Assembly (NCBI RefSeq): GCF_014287585.1
Contig: NZ_JACOOJ010000015.1
Span: 40,335 to 104,334 of the forward strand
Reading direction: 5' to 3'
Origin: Parabacteroides hominis
GTDB lineage: Bacteria; Bacteroidota; Bacteroidia; Bacteroidales; Tannerellaceae
Length of the DNA: 64,000 nt
Position 1 is the first letter of the stretch; every line of letters starts with the position of its first letter. A program made the translations under genes and the position numbers. The notes below the pieces were generated by a model. That model was given only the letters and a program-made list of their open reading frames with translations, was not told the origin of the DNA and searched no databases. This document shows positions 1 to 64,000 of this stretch, piece by piece.

Positions 1-1058
1 ATGCCGGAGTTCGACCAGCGGGAACCACGGTTGGAAGGAGACATTCCGTTGACCACCACCTGACGGGGACCGCTTGCCGCCGGGACGACAAATCCACCGG
101 GGCACATGCAGAAAGAATAGACTCCCCGTCCGCCGGCCTGCGTCACAAAGCTATATTCGGCTGCCGGCAGATATTTGCCCCTGCCCTCCTTGCGATGATA
201 TTGTATCTGGTCGATCAGCATCTGCGGATGTTCCAGGCGGACACCGACAGCAATGCCTTTGGCTTCGATCGGGATTTGCCGGTCGTGGAGGTAGCGATAC
301 ACGTCGCGGGCGGAATGGCCCGTTGCCAAGATGACCGGCCCCAGAAAACTTTCGCCTGTATTCGTTTCGACACCTACGACTTCCCCACTCCGGATGAGCA
401 GGGCATCCATACGCGTCTCGAAACGGACTTCCCCGCCACAGCGGATAATCTGTTCGCGGATATTCTCGATCACGCGCGGCAGTTTGTCCGTACCGATATG
501 CGGATGGGCGTCAGCCAAGATCGAGGTGCTCGCCCCGAACTGGCAAAAGACATTCAGAATCTTATCGACCGACCCCCGTTTCTTGCTGCGGGTGTAAAGT
601 TTGCCGTCGGAATAGGCGCCGGCTCCCCCTTCGCCGAAGCTGTAGTTGGACTCTTCGTCCACCTTATGCTCGCGGCTGATCAGGGCGATATCCTTTTTAC
701 GTTCGCGCACGTTCTTTCCGCGTTCGATCACGATCGGACGCAGGCCGAGCTCTATCAGGCGGAGGGCGGCAAACAAACCACCCGGCCCCGCTCCTACCAC
801 CACGACAGGCTTCCCTGCCGACACGTCTTTATATTCCACCGACTGGAATTCCGGTTTGTCCGGTTCCTCATCGATAAAAGCACGCAACTTGACATTCACA
901 TAGATAGTCCGCTGACGCGCATCAATGGAACGTTTCAACACCCGGACGGTGTGAATATGCGGAACAGATGTTCCCGTCTCGCGGGCTACCACCTGCTTCA
1001 ACGACTGTTCGCTGGCTGCCTCTTCGGGCAATATACGGAGTTGTAATTCTTGTATCAT
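1..1058 (-). CDS. NAD(P)/FAD-dependent oxidoreductase, 3' end cut by the window edge
   Basis: Reading the minus strand from an ATG at 1058 gives an uninterrupted frame to the window edge (about 352 codons), so the C terminus is missing. The N-terminal ~90 residues form an extra domain, followed by a dinucleotide-binding GAGPGG motif near residue 92 and the ERGKNVRERK and FGEGGAGAYSDGKLYTR segments. These are typical of the large bacterial FAD-dependent 'uncharacterised dehydrogenase' family (YhiN-unlike, about 510-520 residues). The substrate is unknown. It starts 2 bp downstream of the stop of the barrel gene on the same strand, so it probably ends that transcript. Family assignment is confident, function is not. 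Confidence 0.85.
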   Translation of the reverse strand, partial: MIQELQLRILPEEAASEQSLKQVVARETGTSVPHIHTVRVLKRSIDARQRTIYVNVKLRAFIDEEPDKPEFQSVEYKDVSAGKPVVVVGAGPGGLFAALRLIELGLRPIVIERGKNVRERKKDIALISREHKVDEESNYSFGEGGAGAYSDGKLYTRSKKRGSVDKILNVFCQFGASTSILADAHPHIGTDKLPRVIENIREQIIRCGGEVRFETRMDALLIRSGEVVGVETNTGESFLGPVILATGHSARDVYRYLHDRQIPIEAKGIAVGVRLEHPQMLIDQIQYHRKEGRGKYLPAAEYSFVTQAGGRGVYSFCMCPGGFVVPAASGPRQVVVNGMSPSNRGSRWSNSG

Positions 1059-1060
1059 CG

Positions 1061-1759
1061 TTATTTCTTTAAATTCAAATAAAAAACCAAACCGGCTTGC
1101 GCCCTGTACCCGCTCCAATCCACTTTAAAATCCGAATTCCGGCTCTGATGCTTCTGCTTCACGGCATCCCATTCATAGGCGACGCTCACGTTCAGGGCGA
1201 AATGGCGGCACAGGCCGAACTTGATGCCGAAAGCAGGCTCCACAAAGAAATTCTTACCGGAAAAACGGTCTTCCTGCTGATATCCAACTGCGGGGTCGGA
1301 CTCGACAAACAGGCGGCTCGCCTCGTCCACCTTGTTCAGCACGACGCCCGTCGAAAACTGCACATACGGTTCGAACGTAAAGATACTGATTTCTTCCTTA
1401 ACCAAACGGAAACGGTAAAAAGCTCCGAGCTTATATCCTTTGTTACGCAGCTCGTAGTTGCAAGAGCCGGAATAATCCGTTACCCCCTTCTTGCCCGCCG
1501 TATTCATATAGTTGAAAAGAGCTCCCACGTGATGTCGCCTCCATTCGATGCCGATACGGGTGTCCTGTGTCACATAACCGGGAAAATTATCCGTAACCTG
1601 CGCATTGGTCACGGGAAGTATCATCCCTTTCAAAAGATCTTCCATATCGGACATCTGATACGAGCCGTGACCGATATTATATTCGACTGTCAACGACTGG
1701 GCCTGCCCAGTCCGGACGAATGCAAGCAGAAGGCATATCAATAAGATGGTTCGTTTCAT
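1061..1759 (-). CDS. Outer-membrane beta-barrel protein, unknown function
   Basis: A 232-residue protein with a clear signal peptide (residues 1-20, cleavage after GQAQ-like QA). The rest alternates polar and hydrophobic residues in strand-like blocks, contains many Tyr, Phe and Gly, and ends in a strand finishing YLNLKK, as expected for a small porin-fold outer-membrane protein. Its start overlaps the stop of the upstream lipoprotein gene by 4 bases, so the two are translationally coupled. It resembles the generic Bacteroidetes 'porin family / OmpW-like' proteins; no specific ligand can be inferred. Confidence 0.75.
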   Translation of the reverse strand: MKRTILLICLLLAFVRTGQAQSLTVEYNIGHGSYQMSDMEDLLKGMILPVTNAQVTDNFPGYVTQDTRIGIEWRRHHVGALFNYMNTAGKKGVTDYSGSCNYELRNKGYKLGAFYRFRLVKEEISIFTFEPYVQFSTGVVLNKVDEASRLFVESDPAVGYQQEDRFSGKNFFVEPAFGIKFGLCRHFALNVSVAYEWDAVKQKHQSRNSDFKVDWSGYRAQAGLVFYLNLKK

Positions 1760-2514
1760 TTCTTCAGGTTGTTTTCCGGGTTAAACGTATCGGATGCTTC
1801 CAAGACAGCCTTACCGAGAGAGTAAGGGCGGATGGTTTCATCTTTGAAATAGATATAGACCTCGTATGTTCCACCGGCTCCGTCATACCTTTCGTCGACA
1901 AAAGAACGCTGGTCGAAACGAGTGCTTCTTCGAATATAAGTCATATTATCATAACTATATTCAATCGTAAAATGATCAAATCCGTCACGAAGAGATTCAT
2001 CCACATCCCAGAAGATTTCGGGATGTCCGCTTTCGTCCATCTGATAGCGGAGGATCTTGTCGCTCCCGGTACGCGCACAGACCTTAAGGGGCCAACTTCG
2101 CTTTTCCGCATATTGCTCGATCCCGACCTGCCCGGCAACCGTCCCACTGTTCGTCCGGGAGAAAATCTCGCACGACAGTTCGTATGAACCATTCGGAATC
2201 CGATCCACGTCGAGCATAAAATCACACCGGGCTTCATCGCTTTCCCATTCCATCTCACCTAAACGGACGACCAGCTTCTCCACCTTAAATCCGGGCAACG
2301 GATAGACTTCGCATGCAGCACTCCCGCTATGTTCAATAACATAGGCATTTTCCGCCTGATAGTAGGCAAGCCCATAAAAATCCACACTCAGCGTAACCGA
2401 ATCGGACGGGAGCTTTTCCATCTCCACAAAATTCTCCCCTAACTGGTACTCGCAGCTTGTAAACAGGAAGAAAACACTTACAAATAGATAAACAACACTT
2501 TTATTCATATACAT
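1756..2514 (-). CDS. Lipoprotein of unknown function
   Basis: A 252-residue protein with a lipoprotein signal: hydrophobic stretch then LFTSC with the lipid-acceptor Cys at residue 21. The start may be the third codon (MNKSVVYL). After the Cys comes an acidic E-Y-Q-L-G segment; the body is beta-rich with several YEV/YIYF segments, suggesting Ig- or fibronectin-like folds. No family recognised. It overlaps the barrel gene by 4 bases and begins 6 bp after the radA stop, so radA, this lipoprotein and the barrel may share a transcript. An outer-membrane lipoprotein-barrel partnership is an inference from this coupling only. Confidence 0.75.
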   Translation of the reverse strand: MYMNKSVVYLFVSVFFLFTSCEYQLGENFVEMEKLPSDSVTLSVDFYGLAYYQAENAYVIEHSGSAACEVYPLPGFKVEKLVVRLGEMEWESDEARCDFMLDVDRIPNGSYELSCEIFSRTNSGTVAGQVGIEQYAEKRSWPLKVCARTGSDKILRYQMDESGHPEIFWDVDESLRDGFDHFTIEYSYDNMTYIRRSTRFDQRSFVDERYDGAGGTYEVYIYFKDETIRPYSLGKAVLEASDTFNPENNLKK

Positions 2515-2520
2515 ATAAAC

Positions 2521-3891
2521 TTATCCGAACAATTGCCGGAAAGCCTCTTCCACCTTGCGCACTTGCACGATTTGCATCTTGCACTTGGATGTGTCGAAGC
2601 CTTTCAGGTTATTGTGCGGGATGATAATGCGCGAGAAACCTAATTTTTCCGCTTCCAGGATGCGCTGCTCGATGCGGTTCACCGGACGGATCTCGCCCGA
2701 AAGCCCCACCTCGCCGCACATGCAGATACCCGGCTCGATCGAAATGTCGAGGCTGGAAGAAAGAACCGCACTGATCACCGCCAGGTCGATCGCCGGATCG
2801 TTCACCTTCAGTCCGCCGGCAATATTCAAAAAGACGTCTTTCTGGACCAGCTTGAACCCGGCACGCTTTTCGAGCACCGCGAGCAGCATGTTCATACGCC
2901 TGAGATCGAACCCCGTCGCGCTGCGCTGGGGCGTCCCGTAAACGGCTGAGCTTACCAATGCCTGCGTCTCGATCAGGAAAGGGCGGATGCCTTCGATCGC
3001 CGCCGCAATGGCCACTCCGCTCAGCCCCTCATGGTTCTGCGTCAACAGCAGTTCGGAAGGGTTGCTGACTTCGCGGAGGCCGTCTTGGCGCATCTCGTAG
3101 ATACCTAATTCTGCCGTACTTCCGAAACGGTTCTTGATGCTCCTGAGGATGCGGTACATATAATGTTGGTCGCCCTCGAACTGAAGGACGGTGTCGACAA
3201 TATGTTCGAGCACCTTCGGCCCGGCAATGCTTCCTTCCTTATTGATATGGCCGATCAGGAGGACGGGCGTACCGCTCTCCTTCGCATATTTCAGGATAGC
3301 CGCACTGCACTCGCGCACCTGCGAAACGCTTCCGGGAGAGGATTCGACCACCTCCGTATAAATGGTTTGTATCGAGTCGACAATCAGTAGATCGGGCTGT
3401 ACGTTCTTGGCCTGGACAAATATCTGTTCGAGATTGGTTTCGCAGAGGATGAAGCAATCCGGGTTCTCATGCGCGATGCGGTCGGCACGGAGTTTCAACT
3501 GGCGGCTGCTCTCTTCGCCGGAAACGTAGAGTGTCCGGAGTCCGTTCAACCCCAAGACGGTTTGCAGGACAAGGGTAGACTTCCCGATTCCCGGTTCGCC
3601 GCCGATCAGGACCAGCGATCCTTTCACCAGGCCGCCACCGAGGACACGGTTCAACTCCTGATCGCCGAGGTCGATGCGCGTCTCCTCTTCGGAAGTAATA
3701 TCGCGAAGCAGGACGGGACGCACTTTGCCGCCATCCGAAACGCCATAAAGCGCCCGCTTTCCGGTCGGTTCCTTTGCCACGACCTCCTCGACATACGTGT
3801 TCCACTCCCCGCAGGAAGGGCATTTTCCGATCCATTTCGGAGAATCAGCCCCACAGTTGGAGCAAACATATACGGTTTTTGCTTTTGCCAT
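2521..3891 (-). CDS. radA: DNA repair protein RadA (Sms)
   Basis: 456 residues, the normal family length. An N-terminal C4 zinc finger (Cys10, Cys13, Cys24, Cys27) precedes a RecA-like ATPase with Walker A GGEPGIGKST near residue 98, a Walker B ending LLIVDSIQT, and the RadA-specific KNRFG motif around residue 252. The C-terminal Lon-like domain is present (GEVGLSGEIRPV). RadA is a DnaB-type branch-migration helicase that processes recombination intermediates. All key motifs are intact. It is the first gene of a minus-strand run with the lipoprotein and barrel genes. Confidence 0.97.
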   Translation of the reverse strand: MAKAKTVYVCSNCGADSPKWIGKCPSCGEWNTYVEEVVAKEPTGKRALYGVSDGGKVRPVLLRDITSEEETRIDLGDQELNRVLGGGLVKGSLVLIGGEPGIGKSTLVLQTVLGLNGLRTLYVSGEESSRQLKLRADRIAHENPDCFILCETNLEQIFVQAKNVQPDLLIVDSIQTIYTEVVESSPGSVSQVRECSAAILKYAKESGTPVLLIGHINKEGSIAGPKVLEHIVDTVLQFEGDQHYMYRILRSIKNRFGSTAELGIYEMRQDGLREVSNPSELLLTQNHEGLSGVAIAAAIEGIRPFLIETQALVSSAVYGTPQRSATGFDLRRMNMLLAVLEKRAGFKLVQKDVFLNIAGGLKVNDPAIDLAVISAVLSSSLDISIEPGICMCGEVGLSGEIRPVNRIEQRILEAEKLGFSRIIIPHNNLKGFDTSKCKMQIVQVRKVEEAFRQLFG

Positions 3892-4139
3892 AGCCTATTT
3901 ATTTAATTATCTTAACACAACAAAGCAAGAAAGCACCCATTTGTTAATTTGAGAAAACACAATACAAGATTCAATGCCATGACTGTTACATTGTGTTAAC
4001 ACAATTCCTCTTTTATATGCCTTAATACCAAATTGTAAAAAAACGACGGACTCAACAGGGCGAAATAGCCCTGTTGTGCGTTGACAACGATCCTCAAAGA
4101 GCCTTTTCCGACTCGTTGTGCGTTGACAACGACGTTTTA
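3892..4139. repeat. Intergenic region with hairpin and 42-bp spaced direct repeat
   Basis: Between radA and the next gene. A perfect 9-bp stem (CAACAGGGC 4053-4061 with GCCCTGTTG 4068-4076, loop 6) is followed on the minus strand, about 11 bases later, by a run of T (4038-4044), so it can act as terminator of the upstream minus-strand gene. An 18-bp motif GTTGTGCGTTGACAACGA occurs at 4073-4090 and again at 4115-4132; each copy is itself a small hairpin (GTTGT/ACAAC). Confidence 0.6.
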
Positions 4140-5096
4140 TCACCCGAAAAGGTCGAGCGTCAATTGCTTTTTCTCTGCTTCTAACTTACGCAGATGGCGT
4201 TTCCCTTGCGGCGTGATGATTTCCATCTTGTCGAAACGGGTACGGATCACCGTTTCGACCGTATAGCTGATGTTGACCACTTCGCCCAGTTCGCTCATCT
4301 TCCGCTGTATCTCCAGCACGCAATCGATACACATGCCGCTCTTGAAGACGATCTTTTCATCGAACATATCTTTCTTGAAGTCTTCGTCGCACATATAGAA
4401 ATCGATCGTCTCGCCCCCTTTGTTGTAGATGCCTTTCCAACGGTAACGGGCGTCTTTCAGTACAGGCGAGATGATTTCTATCGTCGCTTTGTTGTCCTTG
4501 ACCGGGGGCAACTCGTCGGAACGGAGGATGTAATAGTCAAACTGTTCACGTTTGACCTCCAACGATCCTGAACGGCTGCGGTTGTTTTCGTTCAGTTCGC
4601 GCAAGGTGAACTTCGTCACCTTCGGATAGCCGCGCACAGCTTCGTAAAAGTTCGATTTACACTTGCAGACGCGGGGCGATGCGCTTAGCAATTCCACCAA
4701 TTCGCGCGTGACCGTTATGCCGGGCGATTTCTTCCTGAGATTCGTACGCAACAAGGCTATTTCACGCTGCATCTTTTCCTCGTCGGCCACCGAGCGGTCC
4801 ACGACCGGCTGCCCGCCGACCAAAAGGGTCGGACGTGTCCACACTTGCATAAACAAGTTGAGAAGGACGGAGATCAGGCGGCTGTTCTCACCTGCCACCG
4901 ACCAGATTTCGCGGAACCCCTCCTGCTGGGCAAAAGACTCGCAATAAACAGTCATTTTGATATCCAGCATGTCTGCCAGCGTCCGGATAAGCGAGAGCAC
5001 CTCCTTTTCCGAACGGTGTTTGATCATGGCATCCATGTAGTTGGACTTATCATTGAAGTAGTATCGCAGTTCGAGTTTGTTATCAAACTTTATCAT
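4140..5096 (-). CDS. Conserved hypothetical protein, 318 aa
   Basis: No family recognised. No signal peptide or membrane segment, so probably cytosolic. It has a cluster of Cys (VCKCKSN near residue 145, MCDEDF near 232, MCIDCVLE near 255) and a highly charged C terminus (LEAEKKQLTLDLFG). The reading frame ends 3 bp before the DUF2148 gene's end region, that is, the two genes are adjacent on the minus strand and likely co-transcribed. The frame is clean and codon use matches the neighbours, so the gene is real, function unknown. Confidence 0.8.
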   Translation of the reverse strand: MIKFDNKLELRYYFNDKSNYMDAMIKHRSEKEVLSLIRTLADMLDIKMTVYCESFAQQEGFREIWSVAGENSRLISVLLNLFMQVWTRPTLLVGGQPVVDRSVADEEKMQREIALLRTNLRKKSPGITVTRELVELLSASPRVCKCKSNFYEAVRGYPKVTKFTLRELNENNRSRSGSLEVKREQFDYYILRSDELPPVKDNKATIEIISPVLKDARYRWKGIYNKGGETIDFYMCDEDFKKDMFDEKIVFKSGMCIDCVLEIQRKMSELGEVVNISYTVETVIRTRFDKMEIITPQGKRHLRKLEAEKKQLTLDLFG

Positions 5097-5099
5097 GAC

Positions 5100-5633
5100 T
5101 TACTCTGTTTTGGGTTTTCGATCGAAGAACGGGTTTTTCGAGGACGCGCTCACCGGGATCGCCATCACGCATTTGCAGTCGCCCAGCATCCCCAAACGCT
5201 GAGCAGCCAGACCGGCGCTGAACATCACACGCGTGTCCAGGCGCCAATCCGATGCCGTGGCACAAGCCGAACCGATCGCAATACCCAAGTCCACCGAATT
5301 GATCGCACAGGGAACGGCTTCCGGCTTCTCCACACAGGTCGGGAATCCGCAGTGCGCACAATTCAAACCCTGCACCTGCTGCCGTGTACCGGCAATCATG
5401 ATGGCTTCGGCCTGAAGGATATTGTCGGCATCGCGCAGAAAGAATTTCAAACCGGTTTCGCCGGACATGATGACAAGCTCTTCGGAAAGGCGTTTGATAT
5501 CTTCGTCCGTCACCATCGCCACTTCGATAATATCGATACCTTTCCCTTTCGGCGCTGTCCGGGCGGCTGTCATCATCTGACGAACAGCCTGTAACACATG
5601 CTCGTGTCGTATTTCTCTTTCGTTCTGTATCAT
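5100..5633 (-). CDS. Ferredoxin-domain protein of the DUF2148 family
   Basis: 177 residues. The Cys-rich core GLNCAHCGFPTC near residue 89-100, followed by CAINSVDLGIAIGSA and a later GDCKCVMAIP, is characteristic of DUF2148, a family of putative Fe-S binding proteins common in anaerobes and often described only as 'ferredoxin domain-containing'. No partner enzyme is obvious next to it; the following gene (318 aa hypothetical) is 3 bp away and is probably in the same operon. Confidence 0.8.
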   Translation of the reverse strand: MIQNEREIRHEHVLQAVRQMMTAARTAPKGKGIDIIEVAMVTDEDIKRLSEELVIMSGETGLKFFLRDADNILQAEAIMIAGTRQQVQGLNCAHCGFPTCVEKPEAVPCAINSVDLGIAIGSACATASDWRLDTRVMFSAGLAAQRLGMLGDCKCVMAIPVSASSKNPFFDRKPKTE

Positions 5634-5676
5634 TTTAATATTGGTTTAGCACGAACAAAGATAATAATTACTCGTT

Positions 5677-7794
5677 TTATAACTCAAGATTTGTCATCTT
5701 TTCTGTAACATCAAAAGGATAACCGGGGTATTCGTAAATACTGAAACGGGGTTCGGTCACACCTTCGGAATAGTTCCAGATGCTGATATACTCCCGCACA
5801 TCCTCGCCCATATCCTGCAACTGGCGCAGGTAGGCGGCGACGGATTTGTTTTCGACGATGTAGACTTCTCCCATCCGATCAATAATCGGGCTGTGGCGGC
5901 GTCCGGTGTCGTGGTCGAATTTCAGGATGCGCTTTCCCTCAGCTGTCAAGCCGATTGTCCGGAACGTCATGCTTTTGCCGATGGCCGGAAGGTTCAACAC
6001 GCTGCGGTCGGTGGCGGCAAAAAGGAGACGGTTCTCTTTCAGGAACCCGGACAATTTCTTTCCTAAAGGACGTTCATAGCGGATCAGCCGGTACAGTTCC
6101 TTCTGCTTCTCTTTGGGGATAAGGCCGAAGACTTTCTCCTCCTGCTGTTCCTGCAAGGAACGGCTGTTGGGGGTGAACACGGCATAGTTCTCGTGGAACC
6201 CCTTGACCGAGAAAGTATAATAGCACACCACCCCCATCGCATTCAACGTCTGGCGAAGCTTTGCCGTATGCCCGCGCCGGGAAGCGGCAACGGTGTAGAC
6301 CAACTGGTTGGTGATAATCCAACCGGCGGAGAGGATCGCCTCGATCGCCTTTTTGGCTTCCGGCGTGACCTCCAGCGGGGACTGGAAATGCGTCTGGATG
6401 ATAAACTGCGTGACACCGATACGCGAGGCTTTGTCTTTGAAATCCCTCAAGATGCCGACCAGTTCGTCCGTGATCCTCAGAGGCAGGTAGGCAAGCAGGC
6501 GCGAACCCAGGCGGACCCGTTGCAGTTCGGCGTACTTCTCCCCTTCGGGCCGGCCCTCGTTGGCTTTCCGCTTCCGTACCGCCATCTTGTAGACGGCATC
6601 GAGTATGTTGCGGAGCGTCGCGTTCTGGCTCATCAACGCGTCGCCTCCGGTGATCAGGATATCCCTGAGCTGTGCGTCTTCTTCGAAATAGCGCATCAAC
6701 CGGCGCAGTTTCTTATCCCATGTCTCCTTCGGTTTCAAGGACTCGAAATCAAAATTCAGGCGTTCGCTCTGGAAATCGTACATCCGCTGGCACGAAGCGC
6801 ACAGCCCGCCACAGGCACGCCCCATCGAATCGGGAATCAGGATCGCCACCTCCGGATAACGGCGGTGTATGTTGTGCCCTTCCGGCAGCAACCATCCGGC
6901 GGCATTCGGCTGCCCGGCCACGACGATGTCTTCCTTTTCCCACGCCTTGATCTGTCCGTACGTCTCGACCAGTTCCTCCGAATAGAGGATATACGAACGG
7001 ATGGCAGCATCGTCATACCCGCTTGTATTCGTGTTCAGCAGGGAAAGATAATAAGGGGTGACAAAGAACGGCATGCCCTTCTTACGGGCTTTGGCCAGCA
7101 ATTGCAAAGTCTCGGCCGAAAGGGAACCGCCGAGGAAATAGTTCAGTTCCGTCGGGCTTTTGAAAGCCATCGCGAGATGGAAACGGCCGGTATTCCACCA
7201 TTCCTGCACCTTGATGTATTTCTCCGCATAGCTCATCCCCTCCGTAAACTGGAACCGGGAGGTCGGGGCATGGCGCCGTTCGATCTTGCGTATCAGCCCG
7301 GCAATGATCCGCTCCTTGTTGGAGCGGCGGATCGCCATCACCTCTTCGTCCAATCCGGTCGGCCAGCGGTTCATCTGCCGTTTGACGAGCGAGCGGTCCG
7401 GTACGATCTCCTCCGGATGCTCCAACAATTCGAACTGCCGGAACAGGTCGATAAAGAAGTCCGGCGAAACATCCTCCTTCAGCTTTCCGGCCAGGAATTG
7501 CCACAGCCAGGTAATCGTCCGTACCGGTATCTCCCCACCTGTCGAAAGTTCGGAGACTGTCGTATCGTCATGTTCGATCAAGAGAAGAATACGCTTCGCC
7601 ACGGCATTTCCCATATTGCTCCCGCCAACCGTCCTGTCGATGCGGGAAGAAACGAAAGAACGCAGGGCTTCTTTAAAAAGCACCGAGCTCTCACTCTCTT
7701 CCGCCATCGTTACCAGTTGGGGAAAATCTTTTTTAAATACTTTTGCCAATTGCGGAATGTCGTACGATAGTAATCTTCTTTTAATCATAAGCAA
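5677..7794 (-). CDS. KamA-family radical SAM protein (lysine 2,3-aminomutase-like), long form
   Basis: 705 residues. The radical SAM cysteines sit in CGGLCASC around residues 327-334, followed by the ITGGDALMS segment typical of KamA-like aminomutases and IIQTHFQSPLEVTPEA. Canonical lysine 2,3-aminomutases are about 410-470 residues; this one has roughly 250 additional residues before the Cys cluster and a C-terminal extension, a form common in Bacteroidetes. Whether it acts on lysine is not known. No lysine-fermentation genes are near it, which argues against an assured catabolic role. Confidence 0.85.
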   Translation of the reverse strand: MLMIKRRLLSYDIPQLAKVFKKDFPQLVTMAEESESSVLFKEALRSFVSSRIDRTVGGSNMGNAVAKRILLLIEHDDTTVSELSTGGEIPVRTITWLWQFLAGKLKEDVSPDFFIDLFRQFELLEHPEEIVPDRSLVKRQMNRWPTGLDEEVMAIRRSNKERIIAGLIRKIERRHAPTSRFQFTEGMSYAEKYIKVQEWWNTGRFHLAMAFKSPTELNYFLGGSLSAETLQLLAKARKKGMPFFVTPYYLSLLNTNTSGYDDAAIRSYILYSEELVETYGQIKAWEKEDIVVAGQPNAAGWLLPEGHNIHRRYPEVAILIPDSMGRACGGLCASCQRMYDFQSERLNFDFESLKPKETWDKKLRRLMRYFEEDAQLRDILITGGDALMSQNATLRNILDAVYKMAVRKRKANEGRPEGEKYAELQRVRLGSRLLAYLPLRITDELVGILRDFKDKASRIGVTQFIIQTHFQSPLEVTPEAKKAIEAILSAGWIITNQLVYTVAASRRGHTAKLRQTLNAMGVVCYYTFSVKGFHENYAVFTPNSRSLQEQQEEKVFGLIPKEKQKELYRLIRYERPLGKKLSGFLKENRLLFAATDRSVLNLPAIGKSMTFRTIGLTAEGKRILKFDHDTGRRHSPIIDRMGEVYIVENKSVAAYLRQLQDMGEDVREYISIWNYSEGVTEPRFSIYEYPGYPFDVTEKMTNLEL

Positions 7795-7993
7795 ATACTT
7801 TTTAGGAGGGATTTATAGAATGTTATTTTGAAATCATTTATCTACAAATATAACATTTTTCTCCTGCCGTCAAAAGTATGCTACTTATAAAACATCTTAA
7901 ATGCTTCGCAAATCACAACAAAATGACAAAAGCAATACATATTTGTCACTTTTCTGTTACTTCCGCTTCCTCTTCACGATAGCAAAAAAAACA

Positions 7994-8081
7994 TTGGTCC
8001 AAATCGAAACTACTTCTGCATCTAATTCGATTTTCTACCCCATGTAGCGCAAATTAGTAGCAAGGGTAATATTTTTTAATA
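7994..8081. repeat. Dispersed intergenic repeat, copy 1
   Basis: About 88 bp. It shares GGTC(C/T)AAATCGAAAC, GATTTTCTACCCCAT or GGTTTTCTACCCCAT, and GGGTAATATTTTTTAA with the copy at 30862-30947, and the last part with a shorter copy at 53862-53923. It lies about 200 bp upstream of the minus-strand kamA-like start and just beyond the terminator of the efflux operon. See findings. Confidence 0.75.
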
Positions 8082-8103
8082 ATCTATTACTTTTATTTAG
8101 CAC

Positions 8104-8141
8104 TAAAAAAAGACGGATGCAAATCTGTTACATCCGTCCTT
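8104..8141 (-). terminator. Rho-independent terminator of the efflux operon
   Basis: On the minus strand, GACGGATG (8131-8138 complement) and its partner (8112-8119) form an 8-bp stem with an 11-base loop, followed by a run of T. It lies 14 bp beyond the stop of the outer-membrane factor gene. Confidence 0.85.
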
Positions 8142-8154
8142 TCGTTCAAGTATC

Positions 8155-9600
8155 TTAACAACCGCCGCCCAACGCCCGGTAGAGAAGGATCTTCTTCCGG
8201 CAAAGGTCGGTGATGATGTCGATACGTTCAAGCTCGCTGTCCAGATAACGTTCGTTGGCGGAGAGCACTTCGAGGAACCCGACGTAGTTCAACTTAAAAA
8301 GTTCATTGGCATTGGTGACCGAACGTCGGTGGGCTACGGTTTCCACCTCTTTCAAACGGACACGCTCCACCTGATTCAGACCTGCACAATACAAATCCAA
8401 TACTTCCGTATAGGCTTTCAAGGCTGTTTCGTGATATTGCGACAAGGCGATCCGTTGCGAAGCACGCGCCTCGTTCCATATCGAACGGATCTGGTTTCGC
8501 TGGAAGACAGGCGCAGTAATCCCCGCTGCCAGGTCGTAGACCAGCGAAGCAGGCGCACTGAACCATTTACCGACATCAAAGCTGTTGAAGCCGCCTCCCG
8601 CACCCAGCACCAACGAAGGGTAGAAAGCTGCCTTGGCCGCCATTACATCCGCCTTTGAGGCCAGCAATTCCATTTCGGCAGCCCGCACGTCGGGACGCAA
8701 GGTCAGCATATTTGCCGGAACGCCATCTGAAAGCGGAAAAGGGATCCGTCTTAATTCTTCAAAACTCATACGCCTGATTTCAAACGGGAAAACACCTAAC
8801 AGGCAGGCTATCGCACGCTCTTTCTCCCCGATCAGCTGGTCATTTTTCAACAGCTTGCTTTCTATCAGTAGCATGCGGGCATGGAACTGGTCGACAGCCA
8901 ACTGCGTCTCGGCCCCCTCCTTCTTCAACTGACGGGTCAGTTCGTACGAACGTTTGGAACTGATATGGGCCTCTTCCAATACCTCCCGGCGCTTATCCAA
9001 CCCGATCAGTTCATAATAGTGGACGGCCAGTTCGGAGATCAGGACGGATTGCGCTAAGCGGGTCGCCTCGACCGAAGCCATCCAGCGGGCTGCAGCCGCT
9101 TGCTTCTTCCGAGTCAGCTTCCCCCATATATCCGCTTCCCACTGGAAATTCAGGGAAAGTCCGAAATCGCGGTAAGGGTCCGGGATATGTTTGTCTTTCG
9201 GCAGGGAAGGGACATTGGTCTCGCTGTTCCCCACGCCGTCCATCGTATATTCGCCGAAGCGGTTGACCGAAGCCCCGATATCGAGGCCGACCTCCGGCAA
9301 CAGCAAGCCTTTTGCCCGTTGCAGGTTAGCCCGGCTCATCGTCACCCGTTCCATGCTTTGCTTGAACGAATGGTTATTCCGCAAAGCGACCTCCACATAT
9401 CCCTGCAAGATGGAATCCTGTAAAAACACATTCCATTCCAACGGCTTTACAAATGCAGTGTCATAGGTATGCCCGTCTCCCTCCGGCAATGCGGCACGTT
9501 CCCCGTCCGGAGAGAGCTGCGGCGCCTTGCAAGCGGTAAGGCCGATCGCAGCCCACAGGCAAACCGCACCGATTATCTTAATACTCATATTCTTCTTCAT
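8155..9600 (-). CDS. RND efflux outer-membrane factor (TolC/NodT family lipoprotein)
   Basis: 481 residues. A lipoprotein signal ends in LTACK with the lipid-acceptor Cys24. The body carries two OEP repeats rich in Ala, Leu and Gln, with the NodT-type signature LRPDVRAAE near residue 300 and the helical ATRLAQSVLISELAVHYYEL segment. It is the third gene of an efflux operon; its start lies inside the end of the pump gene (23-bp overlap), which supports translational coupling. It would form the trimeric outer-membrane channel of the complex. Confidence 0.93.
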   Translation of the reverse strand: MKKNMSIKIIGAVCLWAAIGLTACKAPQLSPDGERAALPEGDGHTYDTAFVKPLEWNVFLQDSILQGYVEVALRNNHSFKQSMERVTMSRANLQRAKGLLLPEVGLDIGASVNRFGEYTMDGVGNSETNVPSLPKDKHIPDPYRDFGLSLNFQWEADIWGKLTRKKQAAAARWMASVEATRLAQSVLISELAVHYYELIGLDKRREVLEEAHISSKRSYELTRQLKKEGAETQLAVDQFHARMLLIESKLLKNDQLIGEKERAIACLLGVFPFEIRRMSFEELRRIPFPLSDGVPANMLTLRPDVRAAEMELLASKADVMAAKAAFYPSLVLGAGGGFNSFDVGKWFSAPASLVYDLAAGITAPVFQRNQIRSIWNEARASQRIALSQYHETALKAYTEVLDLYCAGLNQVERVRLKEVETVAHRRSVTNANELFKLNYVGFLEVLSANERYLDSELERIDIITDLCRKKILLYRALGGGC

Positions 9601-12600
9601 TTGCTTTTTGTTTCTTTTCCTTTAAGTAAGTTGCTAACGATTCAAATATCACATAAAGCCCCGGTATCAGGAAGATCCCCACGAAAGTACCGATCAGCAT
9701 ACCTCCGGCCGCCGCCGTTCCGATGGAGCGATTGCCCAAAGCACCCGCGCCACTGGCCATCGCCAACGGGATCAAGCCGCTGATAAAGGCAAAGGAAGTC
9801 ATCAGGATCGGACGCAAGCGGCTGGTCGCCCCCTGGATGGCCGCTCCCATAATGCTGACACCTTCCTTGCGGCACTGGTTCGCCACCTCGATAATCAGGA
9901 TCGCATTCTTGCCCAAGAGGCCGATCAGCATCACGAGCGCCACCTGGGCATAAATGTTGTTCTCCAGTCCCACCGCATACAGTAAAAGGAACGATCCGAA
10001 CACACCCGCCGGAAGCGAGAGGATAACCGGAAGCGGCAGCAAAAGGCTTTCATACTGGGCCGCCAGCAGAAGATAGACGAAGACCAGACAAATGGCGAAA
10101 ATAACCAGGGATTGTCCGCCGGATTCTTTCTCCTCACGGGCAACGCCGGACCATTCTATGTCGTAGCCTCGCGGCAACACTTCGGCGGCAATCTCCTCTA
10201 CGGCTTCCAAAGCCTCACCCGAACTGACTCCCGGTGCTTGTTCACCGGTAATCATGGCCGAAGTAAACAGGTTGTAACGGGTGATCTGGCTCGGACCATA
10301 CACACGCTCCATTGTCATGAAGTTGGAATACGGAACCATATTCCCCTCTTTATTTTTAGCATACAAGCCGAACAGATCCTCCGGATTCATACGATATTCG
10401 GGAGCTGCCTGCAACATCACCTTGTACATTTGTCCGAAACGGACGAAATTGGAAGAATAGAAACTTCCGACATAGGATTGCAGGGTTTCCATCGACTCGT
10501 TCACATCGATACCCAATTTTGCCGCTTTAGCCAGATCGACCCGCAGCAGATATTGCGGGAAGTTCGGGTTGAAACCGGATGTGACACCCGACAGACGAGG
10601 ATCGGCATTCAGTTTGGCCACAAACGATTTGGCCACCTCGTCCAACTCGGCAAATGTCCCGGCAGTCTTATCCTGCAAACGGAGTTCGAAACCGCTGGCA
10701 TTACCGAAACCGGGAACTGTCGGCGGGAGGAAGAACTGGATATCCGCATCCTTGATATGCGACACGCGGTCGGCATAGACGCGCATCAGTTCCTCGGCTG
10801 TCTGTTCACGTTCGTTCCAGGGCTTCAGGTTGACCATTCCCATGCCGAAGCTGGCTCCTTCCGTCTCCGTCATCAAGCTGTAGCCTGCCAATGTGGAGAC
10901 CGTTTCCACTTCTTCCAACGGCAACAGGGCGGCCTGCACTTTGCTCAAAGCAGCCTCCGAACGTTCGAGGGTCGCTCCGGGAGGCGCATCGACGTTCACG
11001 TAGATCATTCCCTGGTCCTCATTGGGGATAAAGCCCGAAGGCAGCACAAACGTCATGCCCCATGTTGCCAGACAGAAAATTATCAGCGTCACATAGGTCA
11101 GGAAACGCCTGTTCAGGAACAAACGCAGATTGATCTTATAACGGCGTTCCAGATAATCGTAACGCCTGTTGAACCCGTCGAAGAAACGCGCCAGCAAACT
11201 TTTCTTCACCTTCCTGTTATGCGAGACAGGCTTCAGCATCAAGGCACAGAGCGCAGGAGACAGCGTCAAGGCATTCACACCCGAAATAACAATCGCCACC
11301 GCCAGCGTCAACGAGAACTGCCGGTAGAAAATACCGACCGTACCAGACATAAAGCCTACCGGTACAAACACGGCAGACATCACCAGGGTAATAGCAATAA
11401 TCGCCCCGCCGATCTCACGGATGGCGGCTTCGGTGGCTTTTGCCGGTGGAAGTTTCTCGTTGTGCATCTTCACATGCACCGCCTCCACCACGACAATGGC
11501 ATTATCGACCACGATACCGATTGCCAGCACCAGCGCGAACAGCGTCAGCATATTGATGGAGAAACCCAACATCTGCATAAAGAAGAAAGTCCCGACAAGC
11601 GAAACAGGAACGGCTATCGCCGGAATCAACGTCGAACGGAAATCCTGCAGGAACAAATATACCACGATAAACACCAGCAAAAAGGCTTCCAACAGTGTCC
11701 GGAGCACAACCGAAATCGAAGCATCCAGAAATCGCGAAACATCGTACGATATATTATAATCCATTCCGGGGGCAAAACTGCTTTCCTTGATTTCCTCCAT
11801 CTTGGCTTTGATATTCTGAATCACCTCACGGGCATTCGAACCCGGACGCTGCTTGATCATGATGGAGGCGGAAGGCTTGCCGTCGGTCATGGAAATCATA
11901 TTATAGTCTTCCGAGTCGAACTCGATCGTCGCCACATCCTTCAACCGGAGAACCGAACCGTCCGGCAACGCCTTCAACACGATCTCGCCATATTCTTCGG
12001 GAGTGCTGAATTTCCCGCTATATTGCAATACATACTGCAACTGCTGCGGAATCTTATCCGAACTGATACCGGTCTTACCCGGAGCCGCTTCGATGTTTTG
12101 CGAACGGATTGCGGCGGTCACCTCCTGCGGTGACATATTATAGGCTGCCAGCCGGTTCGGGTTCAACCACACGCGCATCGCATAATCGCGGCTTCCCATG
12201 ATCTCGACAAAACCGACACCGTCGATTCGCTTCAGTTCACGCAGGATATTGATATCGGCAAAGTTGTACACAAATTTCTCGGTATGTGAACTGTCCGTAC
12301 TCATGATGTTCAGATACATCAACATACTGTTCACCTCTTTCTCAGTAATCACACCGGCACGGATCACTTCTTCGGGAAGTTCGTCGAGGACTGTCGTCAC
12401 ACGGTTCTGCACATTCACGGAAGCGACATCCGGGTCGGTTCCTACTTTGAAATAGATCGTCGTCAGCGACATACCGTCGTTCGTACAAACTGTAGTCATA
12501 TAGGTCATTCCGGGCACACCGTTGATAGCACGCTCCAAGGGAGTCGCCACGGTTTTAGCCATCACATCGGCATTGGCTCCCGTATAACGGGCCGTCACCG

Positions 12601-12730
12601 TAACGGAAGGCGGGACAATATCGGGAAACTGGGTAATCGGCAAAGAGGTAATGGCCAACAAGCCCAGAAAAACAATCACAACGGAAATGACACCGGACAG
12701 AATCGGGCGTCTGATGAATATTTCAAACAT
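9578..12730 (-). CDS. RND multidrug efflux pump inner-membrane transporter (HAE1/AcrB family)
   Basis: 1050 residues, the normal length. Starts MFEIFIRRPILSGVISVVIVFLGLLAI, as AcrB-type pumps do, and keeps the two large periplasmic loops and 12-segment plan. The TM4 proton-relay motif reads GIVVDNAIVVVEAV: the first Asp is kept and the second, Asp in AcrB, is Asn (codons GAT AAT). It is located between adaptor and outer-membrane factor genes, 5 bp from the adaptor. Expected to export hydrophobic drugs or bile-type compounds, driven by protons. The substrate range cannot be read from sequence. Confidence 0.95.
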   Translation of the reverse strand: MFEIFIRRPILSGVISVVIVFLGLLAITSLPITQFPDIVPPSVTVTARYTGANADVMAKTVATPLERAINGVPGMTYMTTVCTNDGMSLTTIYFKVGTDPDVASVNVQNRVTTVLDELPEEVIRAGVITEKEVNSMLMYLNIMSTDSSHTEKFVYNFADINILRELKRIDGVGFVEIMGSRDYAMRVWLNPNRLAAYNMSPQEVTAAIRSQNIEAAPGKTGISSDKIPQQLQYVLQYSGKFSTPEEYGEIVLKALPDGSVLRLKDVATIEFDSEDYNMISMTDGKPSASIMIKQRPGSNAREVIQNIKAKMEEIKESSFAPGMDYNISYDVSRFLDASISVVLRTLLEAFLLVFIVVYLFLQDFRSTLIPAIAVPVSLVGTFFFMQMLGFSINMLTLFALVLAIGIVVDNAIVVVEAVHVKMHNEKLPPAKATEAAIREIGGAIIAITLVMSAVFVPVGFMSGTVGIFYRQFSLTLAVAIVISGVNALTLSPALCALMLKPVSHNRKVKKSLLARFFDGFNRRYDYLERRYKINLRLFLNRRFLTYVTLIIFCLATWGMTFVLPSGFIPNEDQGMIYVNVDAPPGATLERSEAALSKVQAALLPLEEVETVSTLAGYSLMTETEGASFGMGMVNLKPWNEREQTAEELMRVYADRVSHIKDADIQFFLPPTVPGFGNASGFELRLQDKTAGTFAELDEVAKSFVAKLNADPRLSGVTSGFNPNFPQYLLRVDLAKAAKLGIDVNESMETLQSYVGSFYSSNFVRFGQMYKVMLQAAPEYRMNPEDLFGLYAKNKEGNMVPYSNFMTMERVYGPSQITRYNLFTSAMITGEQAPGVSSGEALEAVEEIAAEVLPRGYDIEWSGVAREEKESGGQSLVIFAICLVFVYLLLAAQYESLLLPLPVILSLPAGVFGSFLLLYAVGLENNIYAQVALVMLIGLLGKNAILIIEVANQCRKEGVSIMGAAIQGATSRLRPILMTSFAFISGLIPLAMASGAGALGNRSIGTAAAGGMLIGTFVGIFLIPGLYVIFESLATYLKEKKQKANEEEYEY

Positions 12731-12735
12731 ACGGC

Positions 12736-13899
12736 TTACTTATTATTTTCGATTTCATCAGACAACTCCAATTGTTTACGGACCGTTTCGGCATCCACTA
12801 TCTCAGGCGTAATAACCATTCCGTCACTCACTTGCTGGACTCCTTCATAAACGATCAGCGTGTTGTCAGGCAGGTCTTTCGTTACATAATAGGCTCCGTG
12901 ACGGGAGAGCGGTTCGAAGCTGCGAACACTCACTTTGCCCTCTTCATCAACGGTATACACATAGGTAAAATCCTGAATCTCGAAGGTCGAACGTTGCGGG
13001 ACCAGTATCACATCTTCCATTTCGGTCAGCATACGGATTTTACCCGAAACACCATGACGCAACAGGCGGTCCGGATTGGCAAAACGCGCACGGAAAGCAA
13101 TGGAGCCCGTACCGCGTTCAAAATCACCTTCTACGGTTTCGACCGTTCCTTTGTACGGATAGGTTGTCTGATCCGACAAAATCAGCTCCAGGTTGTTATA
13201 TTCAGGCTGTTCCACTCCGCTCAACTGCGTACGTTTATATTCGAGATATTCTTTCTCGTTGATCTTGAAATAGGCAAACATTTCCGAGACATCCGTCAGG
13301 GAGGTCAACAAGCTGGACGGCGTGACCAAGCTACCGACCTTAAACGGTATACGGTCCACATATCCTTCGAAAGGAGATGTGATGGTCGTATAGGAATAAT
13401 TTGTCTCCGCACGAAGCAAACGCGATTTAGCCTGCTGTACCCGCAAACGGGCGACATCGGCCTCCGCCAATGCCTGTTCCAGGCGGATCGACGAAATAAT
13501 ATCCTTTTCCACCAGGCGTTTTACACGATCCGCCTCGACTTCCGCCATTTTCAACTCGGCCTGCACCTGCTTATAGTTGGCCTGCGCCTCTTTGACCTCT
13601 TCATACAGTTCGGCAGAGGAAAGCTTGAACAAGACCTGTCCTTTCTTCACGTGCTCGCCTTCGTCAACCAGGACATCTTCGACGAATCCTTCCACTTTCG
13701 GTTTGATCTCCACAAACTGGACAGCCTGCACATCGGCTACATACGACTGGGCCACTTCAATACTCGTAGCCGCCAGTTTCACCACCAGCGTATTATTTTT
13801 ACTTCCGGATTTTTTTTCATGACTCCGGTTACAAGAGGTAAAAAAGCTGGCTATTAAAAACAAAAAAGGTAAATAGTTAAAAAACAATCTTCTCGTCAT
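12736..13899 (-). CDS. RND efflux periplasmic adaptor (membrane fusion protein, lipoprotein)
   Basis: 387 residues, first gene of the efflux operon. A lipoprotein signal ends FFTSC with Cys23. Then come the split biotinyl/lipoyl-like half motif (DVLVDEGEHVKKGQVLFKLS), a long alpha-helical hairpin rich in charged residues (about 95-170), the second lipoyl half (TITSPFEGYVDRIPFKVGSLV), and beta-barrel and membrane-proximal domains. It links the inner-membrane pump to the outer-membrane channel. No dedicated regulator is adjacent. Confidence 0.94.
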   Translation of the reverse strand: MTRRLFFNYLPFLFLIASFFTSCNRSHEKKSGSKNNTLVVKLAATSIEVAQSYVADVQAVQFVEIKPKVEGFVEDVLVDEGEHVKKGQVLFKLSSAELYEEVKEAQANYKQVQAELKMAEVEADRVKRLVEKDIISSIRLEQALAEADVARLRVQQAKSRLLRAETNYSYTTITSPFEGYVDRIPFKVGSLVTPSSLLTSLTDVSEMFAYFKINEKEYLEYKRTQLSGVEQPEYNNLELILSDQTTYPYKGTVETVEGDFERGTGSIAFRARFANPDRLLRHGVSGKIRMLTEMEDVILVPQRSTFEIQDFTYVYTVDEEGKVSVRSFEPLSRHGAYYVTKDLPDNTLIVYEGVQQVSDGMVITPEIVDAETVRKQLELSDEIENNK

Positions 13900-14040
13900 A
13901 AATCGTTTTTGATTAGTTTATTTTTAGGTTATAATTATAGACATGATAAAGCGTGCAATATCAGGAACACGACAAAGCATTCCGCGTACCGGCACAACAT
14001 ACCCATACACGCTCTGAAAAACAAAAGAATCGGATAAGAC

Positions 14041-14418
14041 CTAAATCAGATAGGAACAAAACCAGACGAAACTCTGGGTCTTATGAAGTTGATAAAATAT
14101 AGGCAAGAATGCACATTGCTGCAATTCAAGAGAATGAATCAGCTCATGCACATTTATTATAGTCAGCCAGTCGGCTATAAAGTCTGCAACAAACTGTTGG
14201 ATTTGAATCTGTTCCTGCCGGACAGTACGCAACGAGGCGTTATCGTCGAAATCAAGTACATCATGCACTCCATTCTCTACCACCTCGATGGAAGAACTTG
14301 GGAAACCTTCCAGAAAGAAATCGCTGCCAACTGAATAAAACGGCATAAAGACCAACATGATCATCAAAATCACACGCTGGTAAAACTTTATCTTTTTATC
14401 TACGACAGTTATTAACAT
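14041..14418 (-). CDS. Small putative secreted or membrane-anchored protein
   Basis: 125 residues from the ATG at 14418. A longer frame begins at 14457, but the exact -7 box TATCTTTGC (minus strand, 14439-14447) lies inside that extension, and GGGAAGG precedes the ATG at 14418, so the shorter start is preferred. An N-terminal hydrophobic segment (VILMIMLVFMPFYSVG) suggests a signal peptide or single anchor. The rest is acidic with no family recognised. The promoter and ribosome site are the main support that this is real. Confidence 0.55.
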   Translation of the reverse strand: MLITVVDKKIKFYQRVILMIMLVFMPFYSVGSDFFLEGFPSSSIEVVENGVHDVLDFDDNASLRTVRQEQIQIQQFVADFIADWLTIINVHELIHSLELQQCAFLPIFYQLHKTQSFVWFCSYLI

Positions 14419-14438
14419 CCTTCCCTGAAAAACTTTTT

Positions 14439-14447
14439 GCAAAGATA
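14439..14447 (-). promoter_or_regulatory. Bacteroidetes -7 promoter box
   Basis: Minus-strand TATCTTTGC matches TAnnTTTGC exactly. It is 21 bp upstream of the chosen ATG at 14418. Confidence 0.6.
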
Positions 14448-14560
14448 AAAAATCCATATCTTATTTCAAAATACCGTTAATCAATAGCTCACCCGATAAT
14501 CATTTGGGATAAATAAATTCATTATTTAGCGCGGTTGCTCTATTTTATTTTACTATTTTA

Positions 14561-14591
14561 TTTGTTTATCCGCAGAAAGAGTTATATTTGC
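14561..14591 (+). promoter_or_regulatory. Promoter of the candidate ncRNA
   Basis: TTTG at 14561-14564, an 18-bp spacer, and the exact -7 box TATATTTGC at 14583-14591. This is the Bacteroidetes housekeeping sigma (sigma-ABfr) promoter form. Transcription should begin a few bases downstream, right at the 5' side of the long stem. Confidence 0.75.
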
Positions 14592-14593
14592 AA

Positions 14594-14760
14594 CACTCAA
14601 CATGTTATCCAAGATGCGGTGAACCTGCATCTGATTCGTTGCGGGCATTTTTATGTCCGTAACGTTCCTCATAGGCGGTTCCGTACCCCCGTGGGGAGCA
14701 TTAATGTGCCTCCAGCATCTTGGATGTGTTGAGTAACGGGAAAGGCGGAACCGTTCTATT
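14594..14760 (+). ncRNA. Candidate structured non-coding RNA, about 165 nt
   Basis: A closing stem pairs ACTCAACA (14595-14602) with TGTTGAGT (14727-14734) and ATCCAAGATGC (14607-14617) with GCATCTTGGAT (14715-14725), 19 base pairs with a small internal bulge. Inside are at least two more hairpins: CGTT-CGG-GCAT with its partner at about 14638-14664, and CCCC/GGGG with loop CGT at about 14692-14702. An AACGG/CCGTT hairpin (14735-14755) followed by CTATTTT could terminate it. The layout (long closing stem, promoter immediately 5') resembles 6S-type RNAs, but I do not recognise the sequence; a leader RNA for the small ORF downstream is the alternative. Confidence 0.65.
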
Positions 14761-14789
14761 TTCGCCCCACTTTTAATACCTTATTTATT

Positions 14790-14891
14790 ATGGAAGCAGC
14801 AAACACCTTGACACTTCCGAAAGAAGCAGTCCAAGAAATCTTCTTCAGGGAAGAAGCTACTCGCATCCGGAAAGCGTTTGCCAACAAATGA
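14790..14891 (+). CDS. Possible 33-aa small protein
   Basis: An ATG at 14790 opens a 33-codon frame ending TGA at 14889-14891. The product is charged and helical in character (LPKEAVQEIFFREEATR). It lies 30 bp after the structured RNA, with an A/T-rich leader. No homologue recognised; it might be the gene controlled by the RNA or chance coding. Confidence 0.35.
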   Translation: MEAANTLTLPKEAVQEIFFREEATRIRKAFANK

Positions 14892-15211
14892 ATCGGTCCG
14901 ATCGGTTTTGATAATATAAGAAATTGACAATAACCCCTTTTTCGCCCTTTTTCTATTTCACTTTAAATTCCGGTTTATACAGATCTTACACTTTGTCCGG
15001 CAGGGCGTTTTTATCTGACACGGGGAGAGATGGGGTCGGCAACTTGTCCGGTTATCGACCCTGTTTTGTCAGCCTGACCGGGAAAAATAGGAAAATGTGA
15101 TAATCCTCAACTCCCGGAGAATTGAATATTTGCGGACGAAACCGTGTCGCATTCCGTTTATGCCAAAAGCATTTTTCCGCATTTCCTCCGTGAGTTGCGC
15201 AGAACTTTTCC

Positions 15212-15313
15212 ATGACGACCGTCTTCGTTGCCATGAACATTGACTTCATAGGCAATGATGACCGTCTTCATGGCGATAAAGTCAATCTTCACGGCGGCGA
15301 AGACGGTCGTCAT
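15212..15313. repeat. Long imperfect inverted repeat
   Basis: ATGACGACCGTCTTCG at 15212-15227 is the exact reverse complement of 15298-15313, and GACCGTCTTCATGGCGATAA-type sequence recurs between them as a degenerate direct repeat (about 40-bp period). The whole stretch can fold into one large hairpin. Minus-strand frames across it give repetitive Thr-Val-Phe/Ile-Ala peptides that are probably not proteins. Confidence 0.65.
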
Positions 15314-15506
15314 CGTAGAAAACCGGCAAATAGATGAAAAAAGCTCCGTTTTGTCTCCCAAAAAGAGAAATCCGAACTCTTTCATCATGAAGCCTGCCAA
15401 TCGTTAAATAACCTGTTTTTTACAATAAGGGTGTGCAAAAGAAAGAAACAATAAGCCACCTTATGTTTATCCCCAACAATTATCGGGTAAGTCTGATTAA
15501 TCCCAT

Positions 15507-15538
15507 AAAAAAAATCCCGACGATAGTAAATCGTCGGG
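15507..15538 (-). terminator. Terminator, probably the original tRNA-Ser terminator displaced by the island
   Basis: On the minus strand, CCCGACGAT (15530-15538) pairs with ATCGTCGGG (15516-15524) across a 5-base loop, followed by A and eight T. It directly abuts the left 16-bp attachment repeat. In the inferred empty site it would follow the tRNA-Ser(GGA) 3' end. Confidence 0.85.
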
Positions 15539-15552
15539 GTTTCTGCGGAGAG
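15537..15552. repeat. Left attachment-site repeat of the immunity island
   Basis: GGGTTTCTGCGGAGAG, identical to 26633-26648; the flanking bases on both sides differ. It is the far copy, next to the displaced terminator. Confidence 0.85.
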
Positions 15553-15893
15553 ATAGGTAAATGAACCTTACCTTGCAATCCACTCAATATCAGCGTTATA
15601 TTTTCAATGAACTATCTTAGGCTACGACTTGGTTACGATTTCAAAAGACTTGTATTTGTCTTTATCTGTCTGCTCCTTGTCTGCATTAATCTTGGATTTA
15701 AAAGTACAGGTTATTTTTGAATTATACAAGTCTTTGATTATTAATATTTCGACTTACTTGTCCTAAAACAACTTCGTTACGATTTACTTAGGCGTCCGCT
15801 GATTTATTTTTGTTAATCTATTACCTGTAATGTGTCTTGTATGGGAATAAAATGTTATTTTCGGGATTGGAAAATATAAAAGACTACCATACA
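15553..15893. other. Island left end, non-coding
   Basis: About 340 bp without a credible gene. AAGACTTGTAT near 15643 and its reverse complement ATACAAGTCTT near 15724 could be recombinase arm sites. Several ACTTGGTTACGATTT/TTCGTTACGATTTAC-like repeats occur (about 15628-15645 and 15772-15788). Confidence 0.4.
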
Positions 15894-16514
15894 ATGAAAA
15901 TTACCCGTGATGAATTGCTGATAGCTGCGTTCAAGCTGTTTATGTCCGTGAACTATGAGAAAGCCAGTTTTGCGGAACTTGGAAAGATGCTCGGAATGTC
16001 GAAAGCCGGAATATTCAAATACTACAAGAACAAACAGGAACTATTCATTGCCGTAGTGGATAGGTTTTGGTTCAGCACGCAAAACCCACAAAACAAATTC
16101 ACTGAAACGAACGGCAGGTTTGCCGAATTTATAGACGAATATGTGCGTGGCGTACAACGGACGATGGATATGCTGGGCAATCTGATAGGTGTGGATAAAG
16201 ACAAGTTGGCGCAAGGAAAATTCACATACCACGCCCAATATTTTCATTTTCTGTTTCAATTGCTGCAATACGACCCTGACGCAAAAGAGAAGCTCCGTAA
16301 TCTTGCAAATGACGATTACGCTTATTGGCGTACCGCCATACAGCGTGCGATAGATAGCGGAGAGTTGAGAAAGGATGTGGATGTAGAGGATGCGGTAGTC
16401 ATGTTCCGGCAGGTTTACATGGGGCTGTCCTTTGAAATGTCTTTTCTCGGCGGATTGGACACCGCGCGACTTGCCAGACATCTGTATGCCATTTACTCTC
16501 TGTTGAAACGTTAG
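15894..16514 (+). CDS. TetR/AcrR-family transcriptional regulator
   Basis: 206 residues from the ATG at 15894; a 19-residue longer frame (from 15837) is less likely because the helix-turn-helix domain begins at MKITRDELLIAAFKLF. The HTH reads SFAELGKMLGMSKAGIFKYYKNKQELF, typical TetR. The C-terminal ligand domain is divergent. It is the first gene of the island, and it may control the recombinase 157 bp downstream or the array; this is inference from position only. Confidence 0.9.
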   Translation: MKITRDELLIAAFKLFMSVNYEKASFAELGKMLGMSKAGIFKYYKNKQELFIAVVDRFWFSTQNPQNKFTETNGRFAEFIDEYVRGVQRTMDMLGNLIGVDKDKLAQGKFTYHAQYFHFLFQLLQYDPDAKEKLRNLANDDYAYWRTAIQRAIDSGELRKDVDVEDAVVMFRQVYMGLSFEMSFLGGLDTARLARHLYAIYSLLKR

Positions 16515-16613
16515 GCAGTGCCTCCCCCGGCACATATTCCTTGTAAATCTGCCTTTCAGTGCAAAAAAAAGATAAAAAGAAAACACTCGTTCACTTTATT
16601 CGGGATAGTTTTA

Positions 16614-16622
16614 TAACTTTGG
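16614..16622 (+). promoter_or_regulatory. -7 promoter box before the recombinase
   Basis: TAACTTTGG, one mismatch from TAnnTTTGC, 48 bp upstream of the ATG at 16671. Confidence 0.5.
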
Positions 16623-16670
16623 CAATATCATTTAATTAGTGATAGCTGTAACGTTATAAACCAGTCCTAT

Positions 16671-17519
16671 ATGGAAGCAGACAAACAACGGGGAAGTATC
16701 GTACTGACAAAGCAAAATATAGACGGTCAGGACTATATACGGATTGATTATGGAAATAATCAGGGTATTGCCTTACTGCTTTCCGGAGATAGTGGAATTA
16801 AGATAGCCGGAAACGGAAGTGCCTATATACAGGCATCCGCTTTCCGGCTTCCTGCGTTTTATGACCGCTATTCCCCCTACGCCTACATAAATGCAATCAA
16901 GTTCTACTATGAGAAAGTCCGAAAAGGCAAACGGCAATACTATGGCGGGATAGTCCGTGCCAAAGAATACAAGGCTTTGCCCGAAGTGCTAAGCCGGGAA
17001 GAAATGAAGAACATCTTTGCACAGATACCTAACCGGAACCATCGGTGCATGATTTCATTGATACATTCTGCCGGATTGCGGCGAAGTGAACTTCTGAACC
17101 TGACCCCTAAAGACATTATCAGTGAACGGATGCTGATAAGGGTAGCTGGCAAAGGAAAGAAATGCAGATATTCCCTGCTGTCAGAAAAGGCACTCAACGA
17201 ACTAAGGGTTTATTACAAAGAATACCGAACGCAAAAGTGGCTTTTTGAGGGAGAACAGGCAGGTGAACAATATTCACCCAGTGCATTGGTGAAAATACTG
17301 AAAGAAGCAGCCCAAAAAGCCGGAATAAAGCACCGGGTACACCTGCACATGCTCCGTCACACTTTCGCTACTCACCTGCTGGAACAAGGGACTGACCTTA
17401 GAACTATTCAGGAACTTATGGGGCATAATGATATAAAAACGACTGCTATTTATTTGCACGTATCAAATGCTCACAAAGCCAAAATACCTAATCCACTGGA
17501 CTATTTAGATGATGATTAG
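16671..17519 (+). CDS. Tyrosine recombinase (XerD-like) with a shortened N-terminal half
   Basis: 282 residues. The catalytic domain looks complete: Arg in SAGLRRSELL, the HxxR box HMLRHTFATHLLEQGTD, LMGHNDIKTTAIYLHV with the second His and Tyr nucleophile. The N-terminal half is short (about 110 residues before the catalytic domain instead of the usual 180-200). Part of the SAM-like core-binding domain seems missing, since the text jumps from an arm-like segment to the family's INAIKFYYEKV end. It may be an in-frame deletion derivative. The next frame starts before its stop, but the true next ATG lies beyond. Confidence 0.9.
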   Translation: MEADKQRGSIVLTKQNIDGQDYIRIDYGNNQGIALLLSGDSGIKIAGNGSAYIQASAFRLPAFYDRYSPYAYINAIKFYYEKVRKGKRQYYGGIVRAKEYKALPEVLSREEMKNIFAQIPNRNHRCMISLIHSAGLRRSELLNLTPKDIISERMLIRVAGKGKKCRYSLLSEKALNELRVYYKEYRTQKWLFEGEQAGEQYSPSALVKILKEAAQKAGIKHRVHLHMLRHTFATHLLEQGTDLRTIQELMGHNDIKTTAIYLHVSNAHKAKIPNPLDYLDDD

Positions 17520-17589
17520 GTATAATTTATTAGTAAATAGGAACTACACCATAGGTGTGGTTATTGAATACATTACCAACAGTAGCATT

Positions 17590-18126
17590 ATGGATAAGGA
17601 AACAGAAAAACTTATAGCAGCAATAACAAAAGCCACACGAATGGCTTTCCAAAAGTTGTTTAGCAATAAAGAACATTTCTATTATTGTGTGCTTTTGACA
17701 ACTGGAGAAGGTCTTGCTCCCATTATTTCCGCATGGTCTTGGGAAGCATTAAACAGAGTATCACAAAAATATTCCAAAACATACGCACAAGATATAAAGT
17801 GGTCTTATGCAGACACTCCCTATTATGCTTTTGGGTATGACGAATATTTTGGTGACGTAAAACAACTTTTTGAAAATAGGGTAACTATTGATAATCTGAA
17901 CAATGAAGCATGGAAAAAAGAGTTGGATTTCAGGATAATGGCAATGGTAGAAACAATGTCAATTCTTGATAGCGAGGGATTGTTTGCGCAAAACCAATCA
18001 CGCAAGAATATTCTGATAAATGTAGAATTGATGCCACCTGATGCTTCGAATACACAAAGGGCTTTAGAGTTAAACAACCCAGAAGATATTGAAGATTACC
18101 TTCAAGAAGCTGCTGAAAGTGAATAA
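17590..18126 (+). CDS. DUF4303-family protein, putative immunity protein
   Basis: 178 residues from the ATG at 17590 (the longer frame from 17509 overlaps the recombinase and lacks support). The segments FYYCVLLTTGEGLAPIISAWSWEAL, IKWSYADTPYYAFGYDEYFGDV and FENR fit DUF4303, a family found in polymorphic-toxin immunity loci. First gene of the array; followed by palindromic repeat R1. Cytosolic, no signal peptide. Confidence 0.75.
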   Translation: MDKETEKLIAAITKATRMAFQKLFSNKEHFYYCVLLTTGEGLAPIISAWSWEALNRVSQKYSKTYAQDIKWSYADTPYYAFGYDEYFGDVKQLFENRVTIDNLNNEAWKKELDFRIMAMVETMSILDSEGLFAQNQSRKNILINVELMPPDASNTQRALELNNPEDIEDYLQEAAESE

Positions 18127-18135
18127 TTAAGTTGG

Positions 18136-18193
18136 TAACAAGTAGATAAACTTCCCTAACGGTCAGTTATCTACATCCCATTACCGATAAAAG
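18136..18193 (+). repeat. Gene-boundary palindromic repeat R1
   Basis: Begins TAACAAG, has an 8-bp stem GTAGATAA (18142-18149)/TTATCTAC (18167-18174) around CCCTAACGG, ends CCCATTACCGATAAAAG seven bases before the next ATG. Confidence 0.8.
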
Positions 18194-18199
18194 TACGAT

Positions 18200-18601
18200 A
18201 TGCAAGAAAATAGAACTGATATTAGCCCCACTCTGAAAGACTATTTGGAATATAAAATGTCGGATGATTTCTTTCCGCTTGTTCTGAGAGTTCGTATGGA
18301 ATGGAATGATTCCAATTATCGAAAAATGATTGGTCTTATCAACCGTGTTTTAGAAGAACACAAAAATGAGTATTTCTATCCTTTAGACGTAATTCTCTTT
18401 TTTACAAAAGAAATTAATACGATGTTGAGTATCATATCACATCCGCTATTTGGTAAAACGAGAGAAGATGAGTATAAACTTCTCGTTTCGAAACGTAAAA
18501 AGGAATTGCAAGACTTTCAGAGAGATTTCTTTGTGGGAAATTATTTTGAATATGATTTCTTGCAGTATCTCAATAAAAAAATAATCGGTAACGAAGCGTG
18601 A
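18200..18601 (+). CDS. Unrecognised cassette protein, 133 aa (candidate immunity protein)
   Basis: No family recognised. Acidic, rich in Phe and Tyr, predicted cytosolic and helical (FPLVLRVRMEWND, LQDFQRDFFVGNYFEYDFLQYL). Flanked by R1 and R2; its last codons (GNEA, stop) are encoded inside R2. Size, composition and place in the array suggest an immunity protein, but the cognate toxin is unknown. A search against Imm-family profiles would decide. Confidence 0.7.
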   Translation: MQENRTDISPTLKDYLEYKMSDDFFPLVLRVRMEWNDSNYRKMIGLINRVLEEHKNEYFYPLDVILFFTKEINTMLSIISHPLFGKTREDEYKLLVSKRKKELQDFQRDFFVGNYFEYDFLQYLNKKIIGNEA

Positions 18602-18642
18602 TAACGCTTAACAGCGTTCCCCGCTAACCCATTAGTGGCAAT
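18589..18642 (+). repeat. Gene-boundary palindromic repeat R2
   Basis: Starts TAACGAAGCG within the upstream CDS end; AACGCT/AGCGTT stem with TAAC loop (about 18604-18619), outer AGCG/CGCT pairing, then CTAACCCATTA. Confidence 0.8.
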
Positions 18643-18693
18643 ATGCGAATGAATCGAAAGTCGGTAAAATTTAAAAATAAAAGAAATAAAATT

Positions 18694-19380
18694 ATGGGAT
18701 ATTTTGCAGGATTAGGAGCAGGTAAAGGTTGGAGTACATTTAATTTCATATTGACACCTAAAGAGTTTCAAGAAATATTTGATGGACTGACATATGCTTT
18801 TATAAAAACAGGTACTCGCGTAGAAAATGATTACATAGAATCCAATAAAAAAGATATATTTGAAGGCTATGAAATTTTCTTTAACCAAATACTTATCGGG
18901 CAAACAGCATTAACAAAAGAAAAGGCTTGGAGTATTGAACGAGTAATTCGAGTATCAGTTACAGACAATATTGACAAAGTTTCCTTTAGAGTATGTGAAA
19001 ATGAGAAGAAGGAAATTCTTCCGTTTAAAGTTCTTGAACCAACAGAACCTGTAATTAACATAGCCCCCTTTTATCTTTCTTGGTCAGTTGAACAAGAAAA
19101 AATGAGCGTTGCCTATTTTGACACAAAAGGAGTTATTGGACTACAATTATCTTTTCCGAAATATGTGTCATTTAATTATAGTGATTATGTTGAGACTTCT
19201 GTATATAAAACCGCTGAATTATATGACATATTAATAAGCAGAATAAAAGAAATTTCAAAAAAAGCAAAGGTTGAAACACCAATAAAATTGTATAAGCCAA
19301 ATTTTTGGATAAGTACAAACGCAATTCAGCCAATCAATCAAAATAGATATTTAAAAGAAAATAAATTAAAGATACAATAA
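18694..19380 (+). CDS. Unrecognised cassette protein, 228 aa (candidate immunity protein)
   Basis: Start taken at the ATG 18694 (MGYFAGLGAGKGWSTFNF); an in-frame ATG at 18643 would add 17 basic residues from non-coding-looking sequence. It is very A/T rich. No signal peptide or membrane segments. A LTPKEFQEIFDGL segment resembles the LEPKEFEQGIEYAL start of the LRR-like gene at 21199, hinting at a shared N-terminal element. Function unknown. Confidence 0.7.
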   Translation: MGYFAGLGAGKGWSTFNFILTPKEFQEIFDGLTYAFIKTGTRVENDYIESNKKDIFEGYEIFFNQILIGQTALTKEKAWSIERVIRVSVTDNIDKVSFRVCENEKKEILPFKVLEPTEPVINIAPFYLSWSVEQEKMSVAYFDTKGVIGLQLSFPKYVSFNYSDYVETSVYKTAELYDILISRIKEISKKAKVETPIKLYKPNFWISTNAIQPINQNRYLKENKLKIQ

Positions 19381-19394
19381 AGATATACTGCCAC

Positions 19395-19457
19395 TAACAA
19401 GCGGCTAAATTGCCCTTAAAGGTCGATTAGCCACCAGACATTATCCGCAATAAAAAT
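19395..19457 (+). repeat. Gene-boundary palindromic repeat R3
   Basis: TAACAAGCGG, then GGCTAA (19403-19408) pairing TTAGCC (19427-19432) around TGCCCTTAAAGG, ends GACATTATCCGCAATAAAAA. Confidence 0.8.
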
Positions 19458-19463
19458 AACATC

Positions 19464-19934
19464 ATGGTAAGATTTATAAGTGCAACGTATGAATTACATT
19501 TCGTTGCTGTAGAATTACAAAGACAAATAATAAAAAGAGTCGCAAACTACATTCTTGATAATTTCAATGATTGGACTTGGCAAAATTCAATATATGATAA
19601 TCTGCGTAAAGCCGAAAATCATAACACTGCGGTATTAGTTGTTTTAAGGTTATTTCATCAAAGCGAAATAGAGAAAGGCAAACTAAAGTCGTATGGTCGG
19701 TATATAAAGGCTAAAGAAAGGCTTGTTATTGACCAAATGTTTGCTTTGGATGATTACTTGAATTTGACAGAAGATGAAATTAGGCAAAAACTCTGCAATG
19801 ATATTTGTAATTACGTTTGCGAAATGTTGAAAAAATACAAAGACCGCTTTCAAGATTTTGATGCAATGGCTTTTATTCCATTGTTCAAAATGCAAATGGA
19901 TAAAATTAAAAATAATGAACTTCCATATTTATGA
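19464..19934 (+). CDS. Unrecognised cassette protein, 156 aa (candidate immunity protein)
   Basis: Strongly helical and charged, cytosolic. The segments LQRQIIKRVANYILDNFNDWTWQNSIYDNLRKAE and DFDAMAFIPLFKMQMDKIKNNELPYL have no family I can name. Low GC like its neighbours. Lies between R3 and R4. Confidence 0.7.
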   Translation: MVRFISATYELHFVAVELQRQIIKRVANYILDNFNDWTWQNSIYDNLRKAENHNTAVLVVLRLFHQSEIEKGKLKSYGRYIKAKERLVIDQMFALDDYLNLTEDEIRQKLCNDICNYVCEMLKKYKDRFQDFDAMAFIPLFKMQMDKIKNNELPYL

Positions 19935-19956
19935 TTATGGAAATAAATTAAGCGGA

Positions 19957-20014
19957 TAACATGCACCTGTTCCGCCTAACGGCAGCAAGCTGCAACCCAT
20001 TACCGATATACGAG
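19957..20014 (+). repeat. Gene-boundary palindromic repeat R4
   Basis: TAACATGCACC, with CCG (19972-19974)/CGG (19980-19982) around CCTAA, TGCA (19962-19965)/TGCA (19991-19994), then ACCCATTACCGATA. Confidence 0.75.
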
Positions 20015-20039
20015 TGAAAACTAATAAAACAGATAAAGA

Positions 20040-20498
20040 ATGGACTTAAAGAATGTAATAGATAAAGGTAGCTGCCCGATAATAAATTCCATTATTTTCG
20101 CTAATGGAGATTTATATGTATTGGATGTTTTTGCCATGAATATAAGTGTATTATGCAAATCTTATATTGACAGTTATTTTGATTTTAATTCGATAGATGA
20201 CGTAAGTCACTTTGATGTATGCTGTTCATGTGAAACGGATCTATATGAAGTGTGCGGTGGAGATGGAAGTTTTGGGAGCGATGGAACAATCTATGTAATT
20301 GACAAGAAAACAAATTCACCTGTATGGTTCTTGTTTTTAGACTGCATAAATCCGATTGAAAAAATCAAAATTATAGACGGGGTTATTTATGCGTATAATA
20401 ATAACGGCTGTTTGCTTATATCTATAGCAAGTCCCCTAAACAATATAAAATTCATTGAAGAAGATAACAATATCGGTAACAATCACCTTAACTGCTAA
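20040..20498 (+). CDS. Unrecognised cassette protein, 152 aa (candidate immunity protein)
   Basis: Beta-rich cytosolic protein with a Cys cluster (HFDVCCSCETDLYEVCGGDG) that might bind metal, followed by IYVIDKKTNSPVWFLFLDCINP. The C-terminal NIGNNHLNC and the stop are encoded within repeat R5. No family recognised. Confidence 0.7.
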   Translation: MDLKNVIDKGSCPIINSIIFANGDLYVLDVFAMNISVLCKSYIDSYFDFNSIDDVSHFDVCCSCETDLYEVCGGDGSFGSDGTIYVIDKKTNSPVWFLFLDCINPIEKIKIIDGVIYAYNNNGCLLISIASPLNNIKFIEEDNNIGNNHLNC

Positions 20499-20533
20499 AC
20501 GCAGTTAGCTGAAACACATTAATAGTAATAAGA
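20477..20533 (+). repeat. Gene-boundary palindromic repeat R5
   Basis: TAACAATCACC, 7-bp stem TAACTGC (20489-20495)/GCAGTTA (20501-20507) with loop TAAAC, ends ACACATTAATAGTAATAAG. Confidence 0.8.
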
Positions 20534-20545
20534 AAGACATACAAT

Positions 20546-21136
20546 ATGAATTACTTTTTACAAATTACATCACGACCTAATTATCCATTAATATTGGATG
20601 AAAGTCAAAATCCCCATATTTCCTCAAAATTAGGTTCTGACCTAAATTTGGGTAACTATATTCATGAATATATATCTTCTCCGTTAGTCTATCGGGATGC
20701 AGAAAATAGTACTGTTTCTTTTGACCGCTTAATCACTTATGATGTTCTCAATACTGTTTATGGGGGACAAGTCGTATCAGAACGTATCAGGCGGGTAATA
20801 GAGGAACATTTCCCAAATGAGGTACAATTCTTTGATGCCATATTCTATTATAAAGGAAATATGTGTAATAGCTATTCCGCTATGAATATCCATAACCATA
20901 TAGAATGTTACAATATGGAGAAAAGTATCTATTCTATTTCTCCTGTGGATAAAAGTTATGAATTTGAGAAACGCACATTAATAGCATCACCATTAGAGGA
21001 ATATGGCATTAATTATAATATAGTCCGATGCTCGTTTGATAATCAAATAGTGGTATCGGAAATATTCAGAAAAGTGATTAAGGCTAACAAATTTAATTGT
21101 ATGTCTTTTGCTAAGGAACTGGAAATATACTATTAA
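20546..21136 (+). CDS. Imm11/Imm43-like (DUF1629-type) putative immunity protein
   Basis: 196 residues, no signal peptide. Segment order resembles DUF1629-type immunity proteins: an N-terminal YFLQITSRPNYPL strand, NTVYGGQVVSERIRRVIEEHF, VQFFDAIFYYKG, then HIECYNMEKSIYSISP and a final NQIVVSEIFRKVIKANKFNCMSF. In these families the 'VSERIRRVIE' helix is conserved. Its stop codon is the first TAA of repeat R6. The assignment to a specific Imm family is tentative. Confidence 0.65.
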   Translation: MNYFLQITSRPNYPLILDESQNPHISSKLGSDLNLGNYIHEYISSPLVYRDAENSTVSFDRLITYDVLNTVYGGQVVSERIRRVIEEHFPNEVQFFDAIFYYKGNMCNSYSAMNIHNHIECYNMEKSIYSISPVDKSYEFEKRTLIASPLEEYGINYNIVRCSFDNQIVVSEIFRKVIKANKFNCMSFAKELEIYY

Positions 21137-21193
21137 CAAGCCAAGATAGCTGCTAAACGCAGCTCCTTGTCAACCCATTATCAATAAAAAAGT
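21134..21193 (+). repeat. Gene-boundary palindromic repeat R6
   Basis: TAACAAGCC (the TAA is the upstream stop), 6-bp stem AGCTGC (21148-21153)/GCAGCT (21159-21164) with loop TAAAC, ends CAACCCATTATCAATAAAA. Confidence 0.85.
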
Positions 21194-21198
21194 TGAGT

Positions 21199-22053
21199 AT
21201 GCGAATACATGATTCTGAAACAAATAAATGCAAGAAAAAATTAATGCTCGAACCAAAAGAGTTTGAACAAGGTATAGAATATGCCCTTGCGAATGGTTGT
21301 GACGGTTTACAAATAGATACGTGGAATATTGCTGACGCAACAATGGATTTTAGGCTTTTTGAGAAAGTCGCCAATCAAATCGTATTCTTATCTTTTATGA
21401 ATATTAGTACCACGAATGTAATCAATCTTGAACATATATATTCTCTTGAAAGATTAGAAACATTCTATTGTCAGAAAGTAGATTTGCATATAGATTTCGC
21501 TCGTTTTTCATCACTTCGGAATATTGGTATTTTTTATAATAAGAGCTTTCTAAATTTGGATAAACTGGAGCGATTGGAGAGTGCAGTTATTAGTAAATTT
21601 GCGGGAAAAGATATGTTATTATTTTCCGGTTGGAAATCCATAAAAATATTGCATATCTATCAATCCCAAATAGAATGTTTGCGAGGCATAGAAAATTTGA
21701 TTCGGATTGATACCCTGCTTTTTGCACATAACAGAAAGCTAACCGATATTAGCAACATCAACCTTTTGGATTATGTCGGAGAGGTTTCATTCGAGAAAAA
21801 TAGCAGGCTGCGTGATTATTCTGTACTGGCGAACAATCGAAATATTCATAATCTTTTCATTTCGGATTTGGACGGTTTGGAATTTATCAAAAGCATGAAA
21901 TCCTTGTCATCATTCAGTTTTTGGAATTGCAAAAACGGAGATTTATCTCCCTTACTGGCAAACCCTATATTGAAAGAAGTATATTTCACACCAAACAAAA
22001 AACATTATTCGCATACATTAGAACAAATTAAAATATTGATAACAAGCGAATGA
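21199..22053 (+). CDS. Leucine-rich-repeat-like cassette protein, 284 aa
   Basis: Start at ATG 21199; a TTG two codons earlier is unlikely. After a ~30-residue N-terminal segment, irregular LRR-type units follow (NLEHIYSLERLETFYCQKV, LDKLERLESAVISKF, GIENLIRIDTLLFAHNRKLTDISNINLLDYV, LDGLEFIKSMKSLSSFSFWNCKNGDLSPL). LRR proteins of this kind occur in immunity arrays. No signal peptide. The last four codons and stop (ITSE) fall within R7. The role as immunity protein is inferred from context. Confidence 0.7.
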   Translation: MRIHDSETNKCKKKLMLEPKEFEQGIEYALANGCDGLQIDTWNIADATMDFRLFEKVANQIVFLSFMNISTTNVINLEHIYSLERLETFYCQKVDLHIDFARFSSLRNIGIFYNKSFLNLDKLERLESAVISKFAGKDMLLFSGWKSIKILHIYQSQIECLRGIENLIRIDTLLFAHNRKLTDISNINLLDYVGEVSFEKNSRLRDYSVLANNRNIHNLFISDLDGLEFIKSMKSLSSFSFWNCKNGDLSPLLANPILKEVYFTPNKKHYSHTLEQIKILITSE

Positions 22054-22099
22054 ACTGCCCTAACGGTCAGGCTATTCACCAAACATTAGAAACAATTAG
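22040..22099 (+). repeat. Gene-boundary palindromic repeat R7
   Basis: TAACAAGCG, GAAT (22048-22051)/ATTC (22074-22077), CTG/CAG and CC/GG around CTAACGG, then ACATTAGAAACAATTAG. Confidence 0.8.
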
Positions 22100-22104
22100 T
22101 GCGC

Positions 22105-23220
22105 ATGAAATATAGTGAAACCATAAATTCATTGATAAGAAAGGGGTTGAATGAAGTAAATCATTCAATCAATGGACATTTGCCTTTATCTATAAGACGT
22201 GAGATACTGCAAACAATCAATGAGCCATGCGTCATTGGGAAAATAAGCATTTCATGCGCATTGAAAGTATATCCGATATGGAATGATTTTTTCAAGAATG
22301 ATACTGAAATAATCGGATTGATAAAACAGTCGGAGAAATTTCTATTAGGGCAGATAAATGAAAAAGAGTTGTTAGGTAATGCCGAACATTTAGAAGTGTT
22401 CGTTCAAGATTATAACAAAGAGGACAATATTATGGCAATGTTTGCGGGTATGACTGCCGTTCATGCCGCATACGATGTTCTTACAAGTGGGGGTATGGAA
22501 GAATGTGTTTCGGATGAAGAAGCGTTACAGAACCCTGACACATGGGACACTGCTTTTATTGCAAGTTTAGCCTATAACGGTGGGGCTGTCGCTTTAGACG
22601 CAATCAATCACGACCGTAATAAAGAATTTTGGAATTGGTATCTGACTGATTGTATCAGAATAGCTTTTTTCAACGATAAATTGCCATATCCTCCCACCAC
22701 TTCAATAGTATCTGCCAAATACTTTTCGGGGAATAATATTAAGGAGTATCGTACTCAACCAAATATTTGGAAAGAAAATGCAGAATGTCGTTCCCGCATG
22801 AATGACATCAAAGGAATTTTAGTCAAAATAATGGATATTACCCATTGGACTAAAAGTGATTTCTATTTTTATCATGTTGGAACTGCTTCTTATACCCAAG
22901 TTTTCTATTATAAAGGAAATGAACTTGTCAAATTTAACCTTGACATAAATATTTCAATGTATCTTTCCCGAAAAGTGGGAGAATTGAAAGATTTGATGTA
23001 TTCCTTATGTTCGCAAGAGGGAGCTTTTTATCTATGTAAAATAACGATAGGTAGAGAAATTACAATGGATATAAAGTTTGCTTATAACACGAGGGATAAA
23101 GTTCTGCAAAAGTCCTTCTTCGATAGTGATTTCAGTGAGGATTTTGAGAAATATCCACGAGCTAAGAAATTCATTCCTGAATGGTTATCGGATATACTTA
23201 AAAGGAAAAAAAGAATTTAG
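22105..23220 (+). CDS. Imm5-like / YezG-like (DUF600-type) fused immunity protein
   Basis: 371 residues from the ATG at 22105. The N-terminal ~200 residues resemble Imm5: a conserved WDTAFIASLAYNGGAV near residue 145 and FWNWYLTDCIRIA near 174. The C-terminal ~130 residues (YFYHVGTASYTQVFYYKG, KVGELKDLMYSL, DIKFAYNTRDK, FEKYPRAKKFIPEWL) resemble YezG/DUF600 immunity proteins. Two immunity domains in one chain suggest a polyimmunity protein neutralising two toxin types. Domain calls are from recalled family patterns and need a profile search. Confidence 0.75.
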   Translation: MKYSETINSLIRKGLNEVNHSINGHLPLSIRREILQTINEPCVIGKISISCALKVYPIWNDFFKNDTEIIGLIKQSEKFLLGQINEKELLGNAEHLEVFVQDYNKEDNIMAMFAGMTAVHAAYDVLTSGGMEECVSDEEALQNPDTWDTAFIASLAYNGGAVALDAINHDRNKEFWNWYLTDCIRIAFFNDKLPYPPTTSIVSAKYFSGNNIKEYRTQPNIWKENAECRSRMNDIKGILVKIMDITHWTKSDFYFYHVGTASYTQVFYYKGNELVKFNLDINISMYLSRKVGELKDLMYSLCSQEGAFYLCKITIGREITMDIKFAYNTRDKVLQKSFFDSDFSEDFEKYPRAKKFIPEWLSDILKRKKRI

Positions 23221-23224
23221 TTTC

Positions 23225-23277
23225 TAACAGCGCAGGATAACGGCAAACCGTTCCCTGCTATACATTAACATCAAAAC
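23225..23277 (+). repeat. Gene-boundary palindromic repeat R8
   Basis: TAACAGC, nested stems GCAGG (23232-23236)/CCTGC (23254-23258) and AACGG (23239-23243)/CCGTT (23248-23252), ends ACATTAACATCAAAACAAT. Confidence 0.85.
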
Positions 23278-23289
23278 AATGCACCATAT

Positions 23290-24048
23290 ATGGAAGTACG
23301 AGATAAATACGGAACAATAGAAAGTTTCTCAAATTTGATTGAAGAAGAAAGCGGTTTTATCGTAGAAGTTGAAAAAACAATCGAGAGGCTCAAAGACAGT
23401 GAGATCAAAGGTATTCAACTGTATCCCCGTCCGAATTTGGATGTATTAGAAGATTATAAGGCAGAAAAACTGTATTACAAATATGACATACTGCTCGCTT
23501 CTTATTCCGTTGGTAAAGACATTCGGGAAATAGAAAAGCAATATAAGGACATCGTACCATTGGTAAAAAGGTCTTGGAAGTTAAGACAAGACTACGTTAT
23601 GTTATTGCATATTCTTTCTATGGGCATCCTGCTTCAAGCAGATACCAACATTTTCCGGAATTTGGCAAATGTTGTGACAGAAAGTAAACTGAACGATTTT
23701 CTGATAGATTATCTGATAGGCTATAAACTCACTGATTATTTACCGATGAGTGAGCATCAGTTTAAATGGAAACGACCTTATCCATTTCTGGATACTATTA
23801 TTTCTGTTGCCCAAACCAATAAGGAAGAGGCTGTGAAACAATTGAAACTGTATTTGACAAAGAAATGGTACAGAGGTCATTCGGATACAGGCTGGTATAA
23901 TATCCATGTAATCAATTCAGGCTCACATTCCGGCTATTGGAGTTTTGAAAGCGGAGCATTAGTCAAGGTCTTAGGATTGGACGACAGTAGTCTGAAAGGC
24001 TTGCCCTACTATCCTTACGATATGGTACACTGGAACGACACTAAATAA
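23290..24048 (+). CDS. PoNi-type immunity protein (DUF1910/DUF1911)
   Basis: 252 residues, the usual length. An N-terminal helical DUF1910-like region is followed by the strongly conserved DUF1911 end: LTKKWYRGHSDTGWYNIH, then SGYWSFESGALVKVLGLDDSSLKGLPYYPYDMVHW. PoNi proteins neutralise PoNe-type DNase toxins delivered by type VI or related systems. No PoNe toxin is present in the window, so it is an orphan immunity gene. Last gene of the repeat-separated array: the next starts only 9 bp later without a repeat. Confidence 0.9.
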   Translation: MEVRDKYGTIESFSNLIEEESGFIVEVEKTIERLKDSEIKGIQLYPRPNLDVLEDYKAEKLYYKYDILLASYSVGKDIREIEKQYKDIVPLVKRSWKLRQDYVMLLHILSMGILLQADTNIFRNLANVVTESKLNDFLIDYLIGYKLTDYLPMSEHQFKWKRPYPFLDTIISVAQTNKEEAVKQLKLYLTKKWYRGHSDTGWYNIHVINSGSHSGYWSFESGALVKVLGLDDSSLKGLPYYPYDMVHWNDTK

Positions 24049-24057
24049 AGCGAAGGT

Positions 24058-24579
24058 ATGAGTTACTTTGTTTATGCTTATTTGACGGAAGCCGATAAGG
24101 TCAAGTCCATTTATGGGGCTTGCGACGATTTGCTGATGAACCAACTAAAGGCTTCATTAAAGCAAGAACTTGACAGGCTGAACGAATATTTCAGCGACAG
24201 CCTGAATACGGATAAAGATGCTTATGCGGCATTAGCTGACATAGTGAACGGAGAAATCCGTTATCCAGAAATCGCTTTCATGTACGGGTATGTATATGAA
24301 AAGATTTGCAGCCATTACGGGAAGCAAATCTATGATGCGGAAAACCTATGGCAGTTGGATAGTCAAAGCACATTTATCCCAATTCCGCTTAGCGATGATT
24401 TTCCCTACATTATCAGCATACCCGTTTCCGAACTGGAAAGCAAACGGACGGAATATACTTCGTTGCAAGAGGGTGACGGTATCGGGGATTATGACTACGA
24501 GCAAGAAATGGACGACTTGAATTTCATTTTCGATGAAGCCATTGAAGCGCAAAAAGACCTTGTGATTATGGTGTATTGA
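24058..24579 (+). CDS. DUF7691-like protein, possible immunity protein
   Basis: 173 residues, starts MSYFVYAYLTEADKVKSIYG, which I recall from DUF7691-type proteins of immunity loci. Acidic C terminus (DYDYEQEMDDLNFIFDEAIEAQ). No signal peptide. GC content is higher here than in the array to the left, so this and the following genes may form a separate module. Function is not established. Confidence 0.7.
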   Translation: MSYFVYAYLTEADKVKSIYGACDDLLMNQLKASLKQELDRLNEYFSDSLNTDKDAYAALADIVNGEIRYPEIAFMYGYVYEKICSHYGKQIYDAENLWQLDSQSTFIPIPLSDDFPYIISIPVSELESKRTEYTSLQEGDGIGDYDYEQEMDDLNFIFDEAIEAQKDLVIMVY

Positions 24580-24592
24580 TATAAATGTGCGT

Positions 24593-25015
24593 ATGAAGAA
24601 AGTTATATTACTTATTGTATTGCTAAGCCTTTACGGTTGCGGATTTGTTTACGAGCGTCAAATCACAGGTAACTATTACCTGATAGCCACAGACGTGATG
24701 GAAGATTTGGCGGTATGCTACCGTGATAGCCCCGATACCTATGCGACTATTGGGGGAAGCGGTGTGTATGAAGTGGGCAACGATGAGCATTTCATCCTCA
24801 CGAAGAAATACAAGGAAGTGCCAAAACCGGGACGGGACAGCCTTTTCACTACCTACGATAAAAGCATAACGGAATATTGCATCATCCCGATAGACAATAC
24901 ACAGAAGTGGAATGCGACGGAAAACTACTTCATACTGCCCACGAAAAAGGAATTTGAAGCCAAAAGGAAAGAACTCGGCGTGTCGGATGATATAACTTTC
25001 AGGAAACTACAATAG
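24593..25015 (+). CDS. Small lipoprotein, DUF3997-like
   Basis: 140 residues from the ATG at 24593; a GTG two codons earlier is unlikely. The lipoprotein signal ends SLYGC. The mature part begins GFVYERQITGNYYLIATD, reminiscent of DUF3997, and is otherwise unremarkable. As a lipoprotein in an immunity island it could protect against a periplasm-acting toxin; this is inference. Confidence 0.7.
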   Translation: MKKVILLIVLLSLYGCGFVYERQITGNYYLIATDVMEDLAVCYRDSPDTYATIGGSGVYEVGNDEHFILTKKYKEVPKPGRDSLFTTYDKSITEYCIIPIDNTQKWNATENYFILPTKKEFEAKRKELGVSDDITFRKLQ

Positions 25016-25021
25016 AATAAG

Positions 25022-25501
25022 ATGAAAAATATAAACGAAACCAGCAGCCGTTTTGAACAAATGCGCTCAAATAGTAACGGCAAGAAATACAGCTATTGTT
25101 TCTTCGACTATCTGTATTACAGGCTTTATGTCACCTACAAGAAGCACAACGACCCGCCACGTTTTAGTGCTTGCTGCGTGTTTGCCGCCACTTTCATGAT
25201 TGCCCTGTTCTTTTTGAGCATAGCTGCAAACTGTATTTTTACGGATTTCTTCTTTTCCCGGAAGAATTTCACGGAACTGCAAGGCGGACTAATCTTTATC
25301 AGCGTGGCAATATTGTTTTGCATCATCCCCTTTTACCTGCGGTACACCCGGAAGCGGACTGCCGCCATACTGCTGAAATACAAAGGCAACAAATGGAACA
25401 GGATTATCCCGTCTTGGGTAATATATACTTTCCCGATATGGGGGATCTTGGCAGGGGATAGGAATATGTATGTTGATATTCAACTAAGTAACAGACGATA
25501 G
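25022..25501 (+). CDS. Two-segment membrane protein, paralogue of the next gene
   Basis: 159 residues with two hydrophobic segments (about 57-77 and 89-106) and a third near the C terminus. The N-terminal part, RFEQMRSNSNGKKYSYCFFDYLYYRLY, matches the start of the following gene's product, so the two are tandem paralogues. No family recognised. Only 2 bp separates it from the next ATG. Confidence 0.75.
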   Translation: MKNINETSSRFEQMRSNSNGKKYSYCFFDYLYYRLYVTYKKHNDPPRFSACCVFAATFMIALFFLSIAANCIFTDFFFSRKNFTELQGGLIFISVAILFCIIPFYLRYTRKRTAAILLKYKGNKWNRIIPSWVIYTFPIWGILAGDRNMYVDIQLSNRR

Positions 25502-25503
25502 AA

Positions 25504-25932
25504 ATGAAAAGAGGTATAAATAAAACGGATAACTATTTTGAGCGTAACCGCCAAAAGTCAAGCCAAAAGAATTACAGGTTTTATTTCTTTGATTATTTGT
25601 ATTTCAAGGGTGAACAATGGTACAAGAAAGCTCCGTGTACCGGTGACTTTGTTTTGTGTGAATATTGGTATTTGATTGTGGCTATTCCTGCATTTGTATT
25701 TACAGATGAAGTGAGCCGCTTGGGAGATTATGCAGTTATCGCTTATTATGCTTTGCTTATCTTGTTCCCGTTCATTTTTCCCACTATCCGCTATCGCAAA
25801 GACCGGAAATCGGCTCTCGTCAGACACTACCGCCACTCGAAAAGCAACGGGGTGACAATGGCTTTTATCATAATCCTCCCGTTTGTACTGTTGTTTTTTG
25901 AACTTTGGCTGTTCGACAGGTGGATGGGTTGA
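25504..25932 (+). CDS. Two-segment membrane protein, paralogue of the previous gene
   Basis: 142 residues. The N terminus (YFERNRQKSSQKNYRFYFFDYLYFKG) parallels its upstream neighbour. Hydrophobic segments cover about 59-74, 80-96 and 117-136. It may protect against a membrane-acting toxin or be of other function; nothing beyond location supports this. Confidence 0.75.
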   Translation: MKRGINKTDNYFERNRQKSSQKNYRFYFFDYLYFKGEQWYKKAPCTGDFVLCEYWYLIVAIPAFVFTDEVSRLGDYAVIAYYALLILFPFIFPTIRYRKDRKSALVRHYRHSKSNGVTMAFIIILPFVLLFFELWLFDRWMG

Positions 25933-25989
25933 TTGCAGATTATGGTAATCCGGAGTACACATGAAAATAGTTATATAACCATTATAAAG

Positions 25990-26538
25990 ATGAAAGCAAC
26001 ATTGAAATACCCGATATTCAAGTTCCGACCGCGCGGAAATTTGATTTACATCTTTTGGAAAGAGAGCAAAACAACGCAGCTTGCCATACTAAATAAGTGT
26101 AAGGGGTGGAAAGGCGAGATAGTGATAGATTCCACCGGGACAAAGTACATTGTCAAACGCTCTTACATGACCGGTTGGAAAGGCATACACGGCTTTACGG
26201 GCATGAGTACGGGGATGATTAGCTACGAAACGGAATATGAAGATAACCCCGAACCTTTCTCCCTGCGCCAATTGCAAGAAAGGATAGCGGAGAGACATCC
26301 CAAGACACGATGGTTCCGGGAAGAATGCTGGGATAGCGTGGAAGATTTCCGGCAAACGATTTTCGCCTGTAAGTCCTTTGAGGAACTTGCCGAAACGATG
26401 GAGCCGAAGCACGAATTTACTGTTTGGGAACGTATTCAGGATTATTTCTTCCGTGGATCCTTCTTGATGCTCGGCGGCATGCTCCTTTATATAATATGGC
26501 TGTTCACAAAAAAGGCATGGTTATGGATTGTTGGATAA
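25990..26538 (+). CDS. Protein with C-terminal membrane anchor, unknown function
   Basis: 182 residues from the ATG at 25990; the longer frame from 25933 starts in the preceding stop region and is less likely. The soluble N-terminal part contains WKGEIVIDSTGTKYIVKR and EECWDSVEDFRQTIFACKSFEEL; the last ~25 residues (SFLMLGGMLLYIIWLFTKKAWLWIV) form a tail anchor. Last gene of the island before the right attachment repeat. Confidence 0.7.
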   Translation: MKATLKYPIFKFRPRGNLIYIFWKESKTTQLAILNKCKGWKGEIVIDSTGTKYIVKRSYMTGWKGIHGFTGMSTGMISYETEYEDNPEPFSLRQLQERIAERHPKTRWFREECWDSVEDFRQTIFACKSFEELAETMEPKHEFTVWERIQDYFFRGSFLMLGGMLLYIIWLFTKKAWLWIVG

Positions 26539-26632
26539 TATGTTTTAAAAATGCAGTTATTGAATATGGAAAAACAGATTACATCACTGCTGTTGGCAAA
26601 CAATCTTCCTATTTTTGACCCTTTTTGTCTTT

Positions 26633-26648
26633 GGGTTTCTGCGGAGAG
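26633..26648. repeat. Right attachment-site repeat of the immunity island
   Basis: GGGTTTCTGCGGAGAG, the same 16 bases as 15537-15552. It overlaps the 3' acceptor end of the tRNA-Ser(GGA) gene (minus strand). Confidence 0.85.
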
Positions 26649-26729
26649 GGCGGGATTCGAACCCGCGAAACCCTTTAGGGGTTTACACGCTTTCCAGGCG
26701 TGCCTCTTCAACCACTCGAGCACCTCTCC
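26642..26729 (-). tRNA. tRNA-Ser (anticodon GGA)
   Basis: Minus strand. Acceptor GGAGAGG (26723-26729) pairs CCTCTCC (26643-26649); anticodon stem CACGC/GCGTG encloses CTGGAAA, anticodon GGA; a long variable arm and the GGTTCGAATCC T-loop are present, as in Ser tRNAs. CCA is not fully encoded. The 3' end is the integration target of the island; it is intact because the element restores it. Confidence 0.95.
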
Positions 26730-26783
26730 TTTTCGGTTGAATTAAGTAAATCAGGAAGCGACCAGCCTCCATAAAACGTAAAA

Positions 26784-26800
26784 AGCAGCTTTTGCTGCTT
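26784..26800 (-). terminator. Terminator after tRNA-Ser(TGA)
   Basis: Minus strand GCAGC-AAAA-GCTGC followed by TTTTT, 5 bases beyond the tRNA end. Confidence 0.75.
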
Positions 26801-26804
26801 TCAG

Positions 26805-26889
26805 CGGAGAAAGAGGGATTCGAACCCCCGGAACCTCTCAGTTCAACGGTTTTCAAGACCGCCGCAATCGACCACTCTGCCATCTCTCC
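26805..26889 (-). tRNA. tRNA-Ser (anticodon TGA)
   Basis: Minus strand. Acceptor GGAGAGA (26883-26889) with TTTCTCC (26806-26812); anticodon stem CGGT/ACCG encloses CTTGAAA, anticodon TGA; variable arm and GGTTCGAATCC T-arm are present. It lies 75 bp upstream of the other Ser tRNA. Confidence 0.95.
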
Positions 26890-26995
26890 TTGTCTCTAAG
26901 ACGGGTGCAAAAGTAGATGGTTTATTTGAATTATGCAAGCATTTCGTTTCATTTCTTTTCACTTTTTCTGCATTTCATTTCTCTTTTTCTGATTT

Positions 26996-27127
26996 TCAGA
27001 CACATAAAAATATGTTCCGGATTGATCCGGCTGCAAGAATCATAGTTATGACCAAACCGATACAGGCCACTATAGCAATTACTTCCGTACTTTTGCGGGA
27101 CAGATACTCCCCGATGTTCTTTTTCAT
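26996..27127 (-). CDS. Small single-span membrane protein, 43 aa
   Basis: From the ATG at 27127 (a longer frame upstream has poor composition). The N terminus is basic and amphipathic (MKKNIGEYLSRKSTEV) followed by one hydrophobic helix (IAIVACIGLVITMILAA). Clear small membrane protein character; no homologue recognised. Confidence 0.5.
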   Translation of the reverse strand: MKKNIGEYLSRKSTEVIAIVACIGLVITMILAAGSIRNIFLCV

Positions 27128-27309
27128 GCGTATTACTTTTTTAATGAATAATCTGCTGATTTGAAATGTGTGATTCAAAATTAAGAAGAAAGGGAAGTCA
27201 AAAAGAGATGGTGAATAAATAAGTGGACACACAAAACACATAAAAGCCTATTTAACAACAAGATACAAACAGTCCATATTGCTAAAAAAGTGGATCGAAT
27301 ATAAAAGGA

Positions 27310-28953
27310 TTAATGAATTTCGCGGACCAGCTTCTCGAAATCATCCCTGGAAACACATGCCTTGTTCTTTACTTTTGCCCGGTAGTTATAGATGGTGTTC
27401 ACCGAATAGCGAAGGAATTCGGCAATCTGGGAACTGTCGTTTATACCCAAACGGATCAAAGCAAAAATACGAAGTTCCGTATTCAGCAACTCATCCCTTT
27501 TCAATACCACCTGTTCGTCTTCAAGCAAAAGCGAATTAAATTGTGACACGAAATTCGGGAACAGATGGAGAAATGCAGTATCAAAATTCTTGTAAAGCGC
27601 ATCCAGCTCCGCCTCCAAGCCTTTCGACGAACGGGTAACTTTAACCAGTTCCTCGATCTGTCCGGAAGAGACCTTCTTATGGACCATACGGCGGTAACCG
27701 TCGAGTTTGTCGATATAAGAAGAACACAAACTCATGAATCGGCCGATATATTCCTCCTTGATCCGGTTGGATTCGGATAGTTCCAGGTTGGCAGTCTGCA
27801 AACGGTCATTCATCTGATGCAATTCGCCGTTCAGCACCTTCAACTGTTCGTTTGTCTCCTGCAAATGGTTGCGGGCCTCCGCCAAGCGCTTCATCTGCCG
27901 GTATATATAGACGATGGCAGAGATCAATAACAAGGTAAGCACACTGATCAACGTCAGATATGTGACCAGCATCCGGTTCTTTCCTTCTATCGTCGCCTGA
28001 TAGTTCTTGTCGATCAGCGAAAGGATATCCGCACTCTGCCAACTTCTTGAGCGGGCACGAAAACGATTCGTTTCATCCCACGAAAAACGGATATAATGGT
28101 AGGCACGCTCGATATCGCCATCTTTAAGCAGCAGATCGGCTAACATCCACAGGGAAGCATGGTCGGTGATAGCCGACTGAATATCCGACAAGGAAGACAA
28201 GGCCAAATAATACTTTTCTTTTTCCCGGTCCTTTTTCTGGCGGTAGATCATCGCCCGCTGATAAGAAGCAAGTGCATATTCGGGAGTTCCGAACGGGATT
28301 TTTGCCAAACGTGCATCATTGATCCGAAGGGCCTCGTCGGCATGTCCGTCTGCCCGCAGAGCCAGTTCCTGCAACTCGATCCGCTTGCCGGCATCTTCCG
28401 GCAACATCATCGCTAAGGAATCCCGGTAGACGAGAGATTTATCTTCATAGCGGCGTATGCTTTGCGGATCACGGGAATTACCGGAAATCTCCCTGTATAC
28501 CTGTTCTTTGCAGGCGTAGTAATCACGGGTAAGAGAAGCGGGCAGGTCTTCACGGCGGGCTTCTCCCAATACATCGACCGCTTCCTGGTACATGCCGGTT
28601 GCAGCATGCAGGGAGGCTAACAGCAATTTACTTTTATACTCACGTTCCTGATCATGCAAATTACGGGCGATCCTGATATTTTTGGTCAGATAGAGGACTG
28701 CCGAATCGCACATATAAGACTTATATTCCCGGTAAATGCTGTCGTTGAGTCGGTAAGCGGCAATAGAGTTCGGAACTGCCTTGGCAGCCTTTTCTTTCAG
28801 GTCACGGATCCGGTCTTCTCTCCTGTTTTTATAAATTTCATGCCGGAGGATCGTTTGATCCAAATTGATTAATAAAGAGTCGAGGTTGCCTTCCGCAAAA
28901 GCCATATTTGCGGTAAAAAACAAAAGCAGAATTATCCTGTACCTCTTTCCCAT
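27310..28953 (-). CDS. DUF6377-family TPR sensor/regulator-like protein
   Basis: 547 residues: signal peptide (1-20), a TPR-rich periplasmic part (about 80-310), one transmembrane helix (about 328-352), a coiled coil (about 352-410) and a cytosolic C-terminal domain ending in a LuxR-like winged helix (ELRIFALIRLGINDSSQIAEFLRYSVNTIYNYRAKVKNKA). This architecture is the DUF6377 family of Bacteroidetes. A role as membrane-spanning transcriptional regulator is plausible because the DNA-binding end is cytosolic, but targets are unknown. Confidence 0.88.
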   Translation of the reverse strand: MGKRYRIILLLFFTANMAFAEGNLDSLLINLDQTILRHEIYKNRREDRIRDLKEKAAKAVPNSIAAYRLNDSIYREYKSYMCDSAVLYLTKNIRIARNLHDQEREYKSKLLLASLHAATGMYQEAVDVLGEARREDLPASLTRDYYACKEQVYREISGNSRDPQSIRRYEDKSLVYRDSLAMMLPEDAGKRIELQELALRADGHADEALRINDARLAKIPFGTPEYALASYQRAMIYRQKKDREKEKYYLALSSLSDIQSAITDHASLWMLADLLLKDGDIERAYHYIRFSWDETNRFRARSRSWQSADILSLIDKNYQATIEGKNRMLVTYLTLISVLTLLLISAIVYIYRQMKRLAEARNHLQETNEQLKVLNGELHQMNDRLQTANLELSESNRIKEEYIGRFMSLCSSYIDKLDGYRRMVHKKVSSGQIEELVKVTRSSKGLEAELDALYKNFDTAFLHLFPNFVSQFNSLLLEDEQVVLKRDELLNTELRIFALIRLGINDSSQIAEFLRYSVNTIYNYRAKVKNKACVSRDDFEKLVREIH

Positions 28954-28996
28954 TCTTATTCCGGCTTATTTCCGGCAGACAAATGTAAAACAAAAA

Positions 28997-29031
28997 AGCT
29001 TTTCCCCGGTCATCCGTCCGGAGGAAAAGCT
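28997..29031 (-). terminator. Rho-independent terminator
   Basis: Minus strand AGCTTTTCC (29023-29031) pairs GGAAAAGCT (28997-29005), then a T-rich run. It terminates the carboxyltransferase gene. Confidence 0.85.
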
Positions 29032-29057
29032 CTTAAATACATAAAAACAATCTAATA

Positions 29058-30635
29058 TTATGTGGTAGTATGTGCCTGTTTCTGCTTCTTCTTCGAAAGG
29101 AAATTATGCGCCATCATCGGGAAAAGTTCCAGAAGCAAGACCTCTTTTTCATTTTCAGCCAATTGGACACCTATTTCTTCTATGGCGGGATTCTCCTGCA
29201 TTTCATAATCGGAAGGATCATACGGGACTTCATCTCGCGACCCCGTGATCTTCAAGCGAAATTCCGGATCGATCGGAACCGGCGTCTTTCCATATTCTCC
29301 TTTTACCAGGGCGATGAACTGGTTGGACGGGTTGCTGTACATCGGACGCCCTTTCAACTGATCCAACGCGCATGACACTGCTTGGGCCCCGATAATCTGG
29401 CTCGTCGGCGTTACCAAAGGGGGCAAGCCTGCATCCATACGCACCTGAGGGATCAGCGACATCGCTTTTTCCAATAAGTCCATCTGTCCCAATTGCTTCA
29501 ACTGGGCTACCATATTCGTGTACATGCCTCCCGGTATCTGGGCCTTCTTCACCAATTCATTCGGTTCGGGGAAACCAAAATATTCTTCTATGGCATGGCA
29601 GAAGATAAGCAAATCGTCCTCTTTATCTTTCCGGGCCGCGTCAATCGCATCGTTGAAGAAGCGGTCGATCTCGGTCGGTATTCTGTCCGTCAACGGGTTA
29701 AACGGCTTAGGCAGTTGTTTCGACATATCGAAAGCAGACAACTCCTTGCGGATATCCAGCAAATGAGCATTGATTTTCGCGATTGCCTCCATATTGATAT
29801 CCAACTCGATACCCATTTTCTTACAGAACACATACACCAGTTCGATTGCCGGAGCAGCCGTTCCGCCGGCGAAATACCAGATATTGGTATCGACAATATC
29901 CACTCCATTGACAATAGCGGCCAAAACCGAGGCCAGACCATATCCGGGCGTACAATGTGTATGAAAATCTACCGGAACTTTGAGATGCTTTTTAAACAAA
30001 CGAACCATTTCGGCGCTTCTTCCCGGCGGAATCAGGCCGCTCATATCTTTAATCGTGATCATATCGGCCCCCAAAGCCTCCATTTGAAGCGCTTTATCCA
30101 GGAAATATTCATTTGTAAAAACAGGCTTATGCAACGGATGTCCATGCAAAGCTGCAACAATCCTCTCAACAGCCGAGTGGTACGGGTCGATCGTGTAACA
30201 GACGGCACAATCAGCCGTCCCTCCGAAACGTTTTACATATTTGACTGTCGATTTTATATTCTCCACATCATTCAGCGCATCGAATATGCGCATGATATCC
30301 AATCCGGATTCTATTGAGTTGCGGCAAAAGCCTTTAATAATCTTATCGGGATAAGGATTATAACCAAACAGGTTACGCCCGCGTGAAAGGGCCGCCAACT
30401 TGGAAGCATTCCCCACAGCGGCTTTTATTATCTCCAACCGTTCCCAAGGATCTTCTCCCAAATATCGCATGATAGAATCGGGCACGGCGCCACCCCATAC
30501 TTCCATCGCATAAAAACCGGCTGCCTTATAAAAAGGAAGCACTCTGTCTATCTGTTCTTGTGACATTCGCGTTGCAAAAGCAGATTGCTGACCATCCCGG
30601 AGAGTCAGATCCCGAATCAAAAGTTTTCGTATCAT
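29058..30635 (-). CDS. Oxaloacetate decarboxylase / pyruvate carboxylase carboxyltransferase subunit (OadA-like)
   Basis: 525 residues. The HMGL-like TIM barrel is intact: LTLRDGQQS near residue 11, ALNDVEN, ITIKDMSGL, and the metal-binding VDFHTHCTPGYG. The PYC_OADA C-terminal segment follows (QIIGAQAVSCALDQLKGR, YGKTPVPIDPEF). No biotinyl-lysine domain (MKM motif) is present, so it must work with a separate biotin carrier protein. Expected to transfer carboxyl between oxaloacetate or pyruvate and biotin. The partner subunits are not next to it. Confidence 0.88.
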   Translation of the reverse strand: MIRKLLIRDLTLRDGQQSAFATRMSQEQIDRVLPFYKAAGFYAMEVWGGAVPDSIMRYLGEDPWERLEIIKAAVGNASKLAALSRGRNLFGYNPYPDKIIKGFCRNSIESGLDIMRIFDALNDVENIKSTVKYVKRFGGTADCAVCYTIDPYHSAVERIVAALHGHPLHKPVFTNEYFLDKALQMEALGADMITIKDMSGLIPPGRSAEMVRLFKKHLKVPVDFHTHCTPGYGLASVLAAIVNGVDIVDTNIWYFAGGTAAPAIELVYVFCKKMGIELDINMEAIAKINAHLLDIRKELSAFDMSKQLPKPFNPLTDRIPTEIDRFFNDAIDAARKDKEDDLLIFCHAIEEYFGFPEPNELVKKAQIPGGMYTNMVAQLKQLGQMDLLEKAMSLIPQVRMDAGLPPLVTPTSQIIGAQAVSCALDQLKGRPMYSNPSNQFIALVKGEYGKTPVPIDPEFRLKITGSRDEVPYDPSDYEMQENPAIEEIGVQLAENEKEVLLLELFPMMAHNFLSKKKQKQAHTTT

Positions 30636-30861
30636 ACCTAATAAATTGTTTAGACCGTTTCAGACTTAAATTTATCTTTATAACAAAAATTAAACTGTTT
30701 TGATTGGAAATACCTGGTTAAGAATAGCAAATGTTTATAAAAACGGGCTTTCCAACTTATCATTTTGACATTCCATACTTTATTTTGGAATCACTAAAGA
30801 GTCCGGTCCTTCATCCCTTATTGTCATTCCCGGCTTATTGTATAGATTTCTCAAATACCCG
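30636..30861. other. Intergenic, nothing recognised
   Basis: Upstream region of the carboxyltransferase gene. A/T-rich, no credible coding frame and no clear -7 box recognised. It leads into the dispersed repeat. Confidence 0.4.
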
Positions 30862-30947
30862 TTGGTCTAAATCGAAACAGTAGCGCATGAAATTTGGTTT
30901 TCTACCCCATATTTCTCAAATTTCCCTTGCGGGTAATATTTTTTAAG
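30862..30947. repeat. Dispersed intergenic repeat, copy 2
   Basis: About 86 bp matching copy 1 in GGTCTAAATCGAAAC, GGTTTTCTACCCCAT and GGGTAATATTTTTTAA. It is about 230 bp upstream of the carboxyltransferase start. A minus-strand frame across it gives a short Lys/Tyr-rich peptide that I do not consider a real gene. Confidence 0.8.
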
Positions 30948-31158
30948 AAACTCATAATTGCATAAATCATTGAACAGCAGATCGGTATGAATATTTCTGT
31001 TTTTAGGGGTAGTTATTGTATTTTTTTTAAGTTTCGCACCTTCCGGTAACAGTCTCAAAAGTCAGTAAAAAAACAAGTGAACAGAAAAAAGGTAACTTAG
31101 CAGTACAAACCAACTGATTACCAAAAATTCAAATCCACTTGTTATGAAAGCAAAAAAA

Positions 31159-31818
31159 TCAATTATTTTCAGACTTATTTTTCTCCAACCATTGTACTCT
31201 GCGCAAATCCGGCAAATGCTTGATTGAAAAATTTTCAAATTTGGCATTGAAGCCATTACCGTCAGGACAGGCTCCCATTACCCCAACCATGACGGGATGA
31301 TTGTCTTGCAACCAAGCGTTGCGCATCATCGTGTATTCTTTATCATCGAAAGAATAGAAAATTTCAACGGCATCCAGTCGGCGCACCGCCTTGATCCATA
31401 CAAATGGCACGGGTTTGTCTAATGGTATAATACTCCAGTCGCTTGTACGATGGGTTACAACGGTACTAAGATTGTACTTCCCATCCACGAACTCAATTCC
31501 GGTTTTGATGTAGTTCTCGTGGTCGATACGCAGCATTAGTCCCGACTGGTCGAAACGGGTTTTGTAATCGCCCGATATTTTTACCTTTACTTCAAATTCC
31601 CCGCCACGCAATGTGTACAGAAACGGGGCATCATCTACGGTAAATCCATAGTGGGATATGCGCCAATAATCAGTTTGGGGAGTAACATCCATTGAAAGCG
31701 AATTGTTCTCAATTTTCCATTGCTCAGGTTCATTGAACCACTGCATTTTCTCTAACGATTGCGCCATGCAGGTAAATGAAGCGGCAACCATCATTCCACT
31801 CAATAATAACTTTTTCAT
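31159..31818 (-). CDS. DUF1349 concanavalin-like secreted protein
   Basis: 219 residues with a signal peptide (cleavage after CMAQ). The beta-sandwich pattern LEKMQWFNEPEQWKIENNSL, FEVKVKISGDYKTRFDQSGLMLRID, KTGIEFVDGKYNLSTVVTH and the ending WLQDNHPVMVGVMGACPDGNGFNAKFENF is typical of DUF1349 ('regulation of enolase 1'-type). It may bind or cleave a carbohydrate. It is transcribed away from the LuxR gene, with which it shares a 257-bp divergent promoter region. Confidence 0.85.
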   Translation of the reverse strand: MKKLLLSGMMVAASFTCMAQSLEKMQWFNEPEQWKIENNSLSMDVTPQTDYWRISHYGFTVDDAPFLYTLRGGEFEVKVKISGDYKTRFDQSGLMLRIDHENYIKTGIEFVDGKYNLSTVVTHRTSDWSIIPLDKPVPFVWIKAVRRLDAVEIFYSFDDKEYTMMRNAWLQDNHPVMVGVMGACPDGNGFNAKFENFSIKHLPDLRRVQWLEKNKSENN

Positions 31819-32003
31819 TTCATCTTTTATTAGAATTAAACAACAATGAATCGACAGAATATTTGCCTCCTCCCAAAAAACTCAACACACCAGCCTTGCA
31901 TGTCTGCCTTTCGGCTATCAATTCGGCATTATTATTGGCATCATACAGTTTTCCTTGTTGGCACTCTTCTTTTTCACTTATCAAAGATAACCATTCATTT
32001 TAT

Positions 32004-32021
32004 TTACCTTTGCAAAGGTAA
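32004..32021. promoter_or_regulatory. 18-bp palindrome holding two overlapping -7 boxes
   Basis: TTACCTTTGCAAAGGTAA is a perfect palindrome. It reads TACCTTTGC on the plus strand (32005-32013) and TACCTTTGC on the minus strand (complement of 32012-32020), so it can start transcription in both directions, towards DUF1349 and luxR. It may also be an operator. Confidence 0.7.
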
Positions 32022-32075
32022 GGCATTGCCATATACTGAACAATGATTATAAATAACCATTTTTATTACTGACTA

Positions 32076-32831
32076 ATGGACACAATAGATATATTGAACA
32101 AAGAATTTTTCACACAGGATTTTGTGGAAGAACAGCCATCTGCTGAAATGCTGAACAGATATAAGGATATAGCTCGTAACTATGCACGGATGGAAAATGC
32201 GGTCGCCGTATTGAGTGACTTGCGTACTAATGTGAGTTACATTTATTATGGCAGTTTCTCCCGGATGCTGGGAATAGATAAATGCGGAGACGAGGGTAAG
32301 GTGTCTTCTATTTGGGAAAAAGAAATCTTCAAGCTCATTCATCCTGATGATTTGGCTGGGAAGCATTTACAAGAATTGTATTTTTTCCATTTTATCAAAC
32401 GCCAGCCCAAGAGGAAACGCACCGATTATTATTTGACAAGCAAACTCCGTATGAAGAGCGGTACGAATAATTATATACCTGTATTACATCGAATGTTTTA
32501 TGTTTCTGTCCCTTTTAATGACGCGTTGTGGCTGGCTTTATGCCTTTACAGTCCTTTACTGTTTGATACTTCTGCCAAATGCCTAATAATCAATTCTGCC
32601 AACGGTCAAATGACAGAACTTGACAAACAAAATAGCACAAGCATACTGTCCGTCAGAGAAAAACAGGTATTGAATCTCATAGACAAAGGTCTGACAAGCA
32701 AAAAAATTGCCGAAACACTTTCTATCAGCATAAATACGGTTAGTCGGCACAGGCAAGAAATTTTAGGCAAGCTCCAAGTGAAAAATTCCATTGAAGCCTG
32801 CCGGGTAGCAAAAGATTTAAAGTTAATATAA
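32076..32831 (+). CDS. LuxR-family transcriptional regulator with N-terminal PAS-like region
   Basis: 251 residues. The C-terminal LuxR HTH is unambiguous: LSVREKQVLNLIDKGLTSKKIAETLSISINTVSRHRQEILGKLQVKN. The N-terminal ~170 residues (YIYYGSFSRMLGID, LIHPDDLAGKHLQELYF) resemble PAS-fold sensing domains of Bacteroidetes LuxR regulators. Probably controls the divergent DUF1349 gene through the shared palindrome (inference). Confidence 0.88.
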   Translation: MDTIDILNKEFFTQDFVEEQPSAEMLNRYKDIARNYARMENAVAVLSDLRTNVSYIYYGSFSRMLGIDKCGDEGKVSSIWEKEIFKLIHPDDLAGKHLQELYFFHFIKRQPKRKRTDYYLTSKLRMKSGTNNYIPVLHRMFYVSVPFNDALWLALCLYSPLLFDTSAKCLIINSANGQMTELDKQNSTSILSVREKQVLNLIDKGLTSKKIAETLSISINTVSRHRQEILGKLQVKNSIEACRVAKDLKLI

Positions 32832-32842
32832 GAGATAAATAA

Positions 32843-32947
32843 CTGAAATTCACACGGTTGCCAAATCGCCACCTATATTTCTCTAATAATTCGCTAAAAG
32901 TTTATTCCTCAATCGGTTAAGTCAAACCGATAAAAATCTAAAATAAA
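32843..32947. repeat. Left direct repeat of the erm(F) element
   Basis: Contains the core TCGGTTAAGTCAAACCGA (32913-32930): inverted 6-bp half-sites around the 6-bp spacer AAGTCA, the usual form of a tyrosine-recombinase crossover site. About 10 differences from the right copy, mostly in the outer half. Confidence 0.8.
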
Positions 32948-33144
32948 CACATAGCGAAAAAGTAAATTTGGGTAAAACGTAGCGAATTAGCTGATACAGC
33001 GTTCGTTACGCTTTGTTTTTCTATGGGACAGAGCCAACGAAATACCACCTCGAAGCCAAACAGCGCAGAAGTTCAGTTACCACCTCATTACCCCCGTAAC
33101 GGGTGTGAATTTCTTGCTAAATGGTTCTGTTTCTGCGATTTGCG

Positions 33145-33153
33145 TAATTTTGC
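33145..33153 (+). promoter_or_regulatory. -7 promoter box before the integrase
   Basis: TAATTTTGC matches TAnnTTTGC exactly, 57 bp upstream of the ATG. Confidence 0.6.
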
Positions 33154-33164
33154 ATAGCAGTCGG

Positions 33165-33210
33165 TAACTCACTAATAACTAATTTTGTAACCAAAAAAAG
33201 GAGTGAGTTA
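33165..33210 (+). promoter_or_regulatory. Hairpin overlapping the integrase start codon
   Basis: TAACTCAC (33165-33172) pairs with GTGAGTTA (33203-33210), whose last A is the A of the ATG; the AAAGGAG ribosome-site-like sequence lies just inside. It could hide the start and limit integrase translation. Confidence 0.5.
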
Positions 33211-34442
33211 TGCGTAGTACATTCAAGGTATTATTTTACGTGAAGAAAGGCAGCGAGAAGCCGAACGGCAACCTGCCTTTAATGTGCCGTATCACGGTGG
33301 ACGGCGAGATTAAACAGTTCAGTTGCAAGATGGACGTTCCCCCACGGCTGTGGGACGTGAAGAACAACCGTGCTTCGGGCAAGAGCGTCGAAGCGCAGAG
33401 AATCAACCTTGCGGTAGATAAAATCCGTGTGGAAGTAAACCGCCGCTATCAAGAGTTAATGCAGACGGACGGTTATGTTACCGCCGCCAAACTCAAAGAC
33501 GCCTATCTCGGTATCGGCGTCAAGCAGGAAACTTTGCTGAAGCTGTTCGAGCAGCACAACGCCGAGTTCGAGAAGAAAGTCGGGCACAGCAGGGCGCAGG
33601 GTACATTTACCCGTTATCGGACGGTCTGCAACCATATTCGGGAGTTCCTGCCCCATACCTACAAGCGTGAGGATATTCCATTAAAGGAACTCAACCTCAC
33701 GTTCATCAACGACTTCGAGTATTTTCTGCGCACGGAGAAGAAATGCCGCACCAATACCGTGTGGGGCTACATGATTGTGTTGAAACACATCGTTTCCATA
33801 GCGAGGAACGACGGGCGTTTGCCCTTTAATCCCTTTGCGGGATATATCAACTCTCCCGAAAGCGTGGACAGGGGCTACCTCACCCAAACGGAGATACAGA
33901 CGCTCATGAACGCACCGATGAAGAACGCCACCCACGAGCTTGTACGGGACTTGTTCGTCTTTTCTGTTTTCACGGGTTTGGCGTATTCGGACGTGAAGAA
34001 CCTCACCGCCGACCGCCTGCAAACATTCTTCGACGGCAACCTGTGGATAATCACCCGAAGAAAGAAGACCAACACCGAATCGAACATCCGCCTTTTGGAC
34101 GTTCCCAAGCGTATCATCGAGAAGTACAAGGGGCTGGCAAGGGACGGTCATGTTTTCCCCGTTCCGAACAACGGCAGTTGTAACAAGATACTCAAAGATA
34201 TAGGCAGACAATGCGGCTTCAAGGTACGCTTGACCTACCATGTCGCACGCCACACGAACGCCACGACCGTACTTCTGTCGCACGGCGTACCCATCGAAAC
34301 GGTGAGCCGCCTTTTGGGGCACACGAACATAAAGACCACCCAAATTTACGCCAAAATCACCGCCCAGAAGATAAGCCAAGACATGGAAACCTTGTCGCAC
34401 AAGTTGGAAGATATGGAGAAGAATATCTGCCGAGCCATCTAA
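33210..34442 (+). CDS. Site-specific tyrosine integrase of the erm(F) element
   Basis: 410 residues with three regions: arm-binding (TFKVLFYVKKGSEKPNGNLPLMCRITVDGE), SAM-like core-binding, and catalytic. HxxR is present as HVARHTNATTVLLSHGV, and LLGHTNIKTTQIYAK supplies the second His and Tyr. At the first catalytic Arg position the text is FTGLAYSDVKNL (Ala instead of Arg), a substitution known from CTnDOT-type integrases of Bacteroides. It would catalyse excision and integration at the flanking repeats. Confidence 0.93.
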   Translation: MRSTFKVLFYVKKGSEKPNGNLPLMCRITVDGEIKQFSCKMDVPPRLWDVKNNRASGKSVEAQRINLAVDKIRVEVNRRYQELMQTDGYVTAAKLKDAYLGIGVKQETLLKLFEQHNAEFEKKVGHSRAQGTFTRYRTVCNHIREFLPHTYKREDIPLKELNLTFINDFEYFLRTEKKCRTNTVWGYMIVLKHIVSIARNDGRLPFNPFAGYINSPESVDRGYLTQTEIQTLMNAPMKNATHELVRDLFVFSVFTGLAYSDVKNLTADRLQTFFDGNLWIITRRKKTNTESNIRLLDVPKRIIEKYKGLARDGHVFPVPNNGSCNKILKDIGRQCGFKVRLTYHVARHTNATTVLLSHGVPIETVSRLLGHTNIKTTQIYAKITAQKISQDMETLSHKLEDMEKNICRAI

Positions 34443-34459
34443 TTAAGAACAGAATACCG

Positions 34460-34852
34460 ATGAAAGAAGAAAGGAACATTATCACGATGGACGGGCAGGG
34501 CAATATCTCCCTGCCGAGCGATATAGGCGCAACCGCCATGACCGAGCGGGAAATCTGCGAACTGTTCGGGGTTATCGCCCCGACGGTTAGGGCAGGGATA
34601 AAGGCACTCTGCAAAAGCGGAGTTTTATCTATATATGACATAAAGCACATTATCCGCCTATCGGACAAATACAGCGCGGAGGTTTACAACCTCGAAACGA
34701 TAGCCGCCCTCGCTTTCCGTGTCGAATCGTTCGGGGCGGCGAAAGTCCGCAGGGCATTATTAGAGAGGATTATACACGGGCGAAAAGAGAAAACGACGGT
34801 ATTCGTGTCGGTTGTTTCGGACGGCAAGCCCAACAGCCGTTGGAAAGCATGA
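34460..34852 (+). CDS. Small HTH protein next to the integrase (putative excision or regulatory factor)
   Basis: 130 residues from the ATG at 34460; a longer frame beginning inside the integrase gene is not credible. A helix-turn-helix is likely in MTEREICELFGVIAPTVRAGIKALCKSGV, followed by a region similar to RhuM-type proteins (SAEVYNLETIAALAFRVESFGAAKVRRALL). Genes at this place in Bacteroides mobilizable elements often regulate excision, but I cannot assign one. Confidence 0.8.
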   Translation: MKEERNIITMDGQGNISLPSDIGATAMTEREICELFGVIAPTVRAGIKALCKSGVLSIYDIKHIIRLSDKYSAEVYNLETIAALAFRVESFGAAKVRRALLERIIHGRKEKTTVFVSVVSDGKPNSRWKA

Positions 34853-34857
34853 TGATA

Positions 34858-34912
34858 TACCAACATACCAACATGCAAACGTACCAGCATACCAGCATGC
34901 AAACATGCAAAC
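34858..34912. repeat. Iteron-like tandem repeats
   Basis: Repeats of CATACCA(A/G)CATGCAAAC with period about 24 bp, with partial units GTACCAG and CATGCAAAC in between. Immediately downstream, ATCAC/GTGAT form a small hairpin. Could bind a regulator or replication/mobilization protein. Confidence 0.6.
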
Positions 34913-35283
34913 CTATCACTATGGTGATATATATTGCAGGGTCTATTTCTCTTTTCAGAGGAAAGCGGAGCAATCGTTTTCGTTTACAAAGGCAAAGCAA
35001 GCACGGGGCTTTACGTCGGCTAAAAGGTCAGGCGGCTGCGCCGTTTCCCAATAAATCTTCCTCTCGCTTCGCTGCGAGCGTATTTATCGGGAAAACCTTG
35101 TATCCGACCGCCCCGTGCAAAAGAGCCTTTGAAAACGGAAACGACCGCCCCGCCACCCACCGACCGAAAGGAAAAAAATAAGGTGGGGTTACGGGCAAGC
35201 AGGCGGCAGGGACAGCCATAGCCGAAAGGCAGACGGGCAGGCAGACGGCACGCCGCAGGGTATTTACGGAGAAAATACCGTAG
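34913..35283. other. Non-coding stretch before the oriT-like region
   Basis: High-GC interval; the short frames in it overlap each other on both strands and show no consistent protein character. Contains CTCGCTTCGCTGCGAG, a perfect hairpin-forming palindrome around 35062-35077. Confidence 0.4.
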
Positions 35284-35376
35284 CTTATTAGGGAATTTTC
35301 CGAGCCGCAATACTACGTATCGCTGAAAATTCCCCAATAAGGCAAGGGGTAAGCCCCTCTGCACACCCCATCGGGG
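35284..35376. other. oriT-like region
   Basis: CTTATTAGGGAATTTTC (35284-35300) pairs with GAAAATTCCCCAATAAG (35325-35341), 16 of 17 positions. It is followed by GGGG/CCCC (35346-35357) and CCCC/GGGG around ATC (35366-35376). It sits about 70 bp upstream of the relaxase, where oriT of MobV-type elements is normally found. The nick site is not determined. Confidence 0.65.
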
Positions 35377-35444
35377 ACGGCATTTGCCGCCCCGAAGATA
35401 CGAAAAATCATTGTTTCACAAGTCAAGGAAGAAAGGAAAAATAT

Positions 35445-36812
35445 ATGGGTTTCGTAGTTTTACACATGGAAAAGGCGCACGGCAGCGACAGCGGAACGAC
35501 CGCACATATCGAGCGTTTCATCATACCGAAGAACGCCGACCCCACACGCACGCACCTAAACCGCAGGCTTATCGAATACCCCGACGGGATAAAAGACCGT
35601 TCGGCGGCTATACAGCAGAGATTAGAAGAAGCGGGGCTGACACGCAAAATCGGAAGCAACCAAGTACGGGCAATCCGCATCAACGTATCGGGAACGCACG
35701 AGGACATGAAGCGGATAGAGGAAGAGGGGCGTTTGGACGAGTGGTGCGCCGACAATCTGAAATACTTCGCCGACACGTTCGGAAAGGAGAACATCGTGGC
35801 GGCTCACCTGCACAGGGACGAGGAAACGCCGCACATACACGTTACACTCGTCCCCATCGTCAAGGGAGAGCGCAAGCGCAGGAAAAGGGAGGAACAGACG
35901 AAGAAGCGATACCGCAAGAAGCCGACCGACACCGTGAGGCTGTGCGCAGACGATATTATGACACGGCTGAAATTGAAGTCCTACCAAGATACCTATGCCG
36001 TGGCGATGGCGAAATACGGGCTGCAAAGGGGCATAGACGGCTCGAAAGCTCGCCACAAGTCCACGCAGCAGTATTATCGGGATATACAGAAACTCTCCGA
36101 CGACCTCAAAGCGGAAGTGGTGGATTTGCAGCAGCAGAAAGAAACGGCACAGGAGGAACTAAGACGGGCGAAAAAAGAAATACAGACCGAGAAGCTGAAA
36201 GGGGCGGCAACCACCGCAGCCGCCAACATCGCCGAGAGCGTCGGTTCTCTTTTCGGCAGTAACAAGGTCAAGACGCTGGAAAGGGAGAACACCGCCCTGC
36301 ATAAGGAGGTAGCCGACCACGAGGAAACCATCGAAGCCCTGCAAGATAGGATACAGACCATGCAGGCAGACCACAGCAGGGAGATACGGGAAATGCAGCA
36401 AAAGCACGGCAGGGAGATAGCCGACAAGGACACAAGGCACAAGCAGGAAATATCGTTTCTGAAAACGGTAATCGCAAGGGCGGCAGCATGGTTTCCCTAT
36501 TTCCGTGAAATGCTCCGTATCGAAAACCTCTGCCGCCTTGTCGGGTTCGATGAAAGGCAGACCGCAACGCTCGTCAAGGGAAAGCCGTTGGAGTATGCAG
36601 GGGAACTCTACTCGGAGGAACACGGACGGAAATTCACGACCGAAAGGGCAGGTTTCCAAGTGCTGAAAGACCCCACGGACGGGACTAAATTGGTTCTTGC
36701 CATCGACCGAAAGCCCATTGCCGAGTGGTTCAAGGAACAGTTCGAGAAGTTAAGGCAGAACATACGCCGACCTATACAACCGCAAAGGAAAGGCAAGGGA
36801 TTCAAGCTATAA
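35445..36812 (+). CDS. MobV-family relaxase (Pre/Mob type)
   Basis: 455 residues. The N-terminal Mob_Pre domain keeps the metal-binding motif HLHRDEETPHIHVTLVPI near residue 125 (HxD..E..PHIH). A long coiled coil follows (about 215-345; leucine/glutamate/arginine-rich), then a C-terminal region. MobV relaxases nick oriT and lead the strand during mobilization by a helper conjugation system. It is complete and has an oriT-like region just upstream. GC-rich, unlike the erm segment beyond its terminator. Confidence 0.93.
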   Translation: MGFVVLHMEKAHGSDSGTTAHIERFIIPKNADPTRTHLNRRLIEYPDGIKDRSAAIQQRLEEAGLTRKIGSNQVRAIRINVSGTHEDMKRIEEEGRLDEWCADNLKYFADTFGKENIVAAHLHRDEETPHIHVTLVPIVKGERKRRKREEQTKKRYRKKPTDTVRLCADDIMTRLKLKSYQDTYAVAMAKYGLQRGIDGSKARHKSTQQYYRDIQKLSDDLKAEVVDLQQQKETAQEELRRAKKEIQTEKLKGAATTAAANIAESVGSLFGSNKVKTLERENTALHKEVADHEETIEALQDRIQTMQADHSREIREMQQKHGREIADKDTRHKQEISFLKTVIARAAAWFPYFREMLRIENLCRLVGFDERQTATLVKGKPLEYAGELYSEEHGRKFTTERAGFQVLKDPTDGTKLVLAIDRKPIAEWFKEQFEKLRQNIRRPIQPQRKGKGFKL

Positions 36813-36837
36813 ATGTTAAATCCTGCCCGATTTGCCG

Positions 36838-36880
36838 AAAAAAGTGCGGTACGCTGTTCGTGGTGTACTGCACTTTTTTT
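36838..36880 (+). terminator. Rho-independent terminator after the relaxase
   Basis: AAAAAAGTGC...GTAC (36838-36852) pairs with GTAC...GCACTTTTTTT (36865-36880), strong stem and T-run. It separates the GC-rich mobilization module from the low-GC erm module. Confidence 0.85.
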
Positions 36881-37009
36881 ATATTTGTTCGCAAGGTGAT
36901 ATACTTGAAGAAAATAACAGCCGATTTCGCTGTTAGCACAATGTTATGCGGCAGCTTAAAAGACGACACCAAACCAGAAAAATCATCTTGACAACCACCC
37001 GACTTTGAA

Positions 37010-37810
37010 CTACGAAGGATGAAATTTTTCAGGGACAACTTCCAGCATTTCCAAAAAACAGTTTACCCATTGACTTGGAGACAAACAAACAATTTGAGCA
37101 TTAAGGTTTAAACCGAATTTTTCCGAAATTGACCTGACCTGACTTTTCCTGAAAATCGACTTTAAAGCTGTTTTTACAGATAAATCAGGTTTCTCTAACA
37201 GACAGGAAATAAATGCTAAGTATTTGGCTTTAAACTTAAAATCAAAAAATAACTGTTTTCTTTTAATGTTTAACAGGGCTGATTTGACAGTTGGCGGTGG
37301 AAAGAAACTTTCAGGACCTACCTCATAGACAAGTTTCAAATCAAAAAAAGTATGATAGAAAACGGTATATGGATTGTAAAGCTTCCTCGAAAATAACTTT
37401 TGTGTAGGTTCTAACTGAAGGACAATGGAACCTCCCAGAAAATTTCCAAGACTCTCAAACATCAGGATTTTGAAAATATCGGAAGTAATGCCATAAGGAA
37501 TATTTGACACCACTTTGAAAGGAAATTTCGGAACTGCAAAATTCCTAAAATCACAACCGACAACTTGAACATTTCGGGCATCAGAAAATAATTTTCGTAA
37601 ATGTTCAACCAAAGCTGTGTCGTTTTCAATAGCAACAACATTGTTGGCGATTTTTAATAAATGAACAGTAAGAAACCCCTTGCCTGCCCCAATATCTAAA
37701 ACCGTATCCTGATTACTTATATTTGCTTGTCTTATTGCATCTTTTATTAGCACTTTATCAATAGTAAAGTGCTGACCCGTAAAACGAACGGGCAATTTCT
37801 TTTTTGTCAT
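37010..37810 (-). CDS. erm(F): 23S rRNA (adenine-N6)-dimethyltransferase Erm(F)
   Basis: 266 residues, the ErmF length, and the sequence agrees with ErmF as I recall it except for a few positions (for example ESFFPPP, RKQLFF, FISCLL, SQWVNC). The SAM site DIGAGKGF (near 41) and the NIPYG motif (near 106) are intact. It dimethylates A2058 of 23S rRNA and gives resistance to macrolides, lincosamides and streptogramin B. An exact -7 box lies upstream. In Tn4351-type contexts erm(F) is next to IS4351; no insertion sequence is seen here. Confidence 0.95.
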   Translation of the reverse strand: MTKKKLPVRFTGQHFTIDKVLIKDAIRQANISNQDTVLDIGAGKGFLTVHLLKIANNVVAIENDTALVEHLRKLFSDARNVQVVGCDFRNFAVPKFPFKVVSNIPYGITSDIFKILMFESLGNFLGGSIVLQLEPTQKLFSRKLYNPYTVFYHTFFDLKLVYEVGPESFFPPPTVKSALLNIKRKQLFFDFKFKAKYLAFISCLLEKPDLSVKTALKSIFRKSQVRSISEKFGLNLNAQIVCLSPSQWVNCFLEMLEVVPEKFHPS

Positions 37811-37837
37811 TAGTAACTTCTTACAGGTGAATACTTG

Positions 37838-37862
37838 ACTGCAAATTTAGTAACTTTGCAGC
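37838..37862. promoter_or_regulatory. Divergent overlapping promoters of erm(F) and the MORN gene
   Basis: Minus-strand TAAATTTGC (complement of 37841-37849) points to erm(F) and plus-strand TAACTTTGC (37851-37859) points right. Together they form CTGCAAA...TTTGCAG, an imperfect palindrome. Confidence 0.65.
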
Positions 37863-37887
37863 AGAAATTAACGAGAAAGAAGAGAAA

Positions 37888-37944
37888 ATGAAAACCGACC
37901 GCATAACATCACCTATACGCAAGCAGGGGTTTCGTGCTTCGTAG
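37888..37944 (+). CDS. Possible 18-aa leader peptide
   Basis: ATG at 37888 to TAG at 37942-37944, beginning MKTDRITSPIRKQGF. It lies in the 5' region after the plus-strand promoter, and its end overlaps the first arm of the 16-bp hairpin described next. I recall similar Bacteroides short frames, but not a proven function. Confidence 0.4.
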   Translation: MKTDRITSPIRKQGFRAS

Positions 37945-38018
37945 GACAGTTAAGTGGTAAATTTAAAGTTCAGTTCTTCGTAGGAAGTTCAGTGGTTAAA
38001 ATCCCTGCCTGCGTATAG
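37913..38018 (+). promoter_or_regulatory. Long-range hairpin in the leader of the MORN gene
   Basis: CTATACGCAAGCAGGG (37913-37928) pairs with CCCTGCCTGCGTATAG (38003-38018), 15 of 16. Between the arms, CTTCGTAGGA-AGTT-AGTGG occurs twice (about 37937 and 37976). Possible attenuator or simply an element end. Confidence 0.55.
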
Positions 38019-38055
38019 CTGAGAACCGTTATCAACCTCGAAAAGCAAAAATACA

Positions 38056-38781
38056 ATGAATAGAATATTAACACTATACCTCTTTTTGCTATTGTGTGGC
38101 ACGGCTTCCGCACAACAAATAGTAAAATGGGACGATTTACAGACTATAACGGATAACGCACGGCGCACGGTCTATTATGAAAAAGGCAGTAAACAGCCGT
38201 TGCAGGGAGAATATCGCATTATACGAGGGCTTGACGAGGAGCGTGTTAAACTTTCCGACGGCATAATAAACGGTGATTATCTCCGCTATCGTGATGGGGT
38301 ACTGCGTGAATCGGGCATATATGCCAAAGGAAAGCGCAACGGCATATTCACGGAGTATTACCAAGATGGCGTTACTCCCCGAAAAGAAACACCCATGCAG
38401 CAAGGCAAGATAGACGGAACTGTAAAGACCTATTTTCGTAACGGCAAAATAGAAATCGAAAAGGAGTATAGGCAGAGTGTGGAGAGCGGACGGGAACGCC
38501 GCTTTGACAGCAAGACGGGTGAGCAGATTTTTGAATCTCATTATATAGACGGCAAAAAAGAGGGTGAGGAATGGGAAATATTCGAGGATGGGCGCACGCT
38601 TCGCAGCAGGACTACACGACACTACCGTAACGGAAAACTTGACGGCTTTTATCGTGTGGAATCGACACGGGACGGAAAACCCTATATAACCATCGAGGGG
38701 CAATACACCGACGGCGAGAAATCGGGACGTTGGAAACAGTACAACGCCACCGATGACACAACCCATGAATGGGATGAATGA
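38056..38781 (+). CDS. Secreted MORN-repeat-like protein
   Basis: 241 residues with a signal peptide (cleavage after TASAQ). Repeats of the type YxxGxxxGxxxxYxxGxxxxxx (GIYAKGKRNGIFTEYYQDG, GKIDGTVKTYFRNGKIEIEKEY, HYRNGKLDGFYRVES, GQYTDGEKSGRWKQY) are MORN-like units of the sort in YwqK-type antitoxin-annotated proteins. Probably located in the cell envelope. It travels with erm(F) in a low-GC module; a link to resistance is not indicated by sequence. Confidence 0.75.
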   Translation: MNRILTLYLFLLLCGTASAQQIVKWDDLQTITDNARRTVYYEKGSKQPLQGEYRIIRGLDEERVKLSDGIINGDYLRYRDGVLRESGIYAKGKRNGIFTEYYQDGVTPRKETPMQQGKIDGTVKTYFRNGKIEIEKEYRQSVESGRERRFDSKTGEQIFESHYIDGKKEGEEWEIFEDGRTLRSRTTRHYRNGKLDGFYRVESTRDGKPYITIEGQYTDGEKSGRWKQYNATDDTTHEWDE

Positions 38782-38848
38782 TTTTCTTTTTTCGCAAGTT
38801 GATTTTATAAAATTGCCACCGAAAGTTCGTACTTTCGGAAAAAGATGT

Positions 38849-38943
38849 TATATTTGCAAATGAAAGAGTTATTTGACAGCATAGCAACGCAAAACGCTGA
38901 AATTCGCACAGTTGCTAAATCGTTACTTCTATTTCTCAAATAA
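38849..38943 (+). other. Promoter-like box and short frame running into the right repeat
   Basis: An exact -7 box TATATTTGC (38849-38857) follows a hairpin CCGAAAGT/ACTTTCGG (about 38819-38838). A 27-codon frame from 38860 ends in the repeat. It may be the start of a gene cut by element insertion or an element-end promoter reading outward into the chromosome. Confidence 0.35.
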
Positions 38944-39001
38944 TTCGCTAAAAGTTTATTTCTCAATCGGTTAAGTCAAACCGAGAAAAATCTAAAATAA
39001 A
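38897..39001. repeat. Right direct repeat of the erm(F) element
   Basis: Same core TCGGTTAAGTCAAACCGA (38967-38984) as the left copy; the inner half has only two differences. Spacing between cores is 6054 bp. Confidence 0.8.
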
Positions 39002-39004
39002 AAC

Positions 39005-39013
39005 TATCTTTGG
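39005..39013 (+). promoter_or_regulatory. -7 promoter box of the GNAT gene
   Basis: TATCTTTGG, one mismatch to the consensus, 4 bp beyond the right repeat and 30 bp before the ATG at 39043. Confidence 0.5.
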
Positions 39014-39042
39014 GGATTCATTACAATAAATTCAAAAGACAA

Positions 39043-40131
39043 ATGGCAACCTCTGGAACATCCGACATATTCCGAAAAGCAGAAGAGACAGATATAGAAC
39101 GAATCTGGCAAATTATCGGACAAGCAAAAGCCCAAATGCAACGTCTTGGAAGTCAGCAATGGGACGAGAACTATCCGGCTATCGAACATATCCGTCAAGA
39201 CATACAGGACGGAAACGGATACGTCATTTGCCGGGAAGACCGGGTTGTTGCATACGGAGTCATTTCGTTCGACGGCGAACCTGTCTATAAAGAGATAGAG
39301 GGCAAATGGTCGAACGACCTGCCTTATGTCATTGTCCACCGCCTGGCCATTGCCGACGAGATGAAACGGCAGGGCATGGCAAAACAGTTTATGTTGCAAG
39401 CTGAGGAGGTGAGCCGCAAGAAAGGCGTCTACGATTTCCGCGTGGACACAAAATATGACAATGCTTATATGCTTCGCCTGATCGACACGCTGGGATTCAA
39501 ATACTGTGGCGAAGTATATTACCGGAATAACAGTGCAAGGAAAGCATTCGAAAAGACAATTCGTCCTCACTCCCATTCCATCGGCATTTCCGGTTATACA
39601 ATCCGGGAAGCGACTTTAGAGGATGCGGCTCCGATCTTTGAAGCGATCGATAAGAACCGGGAAGACCTGCGTATTTGGCTGCCTTTTGTCGACGGGCTTA
39701 AAAGTGCTGCGGACGAAGAGAAATTCCTGCAATCCGTATTGTCCGTTCCTTACGAGCAACGCGATCCGGTTTGCATTTTGGAACAAGGGGAAACTATTTG
39801 CGGGCTTGCCGGTTTTCATTTCTCCGATGCTCCCAACCGGCGAACGGAAATAGGTTACTGGCTGCTTCCCGCCTACCGGGGAAAAGGGATCGTCACGCAC
39901 GCAGTCCGTTATCTCTGCCAATGGGCTGTCCGTGAACGGAACATAAACCGCATCCAAATCCGGTGCGCCGTCGGCAACTTTCCGAGCAATGCCATCCCGA
40001 AACGTTTGGGATTCACATTGGAGGGAACAGAACGGGATGGTGAATTGTTGGTATCAGGCGAATATGTAGATATTAATGTATATAGTATATTAAAGAAAGA
40101 AATAGAACAATGGAACAAGAAATCCAATTAA
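39043..40131 (+). CDS. Double-domain GNAT acetyltransferase
   Basis: 362 residues from the ATG at 39043 (a TTG at 39010 is not preferred). The N-terminal GNAT domain has VHRLAIADEMKRQGMAKQFM (acetyl-CoA loop) and the C-terminal one, of the RimJ/RimL type, has GYWLLPAYRGKGIVTHAVRYLCQWA. Each GNAT domain is about 150-170 residues. The substrates are unknown; the second domain would predict N-acetylation of protein or small molecules. It overlaps the next gene by 22 bp, so the two are coupled. Confidence 0.9.
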   Translation: MATSGTSDIFRKAEETDIERIWQIIGQAKAQMQRLGSQQWDENYPAIEHIRQDIQDGNGYVICREDRVVAYGVISFDGEPVYKEIEGKWSNDLPYVIVHRLAIADEMKRQGMAKQFMLQAEEVSRKKGVYDFRVDTKYDNAYMLRLIDTLGFKYCGEVYYRNNSARKAFEKTIRPHSHSIGISGYTIREATLEDAAPIFEAIDKNREDLRIWLPFVDGLKSAADEEKFLQSVLSVPYEQRDPVCILEQGETICGLAGFHFSDAPNRRTEIGYWLLPAYRGKGIVTHAVRYLCQWAVRERNINRIQIRCAVGNFPSNAIPKRLGFTLEGTERDGELLVSGEYVDINVYSILKKEIEQWNKKSN

Positions 40132-40574
40132 ACGGGCACAACAAAGCCGAATATCCTCCTATGCATACGGCGGAACATATTTTGAACCAGACGATGGTTC
40201 GTATGTTCGGTTGCCCTCGTTCAAAGAATGCGCATATAGAACGGAAAAAGAGTAAATGCGACTACGAGTTACCGGAAGAACCGTCAGCCGAAATAATGGC
40301 AGAGGTGGAACGCCGGATAAATGAGGTGATCGACCGGCATCTGCCGGTTACAATCGAATTTGTACCGAAAACGGAAGCCGGAGAGATCGTCGATCTCAGC
40401 AAGTTGCCGGAAGACGCAAGCGAAACACTGCGTATTGTCCGCATCGGTGATTATGACGCCTGCGCGTGTATCGGGACACATGTCAATAACACGTCTGAAA
40501 TCGGACATTTCAAAATGCTCACATACGATTATGCCGACGGGCGGCTGCGGCTGCGTTTCAAATTAACAGAATGA
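40110..40574 (+). CDS. AlaX-like tRNA-editing domain protein
   Basis: 154 residues. HTAEHILNQ (the first HxxxH zinc pair) and a later CIGTHV (Cys and His) match the second additional domain (SAD) found in AlaRS/ThrRS and in free-standing AlaX proteins, which hydrolyse mischarged Ser- or Gly-tRNA-Ala. Translationally coupled to the upstream acetyltransferase gene. Confidence 0.82.
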   Translation: MEQEIQLNGHNKAEYPPMHTAEHILNQTMVRMFGCPRSKNAHIERKKSKCDYELPEEPSAEIMAEVERRINEVIDRHLPVTIEFVPKTEAGEIVDLSKLPEDASETLRIVRIGDYDACACIGTHVNNTSEIGHFKMLTYDYADGRLRLRFKLTE

Positions 40575-40590
40575 TAGAAAACAATGACCA

Positions 40591-40674
40591 ATATGCCAAT
40601 TAGTAAATATGCCAATCAACAGGAGTCTCCCATTCATTGGCACATTTACTAATTGGCACATTGGCATATATTAT
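40591..40674. terminator. Hairpin between convergent genes (bidirectional terminator candidate)
   Basis: 21-bp arms (40596-40616 and 40636-40656, 20 of 21 matching) enclose a 19-base loop. ATATGCCAAT occurs twice on the left and its complement twice on the right, extending the pairing. It lies between the AlaX-like gene and the convergent ABC permease gene. Confidence 0.7.
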
Positions 40675-41631
40675 TCACCTTGACCGTACTTCTTTCCTCA
40701 TAAACGAGACATACGACAAAGCAAAACATACAACTGTCGCAGCAATCAACCCGGTCAGTTGCGGCCAAACAACCAAAAGGCTCTGGCCTAAAGGCAGCGG
40801 GCTTGGAATCGCGCCATGCACCTGCTCCATTGTCAGCGGTCCCAGACTCCGCACGGAAGGCATTAACAATGTCATCGTCGCTTCATTAAACAACTCACTC
40901 GGTGCAAAACGCAGTAAATTCAGCATAAACCGTTGGTAAGCGATCACCTGATAGTCAGAAGCCCAAGCGGAAGGGCTCAACGCCTTTCCTACGAGGTTGA
41001 TGATCATATTATAGAACACGCTGAAAAACAACCAAATCGCCACGCAAGCCAATGCAGAAGTCGCCGCCTGTTTAAAGCGGATCGAAAAGAATATCGACAG
41101 GTTCAACCAGAATGCCACATAAAAGAGGCTTACGAGCAGGAAGAAAATGACACGCATAAACTCTTCTGCCGTAGGCGGAATCCCGATCGCAATCAACCCG
41201 AATCCCATGACCAGGAATCCCAGCATGAACAACATGATGCCGATTACAGTCAGAGCTGCCACAAACTTCGCATTAATCAGATAATCCCGGTGAATCGGCT
41301 GAGACAAGATACGGCTCAACGTTCCTTTATTCTGTTCCGAATTAATTGCATCGAATCCCAGTGAAATCCCTAACAATGGCCCTAAGAAACTAATAAATAC
41401 GGCAAAAGAAGGCAACGTTCCGTCCGAAACCGTAAACAGTTTCAGGAAAAGAAATGCTCCATCGGGATCATTCGGCTTTATCGCTTCACGGATATTTGTG
41501 AGGGCCGTATATAACGAACCCATACAAGTCAGTGCAATGATAACGATCAGGATAATAAAACGCCAGCTTCTCACATAATCGGAGATTTCCTTATTGACAA
41601 TAACCCAGAAAGGATGATTCGTATTACTCAT
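40675..41631 (-). CDS. ABC transporter permease (ABC-2 type)
   Basis: 318 residues from the ATG at 41631, whose first bases overlap the end of the ATPase gene by 8 bp; a longer frame starting at 41679 lies wholly within that gene and is rejected. About six membrane segments (RFIILIVIIALTCMG, FAVFISFLGPLLGISLG, VIGIMLFMLGFLVMGFG, VIFFLLVSLFYVAFWL, SALACVAIWLFFSVFY, LTGLIAATVVCFALSYVSFM). Third gene of a NEW3-ATPase-permease operon. Substrate unknown. Confidence 0.88.
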   Translation of the reverse strand: MSNTNHPFWVIVNKEISDYVRSWRFIILIVIIALTCMGSLYTALTNIREAIKPNDPDGAFLFLKLFTVSDGTLPSFAVFISFLGPLLGISLGFDAINSEQNKGTLSRILSQPIHRDYLINAKFVAALTVIGIMLFMLGFLVMGFGLIAIGIPPTAEEFMRVIFFLLVSLFYVAFWLNLSIFFSIRFKQAATSALACVAIWLFFSVFYNMIINLVGKALSPSAWASDYQVIAYQRFMLNLLRFAPSELFNEATMTLLMPSVRSLGPLTMEQVHGAIPSPLPLGQSLLVVWPQLTGLIAATVVCFALSYVSFMRKEVRSR

Positions 41632-42364
41632 GGCTGCGTCCTCCCCCGAAATATTGATTATAGATATCGTCAAGCCCATGCTCGGTCTTATGCAAATCTG
41701 TCAGTTCGATCTCCGCCAACAGCTTTCCTCCGCCAAACAATCCTACCCGGTCGCAAACTTGCCGGACCTGGTTCAGATGATGGGAAGAAAACAAGACGGT
41801 CAATCCCTCCTCCCGGCTCAGTTGCCGGATCAGATCCATAAATTCCTGCACACCGGCCGGATCTATCCCGGAAGTCGGCTCATCCAAAATGATTACTTCA
41901 GGGCTTTTGATCAGCACATCGGCCAATCCGAGACGTTGACGCATTCCTTTGGAATATTTACCGGCTTTCTTATCCGCTTCCTTCAATAATCCAACACGGT
42001 CAAGCAACTGCTCCGCTTTCGCACGCGCTTCTTTCTTCCGAATGCCATTGAGGGCGGCTGTATAAATAAGGTTCTCGATCCCCGTCATATCCTCATAGAA
42101 GCCTACATCCTCCGGCAGATACCCGACTTTACGCTTTACATCTATCGGATGAGTGGTGGAGTCGATATTACATACTTTTACGGAACCGGTCGTCGGTTCG
42201 GTCAGGCCCAGCATCATCAGTATGGTCGTAGATTTTCCCGCCCCGTTCGGCCCCAGCAACCCGAATATTTCACCTTTGCGAATCTGCAAGTTCAAATCGT
42301 TCACGGCAGTAAAGTTTCCATACTTTTTCGTCAAACCGGTAAGTTCGATCACATACTGGCACAT
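41624..42364 (-). CDS. ABC transporter ATP-binding protein
   Basis: 246 residues with all ABC motifs: Walker A GPNGAGKST, Q-loop, signature YSKGMRQRLGLADVL, Walker B VIILDEPTSGIDP, H-loop LFSSHHL. Starts 3 bp after the NEW3 gene and overlaps the permease by 8 bp. Together they look like an exporter with a secreted NEW3 protein. Confidence 0.92.
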   Translation of the reverse strand: MCQYVIELTGLTKKYGNFTAVNDLNLQIRKGEIFGLLGPNGAGKSTTILMMLGLTEPTTGSVKVCNIDSTTHPIDVKRKVGYLPEDVGFYEDMTGIENLIYTAALNGIRKKEARAKAEQLLDRVGLLKEADKKAGKYSKGMRQRLGLADVLIKSPEVIILDEPTSGIDPAGVQEFMDLIRQLSREEGLTVLFSSHHLNQVRQVCDRVGLFGGGKLLAEIELTDLHKTEHGLDDIYNQYFGGGRSHE

Positions 42365-42367
42365 GAC

Positions 42368-43513
42368 TTACCTCCTTCCATATTTACGGAACAGATAATA
42401 CACGCCACCCAACACGAGCACAATAATCAAGATCCCTAACCAACCGTAAACCATGGGAGTATGAACGGATATGCGGAACTCCGCAGTCGTATTGACTTCA
42501 GGCGTCTTAGCCGTCATCTTCGTCACATAATCGCCCGGAAGAGCCTTTCCGGATGCTTTTATCGTCGCAGTAACATTCGTCGTGCTGCCAGCCGGCAGTT
42601 TCTCTATTTTAGAAGGTTCGAAGGTTACTTCCCAGTCAACCGGCTTAGTGGCTGTTAGCTGGACATCCTTCAGTTCGGCAGACCCATTGTTGCGTACGAC
42701 CAAATCAATACGTTTCATATCTCCTGCCGTAATCTCCGCGCTCAACAATCCTCTCGGGGTCGTCAGTTCGATATCATAAGAGCCGGTGATAACCACCTCC
42801 AACTCGATATCGGCAGAGGTCGAACTGGTTGCCGCATGAACCGGGATCTTATAAGTGCCCGCCTGCACGTTAGCCGCCGGGTTGATATCGATGCTGATAT
42901 TTTCTGTTGCATTGGCTTCCACCTGTGCGGAAGTAGCCTGCTTGCCGGCAACCCGGAAAGTGACGTTCCAGCCTCTCGGAGCGTCTGCCATCAACGCATA
43001 AAGTTGCTGGTCGGCTGTCTGGTTCTTCAACGTCGCGTTGAAATTGAAGGTCGATTTCGAATTGCCCTGCATATTGGGCTGCTTTGTCATAAACTCAGTT
43101 TGATAGGTCCCCTGTTCGGAGACAGTCACAGTCAACGGCAATTCCGCCACGCCAGGGGCAGTCAGTGTAAAATGGTACGTTCCCTTATTCACCTTAAACG
43201 GGACATCCACTTTAAAAGAAAAATTCTTCTTTTCACCCGGCAGAACGGATATCTGGTCGACCGTCCAACCTCCGGCTTTCATCTCATACTTCCATCCTCG
43301 TGGCATTCCTGATACGGAAATAGAAGCATTCTTCACTTCGTCACAATTATTAATGACATCAACACTGTAATTGATAGACTCTCCCGGCGGAACCGCAATC
43401 TTAGTGTAGGGAGTGTACAACATCACACATTCACCGGCGCCATATGCGCGCGTACTCATCGGAAATAATACAAGTACGAGTACAAGTAGTAGATTAAGAT
43501 GATTTGTTCGCAT
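42368..43513 (-). CDS. NEW3-domain secreted protein with C-terminal membrane helix
   Basis: 381 residues from the ATG at 43513 (MRTNHLNLLLVLVLVLFPMSTRA, a good signal peptide). The mature part has three Ig-like NEW3 domains (NYSVDVINNCDEVKNASISVSGMPRGW, FNATLKNQTADQQLYALMADAPRGW, DLVVRNNGSAELKDVQLTATKPVDW) and ends in a transmembrane helix (GWLGILIIVLVLGGVYYLF) with positive residues, so it is anchored. It is the first gene of the ABC operon. Confidence 0.85.
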   Translation of the reverse strand: MRTNHLNLLLVLVLVLFPMSTRAYGAGECVMLYTPYTKIAVPPGESINYSVDVINNCDEVKNASISVSGMPRGWKYEMKAGGWTVDQISVLPGEKKNFSFKVDVPFKVNKGTYHFTLTAPGVAELPLTVTVSEQGTYQTEFMTKQPNMQGNSKSTFNFNATLKNQTADQQLYALMADAPRGWNVTFRVAGKQATSAQVEANATENISIDINPAANVQAGTYKIPVHAATSSTSADIELEVVITGSYDIELTTPRGLLSAEITAGDMKRIDLVVRNNGSAELKDVQLTATKPVDWEVTFEPSKIEKLPAGSTTNVTATIKASGKALPGDYVTKMTAKTPEVNTTAEFRISVHTPMVYGWLGILIIVLVLGGVYYLFRKYGRR

Positions 43514-43727
43514 TACTATAAAAATTTTAGTACAAAATTGTTTATCAATAGCTGGCGGCAAATATAAAAGTCTTCTTTATTACTGTCTATTAAAAGTATT
43601 AAAAAAAAATTACTACAATAACCTCCGCTTTCCGGTTTCCCCACATGTTTTGATCGCAGCGTGAGGAAGTTTTTCATTTAAGCCAATAATTATAGAATAT
43701 GAAACAACGAAATAAAATATTTTTGTG

Positions 43728-43736
43728 TAAGTTTGC
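43728..43736 (+). promoter_or_regulatory. -7 promoter box of pgk
   Basis: TAAGTTTGC matches the TAnnTTTGC consensus, 46 bp before the pgk ATG at 43783. A second TATTTTTG lies at 43718-43725. Confidence 0.6.
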
Positions 43737-43782
43737 GTCCGCTAAGCATGATATTTTAATACAGAACTTAAATATAAGAGTT

Positions 43783-45054
43783 ATGCAATCAATTGACAAT
43801 TTCAATTTTGCCGGCAAAAAGGCATTTGTAAGAGTTGACTTCAACGTTCCTTTGGACGAAAACTTCAACATCACAGACGACACTCGTATCCGTGCCGCCC
43901 TTCCTACTCTGAAAAAGATTTTGGCAGACGGTGGCAGTGTAATCATCGGTTCTCACCTGGGACGTCCGAAAGGCGTTACTGACAAATATTCACTGAAACA
44001 CATCCTGAAACACGTTTCCGAACTGCTGGGTGTCGATGTTCAGTTTGCTAACGACTGTATCGGTGAAGAAGCCGGCGCTAAGGCTGCCGCTCTGCAACCG
44101 GGCGAAGCATTGTTGCTTGAAAACCTTCGTTTCTATGCTGAAGAAGAAGGCAAGCCGAGAGGTTTGGCAGAAGATGCTACAGACGAAGAAAAGAAAGCTG
44201 CCAAGAAAGCCGTTAAAGAAAGCCAGAAAGAATTTACAAAGAGATTGGCATCTTATGCCGACTGCTATGTAAATGACGCATTCGGTACGGCTCACCGCGC
44301 TCACGCTTCTACGGCATTGATCGCCGATTACTTCGACGCTGACCACAAAATGTTCGGCTACCTGATGGAAAAAGAAGTAAAAGCTGTTGAAAAGGTATTG
44401 AACGACATCGCTCGTCCGTTTACTGCAATCATGGGTGGTTCCAAGGTTTCTTCCAAGATCGAAATCATCGAAAACCTGTTGAACAAGGTAGACAACCTGA
44501 TCATCACCGGCGGTATGACTTATACTTTCACAAAGGCTATGGGTGGCAAGATCGGTAAATCAATCTGCGAAGATGACAAGCTCGATCTGGCTCTCGACCT
44601 GATGAAGAAAGCAAAAGAAAAAGGCGTAAACCTGGTATTGGCTGTCGACGCTAAGATCGCTGACGATTTCAGCAACGATGCAAAAACGGCTTATGCGAAC
44701 GTAAACGAAATTCCTGACGGATGGGAAGGCCTTGACATCGGCCCGAAGACTATCGCCATCTATGCTGACGTGATCAAGAACTCCAAGACTATCCTGTGGA
44801 ACGGTCCTACAGGCGTATTCGAATTCGAAAACTTCACAGACGGCTCCCGCGCAGTTGGCGAAGCTATCGTTGAAGCGACCAAGAACGGCGCCTTCTCATT
44901 AGTAGGTGGTGGCGACTCTGTAGCTTGTGTTAACAAGTTCGGTCTGGCAAGCGGCGTTTCTTACGTTTCTACAGGTGGCGGTGCTCTGCTGGAAGCTATC
45001 GAAGGCAAAGTCCTTCCGGGTATCGCTGCCGTTAAGGGCGAAGCATACAAATAA
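43783..45054 (+). CDS. pgk: Phosphoglycerate kinase
   Basis: 423 residues from the ATG at 43783; the 28-residue longer frame reaches beyond the promoter box and is rejected. RVDFNVPLD and the nucleotide-binding [13 protein letters not shown] and [14 protein letters not shown] segments are intact. Central glycolytic enzyme converting 1,3-bisphosphoglycerate and ADP to 3-phosphoglycerate and ATP. Single gene with its own promoter and terminator. Confidence 0.97.
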
Positions 45055-45084
45055 GAATAATTCTTATCCATAAATAAAAGGCTG

Positions 45085-45115
45085 CTTCTTTCGGGGAGTG
45101 GCCTTTTTTGTTCCA
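45085..45115 (+). terminator. Terminator of pgk
   Basis: AAGGC...CTTC pairs with GGAG...GCCTT around TTTC, followed by a run of T. Confidence 0.85.
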
Positions 45116-45204
45116 TACAATTTTATGCTTATCTGTACGTTCTAAGAAAGAATAAACATCCGGAAATGTCTTAATCAGATAAACGGAACAAATTACCTAT
45201 TTTT

Positions 45205-45822
45205 ATGAAAACATTATTTTTCGTGTTATGCCTCTTCCTTTCTGTAGAAGGAGCACTGAGCCAAGAAACCGGCAAATTGTATACAACTCTTTCCGACCTG
45301 CTAAACGAAACAAGCAGTAGTACATTGAACGTTATTAAGGAAAAACGAAACAAAAACCAACTGTTCATGTCCGGAGGAGGAGACTTCAAAATATACAATG
45401 GGGACAAAGAGCTCGATAAGGAGATCAAGAAAAAGACCTTCGCCATCGAGATTGATGACACGCTGTACATCAATTGCATCGGATTAAAATTCAAAAAGCG
45501 TCCAATCGGAGCCTGGTTTGCACCAGGTCTTATTTGTAAAGGGAAAGTTTATTTCACAGCAATTCCCACAGGTTCAAATGCTGCTATGGCATTCGGAGTC
45601 GTTGGAGCAGCAGTACAATCAGCTAATGCAGCTTCATCACGTGTTTTCTACGAAGTAGACGATTCCGAAAAAAAGCTGAAATTAGACAGGGTGGATTCGA
45701 AAAAAATGGAAGAATTATTACAAAGATATCCGGAATTGCTGGAACGATACCAAAAAGAAGCTTTTAAGGAACATATTGAAATTGTAGGCAAATATTTGCA
45801 AGCGATCAAGCAGCAGGAATAA
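45205..45822 (+). CDS. Secreted protein, DUF6563-like
   Basis: 205 residues with a signal peptide (cleavage after ALSQ). Strands TFAIEIDDTLYINCIGLKF and YFTAIPTGSNAAMAFGVVGAAV are followed by a long helix (KKMEELLQRYPELLERYQKEAF). I recall this pattern in DUF6563 proteins; function unknown. Located between pgk and proS. Confidence 0.65.
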   Translation: MKTLFFVLCLFLSVEGALSQETGKLYTTLSDLLNETSSSTLNVIKEKRNKNQLFMSGGGDFKIYNGDKELDKEIKKKTFAIEIDDTLYINCIGLKFKKRPIGAWFAPGLICKGKVYFTAIPTGSNAAMAFGVVGAAVQSANAASSRVFYEVDDSEKKLKLDRVDSKKMEELLQRYPELLERYQKEAFKEHIEIVGKYLQAIKQQE

Positions 45823-45825
45823 TAA

Positions 45826-45849
45826 GTACAAATATTTTTGTACCTTTGC
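45826..45849 (+). promoter_or_regulatory. Promoter region of proS with palindrome
   Basis: GTACAAA (45826-45832)/TTTGTAC (45837-45843) form an inverted repeat overlapping the exact -7 box TACCTTTGC (45841-45849). The gene starts 48 bp downstream. Confidence 0.6.
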
Positions 45850-45896
45850 GCGTCATATTTGGAATCAATAGAAAAAACATATAGAATTATAAGGAA

Positions 45897-47378
45897 ATGG
45901 CAAAAGAGCTGAAAGAACTGACTCCGAGAAGTGTGAACTACTCGCAGTGGTACCAGGATCTGGTAATCAAAGCGGATCTGGCGGAAAACTCCGCTGTACG
46001 CGGCTGTATGGTGATCAAGCCTTACGGATATGCGATTTGGGAAAAGATGCAACGTATCCTCGACGATATGTTCAAGGAAACAGGTCACGTAAACGCTTAC
46101 TTCCCCTTGCTGATCCCGAAATCATTCCTGAGCAAGGAAGCTGAACATGTGGAAGGCTTCGCCAAAGAATGTGCCGTTGTCACGCATTATCGTCTGAAAA
46201 CAAACCACGACGGTACAGGTGTCGTGGTCGACCCGGCCGCCAAGCTGGAAGAAGAGCTGATTATCCGTCCGACTTCCGAGACAATTATCTGGAACACCTA
46301 TCGCAACTGGATCCAGTCTTACCGCGACCTGCCTATTCTTTGTAACCAGTGGGCAAACGTGATGCGTTGGGAAATGCGTACCCGCCTCTTCCTCCGTACC
46401 GCAGAATTCCTGTGGCAGGAAGGACATACCGCCCACGCGACACGCGAAGAAGCAGAAGTCGAAGCAAAGAAGATGCAGGGAGTATATGCTGACTTTGCCG
46501 AAAACTATATGGCGATGCCGGTCGTCAAAGGTGTCAAGTCTGCAAGCGAACGTTTCGCCGGTGCATTGGATACCTATACGATCGAAGCGATGATGCAGGA
46601 TGGAAAAGCGCTGCAAGCCGGTACTTCCCACTTCTTAGGACAGAATTTCGGCAAGGCATTCGACGTTACCTTTATCGACAAGAACGGAAAGAGCGACTAC
46701 GCCTGGGCTACTTCATGGGGTGTTTCAACCCGTCTGATCGGCGCCCTGATCATGTCCCACTCCGACGATAACGGTCTGGTATTGCCGCCTCACCTCGCTC
46801 CTATCCAGGTGGTAATCATCCCGATCTACCGCAGCGAAGAGCAGTTGGCGCAGATCAGCGAAAAGGTAAACGGCATCGTTGCCAAGCTGAAAGCGTTAGG
46901 CATCTCCGTCAAATTCGACGATGCCGACAACAAGAAGCCGGGATGGAAGTTCGCCGAATACGAACTGAAAGGCGTTCCCGTACGTCTGGCTATGGGCGGA
47001 CGCGACCTGGAAAACAATACGATCGAAGTGATGCGCCGCGATACGCTGGAAAAAGAAACCGTGACTTGCGACAACATCGAAACATACGTTCAGAACCTGC
47101 TGGAAGAAATCCAGAAGAACATCTTCCAGAAAGCATTCGACCACCGCACGGAAAAGACTATTACAGTCGACACCTACGAAGAGTTTAAGGAAAAGATCGA
47201 AGAAGGCTACTTCATCATGGCTCACTGGGACGGAACTCCCGAAACGGAAGAGCAGGTGAAGAACGAAACGAAAGCCACGATCCGCTGCATTCCGCTGGAT
47301 GGAGACAAGACTCCGGGCAAGTGCATGGTGACCGGCAAACCTTCCGCACAGCGCGTATTGTTTGCACGAGCTTACTAA
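45897..47378 (+). CDS. proS: Proline--tRNA ligase (ProS type 3, short form)
   Basis: 493 residues, the archaeal/eukaryote-like short form without the bacterial editing insertion, usual in Bacteroidetes. Class II motifs: [10 protein letters not shown]...[26 protein letters not shown], and [19 protein letters not shown] for motif 3 region and anticodon domain entry. Charges tRNA-Pro. The C-terminal zinc-like extension is present. Confidence 0.97.
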
Positions 47379-47404
47379 ACCGTCCGTACATACGGAAGAA
47401 AATA

Positions 47405-47488
47405 AAGTTCCATAGGCATGAAACTCTTGTTCCATGCCTATGGAATTTTTGTTTCATGCCTATGGAACTTTTGTTTCCCGCCTATGAT
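47405..47488. repeat. Palindromic tandem repeat between proS and the DUF4435 ATPase
   Basis: TTCCATAGGCATG (47408-47420) is the exact reverse complement of 47433-47445; the unit CATGCCTATGGAA recurs at 47455-47467 and partly at 47478-47487. Unit length about 22 bp. Confidence 0.75.
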
Positions 47489-47496
47489 TTTTTTAT

Positions 47497-47505
47497 TTAC
47501 CTTTG
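47497..47505 (+). promoter_or_regulatory. -7 promoter box of the DUF4435 ATPase gene
   Basis: TTACCTTTGG includes TACCTTTG, 24 bp before the ATG at 47529. Confidence 0.5.
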
Positions 47506-47528
47506 GGGAAACTAATCGGAGACCCGTT

Positions 47529-49088
47529 ATGGATTTAATTCTTCCTACCAATCAAAATACTTCAGCTCCCGTTACCCTTGACACGAAAGTGTTGGTAGTA
47601 ATCGGAGCTAACGGAGCCGGTAAAAGCTCCTTCGGCAGAAACTTGCACCAACGCTACGCCGGGCAAAGCGTATGGATATCAGGAATGCATTCCCTCTTCC
47701 TTAGCAGCGAAGAAAACAAGGCGCCTGCGGACGGCAACGAGCTGGCTCGGCTCCAGTCCATGATTGCGGAACGGCTTTTCATGCCGCGTATGTCAGAATA
47801 TGAAAAACTGATCCTGCACCTGCAAACCGAAGAATTCGAAGCTGCCGTCCAGTATAAAGAAGAAAGCAAGCTGACGCCCGACCTATTGCCGCCGGTCACC
47901 AAGATAGACCGCATCCAGACGACTTGGGAGAAGATGTTCCCGCATAACCGCCTGGTACGCAAATCAGGCTTTATAGAACTGGCCTCCACCAGCATTGACG
48001 GAGATTCTTATACGGCCGGCAGGATGAGCGACGGCGAAAAGCTGGTATTTTATCTGATAGGAGCCGTGCTCTGTGCTCCTGAAAATGCGTTATTAATCAT
48101 TGAAGAGCCGGAAGTCCTGCTCCACGACTCCATCAAAAATCCTTTGTGGGACGAGATAGAAGCCATGCGGCCGGATTGCACGTATGTGTATCTGACGCAC
48201 GACATCGACTTCGCCGCCTCACGCGACAACAGCAAGCGTCTCTGGATACGTTCTTACAATGGGGACGCCCGGATATGGGACTACGAACTGATCGAAAACA
48301 ACGACAGCTTCCCGGAAGAGGTCTATATGGACATCTTAGGCAGCCGCAAGCCGATCCTGTTTATCGAAGGGACCGACTCCAACAGCATAGACAGCCGCCT
48401 CTACCCGCTTATCTTTCCCGACTACAAAGTAAAACCGATGGGAGGTTGCCAGAAGGTAATCGAAACAACAAAGGCATTCGCCCAGTTGAAAGATTTCCAT
48501 ACGCTCGATTCTAAAGGGATCGTCGACCGTGACCGTCGCACGGAAGGAGAAATTGCTTACCTGCGCGAACAGCATATCTACGTTCCCAACGTTGCCGAAG
48601 TGGAAAACCTGCTGATGCTGGAACCGGTTATCAAGACCGTTGCCGGCCGCCTGATGAAAGATCCCGAACAGGTCTTCAACCAGGTCAAAGAAAACGTTAT
48701 CAAACTTTTCCTGAAAGACCTCGAAAGCCAGGTTTTGCTTCATGCCCGCCACCGCGTACAGAAGAAGTTGGAAACGGCTCTGAACCGGAAGATGAGTACG
48801 GTGGACGAACTGACCGAACATGTGGAAAGCATCCGCGAAACCGTACACGTAGACGAAATATATACGGGGATCAAGGAGAAATTCATTCAGTTTGCCGAAA
48901 CCGGAGATTACAAAAATATCCTTCGCGTCTACAATCAGAAAGGGATGCTGCCTCAATCCCAGCTCTGCAAATACTGTGGCATCAGCAATAAAGAGAGTTA
49001 TTTAAACCTCATCCTCTCCATTCTGAAAGAAAATAAAGAAGATGCGGATATCATCCGGAATTCCATCAAAGAATGTTTAGGAACATAA
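47529..49088 (+). CDS. Fused ABC-type ATPase/TOPRIM (DUF4435) protein, possible merged PARIS defence protein
   Basis: 519 residues from the ATG at 47529; the frame extends upstream into the repeat region but that part is not plausible protein. N-terminal ABC-type ATPase: Walker A GANGAGKSS (residues 26-34), signature-like RMSDGEK near 164, Walker B LLIIEEPEVLLHD near 190, H-loop LTHDID. C-terminal DUF4435 TOPRIM-like domain: FIEGTDS near 276, GIVDRDRR near 331, VAEVENLL near 358. PARIS systems pair such an ATPase (AriA) with a DUF4435 nuclease (AriB), sometimes fused. OLD-like nucleases are the alternative. Confidence 0.82.
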   Translation: MDLILPTNQNTSAPVTLDTKVLVVIGANGAGKSSFGRNLHQRYAGQSVWISGMHSLFLSSEENKAPADGNELARLQSMIAERLFMPRMSEYEKLILHLQTEEFEAAVQYKEESKLTPDLLPPVTKIDRIQTTWEKMFPHNRLVRKSGFIELASTSIDGDSYTAGRMSDGEKLVFYLIGAVLCAPENALLIIEEPEVLLHDSIKNPLWDEIEAMRPDCTYVYLTHDIDFAASRDNSKRLWIRSYNGDARIWDYELIENNDSFPEEVYMDILGSRKPILFIEGTDSNSIDSRLYPLIFPDYKVKPMGGCQKVIETTKAFAQLKDFHTLDSKGIVDRDRRTEGEIAYLREQHIYVPNVAEVENLLMLEPVIKTVAGRLMKDPEQVFNQVKENVIKLFLKDLESQVLLHARHRVQKKLETALNRKMSTVDELTEHVESIRETVHVDEIYTGIKEKFIQFAETGDYKNILRVYNQKGMLPQSQLCKYCGISNKESYLNLILSILKENKEDADIIRNSIKECLGT

Positions 49089-49188
49089 AAAAATCTCACG
49101 AAATGAACAAAAAGTCCGTAAAAAGTCGTTCTTTTGTAGTTCAGAAAAATTTATTCAATGGGGCGAAAGCTCCTTACCGATTTAAACT

Positions 49189-50955
49189 ATGCGCACACCT
49201 ACTCTTCAATATCTTTATCTGCAAAAGCCGGTAACGATGGTTATCGTCATTTGCATAATCTCTGTCCTTCCCTGGATCGGGCTGGGAGACTTTTCGACTA
49301 AGGGAGAACCCCGCGAAGCGGCGGTTGCCGTTTCCATGCTCGAAACCGGCAACTGGGTTTTGCCACAGGTCTATGCAAACGAATTTGCATATAAGCCGCC
49401 GTTGGCACATTGGCTGATGGCAGTCGCTTCCTTGCCGCAGGGATATGTTTCCGAGTTCACTTCCCGGTTACCGTCTGCGCTGGCCTTTATTACACTGATC
49501 GGTTTCACGCTGGTTTTCTTTGGTAAACGATTGCGGTTTCAGCAGGCATTCATCGCCACGTTATTGCTCATCACCTGTATCGAGATACACCGGGCGGCCA
49601 TGACCACGCGCGTGGATATGCTGCTAACAACCTTTATAGTGATCGGACTTTATCAACTATACCGGTGGGAAGACAAACTGGAGCTAAAAGGAGTGCCGAT
49701 CGCCATCCCTGCCCTATTGGGATGTGCCGTACTGACAAAAGGGCCTGTGGGTATTATCCTGCCGCTGTTTGTCTTCGGCGTCTATTTGCTGATGCTTCGT
49801 AAATACTCCTATTTGGTGATATTCAAAGCGCTTCTTTATGCTGGCATTTCTTCTATGTTCCTGCCTCTATTGTGGTATGTTGCTGCCTGGAAACAGGGTG
49901 GCGATGCATTCCTGAACGTGGTGCTGGCAGAGAATCTCGGACGTTTCTTCCACCTCAGCACGCCTGATATCCATTACAATTTAGGGCATGAAAACGGAGT
50001 CTGGTACAACTTTATGACATTGGCTGCGGGATTTGTTCCCTGGACGATTTTCTTCTTTTTCTCTTTATTCGGATTAAAACTGCACAAGCCGGAAAAGTCG
50101 GTGAAAGAGATACTGGCCGATACCTGGAATAATATCCGGTCGATGGAAAAAGAGAAACTGTTCAGCTTGGTAGCATTGGTTTGTATAATTTTCTTCTATT
50201 CGATACCTTCCAGCAAACGAAGCGTATATCTGATGCCGGCTTATCCGTTTATTGCTATTTTCCTGGCTCAGTATACTTTATATATTACGGAATACAGGAC
50301 GAAAGTAACCCGCGTATTTGCCGCTTTCATGGCATCCATCACGGCCGTTGTCGTGATCGCCGTCGGCCTGACGATGGCCGGAGCAATCGATCCTGTCAAG
50401 ATCGCAAGCCAGTACACAAGCCGCCAATCGACACTGGAAACGGTCGAGTTGGTATCGAATATGTTCGCGCATCCCTGCGGGCTGACAATTTGTATCCTGA
50501 TAGTCCTTTTGGCTATTCTGGCGACTGTCTATTATCAGATGTTCAAGAAGATCAACATTAAGATCCTGTATGCGACGATAGCATTGGCCTTTGCCATTAA
50601 CTTGCTGATCGACGGGGTTGTCATGCGCGGTATACGCCAGGGAAGTTCCGCCCGTCCGTTTGCCGAGCAGGTTCAGAAAGAATATCCGTTGGATGATATG
50701 AATATGTATGTGATGAATGATCTGAAGACATACGCTAATCTTTACGGGCTGAACTTCTATTTAGGAAACAAGTTCCATAACTTCGGACAGGAACAGCCGG
50801 TAAGCGGCTTTTTCTTCTGTACGGTGAAGGATCTGGAAACTGTCCAAAAAAATTATGGAGATAAGTACACATTCAGTCTACTTACCTCCACAAAGAATGT
50901 TATAGCTGACGTACGTCAAAGAATCGTATTGTGCAGCTTTCTACAGAACGAATAA
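49189..50955 (+). CDS. ArnT-like family 39 glycosyltransferase
   Basis: 588 residues, about 12 membrane segments. The acidic loop DFSTKGEPREA near residue 34 and the RVDMLL motif fit the ArnT/PMT family, which transfers sugar from an undecaprenyl-phosphate donor to lipid A or other periplasmic targets. C-terminal part is soluble. The acceptor is not known. Stands alone, transcribed towards a convergent oxidoreductase gene with 1 bp between. Confidence 0.85.
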   Translation: MRTPTLQYLYLQKPVTMVIVICIISVLPWIGLGDFSTKGEPREAAVAVSMLETGNWVLPQVYANEFAYKPPLAHWLMAVASLPQGYVSEFTSRLPSALAFITLIGFTLVFFGKRLRFQQAFIATLLLITCIEIHRAAMTTRVDMLLTTFIVIGLYQLYRWEDKLELKGVPIAIPALLGCAVLTKGPVGIILPLFVFGVYLLMLRKYSYLVIFKALLYAGISSMFLPLLWYVAAWKQGGDAFLNVVLAENLGRFFHLSTPDIHYNLGHENGVWYNFMTLAAGFVPWTIFFFFSLFGLKLHKPEKSVKEILADTWNNIRSMEKEKLFSLVALVCIIFFYSIPSSKRSVYLMPAYPFIAIFLAQYTLYITEYRTKVTRVFAAFMASITAVVVIAVGLTMAGAIDPVKIASQYTSRQSTLETVELVSNMFAHPCGLTICILIVLLAILATVYYQMFKKINIKILYATIALAFAINLLIDGVVMRGIRQGSSARPFAEQVQKEYPLDDMNMYVMNDLKTYANLYGLNFYLGNKFHNFGQEQPVSGFFFCTVKDLETVQKNYGDKYTFSLLTSTKNVIADVRQRIVLCSFLQNE

Positions 50956-52296
50956 TCAATATTTAAAGACTTTGCCGCCGGCAAGCACTTCCTGCCTTGC
51001 TTCATCGAATGTAGCTTTTTCCCCCGTACGAAGGGAAGCAGTACACATGATGTTGGCAATGGAGTGATTATAGCCGGCATCTACGGGAGCATTCGGCTGC
51101 TTGCGGCTCTTCACGCATTCCATCCAGTTACGCATATGCAGGTTTGTCATCGGATCGGCTCCTGTATTGGAACCCGTTTCCACCTTGATAGAAGGCAATT
51201 CGAATTCTTCCAACAGATTCGGCTGCATTCCCATTTCATCTGCGAAACGCTTGGTCAATCCACCTTCCGATGTCACTTTATTCGTGTCCAGATTCAACGT
51301 ACCGCCATTGGAGAAGTACAATTCCTTTGTTCCGCCTGCCGAGTTATGCATACGGGAAGAATATACCACCTGGAAATTTTCTCCGGCTTTCCCATAATCG
51401 AACACCGCCGTCATCGTGTCATAACTGCGGCGTCCGTCATTCCATTGATATATTCCGCCATTGGCAGCAACACTATTCGGGTGGTTGCAACCCGTAAACC
51501 AATGTACCGTATCGATCTGATGTGACATCCACTGGCCGGGAATACCGGAAGAATACGGCCAGAACAGGCGGTATTCCAAATATTTGCGCGGGTCCCATTC
51601 TTCGTACGGACGATTCAGCAGGAAACGCTTCCAGTCAGTATCCTTCTCAAAACATTGTGCAACCAAAGCCGGACGGCGCCAGCGTCCGGGCTGGTTAACG
51701 TTCCAGCACATTTCCACCATCGTGATCTTACCGAACTTACCGGAACGGATAAAGTCGTTGGCGGCATGGTAGTTTGGAGCCGAACGGCGTTGGGAACCAA
51801 TCTGCACGATCTTTCCACTTTCCAACACAGCTTTGCGGGCGGCACGGGCATCCTCCATCGTTTCAGCAAAAGGTTTCTCTACATAAGCATCGCATCCGGC
51901 TTTAACCGCTTCGATGCAGTGCAAGGCGTGCTGGAAGTCGGAAGTGGCAACGATCACCGCATCACACATTTTAGCGTCATACAGTTCTTCATTGTTACGG
52001 AACGCTTTCACTTTCTTTCCATATTTCTCTTGGAAGAAAGCGACGCCTTCATCTCTACGCCGTTTCCAGATGTCGGAAATAGCGACGATTTCAAATCCTA
52101 ACTCATCGGCACAAGCCATAAAAGCAGGAATAAGAGAATGGCGGGCACGGTCTGAAAAACCGACAATACCCACACGAATCTTCTCGTTTGCGCCCATTAT
52201 GTTAGCGTAACTCTCTGTACTGAACCCCAGTCCGCCGATAGTCAGACCGGCTGCGCCTAAGGCACTGTGTTTAAGGAAATCTCTACGTGTTGTCAT
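50956..52296 (-). CDS. Gfo/Idh/MocA-family oxidoreductase, exported
   Basis: 446 residues. The N terminus is a twin-arginine-type signal (TTRRDFLKHSALGAAGLTIGG). The Rossmann part reads KIRVGIVGFSDRARHSLIPAF and the catalytic EKPFAETMEDA is conserved. In Bacteroides the related gene next to DUF1080 proteins oxidises sugar C3 to make 3-keto intermediates. Second gene of a pair with the double DUF1080 lipoprotein upstream, 20 bp apart. Confidence 0.9.
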   Translation of the reverse strand: MTTRRDFLKHSALGAAGLTIGGLGFSTESYANIMGANEKIRVGIVGFSDRARHSLIPAFMACADELGFEIVAISDIWKRRRDEGVAFFQEKYGKKVKAFRNNEELYDAKMCDAVIVATSDFQHALHCIEAVKAGCDAYVEKPFAETMEDARAARKAVLESGKIVQIGSQRRSAPNYHAANDFIRSGKFGKITMVEMCWNVNQPGRWRRPALVAQCFEKDTDWKRFLLNRPYEEWDPRKYLEYRLFWPYSSGIPGQWMSHQIDTVHWFTGCNHPNSVAANGGIYQWNDGRRSYDTMTAVFDYGKAGENFQVVYSSRMHNSAGGTKELYFSNGGTLNLDTNKVTSEGGLTKRFADEMGMQPNLLEEFELPSIKVETGSNTGADPMTNLHMRNWMECVKSRKQPNAPVDAGYNHSIANIMCTASLRTGEKATFDEARQEVLAGGKVFKY

Positions 52297-52316
52297 GGTT
52301 CCTATTTTTTAGTTAA

Positions 52317-53696
52317 CTATTTAAGTTCTCTAATCTTGATGTTCCGGAAGGAAACTTCGTCCCAGTGATCCTGCAACAGGATATGACCTTTATCAGCAGT
52401 ACCGAAACCACCGAATTCATTATATTCTTTCTTAGCAAACTTGCTGCCCTTCACTAATTCAAGGAACGCATCCGAAGCCCAATCATACTCAACGGTCTTA
52501 AAGCCGTTCATCCAATGTTCGACATGTTTGTTAGGGAATACTTTGATAACGCCCTTGTTCCACTGTCCGACACCATTGAAGCGTTTGTTTTTCGCAGGGA
52601 TGATATCGTACAAGCTGGAAACCGTACGGCTACCGGGATAAGTCGTGTACAGTTTGGCATCCGGATGAAGCTGGTCGTCCAGGACCTGGTATTCCGGACC
52701 GATCACAAAACCTTTATTCTTCTTGCTTTCCTGAATCAGATATTTCATACCGCTATTTGCGCCTTCCGTCAATTTAAACTCAAAGCTCAGTTCAAATGCG
52801 CCAAACTCATCGACAGTCAGGATATCACCCCCTCTTTTGCCTTCCGGACCGCCATTCTTCATAACAGTCAGTTCGCCATTTTCGATCTTCCATCCGTTTT
52901 CGGGGAATGTTTCTTTTCCGGCGCCACGCCATCCGTTAGAAGTCTTGCCATCAAACAGCAGTTTCCAACCGGCAGCTTTTTCTGTTTCTGTCAGCGTATT
53001 CGGAATGCAGTTTATTTCCGGTGCCAGTTGGCCCTGCATACGCTCGGCTTCCAGGTTTTCCGTCTTAATGCGGATATTACGCCACCAGATCTCCTTGCCT
53101 ATATTCTCCTTTTTCCCGAAAATGCCATGCACCTGGAAAGCGATAAAACCTTCCGGTGTCATATCATCCACTACATTAGAAGTGTTCACGCCATTCAGCC
53201 AAATACGGATACTGTTACCGATAGCTTCAATCCGATACTTGTTCCAATCATCTTTCTTATAGGCGGCTCGTCCGGCTTCGTTATTCGTCAAAGGCGCCAA
53301 CCAACCACGTCGCGCTTCATCATAAAGCCCGCCACTCCAAGCACGGTCGGACGGGTCAATCTCGCACTGATAGCCATGCACACGTCCATTGTTGTAATCC
53401 GGCTTACTTTCGCTTCGAAACTGCACCCCGGAATTCAAGTCTGGATGACATTTCACTTCAAACTCCAAAATAAAATCACCATACGTTTGTTCCGTCGCCA
53501 TAAAGCTGTTCGGTTCTTTGTCCACGGTCTGGCCGACCATACATCCGTTCTCTACGCGATAAGGAGCCTTACCGTTCAACTGTTTGAAGCCGGTAAAATC
53601 CTTACCATTAAACAACTGCTGCCATCCGTCGTTAGGTTGGCAGGCACCACACAGCAAAGTCAGAGACAAAGCCGCTAATTTCAAATACGCTTTCAT
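52317..53696 (-). CDS. Tandem DUF1080 (3-keto-disaccharide hydrolase) lipoprotein
   Basis: 459 residues. The lipoprotein signal ends LCGAC. Two DUF1080 concanavalin-like domains follow: the first GWQQLFNGKDFTGFKQLNGKAPYRVENGCMV (about 24-215) and the second GWKLLFDGKTSNGWRGAGKETFPENGW (about 235-459). DUF1080 proteins are now described as 3-keto-glycoside hydrolases. With the downstream Gfo/Idh gene it would cleave glycosides after C3 oxidation, in the periplasm or at the cell surface. Confidence 0.9.
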   Translation of the reverse strand: MKAYLKLAALSLTLLCGACQPNDGWQQLFNGKDFTGFKQLNGKAPYRVENGCMVGQTVDKEPNSFMATEQTYGDFILEFEVKCHPDLNSGVQFRSESKPDYNNGRVHGYQCEIDPSDRAWSGGLYDEARRGWLAPLTNNEAGRAAYKKDDWNKYRIEAIGNSIRIWLNGVNTSNVVDDMTPEGFIAFQVHGIFGKKENIGKEIWWRNIRIKTENLEAERMQGQLAPEINCIPNTLTETEKAAGWKLLFDGKTSNGWRGAGKETFPENGWKIENGELTVMKNGGPEGKRGGDILTVDEFGAFELSFEFKLTEGANSGMKYLIQESKKNKGFVIGPEYQVLDDQLHPDAKLYTTYPGSRTVSSLYDIIPAKNKRFNGVGQWNKGVIKVFPNKHVEHWMNGFKTVEYDWASDAFLELVKGSKFAKKEYNEFGGFGTADKGHILLQDHWDEVSFRNIKIRELK

Positions 53697-53861
53697 TTGC
53701 TTTTTCTGATACTATAATTAGTTAGACAATCAATTTTCTTTAGCCTACAAACATGTGTACGTGCACAAAGATATAAGTTTTTACACTTCCACAGCATTAA
53801 ATCTCAAAAAAGTCAATTAAAATTATGCATTTTTCCATATAACAAAATGTCACTGCCTCCC

Positions 53862-53923
53862 CGTCTAAATAGGATTAGTAGTGCATGAATTTGGAATTAC
53901 ACTTAGGGATAATATTTTTTAAC
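53862..53923. repeat. Dispersed intergenic repeat, copy 3 (shorter)
   Basis: Shares GTCTAAAT, AGTAG(T/C)GCATGAA-TTTGG and GGGATAATATTTTTTAA with copies 1 and 2. It is about 170 bp upstream of the DUF1080 gene start. Confidence 0.65.
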
Positions 53924-54011
53924 ATTTCTTTCTGCAAGTAAAACCGCCTTTTCAGCGACCGAATGACAATGACAAAAAACAGACCGGTTAGGATTATAGC
54001 ACGATTAAAAG

Positions 54012-54020
54012 TATATTTGC
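54012..54020 (+). promoter_or_regulatory. -7 promoter box of the HAD gene
   Basis: TATATTTGC, exact consensus, 31 bp before the ATG at 54051. Confidence 0.65.
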
Positions 54021-54050
54021 AGGCAAATTACTATAAATGAATTGATTTTT

Positions 54051-54725
54051 ATGGAACAACAGTTTATGAAGACTGCCTTTTTTGACTTCGACGGTGTGGT
54101 TGTAGATACAGAACCTATTTACGATATTTACTGGAACGAAGCGGGAGAACGCTACCAGACAGGAATTCCCAATTTCGCATCCCATATCAAAGGAACGACA
54201 TTACCTTATATATTGGATAAGTATTTTTCCGACCGGTCTGAAGAATTTAAAGAAATGGTAACCCGCGAATCAATGGATTTCGAACAGGAAATGCCATTTC
54301 CACCGGTTCCGGGTGCAATGGAGTTTATCCATCTTCTGAAAAGCAAGGGTGTAAAAGTAGGTTTGGTCACCAGTTCCGATGATGTCAAGCTAAAACGGGC
54401 TTTCCGTCTTCTGAAGCTCGACAACCTGTTCGATACGGTTGTGAGCGCCGACCGGATCACGAAAGGGAAGCCCGATCCGATGTGTTATTTGCTTGCCGCT
54501 TCCGATCTGCATGTATCACCTGCCGACTGTCTTGTATTTGAAGATTCTTTTGCCGGAATACAGTCCGGAACAAATGCAGGCATGCGGGTTATCGGGCTTA
54601 GCACGACCAATTCCGAAGAATCTTTAAAGGACAAGGTATATCAAGTCATACCCGATTTCCAAAACATTACGTTCGAAGACTACAAACAATGGCAGAACGG
54701 AAATAGAGAACATATTACACATTAA
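54051..54725 (+). CDS. HAD-superfamily phosphatase, beta-phosphoglucomutase-like
   Basis: 224 residues from the ATG at 54051 (a second ATG at 54066 is possible). Motif I FFDFDGVVVDTEP, motif II VTSSD, motif III Lys in KGKPDP and motif IV LVFEDSFAGIQSG are intact; the cap is of the beta-phosphoglucomutase/phosphatase type. Expected to act on a phosphosugar; the substrate is unknown. Confidence 0.9.
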   Translation: MEQQFMKTAFFDFDGVVVDTEPIYDIYWNEAGERYQTGIPNFASHIKGTTLPYILDKYFSDRSEEFKEMVTRESMDFEQEMPFPPVPGAMEFIHLLKSKGVKVGLVTSSDDVKLKRAFRLLKLDNLFDTVVSADRITKGKPDPMCYLLAASDLHVSPADCLVFEDSFAGIQSGTNAGMRVIGLSTTNSEESLKDKVYQVIPDFQNITFEDYKQWQNGNREHITH

Positions 54726-54731
54726 AAAATA

Positions 54732-54760
54732 AAAAGGGGATGTGTCACCACTCCCCTTTT
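54732..54760. terminator. Bidirectional terminator
   Basis: AAAAGGGGA (54732-54740) pairs with TCCCCTTTT (54752-54760). It lies between the HAD gene and the convergent barrel gene and works on both strands. Confidence 0.85.
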
Positions 54761-54786
54761 ATTCATCTGTATAAAGATTCGATTAC

Positions 54787-55257
54787 TTAGAAATTATATC
54801 CGACACGGACAGCCAATGCTGCGGCATCCAAATCTTTTATGATATTATACTTAGCTTCCAATCCGACAGAAACCCGGTCTGTCGCATACACTTCACCGCC
54901 CAAACCGATGTTGGCTCCAAAACGAGTTGCATCCCAGGGACCTGCTTTCCAGAAAGAAAGACTTAAACCTGCCAACGGATAAAAGCCAAACATCTCACTC
55001 AATTTAAACACATAGTGAGCATTCATATCGATCGCCCATGCACTTACCCCATCATTCTTTACCAAATGAGTAATAGACGGAGTCAAACGAAACGCATCCG
55101 TTACACAATAACGATAATCGATGCCAATAGTAGCATTGCCGACATCATTAAAATTGTAACCTAAGTTGAAACCGAATGAGGATTGACCTTGCTGCGTCTG
55201 TGCATATGCACCTATACTGAACAGCGTCAGCATCAACATAACAATTAATTTTTTCAT
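54787..55257 (-). CDS. Outer-membrane beta-barrel protein
   Basis: 156 residues from the ATG at 55257; the longer frame from 55302 is not needed because the signal peptide starts there (MKKLIVMLMLTLFSIGAYAQ). Strand pattern SSFGFNLGYNFNDVGNATIGIDYRY... ends RVGYNF with a terminal Phe, typical for outer-membrane insertion. Porin-family small barrel, function unknown. Confidence 0.85.
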   Translation of the reverse strand: MKKLIVMLMLTLFSIGAYAQTQQGQSSFGFNLGYNFNDVGNATIGIDYRYCVTDAFRLTPSITHLVKNDGVSAWAIDMNAHYVFKLSEMFGFYPLAGLSLSFWKAGPWDATRFGANIGLGGEVYATDRVSVGLEAKYNIIKDLDAAALAVRVGYNF

Positions 55258-55321
55258 ACTTTTCTTATTTAGTTCTACAATATCTACCGCCAAATATAGC
55301 ATTTTTTCCTATAAAGGCATA

Positions 55322-56962
55322 TTATTTTACTTTTAATTTATCACCTGCGCTCTTTACAATACTACGATAATAGTCTTCGTCATAGCCAGGGAAATCCGGA
55401 TATTCGGATAATCCGTAACCATTCTGTTTGAATTGTCCGTTTTCCTCCTTCTTCACATTACCGTCCATATATTTGACTAACAGGTATTCTCCTAATTTTT
55501 TCCAACGGGCCGTTGCCTGGTCGGCAGTCGTGGTACTGAACCAAGTCAGAAACTTGACCGCTTCCGCCGGATTCTTGGCATACAACTCCATTGCCGCCTT
55601 ATCGATAGCCGGAACTGTCTGTTGATAGCCATTCTCCAACTCCTGCTGGACAGGACGGATATCCTGAATCATATAGCTATATTTGCCATACGCCATATTA
55701 GCCACCCAGTTGTGAATCCAAAAAGCGGAAGTCCAGGAGAAATTCATCATATCACCGTTTCCGACGCGATAACATTCGGGAGAAGCTGTCACCGAACAAT
55801 AGATCGGCGTAAAGACTGCCATATCCGCATCGTCCACCCCGAACCAAAGAATGCCACCGACAGCATCCGGCAACCAGTTACGCATCTGCGGAACAATCAC
55901 AAAACCCGTTTGCTGCGTAGCAATCGCACGCTCGTTCGTATATTCCTGGCCGTCCACTTCGAAAGTCATCGGACGCCAACGGTACGGCACTTTGTAAGAA
56001 CCCGCACCGGCATCTTTCGTCATATCCAGGTCCGTACCTTCAAAATGGTCGCGCATGCCGTTCTGCACATCCTGAACAGACAACAGGCGATCGGGTTTGA
56101 CATACAAAGGCATCGGCTTCTTCGTCACATCGCCTTTGATCAGGTCCGTGTATCGATCCATCGATTTATCGTATTTGCGGAAGAAAGACCATACACGGGC
56201 TTCACAACCACGCAAGGAACCGAAATCATACGGACAATAGGCTTTCTGGAAACTGAAATCCTTGTCCTTCCCACTGAAATAACCTTTTTCACGGGCAAAA
56301 GAAACGACGTCCGGTGAATAGAGACAGTTCTCCTTATCATCAAACGGGATCTGCTGGATGCGGGATTGGTTGGCATGAGCCGAGATACAATCGTCAGGAA
56401 TGCGGATAGCCACCCAGACAGCCCCTTTATTACCCGGACCTTTACCGATCATTTCCATCACCCAGGCTTCGTTCTTATCGGCAATAGAGAATGTTTCCCC
56501 ACTGCTATAGTAGCCGTAATCCTTAACCAGGCCGGTCATGACCTGGATAGCCTCCCGTGCCGTCTTGGAACGTTGCAAAGCGACATAAATCAAGCTGCCG
56601 TAATCCATGATGCCGGTCGTGTCGACCAATTCGGAACGGCCTCCGAAAGTGCTTTCAGTAATCGCAACCTGATGTTCATTCATATTGCCGACCACAGAAT
56701 AGGTCTGTTCAACCTGCGGGATCTGTCCCAACGGTTTATGGGTATCCCACTCGATGATATCCAGCATCGCCCCTTTCGGCCAGGTCGCTGCCGGCCAGCG
56801 ATACAGTTCCCCATATAACGTATGCGAGTCCGCCGCATAGCTGATCATTACAGAGCCGTCGACCGAGGCTTTCTTTCCCACCAGCAGTCCTGTGCATGCA
56901 AGGGCTTCCATTCCGGAAAACATAACGGCACAGGCTGCCATCAAAATCCATGTTTTTCTCAT
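55322..56962 (-). CDS. C69-family dipeptidase
   Basis: 546 residues from the ATG at 56962 (the frame runs further upstream over the NhaD stop region). The signal peptide ends MEALA and is followed by Cys23, CTGLLVGKKASVDG, which becomes the N-terminal nucleophile. Conserved C69 segments include MNEHQVAITESTFGGR. Lactobacillus PepD relatives cleave dipeptides; here the exported form suggests periplasmic peptide use. It follows nhaD with an 11-bp gap. Confidence 0.92.
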   Translation of the reverse strand: MRKTWILMAACAVMFSGMEALACTGLLVGKKASVDGSVMISYAADSHTLYGELYRWPAATWPKGAMLDIIEWDTHKPLGQIPQVEQTYSVVGNMNEHQVAITESTFGGRSELVDTTGIMDYGSLIYVALQRSKTAREAIQVMTGLVKDYGYYSSGETFSIADKNEAWVMEMIGKGPGNKGAVWVAIRIPDDCISAHANQSRIQQIPFDDKENCLYSPDVVSFAREKGYFSGKDKDFSFQKAYCPYDFGSLRGCEARVWSFFRKYDKSMDRYTDLIKGDVTKKPMPLYVKPDRLLSVQDVQNGMRDHFEGTDLDMTKDAGAGSYKVPYRWRPMTFEVDGQEYTNERAIATQQTGFVIVPQMRNWLPDAVGGILWFGVDDADMAVFTPIYCSVTASPECYRVGNGDMMNFSWTSAFWIHNWVANMAYGKYSYMIQDIRPVQQELENGYQQTVPAIDKAAMELYAKNPAEAVKFLTWFSTTTADQATARWKKLGEYLLVKYMDGNVKKEENGQFKQNGYGLSEYPDFPGYDEDYYRSIVKSAGDKLKVK

Positions 56963-56973
56963 ATAAATAAAGT

Positions 56974-58383
56974 TTATGCAAATAATAACATATATACGCC
57001 GGCACCGCAGCAATAGCCGATCAATGCCAGAATTGAAAATCGTTTGGTATAATACATGAAATCGATCTTTTCCAATCCCATTACCGTTACGCCGGTTGCA
57101 GAACCGATAATCAGGATACTACCGCCCGTCACGGCACAGTAGGCAAGGAATGTCCAGAAACCTCCGTCCGATACGAAGAACTGGGCATAAGGAGCCAGAT
57201 TGGCTGCATCCGGTACGATCGGATACATTCCCATTGTTGCCGCCACCAAAGCCACGTTGTCCACACAGGAAGACAAAACGCCGATCACGAAACTGATCAG
57301 ATAAGGTTCATGTACATGCTTATCCAGAAAAGCGGACATCAAGCCCAACTGGCCGGAAGTTTCCAAAGCCCCTACCGACATCAGAATACCCAGGAAGAAA
57401 AAGATAGTCGCCAAGTCGATGTTCGGAAGCAACTGGGAGATACGCAACTTATTGGATTCGTGCATATGCAGTTTGCTATACATAATATCCGTATAAAACC
57501 ACAGGATCACCAAGCCCAGCAAAACACCTAAGAAAGGCGGAAGGTTCGTCAACATCTGAAAGACCGGAACCAATGCCAGCGAAAGGACACCGATCACAAA
57601 AATCACCCGCCGCGAATGATTCGGAATCTCCGGGGTATATTCGTCCGCCATTTCCTCCTCGCTCATCACACGCAATGTTGCATCTTTCTTAAACAACCAG
57701 AAATTAGCAATCGTCAGAGGCACAAGCAAGTTTATCAATGCCGGGAAGAACACATGCGAAATCTGGTGCATAGCCGTGACATTTTTACCCACCCAGAGCA
57801 AAATGGTCGTCACATCACCGATCGGAGACCATGAACCACCCGCATTCGCCGCAATAATCACCATACAGGCATACTTCAAACGATCCGTCCGGTCCGGAAC
57901 CAGTTTCCGCAACACGGCCATAATCACGATAGCAGCAGCTAAGTTATCCAATAAAGCAGAGAAGAAAAAAGCGGCAAAACTTATATACCACAATAATTTC
58001 CTTTTATTGGCAGTGCGGATATATCCGGTAACAGCCCGGAAACCACCATGCTTATCCACGATATCGACAATCAGCATGGAACACATGACAAAGAAAAGCG
58101 TTTCGGCTACATTCCCTAAATGATAAACAATCGAACGGTTTGTAATAAATGTAATAAACTGATCTTTCAGAGGAGCATTCGCCATTTCCGGATTTTGAGT
58201 CAAAAACTCCTGGAATAAAGGGCTGGAGCGTTCGACAAAAATGTCATAGGCGTCAAACATCAATATCATCCACAGTGATATTGCCATAAACAGAGCTATC
58301 GCAGCTTTATTTATCTTTATCTTATCTTCCAATGCGATTGCAAGAATCCCTAAGACAAAGATGACAGGCATTAAAATAAACAT
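56974..58383 (-). CDS. nhaD: NhaD-type sodium:proton antiporter
   Basis: 469 residues, about 12 hydrophobic segments. NAGGSWSPIGDVTTILLW and LDNLAAAIVIMAVL are characteristic of the NhaD/ArsB-like family. Exchanges Na+ for H+ and helps salt and pH control. Likely operon with the dipeptidase gene. Confidence 0.92.
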   Translation of the reverse strand: MFILMPVIFVLGILAIALEDKIKINKAAIALFMAISLWMILMFDAYDIFVERSSPLFQEFLTQNPEMANAPLKDQFITFITNRSIVYHLGNVAETLFFVMCSMLIVDIVDKHGGFRAVTGYIRTANKRKLLWYISFAAFFFSALLDNLAAAIVIMAVLRKLVPDRTDRLKYACMVIIAANAGGSWSPIGDVTTILLWVGKNVTAMHQISHVFFPALINLLVPLTIANFWLFKKDATLRVMSEEEMADEYTPEIPNHSRRVIFVIGVLSLALVPVFQMLTNLPPFLGVLLGLVILWFYTDIMYSKLHMHESNKLRISQLLPNIDLATIFFFLGILMSVGALETSGQLGLMSAFLDKHVHEPYLISFVIGVLSSCVDNVALVAATMGMYPIVPDAANLAPYAQFFVSDGGFWTFLAYCAVTGGSILIIGSATGVTVMGLEKIDFMYYTKRFSILALIGYCCGAGVYMLLFA

Positions 58384-58540
58384 AATATAATGTATTTAAT
58401 TTGTTATTTATTCGCAAAAGTAGAACTTTATCACTCCCAACTCTTGCACGTTTAGAAAATTCATTGTACATTTGGGCTTTCATAGTTAAGGTTTTGGTTA
58501 AATGGAAAGGAGTGACTTGTGAAAGCCGCTCCTTTCGCTT

Positions 58541-59377
58541 TTATATAGAATACAGATATTCAATCTCTTCCGCCCAAATAGACTCGTCCGGCGTTTCCAG
58601 AATTAAAGGAATGTTATCAAACCGGGGATCATCCATCAGCATCTTAAATGTAGTCAACCCCATCACTCCTTTCCCAATACTGTCATGGCGGTCCACACGG
58701 GTAGCCAGATCTTTCTTGGAATCATTTATATGCATGCCGCGCAAATAAGAAAAACCGATTACTTCGTCAAAGCGGCGGAACGTTTCCGTAAAACCTTCGA
58801 CAGTCTTGATATCATAGCCTGCTGCCAACGTATGGGCAGTATCTATACAAACTCCGACACGGGATTTATCCTCTACCTTATTAATAATGTAAGCAAGTTG
58901 CTCGAAGGTATATCCTAAATTGGTTCCCTGACCGGCTGTATTTTCCAATACGGCACATACACCCGAAGTCTGGTCCAACGCCCAGTTGACCGAATCGGCT
59001 ATACGCGTCAGACATTCCTCCACATCCATCTGGTTCAGATGGCTTCCGGGATGGAAATTCAAACGGTCCAGCCCCAGTTGTTCACAACGCTGCATCTCAT
59101 CCAGGAAAGCATCCCGTGACTTCTGCAAACCTTCTGCTTCCGGATGTCCCAGATTGATCAGGTAACTGTCATGCGGAAGAATATGCTCTGCCGTATAACC
59201 GAATTCTTCACAACGTTCTTTGAAAAGGGAAATACTCTTTTTTGTCAACGGAGAAGATTTCCATTGACGCTGGTTACGGGTAAACAAGGCAAAAGCCTTC
59301 GCCCCGATCGCATTCGCATTCACCGGAGCATTCTCAACTCCACCTGATGCCGACACATGTGCTCCAATATACTTCAT
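58541..59377 (-). CDS. nfo: Deoxyribonuclease IV (endonuclease IV, AP endonuclease)
   Basis: 278 residues, usual length. Zn-binding and catalytic segments are present: [39 protein letters not shown] and [23 protein letters not shown]. It cleaves abasic sites in base-excision repair. Followed closely by a thioesterase gene upstream on the same strand. Confidence 0.96.
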
Positions 59378-59398
59378 TTGTTATTTATGTTTTATTGT

Positions 59399-59872
59399 TC
59401 ATTCACCTTCTGCTTTGCATCCCGCAAAATGAAATTTTTCCGTCGCCTGTTCTTGTGTGACTATAAAATAAACCAAGTCAGCACGCGTACATAACTCATC
59501 TTGTGAATTATAGATTTCCGTTTCGATAAAGATTGCATTTCGTTTACGGTCTTTGATACGTCCCCGGATTGTCAGCCTGGGTTCGCGGGTAGAAAGACTT
59601 TTCAGAAAGCGTGCATCCAAGCGTGAAGTCATTCCTGAAGTCTGTAACTTCCTAAGCACCACCCAACCGGCCAATTCGTCCATCAATGTTGTCAGGATTC
59701 CGCCATGCAACGTGTTCAACCAACCCTGATAATGAGCTTCCGGCTCCCAGTAAGCCACTACATCGTCGCCATCCTCATAAAACTCCATGTGAAGCCCCAT
59801 CGGATTACTCGGAGCACAGCCAAAACACATATATCCATCTAACCCCTCCCAGGGATTAATAATCTTTTTCAT
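59399..59872 (-). CDS. PaaI-family hotdog thioesterase
   Basis: 157 residues. The hotdog-fold pattern YQGWLNTLHGGILTTLMDELAGWV, with His-Gly-Gly before the long helix, is the PaaI/YigI-type active site. Probable acyl-CoA thioesterase; substrate unknown. 21 bp from nfo, same strand. Confidence 0.88.
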   Translation of the reverse strand: MKKIINPWEGLDGYMCFGCAPSNPMGLHMEFYEDGDDVVAYWEPEAHYQGWLNTLHGGILTTLMDELAGWVVLRKLQTSGMTSRLDARFLKSLSTREPRLTIRGRIKDRKRNAIFIETEIYNSQDELCTRADLVYFIVTQEQATEKFHFAGCKAEGE

Positions 59873-59940
59873 ATTCGATAATTATTTTCCACAGCCCTAT
59901 TAATCTACAAAGATAACAAAAAATGGAGAAATAAAGTTTA

Positions 59941-60417
59941 TTAAAATAGCGCCGCAACAAAGCAGTAGATAAAATAGCCGCAAACCGACACTTTCACCAC
60001 CACACTGAACAGAAAGCCGATAAAAGCCCCTAACCCGGCTTTAAAAGCTTCGGCAGACTTCTTTCCCCCAAGCAACTCGCCGATTACGGCCCCTGCAAAC
60101 GGACCGATCAACACACCCCAGGGTGGAAAGACGAAAAGACCGGCAATCGTCCCGATCATACATCCCCGATTCCCCCATTTACCGCCTCCACTGTATTTTG
60201 TGCCCAACATGGGCGTCACATAATCCATCACCTGGACAATAATGACCAGCAAAGCCCATAAAATCAAATGTGTAGTACTGAAATGGATTTTGTCCGTAAA
60301 GTGCAAAAGCAACAAGCCTACATAAGAAACAGGCGGACCGGGCAATACAGGCAAGAAACAACCTGCCAGCCCGGCCAGCAAACAAAGTATCCCTAAAATA
60401 ATAAGAAGGATATCCAT
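59941..60417 (-). CDS. DUF456 membrane protein
   Basis: 158 residues from the ATG at 60417; a 26-residue upstream extension is excluded because it lacks a ribosome site and contains odd residues. Four to five membrane helices with repeated Gly-rich segments (LPVLPGPPVSYVGLLLL, GTIAGLFVFPPWGVLIGPFAGAVIGELLGG). DUF456 proteins are small integral membrane proteins of unknown function. Confidence 0.88.
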   Translation of the reverse strand: MDILLIILGILCLLAGLAGCFLPVLPGPPVSYVGLLLLHFTDKIHFSTTHLILWALLVIIVQVMDYVTPMLGTKYSGGGKWGNRGCMIGTIAGLFVFPPWGVLIGPFAGAVIGELLGGKKSAEAFKAGLGAFIGFLFSVVVKVSVCGYFIYCFVAALF

Positions 60418-60513
60418 ATAGTTATATTTTAGCTGTATGAGTATTCGTATGCAATAATACGAAAAAACACGAAAACAGTAAAATACAAATCCCAAGAAAT
60501 TGGAACAAGCGGT

Positions 60514-60714
60514 CTATTTTCCTGTCATCTCGATCGTTTCCACATACCGATTCCCTTTCCGGTACACTTTTCCTTCTTTGGTATAAATATAATCGCCTTT
60601 ATCTGTCCGTAATGTATAACGAATTGTTTTCCGAATCAATCTTTCAAGTTCATATAGTGTCCGAAGACAGAAGATTTTCTTTTGCACTGGGAGCATGCTG
60701 GAAAACGGCACCAA
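60514..60714 (-). CDS. Possible 66-aa protein (doubtful)
   Basis: A basic frame overlapping the 3' end of the DUF3795 gene. The C-terminal part (TLRTDKGDYIYTKEGKVYRKGNRYVE) looks more protein-like than chance, but the first third overlaps the DUF3795 gene in another frame. It could be a remnant or start at an internal codon. No ATG with good ribosome site inside. Confidence 0.25.
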   Translation of the reverse strand: MVPFSSMLPVQKKIFCLRTLYELERLIRKTIRYTLRTDKGDYIYTKEGKVYRKGNRYVETIEMTGK

Positions 60715-60997
60715 CTATTTGACAGCTATTCAATTCTTTACAGTCGCCACAAGTATCAAATCCTTTTTTATTTACACATTTGCGGATTTCGCAATAATCG
60801 CTGCAATACGCAAATTTAGCACCATCTGCACGACACCCCATGCAATTTATGGTTGCTGCCGTAATCTCAGGCGCGTTGTTCATCACACTCCACTGCTGGG
60901 CTGTCTTTTCTCTTAATTCATTGTCATTTCCGACAGTGGCTATGCGAGCATCGCAACCTTCACAATCCAACCCGCAACATGCAATTAATTGTTTCAT
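60650..60997 (-). CDS. DUF3795 Cys-rich protein
   Basis: 115 residues with a typical Cys spacing: CCGLDCEGCDA near residue 7, CMGCRADGAKFAYCSDYCEIRKC (about 52-74) and TCGDCKELNSC. DUF3795 proteins are small Cys-rich proteins, possibly metal-binding, of unknown function, common in anaerobes. Confidence 0.88.
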   Translation of the reverse strand: MKQLIACCGLDCEGCDARIATVGNDNELREKTAQQWSVMNNAPEITAATINCMGCRADGAKFAYCSDYCEIRKCVNKKGFDTCGDCKELNSCQIVGAVFQHAPSAKENLLSSDTI

Positions 60998-61041
60998 CGT
61001 CTGTTATATTCCTTTAACCATTCCAAAAACACCACTACAAT

Positions 61042-61083
61042 AAAGGAGGTGTGACAAAATTCATAATATGTCACACCTCCTTT
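61042..61083. terminator. Terminator after phoH-type gene
   Basis: AAAGGAGGTGTGACA (61042-61056) pairs perfectly with TGTCACACCTCCTTT (61069-61083), 15-bp stem, flanked by T/A runs so it can work on both strands. Confidence 0.9.
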
Positions 61084-61098
61084 TCAATATTTCTTTTA

Positions 61099-62430
61099 TC
61101 AGAGCAAATCGGAAGCTAATTCGGACAATTGGCTACGTTCGCCTTTGATCAGATTGATGTGGGCAAACAGTTCCTGCCCTTTCATTTTATCAACCATATA
61201 AGCGAGGCCATTGCTCTGTGCATCCAGATAAGGAGAGTCGATCTGCTGGATATCCCCGGTAAATACCATTTTCGTTCCTTCGCCTGCACGGGTGATAATC
61301 GTTTTAATTTCATGCGGAGTCAGGTTCTGAGCCTCATCGATGATACAGAACGTTTCCGAAAGGCTTCGACCGCGGATGAAGGCCAATGCTTCAATCACAA
61401 GTTGCCCGTTCTTTTGCAAATCATCTATCTTACGGGCATCCGAACCACCGGGTGCAAACTGCCCCTTAATCACATTCAGGTTATCAAACAAAGGCTGCAT
61501 ATAAGGAGCCACCTTCTGCTTCTCATCACCAGGCAGGAATCCTAAGTCCTTATTCGCCAAAGCGACGATAGGACGTGCCAGCAGAATCTGCTTATAAACA
61601 TTCGCCTGCCTCAAAGCAGAAGCCAAAGCCAGCAAAGTTTTGCCGGTTCCGGCCTTTCCTGTCAGCCCGATAAGTTTCACATCCGGATCATTCAGCACTT
61701 CAAAAGCAAAACTCTGTTCCGCATTGCGAGGCTGAATACCATAATTACTGCCTTTGTCTACTTTCTTAAATTTATTGGTAAATGGATTATAACGAGCCAA
61801 GACAGAATTACGCACGCTCTTTAAGATAAAACATTCGTTCGGGTCCAGTTTCGACTTTATATCGAACAGATCGGCATCGATGCCGTCAGCCGAAGCATAC
61901 ATTTTATCAATCAGATCCGGATCTATATTTTCGTATGTATCTTGTGCACGTTCGAAAATATCTACATTAATAACCTTATCGGTTATATAATCTTCCACTT
62001 CGATACCCAATGAACGCGCCTTCATACGCAGGTTCACATCCTTCGTTACCAGAATAGTTTTTACTTTCCGGTCTTTTTCCGCCTCGGCAACCGACAACGT
62101 ACATGACAAAATACGATGGTCCGCTGTCTTTTCCGGGAACGACTGGTAAATCTTTTCCTGATATTTGTCACCGGTCACCACATGCAAAGTACCTTTGCCC
62201 GGTCCAAGTGAGGCCCCTTTTAAAAAGAGATCGTTGCTGGTCAACGTATCCAACTCGCGTACAAACTCGCGGGCGTTGTAGTTAATCTGGTCGCTCCCCT
62301 TTTTAAACTTATCCAACTCTTCCAACACGACGATCGGAAGATAAATATCATTCTCCTGAAAGTTCTCAATACACTTGTAATCGTGCAATATGACATTCGT
62401 GTCAAGCACAAAATTCTTCTTTGCTCCCAT
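61099..62430 (-). CDS. PhoH-family protein with N-terminal PIN domain
   Basis: 443 residues. The N-terminal PIN nuclease domain (FVLDTNVILHD, VVLEELDKFKKG, ILVTKDVNLRMKA) is joined to a PhoH ATPase: Walker A GLTGKAGTGKTLLA near 250 and Walker B CIIDEAQNL near 358. PhoH2-type proteins act as RNA helicase/nucleases (known from mycobacteria). It stands alone with a strong terminator. Confidence 0.93.
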   Translation of the reverse strand: MGAKKNFVLDTNVILHDYKCIENFQENDIYLPIVVLEELDKFKKGSDQINYNAREFVRELDTLTSNDLFLKGASLGPGKGTLHVVTGDKYQEKIYQSFPEKTADHRILSCTLSVAEAEKDRKVKTILVTKDVNLRMKARSLGIEVEDYITDKVINVDIFERAQDTYENIDPDLIDKMYASADGIDADLFDIKSKLDPNECFILKSVRNSVLARYNPFTNKFKKVDKGSNYGIQPRNAEQSFAFEVLNDPDVKLIGLTGKAGTGKTLLALASALRQANVYKQILLARPIVALANKDLGFLPGDEKQKVAPYMQPLFDNLNVIKGQFAPGGSDARKIDDLQKNGQLVIEALAFIRGRSLSETFCIIDEAQNLTPHEIKTIITRAGEGTKMVFTGDIQQIDSPYLDAQSNGLAYMVDKMKGQELFAHINLIKGERSQLSELASDLL

Positions 62431-62652
62431 GATCTTTCGATTTAATGATTATGCCTCTAAGATAGAAATATTTCCGAGATATTATCCTTCTACAGTCAAG
62501 AATATATCAAATAGACCAATTAATTCAACTTTTTTACAAAAGCGAACGATGAAAAGAGCTTTTATATATACAAATAAATTAATCATGAGACATGCAACTT
62601 TCAGGAAACCTCAATCATCATATATTATATAAATACATAAAAACATTCATTT
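62431..62652. other. Intergenic between phoH-type gene and the propeller lipoprotein
   Basis: About 220 bp, A/T-rich. The short plus-strand frame at 62390-62632 overlaps the PhoH gene and is not convincing. No clear -7 box. Confidence 0.3.
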
Positions 62653-63861
62653 ATGAAAACAACACAAGGACTTTGTTTTTTACTTCTTTCGGCTATGATC
62701 GGATGCAATGATATAGATTACGAGCATTCCGCAATGGATTCTTTCAGTGCTTATCCGATTATAGGAGATCAATCTATCCGGATAGACTTGAGCAAAACCC
62801 CTAAATTTGTATGCGGAACAGTTGACGGGCTACCAACTGAATACTACGCTCCGGATCAATGTGAACTTTATGTCTCCGACAGTCCGGACGGACCTTTTGA
62901 GAAAATCTATACAGCCGTCCAATTGAACAACGACGGCGATACCTATACACTCAAGGCTATAAACGGTAAGCCGTATTACATTTATACCTTGTCCCATAAA
63001 AAAGGATTCCCTGCAATCCAAACTCCGACAATCATGGTTGTACCCAATCCTCAACCGGTACAACATACCATAACTTCAGTGGCACAACAAGATTATACCT
63101 ATGGGCAGCATATCTCATATAATCCTGTTAAAGACAAAATCGTTTACTACAATCCCAATTACGAAGATTCCTCTTCAATTTTGTTAACCGATCTCAACGG
63201 ATCATCTACGGAACAGATTGTAACGAACGGAACTAACCCAAGCTGGGACAGGACAGGAGAGAAAATATTCTTCAAGAACAAAGAAGGGCTGCTTCACCTA
63301 TACGATTGCAAAACAAAAGAGATAATACCTTTTCCAACAGACAATCCTTTAAAATGTGGCAAAGAGGTACTCATATCCCCGAATAATGACCGGCTTCTAT
63401 ATCAGGATGCCTCATTAAAGAACATACATATATTCAACCTCTTATCTAAGGAAGATACGGTTATCCTGAATCTTAATAAGAATTATGCTCCCTCAAGCTT
63501 TTGTTGGATAAACGAGAATGAATACCTTTTTAGTGGAGGACAACAAGGAGGACAACAACACGATAATATCAATAAAGCTTCCATATCAGGCAAAAGCATC
63601 ATATCGACTATGACTTCCGGTTGGAACGATTACGCACCTTCACTATCTCCGGATAAACAGAAACTTGCTTTTATTTCAGACCGATCAGGGAGTCTTCAAG
63701 TATGGATTTACGACTATGTTTCTCAATCCTACAGGCAAATAACCGGATACCAGAAAAAGGTCTTCACGTATCCCATTACAATACAAAGCAACATCGAATG
63801 GATAGACAACACGACTATATGCTTTATATTTGACAGTCAAATCATCCGGATAAACCTATAA
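62653..63861 (+). CDS. Lipoprotein with TolB/PD40-like beta-propeller repeats
   Basis: 402 residues. The signal ends SAMIGC, a lipobox with Cys18. After an N-terminal Ig-like region (about 20-130), WD40/PD40-like blades follow: HISYNPVKDKIVYYNPNYED, NPSWDRTGEKIFFKNKEG, ISPNNDRLLYQDASLKNIHIF, APSLSPDKQKLAFISDRSGSLQVWIYD. The family is related to TolB-like periplasmic propellers. Function not known. Confidence 0.85.
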   Translation: MKTTQGLCFLLLSAMIGCNDIDYEHSAMDSFSAYPIIGDQSIRIDLSKTPKFVCGTVDGLPTEYYAPDQCELYVSDSPDGPFEKIYTAVQLNNDGDTYTLKAINGKPYYIYTLSHKKGFPAIQTPTIMVVPNPQPVQHTITSVAQQDYTYGQHISYNPVKDKIVYYNPNYEDSSSILLTDLNGSSTEQIVTNGTNPSWDRTGEKIFFKNKEGLLHLYDCKTKEIIPFPTDNPLKCGKEVLISPNNDRLLYQDASLKNIHIFNLLSKEDTVILNLNKNYAPSSFCWINENEYLFSGGQQGGQQHDNINKASISGKSIISTMTSGWNDYAPSLSPDKQKLAFISDRSGSLQVWIYDYVSQSYRQITGYQKKVFTYPITIQSNIEWIDNTTICFIFDSQIIRINL

Positions 63862-64000
63862 TTTATGTATTTTTGCGGATGGAAGTTACGAAAAGAGTGT
63901 AATTTATTGGAAATGAGCGTAGGTTAATTGCTCTTGATAGTAATAGGTTACGATTTAGTTAGTTATCTACTGCATTATCCTTCTGCGCGTTGCGTAACCT
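63862..64000. other. Window end, non-coding
   Basis: AGGTTACG near 63946-63953 is the reverse complement of CGTAACCT at 63993-64000, so the window may stop inside an inverted repeat. Nothing else supported. Confidence 0.4.

Follow-up and report, generated by a model that had tools for sequence, protein, structure and literature searches.

We report that the array of small, often immunity-type genes in a tRNA-Ser island of Parabacteroides hominis was probably built by integron-type site-specific recombination, and that the recombinase-associated acquired interbacterial defence (rAID) system is, by the same reasoning, likely to be a platform of the integron type whose recombinase is not IntI. 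The window, the whole stretch of 64,000 nucleotides that was analysed, was compared with 58 relatives, which gave a set of 59 loci between which the genes are common as cassettes. The array type itself is known; what appears to be new is the manner in which an rAID array is built, from cassettes with foldable sites and from an attI-like site.

The tRNA-Ser island and its immunity genes

The array lies in an 11.1-kb island at tRNA-Ser that is bounded by the 16-bp direct repeat GGGTTTCTGCGGAGAG (Table 1). The corresponding empty site is found in L194, a close relative (family of Parabacteroides gordonii) with a flanking gene that is 92% identical; here window positions 15496-15551 are joined directly to 26640-27010, and both tRNA-Ser genes are kept. 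Direct repeats at a tRNA gene together with an empty site in a relative make this a tRNA genomic island, as the first-pass annotation had claimed from the repeats, and its alternative of core genes fixed at this place without any empty site falls away. The island's 14 small same-strand genes (17590-26538) lie 3' of a TetR gene and a tyrosine recombinase gene, the layout that had been described on first inspection. Pfam families score above the gathering cut-off in five of the 14 (DUF4303, Imm11, Imm5, PoNi_N/PoNi_C and DUF7691), of which Imm11, Imm5 and PoNi are named immunity families; the other nine have no Pfam family above cut-off. Since profile searches do find immunity families, the earlier reading of an orphan immunity array gains support; of the families it had named, DUF4303, PoNi and Imm5 were recovered and the YezG type was not among the matches. 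It had also noted the absence of toxin, secretion and conjugation genes, and profile searches of the island detected no such family at cut-off, the few matches of these types lying far below threshold (TcpF, for example, at 14.4 bits against a cut-off of 1100). Of 145 cassette representatives, a single one was assigned a family by PADLOC. We infer that the array proteins neutralise toxins.

Relatives of cassette 3 with 23-27% identity occur in two clade-B arrays, and the relative in G001 adjoins, by eye, other immunity-type genes; the one match to this cassette outside the arrays compared has no obvious toxin within 3.6 kb and no element within 12 kb. The gene at 24587-25015 is the counterpart of a DUF3997 gene in an island of B. 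ovatus.

In its defining statements, the published account of rAID names a tyrosine recombinase homologous to BF9343_RS08045 upstream of the array, at least two co-directional genes of less than 41% GC downstream of it, orphan immunity genes without a toxin beside them, a conserved intergenic motif, and protection from T6SS toxins (PMC12247911). The island has the upstream tyrosine recombinase, though without its core-binding domain; nine consecutive co-directional genes at 29-37% GC, followed by five at 40-44%; orphan immunity genes of three named families beside nine genes without a Pfam family above cut-off, and no toxin family above cut-off; and eight TAAC..CATTA elements, which we liken to the published motif by description. 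By those features of the definition that were examined, the island is an rAID array, which upholds the comparison drawn in the first-pass annotation. Arrays of relatives add SMI1/KNR4, Tdi1-domain and Imm26 genes to the orphan immunity families shared with rAID-1. AID-1 of Bacteroides (the GA3 immunity clusters) likewise consists of orphan immunity genes, but is set against the recombinase-associated system as that source describes it (PMC12247911). Our description differs from that of rAID-1 in recognizing the motif as a foldable, attC-like site, accompanied by an attI-like site, and in the cassette edges at the core and the module of TetR and operator.

Table 1. Features of the island, in window coordinates.
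Feature	Position	Strand	Basis or remark
attL, 16-bp direct repeat GGGTTTCTGCGGAGAG	15537..15552	.	repeat search; empty site in relative
TetR-family regulator	15894..16514	+	PF00440
Degenerate remnant of operator-like inverted repeat	16582..16591	.	arm 3
Candidate -7 box TAACTTTG before recombinase	16614..16621	+	
Tyrosine recombinase of 282 aa (367 aa in L001), core-binding domain missing	16671..17519	+	PF00589
attI-like stretch, ends in CATTA (17571-17575)	17520..17575	+	directly 3' of recombinase gene
Cassette 1: DUF4303	17590..18126	+	Pfam; same cassette elsewhere in array of L001/L121
attC-like element 1	18136..18183	+	strict scan; homology ends
Cassette 2: 133 aa, no family assigned	18200..18601	+	
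attC-like element 2	18589..18634	+	strict scan
Cassette 3: 245 aa	18643..19380	+	
attC-like element 3	19395..19443	+	strict scan
Cassette 4: 156 aa	19464..19934	+	entire cassette, from CATTA to CATTA, matches L133 at 96.8% identity
attC-like element 4	19957..20002	+	strict scan; homology ends
Cassette 5: 152 aa, no family assigned	20040..20498	+	
attC-like element 5	20477..20521	+	strict scan
Cassette 6: Imm11	20546..21136	+	Pfam
attC-like element 6	21134..21180	+	strict scan
Cassette 7: LRR-like protein	21193..22053	+	LRR matches below Pfam cut-off
attC-like element 7	22040..22088	+	strict scan; homology ends
Cassette 8: Imm5	22099..23220	+	Pfam; 99.7% identical in L001/L121, CATTA to CATTA
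attC-like element 8, last	23225..23267	+	missed by strict scan; found via its homology ends
PoNi_N/PoNi_C immunity protein	23290..24048	+	Pfam
DUF7691 protein	24058..24579	+	Pfam
Four packed distal genes, no elements between	24587..26538	+	
attR GGGTTTCTGCGGAGAG	26633..26648	.	overlaps 3' end of tRNA-Ser
tRNA-Ser(gga), target gene	26641..26729	-	

Foldable sites and cassette edges

Eight junctions of the window bear an element of 43-49 nt with the plan TAAC-hairpin-CATTA; that the genes are mostly bounded by such attC-like elements and are common as cassettes goes beyond what the first-pass annotation had seen. A strict scan finds the structured element seven times on the plus strand of the window's array and once on the minus strand, and none on either strand in the 52.9 kb of window flanks; over the loci, the regions that follow recombinases hold 262 sites on the gene strand and one on the opposite strand, with none upstream of recombinases and none in controls. 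The sequence of the hairpin varies while its pairing is kept, and an extra base lies on the 5' (upstream) arm, so that the site has the foldable form and the additional base expected of an integron site. With both site ends anchored, the lower stem of 64 sites is 73% Watson-Crick paired, compared with 39% when halves are swapped (sd 2.7; maximum of 2000 swaps, 47%), and the inner stem is 79% paired, compared with 59% (sd 2.1). RNAalifold on a MAFFT alignment of 64 sites yielded no consensus pair and the derived covariance model had no structure, likely because the register is shifted between site types.

The classical attC has the consensus RYYYAAC..GTTRRRY. As a description of these sites it was rejected: together with its arms it occurs fewer than two times per locus in L001-L080 and not at all in L121-L178, and the window holds one isolated match, on the minus strand. 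A relaxed scan for the rAID-specific site in the distant relatives L031-L080 gave scattered matches (seven loci with at least two, both strands combined; three for controls), and these relatives have a longer TAAC..GTTA hairpin plan instead.

The attI-like stretch is present in 37 of 43 clade-A sequences and absent in six; four of the 37 meet the core only about 100 nt past the recombinase stop. Of the 85 pairs of these stretches with 90% identity or more up to the core, 79 drop below 50% identity beyond it. It is by position and junctions, not by function, that this stretch corresponds to an attI beside an integrase.

Homologies of at least 98% identity between loci end at the core in 146 of 233 cases on the left (63%) and 176 of 235 on the right (75%), while random positions fall at the core in 5.7% and 3.8%, respectively. 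Comparison of arrays gave 25 exact indels, of which 22 have the core at the junction and 20 a junction overlap of 3-8 nt; the three indels without the core have overlaps of 21 nt (two) and 14 nt (one). Window cassettes common with L121 and L133 stop at CATTA to the base, one cassette (five copies, in L121, L146 and L148) sits after five clearly different sequences, and a hairpin moves together with its upstream gene. Cassettes thus move with exact edges, as in integrons, by genome comparison alone. Of 366 cassettes, 314 hold a single ORF, the longest ORF is on the array strand in 358, and the start codon lies a median of 20 nt past the core. Among interior homologies of at least 85% identity, 365 of 858 have no core at either end; the share at the core increases with identity, in keeping with fading homology, but some of these scars may be of other origin. 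Past 23267 the array runs on for six more genes with no such element between any two of them, and homologies in this part do not stop at the core. Comparison of the DNA establishes the core-bounded cassette edges, the kept hairpin pairing, the attI-like site and the linkage to the recombinase.

These edges bear on two other accounts of the array. The intergenic elements are of similar types and hence share some homology, so that RecA-dependent recombination between them could shuffle genes, the hairpins being padding or terminators; the three long junction overlaps suit such a process, but the short overlaps of most indels do not, nor does the finding that a cassette may follow clearly different hairpins while each hairpin travels with the gene upstream, and we consider this account unlikely. 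The hairpin could instead be an RNA element (a terminator, stabiliser or translation signal) whose edges coincide as genes swap whole, in keeping with its place between the stop and start of neighbours and with the short distance from core to start codon. Whole-gene swapping does not, however, predict ends at one 5-bp core after different hairpins, and the same core ends the attI-like stretch beside the recombinase; a role confined to RNA is thus highly improbable. Site-specific exchange at the core is the reading that we carry forward.

The recombinase, its regulator and the mobile context

The recombinase is as similar to IntI as it is to Xer, and it is missing the IntI insertion. The best PDB sequence match of a full-length relative is IntI4, in which we count 134 residues between the GxRxxE and HxLRH motifs, compared with 91 in the recombinase. 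The IntI model TIGR02249 gives 185.7 bits for the full-length relative in L001 and 146.8 for the window copy, against a cut-off of 265; identity as an IntI-family integrase was rejected on this score and on the missing insertion, which has been called essential for integron function (PMC8138268). The recombinase was not found in a scan of viral contigs.

Among relatives, 41 of 42 recombinases of clade A are preceded by a TetR gene, and inverted repeats precede the promoter box in clade-A loci. The arms of these operator-like repeats have a length of 4 to 12 in 41 of the 42 other clade-A loci, and of 3 in L136, as in the window. The association of TetR with operator-like palindromes is in this way established at the level of sequence. 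The motif TAACTTTG before the window's recombinase we take to be a Bacteroides-type -7 box. Because this recombinase has no core-binding domain, a loss that the first-pass annotation had not noted, and its operator is degenerate, the window's array is probably fixed, and would only be inherited or carried along.

In integrons, IntI is divergent to the cassettes and intI is under SOS control. Here recombinase and cassettes have the same orientation, TetR lies beside the recombinase, and the core is CATTA; the recombinase, moreover, is under the IntI cut-off and without the insertion. Likenesses are the mostly single-gene cassettes, the variable loop and the varying cassettes beside a recombinase. 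In the account of attC anatomy given in PMC2727003, the site is likewise foldable, with TAAC/TTA ends and an extra base in the upstream arm, but measures 57-142 nt, compared with 43-49 nt in the window.

Pfam-type profile searches found no conjugation genes in the window's island, which does not by this measure rank as an ICE. In relatives, the conserved left segment begins at a tRNA-Ser-like sequence and contains the array recombinase; ICE ends are nearly identical among relatives and the cassettes between such ends differ, and a stretch of about 91 kb in B. congonensis takes in an attL-like end, an att-like copy and a tRNA-Ser. The window's island is most likely the left end of a gut Bacteroidales ICE family; that related islands form an ICE left end at a tRNA-Ser-like site is again an observation beyond the first-pass annotation. 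Arrays of relatives resemble the CTnDOT-like ICEs of Bacteroidales in adjoining AraC, RteC and primase genes, with transfer genes seen by eye, whereas all of these are missing from the window's island. Transfer-type ORFs were seen by eye past the array of L001.

The same left segment invites the view that the recombinase serves only to integrate the island into tRNA-Ser, and that rare illegitimate events enlarged the array: it is the sole recombinase found in the island, lies near attL, and is the only candidate ICE integrase identified. This is very unlikely, as CATTA, the core of the array, does not resemble the tRNA-Ser repeat, and hairpin arrays also lie downstream of the recombinase's clade-B and remoter relatives. 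The DNA examined contains no tRNA gene at 18 of 23 relative loci, a weak point because the tRNA of B. congonensis is about 91 kb off.

A model for building rAID arrays

Our preferred model is that of integron-type recombination. A cassette would usually comprise one small, often immunity-type gene and its downstream foldable site, TAAC-hairpin-CATTA; it would enter at the attI-like site adjoining a recombinase that is related to Xer and IntI and accompanied by a TetR gene, and would leave or move through exchange within CATTA. The recombinase of this group would catalyse the exchange, a single DNA strand would fold as the substrate, and TetR would repress the process. More broadly, we propose, with the chances evenly balanced, that a second integron class, one without IntI, exists in Bacteroidota, with an Xer/IntI-related recombinase that lacks the IntI insertion, an attI-like site, short attC-like hairpins and mostly single-gene cassettes; its gut branch, with TetR (main group), would be specialised in interbacterial immunity genes on ICEs, and environmental branches with hairpins of 83-128 nt would follow the same plan.

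The rAID paper by Ross from 2019 is said to have perhaps likened rAID to integrons already; among the matches listed from the open-licence PMC literature, nothing joins the two. Where PMC12247911 turns to rAID biogenesis, its mechanism is called an area of active research, and the gain and reordering of rAID immunity genes is stated as open (PMC12247911). With a first site, a foldable site and a 5-bp core at the edges now defined, the building of the array can be tested directly, and a simple sequence rule for candidate immunity genes follows: whatever two TAAC..CATTA elements enclose downstream of a recombinase of this kind. Integron-type capture may need neither IntI nor its special insertion. 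The cassette model would explain how a strain acquires shields gene by gene, and the cassette layout beside a different recombinase may explain how such shield collections arise.

Gene content and insertion site of the island

The first-pass annotation had described 16-bp direct repeats, a TetR regulator, a tyrosine recombinase and about 14 small same-strand genes, without any recognisable toxin, secretion or conjugation gene, and our analysis bears this out. Between the repeats, the TetR regulator is followed by the recombinase and 14 small genes, all on one strand; the window's island has no Pfam match above cut-off to a toxin, secretion or conjugation family. Five of the 14 genes have Pfam matches above the gathering score (DUF4303, Imm11, Imm5, PoNi with both domains, and DUF7691), DUF4303, Imm5 and PoNi being among the families anticipated; NCBIfam placed no further family above cut-off on these genes.

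Direct repeats bounding the island (window coordinates)
Feature	Position	Remark
16-bp repeat, left copy	15537-15552	island left edge
16-bp repeat, right copy	26633-26648	overlaps 3' end of tRNA-Ser(gga)

The likeness to recombinase-associated acquired interbacterial defence (rAID) arrays that had been proposed also holds: the tested features of the definition, as given in PMC12247911, are found in the island, including that study's search criterion of at least two co-directional genes below 41% GC. By the criteria tested, the island is classed as a rAID array, one whose recombinase is worn out. Beside the same recombinase, two named relatives carry SMI1/KNR4, Imm26, PoNi-like and Tdi1-domain T6SS immunity annotations, plus hypothetical proteins; PMC10470768 describes acquired interbacterial defence systems whose orphan immunity proteins counter Tde1.

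The annotation's reading also turned on an empty site in a related strain, and L194 has it, with window positions 15496-15551 joined directly to 26640-27010 and two tRNA-Ser genes present. In the family of the Parabacteroides gordonii genome, a flanking-gene search at 1e-100 matched 3 of 123 genomes, two of them close to the host, with a flanking gene 92% (L194) and 91% (L195) identical; L195 and L196 match the right flank only and are uninformative on the empty site. About 1 kb adjoining attL (14486-15495) is missing from L194 besides the island, 14485 abutting 15496. An RND-type efflux operon lies left of the island at 9578-13899 (its transporter recognised by eye, its membrane-fusion protein through Pfam).

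In Bacteroides congonensis the array is followed by AraC- and RteC-like ORFs and, further on, by mobilisation and transfer genes (by eye); its left end resembles a tRNA-Ser end, and a tRNA-Ser is about 91 kb off, with an att-like copy in between. Records of B. ovatus and P. distasonis have TetR, integrase and immunity genes followed by genes for AraC or a helix-turn-helix protein, for RteC and for a primase, and the segment common to the P. distasonis record and eight loci starts at a TCTGCGGA-like sequence. Most likely, only the left end of such a larger element remains in the window. In a plasmid collection 115 records matched at all, eight covering at least 80% of the query, two of these at 77% identity or more. 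The plasmid-filed records L237 (NZ_CP081918.1) and L238 (NZ_OY725747.1) have seemingly chromosomal genes around the array (mtgA; glmM and rpe) and may be chromosome pieces.

Cassette boundaries, first site and cargo

We compared arrays in two sets of gut relatives: clade A, with 42 loci whose recombinase shares 67-100% identity with the B. congonensis protein (L001; at least 73% except L160), and clade B, with 16 loci at about 45-49%. By record title, L001-L030 of clade A come from Bacteroides, Phocaeicola, Parabacteroides, Xylanibacter, Mediterranea, Coprobacter and unclassified Bacteroidales. The window and L121 (B. congonensis) have cassettes in common in a different order, and the stretches 17568-18183 and 22084-23267 end exactly at CATTA, the core; the stretch common to L133 (19439-20002) likewise ends there to the base. 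Homologies of the distal genes (23931-26605) end away from any core.

CATT and ATTA are among the commonest words at homology ends across all arrays. Counted from both directions of each comparison, and hence non-independent, CATT stands at 281/741 left and 272/756 right ends in clade A (30 and 31 expected), and at 40/104 and 52/108 in clade B (4.4 and 3.7 expected). At 98% identity or more the core is found at 146/233 left and 176/235 right ends, whereas random positions fall there in 5.7% and 3.8% of cases; with the threshold lowered to 85%, the counts are 385/866 and 377/884. The counter-evidence lies in 858 interior homologies, 365 of which have neither end at a core, 294 one and 199 both. 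Among 25 exact indels between otherwise collinear arrays, partly non-independent as L128 and L129 are near-identical copies, the core is at the junction in 22, the junction overlap is 3-8 nt in 20, and nine fall at the first site after the recombinase; one of the three without a core is a deletion inside the window's recombinase. A cassette with five copies (L121, L146, L148) is preceded by five clearly different sequences. The two commonest cassettes each have seven preceding contexts (below 70% ungapped identity, script count), numbers that are too high because some contexts differ only by a one-base shift of a single hairpin type. Four clade-A arrays (L146-L149) and one clade-B array (L171) occur together in genome G024; its L148 and L149 show single-cassette differences with CATTA at the junction.

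The attI-like first site, a CACC-containing stretch that follows the recombinase stop and extends to (A,C)ATTA, is present in 37 of the 43 clade-A sequences, the window included (exceptions L134, L148, L149, L150, L157 and L177). At least 90% identity over the 55 nt before the core was seen in 85 of 666 first-site pairs, and 79 of these fall below 50% over the 55 nt that follow. A stretch of its own, with core (A,G)TTA, is found in clade B (14/16 by the pattern used). Variable cassettes after a conserved first site are best illustrated by L237 (B. ovatus BFG-107) and L121, which are 98.9% identical across the 2,081 bp that hold TetR, recombinase and first site and 96.4% across 5,977 aligned bp beyond the array; between these ends, three common stretches in the same order are separated by different cassettes, the first two running core to core. 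In L124, L137, L138 and L151 the core is reached late, about 100 nt past the recombinase stop; these loci have ATTCAAGG in place of the expected first array core, perhaps a relic of a very short cassette.

The 366 cassettes have a median of 638 bp and 34% GC, with a single ORF of at least 60 aa in 314 and no ORF of 50 aa in five; the longest ORF is on the array strand in 358, and the start codon lies a median 20 nt after the core. For 145 representatives of 166 families clustered at 40% identity, Pfam (0.001; 25 commonest of 54 families, one representative being able to match several) gave SMI1_KNR4 9, SUKH_6 6, SUKH_5 4, LRR_4 4, Imm11 3, two each of Imm5, Imm43, Imm51 and Imm-NTF2, and one each of Imm9, Imm22 (DUF4284), Imm68, PoNi_C and DUF4303. 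NCBIfam (1e-5) gave two Bfi1-type and one TaeI-type immunity matches; further models matched once each, among them those for ankyrin effectors, internalins, a type III chaperone and MzaA, and these matches may reflect repeats. PADLOC matched one representative. A distant relative of the window's 245-aa cassette protein (L229/L236, G001:C1:390000-402000) lies, by eye, amid immunity-type genes, and the strict scan found no attC-like element there.

Structure of the attC-like sites

Leaving the first site aside, breakpoints support 316 CATTA sites, and 303 of these have TAAC in the searched stretch, mostly 44-48 nt from the site end, with a second cluster at 34 nt that is an inner TAAC. Pairing was scored on 64 non-redundant sites (of 75). 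Counting inward from each end, positions 7-12 on the 5' side pair with positions 10-15 on the 3' side at 73% Watson-Crick, against 20-29% in ten other registers and 39% when halves are swapped between sites (sd 2.7, largest 47% of 2000). One stem position pairs A-T 21, G-C 17, C-G 12 and T-A 3 times. Pairing of the inner stem peaks at an offset of one base (63% against 33% and 29%), which means that the 5' arm usually has an extra base. This matches the attC plan outlined in PMC2727003, which has R''-L'' and L'-R' arms, an unpaired spacer and, borne by the R''-L'' arm, extrahelical bases. A first attempt at the site structure with RNAalifold found none.

A strict scan of 599 kb after the recombinases gave 262 sites on the gene strand and one, in the window, on the other. 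It gave none upstream of the recombinases (305,664 strand-bases), in the window flanks or in the L179-L196 controls (231,094 strand-bases, with overlap between some loci), and shuffled sequence gave 0.2 per set; the scan is no independent proof of sensitivity, because the thresholds were set after such sites were seen. All eight sites of the window start with TAAC and finish with CATTA, and the scan misses one. The edges at the core, the conserved folding and the linkage to the recombinase support an integron-type cassette mechanism.

The recombinase, its switch and its distant relatives

We infer that the recombinase itself would carry out the exchange. Among proteins of solved structure, the L001 protein matches the integron integrase IntI4 best by sequence (123 bits), followed by an XerC-like protein (116), XerA (108) and XerD (98); its NCBIfam scores (cut-offs) are 206.5 (220) for the XerA/integron type, 185.7 (265) for IntI, 183.2 (335) for XerC and 180.7 (330) for XerD. 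The window's copy has 85 residues fewer than the L001 protein. Its catalytic domain is still there; PF13495, the SAM-like core-binding domain, which scores 52.7 bits in L001, has no match in it.

Immediately upstream of the recombinase, 41 of 42 clade-A loci have a TetR gene with 39-94% identity to that of the window, and no TetR relative was found within 2.5 kb in 16 clade-B loci. A TAnnTTTG box lies at most 130 nt before the recombinase in 43/43 clade-A sequences (counted without a control), preceded within 50 nt by an inverted repeat with arms of at least 7 in 30 of them (4 expected from shuffles). The TetR protein would thus repress the recombinase. The window's repeat arm is 3, and the switch would have decayed there along with the recombinase. 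In L149, the locus where a window-type TetR was not detected upstream, an operator-like palindrome precedes the recombinase.

Fifty more distant loci (L031-L080), many aquatic or otherwise environmental by record title, have recombinases 52-61% identical over the matched part. Downstream of the recombinase in ten of them (L036, L047, L052, L054, L056, L057, L061, L066, L067 and L080) are 22 same-strand TAAC..(N)GTTA hairpins of 83-128 nt, at least one of which looks spurious, against one on the other strand, three upstream (409,707 bases, both strands) and none in controls; L054 has four copies of a 132-nt repeat with genes between them. These arrays are perhaps candidate non-IntI integrons, and the candidate hairpins would be a thin basis for a second, non-IntI class.

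The spacing from GxRxxE to HxLRH is 134 residues in IntI4 (counted from the alignment) against 91 in the L001 protein; it is 91 in four of five gut relatives measured, the fifth being an unrelated motif match, and 91-92 in the 50 distant relatives. The insertion in IntI is held to be essential for integron function (PMC8138268). If the recombinase acts as proposed here, rAID-type arrays would be an exception to that rule.
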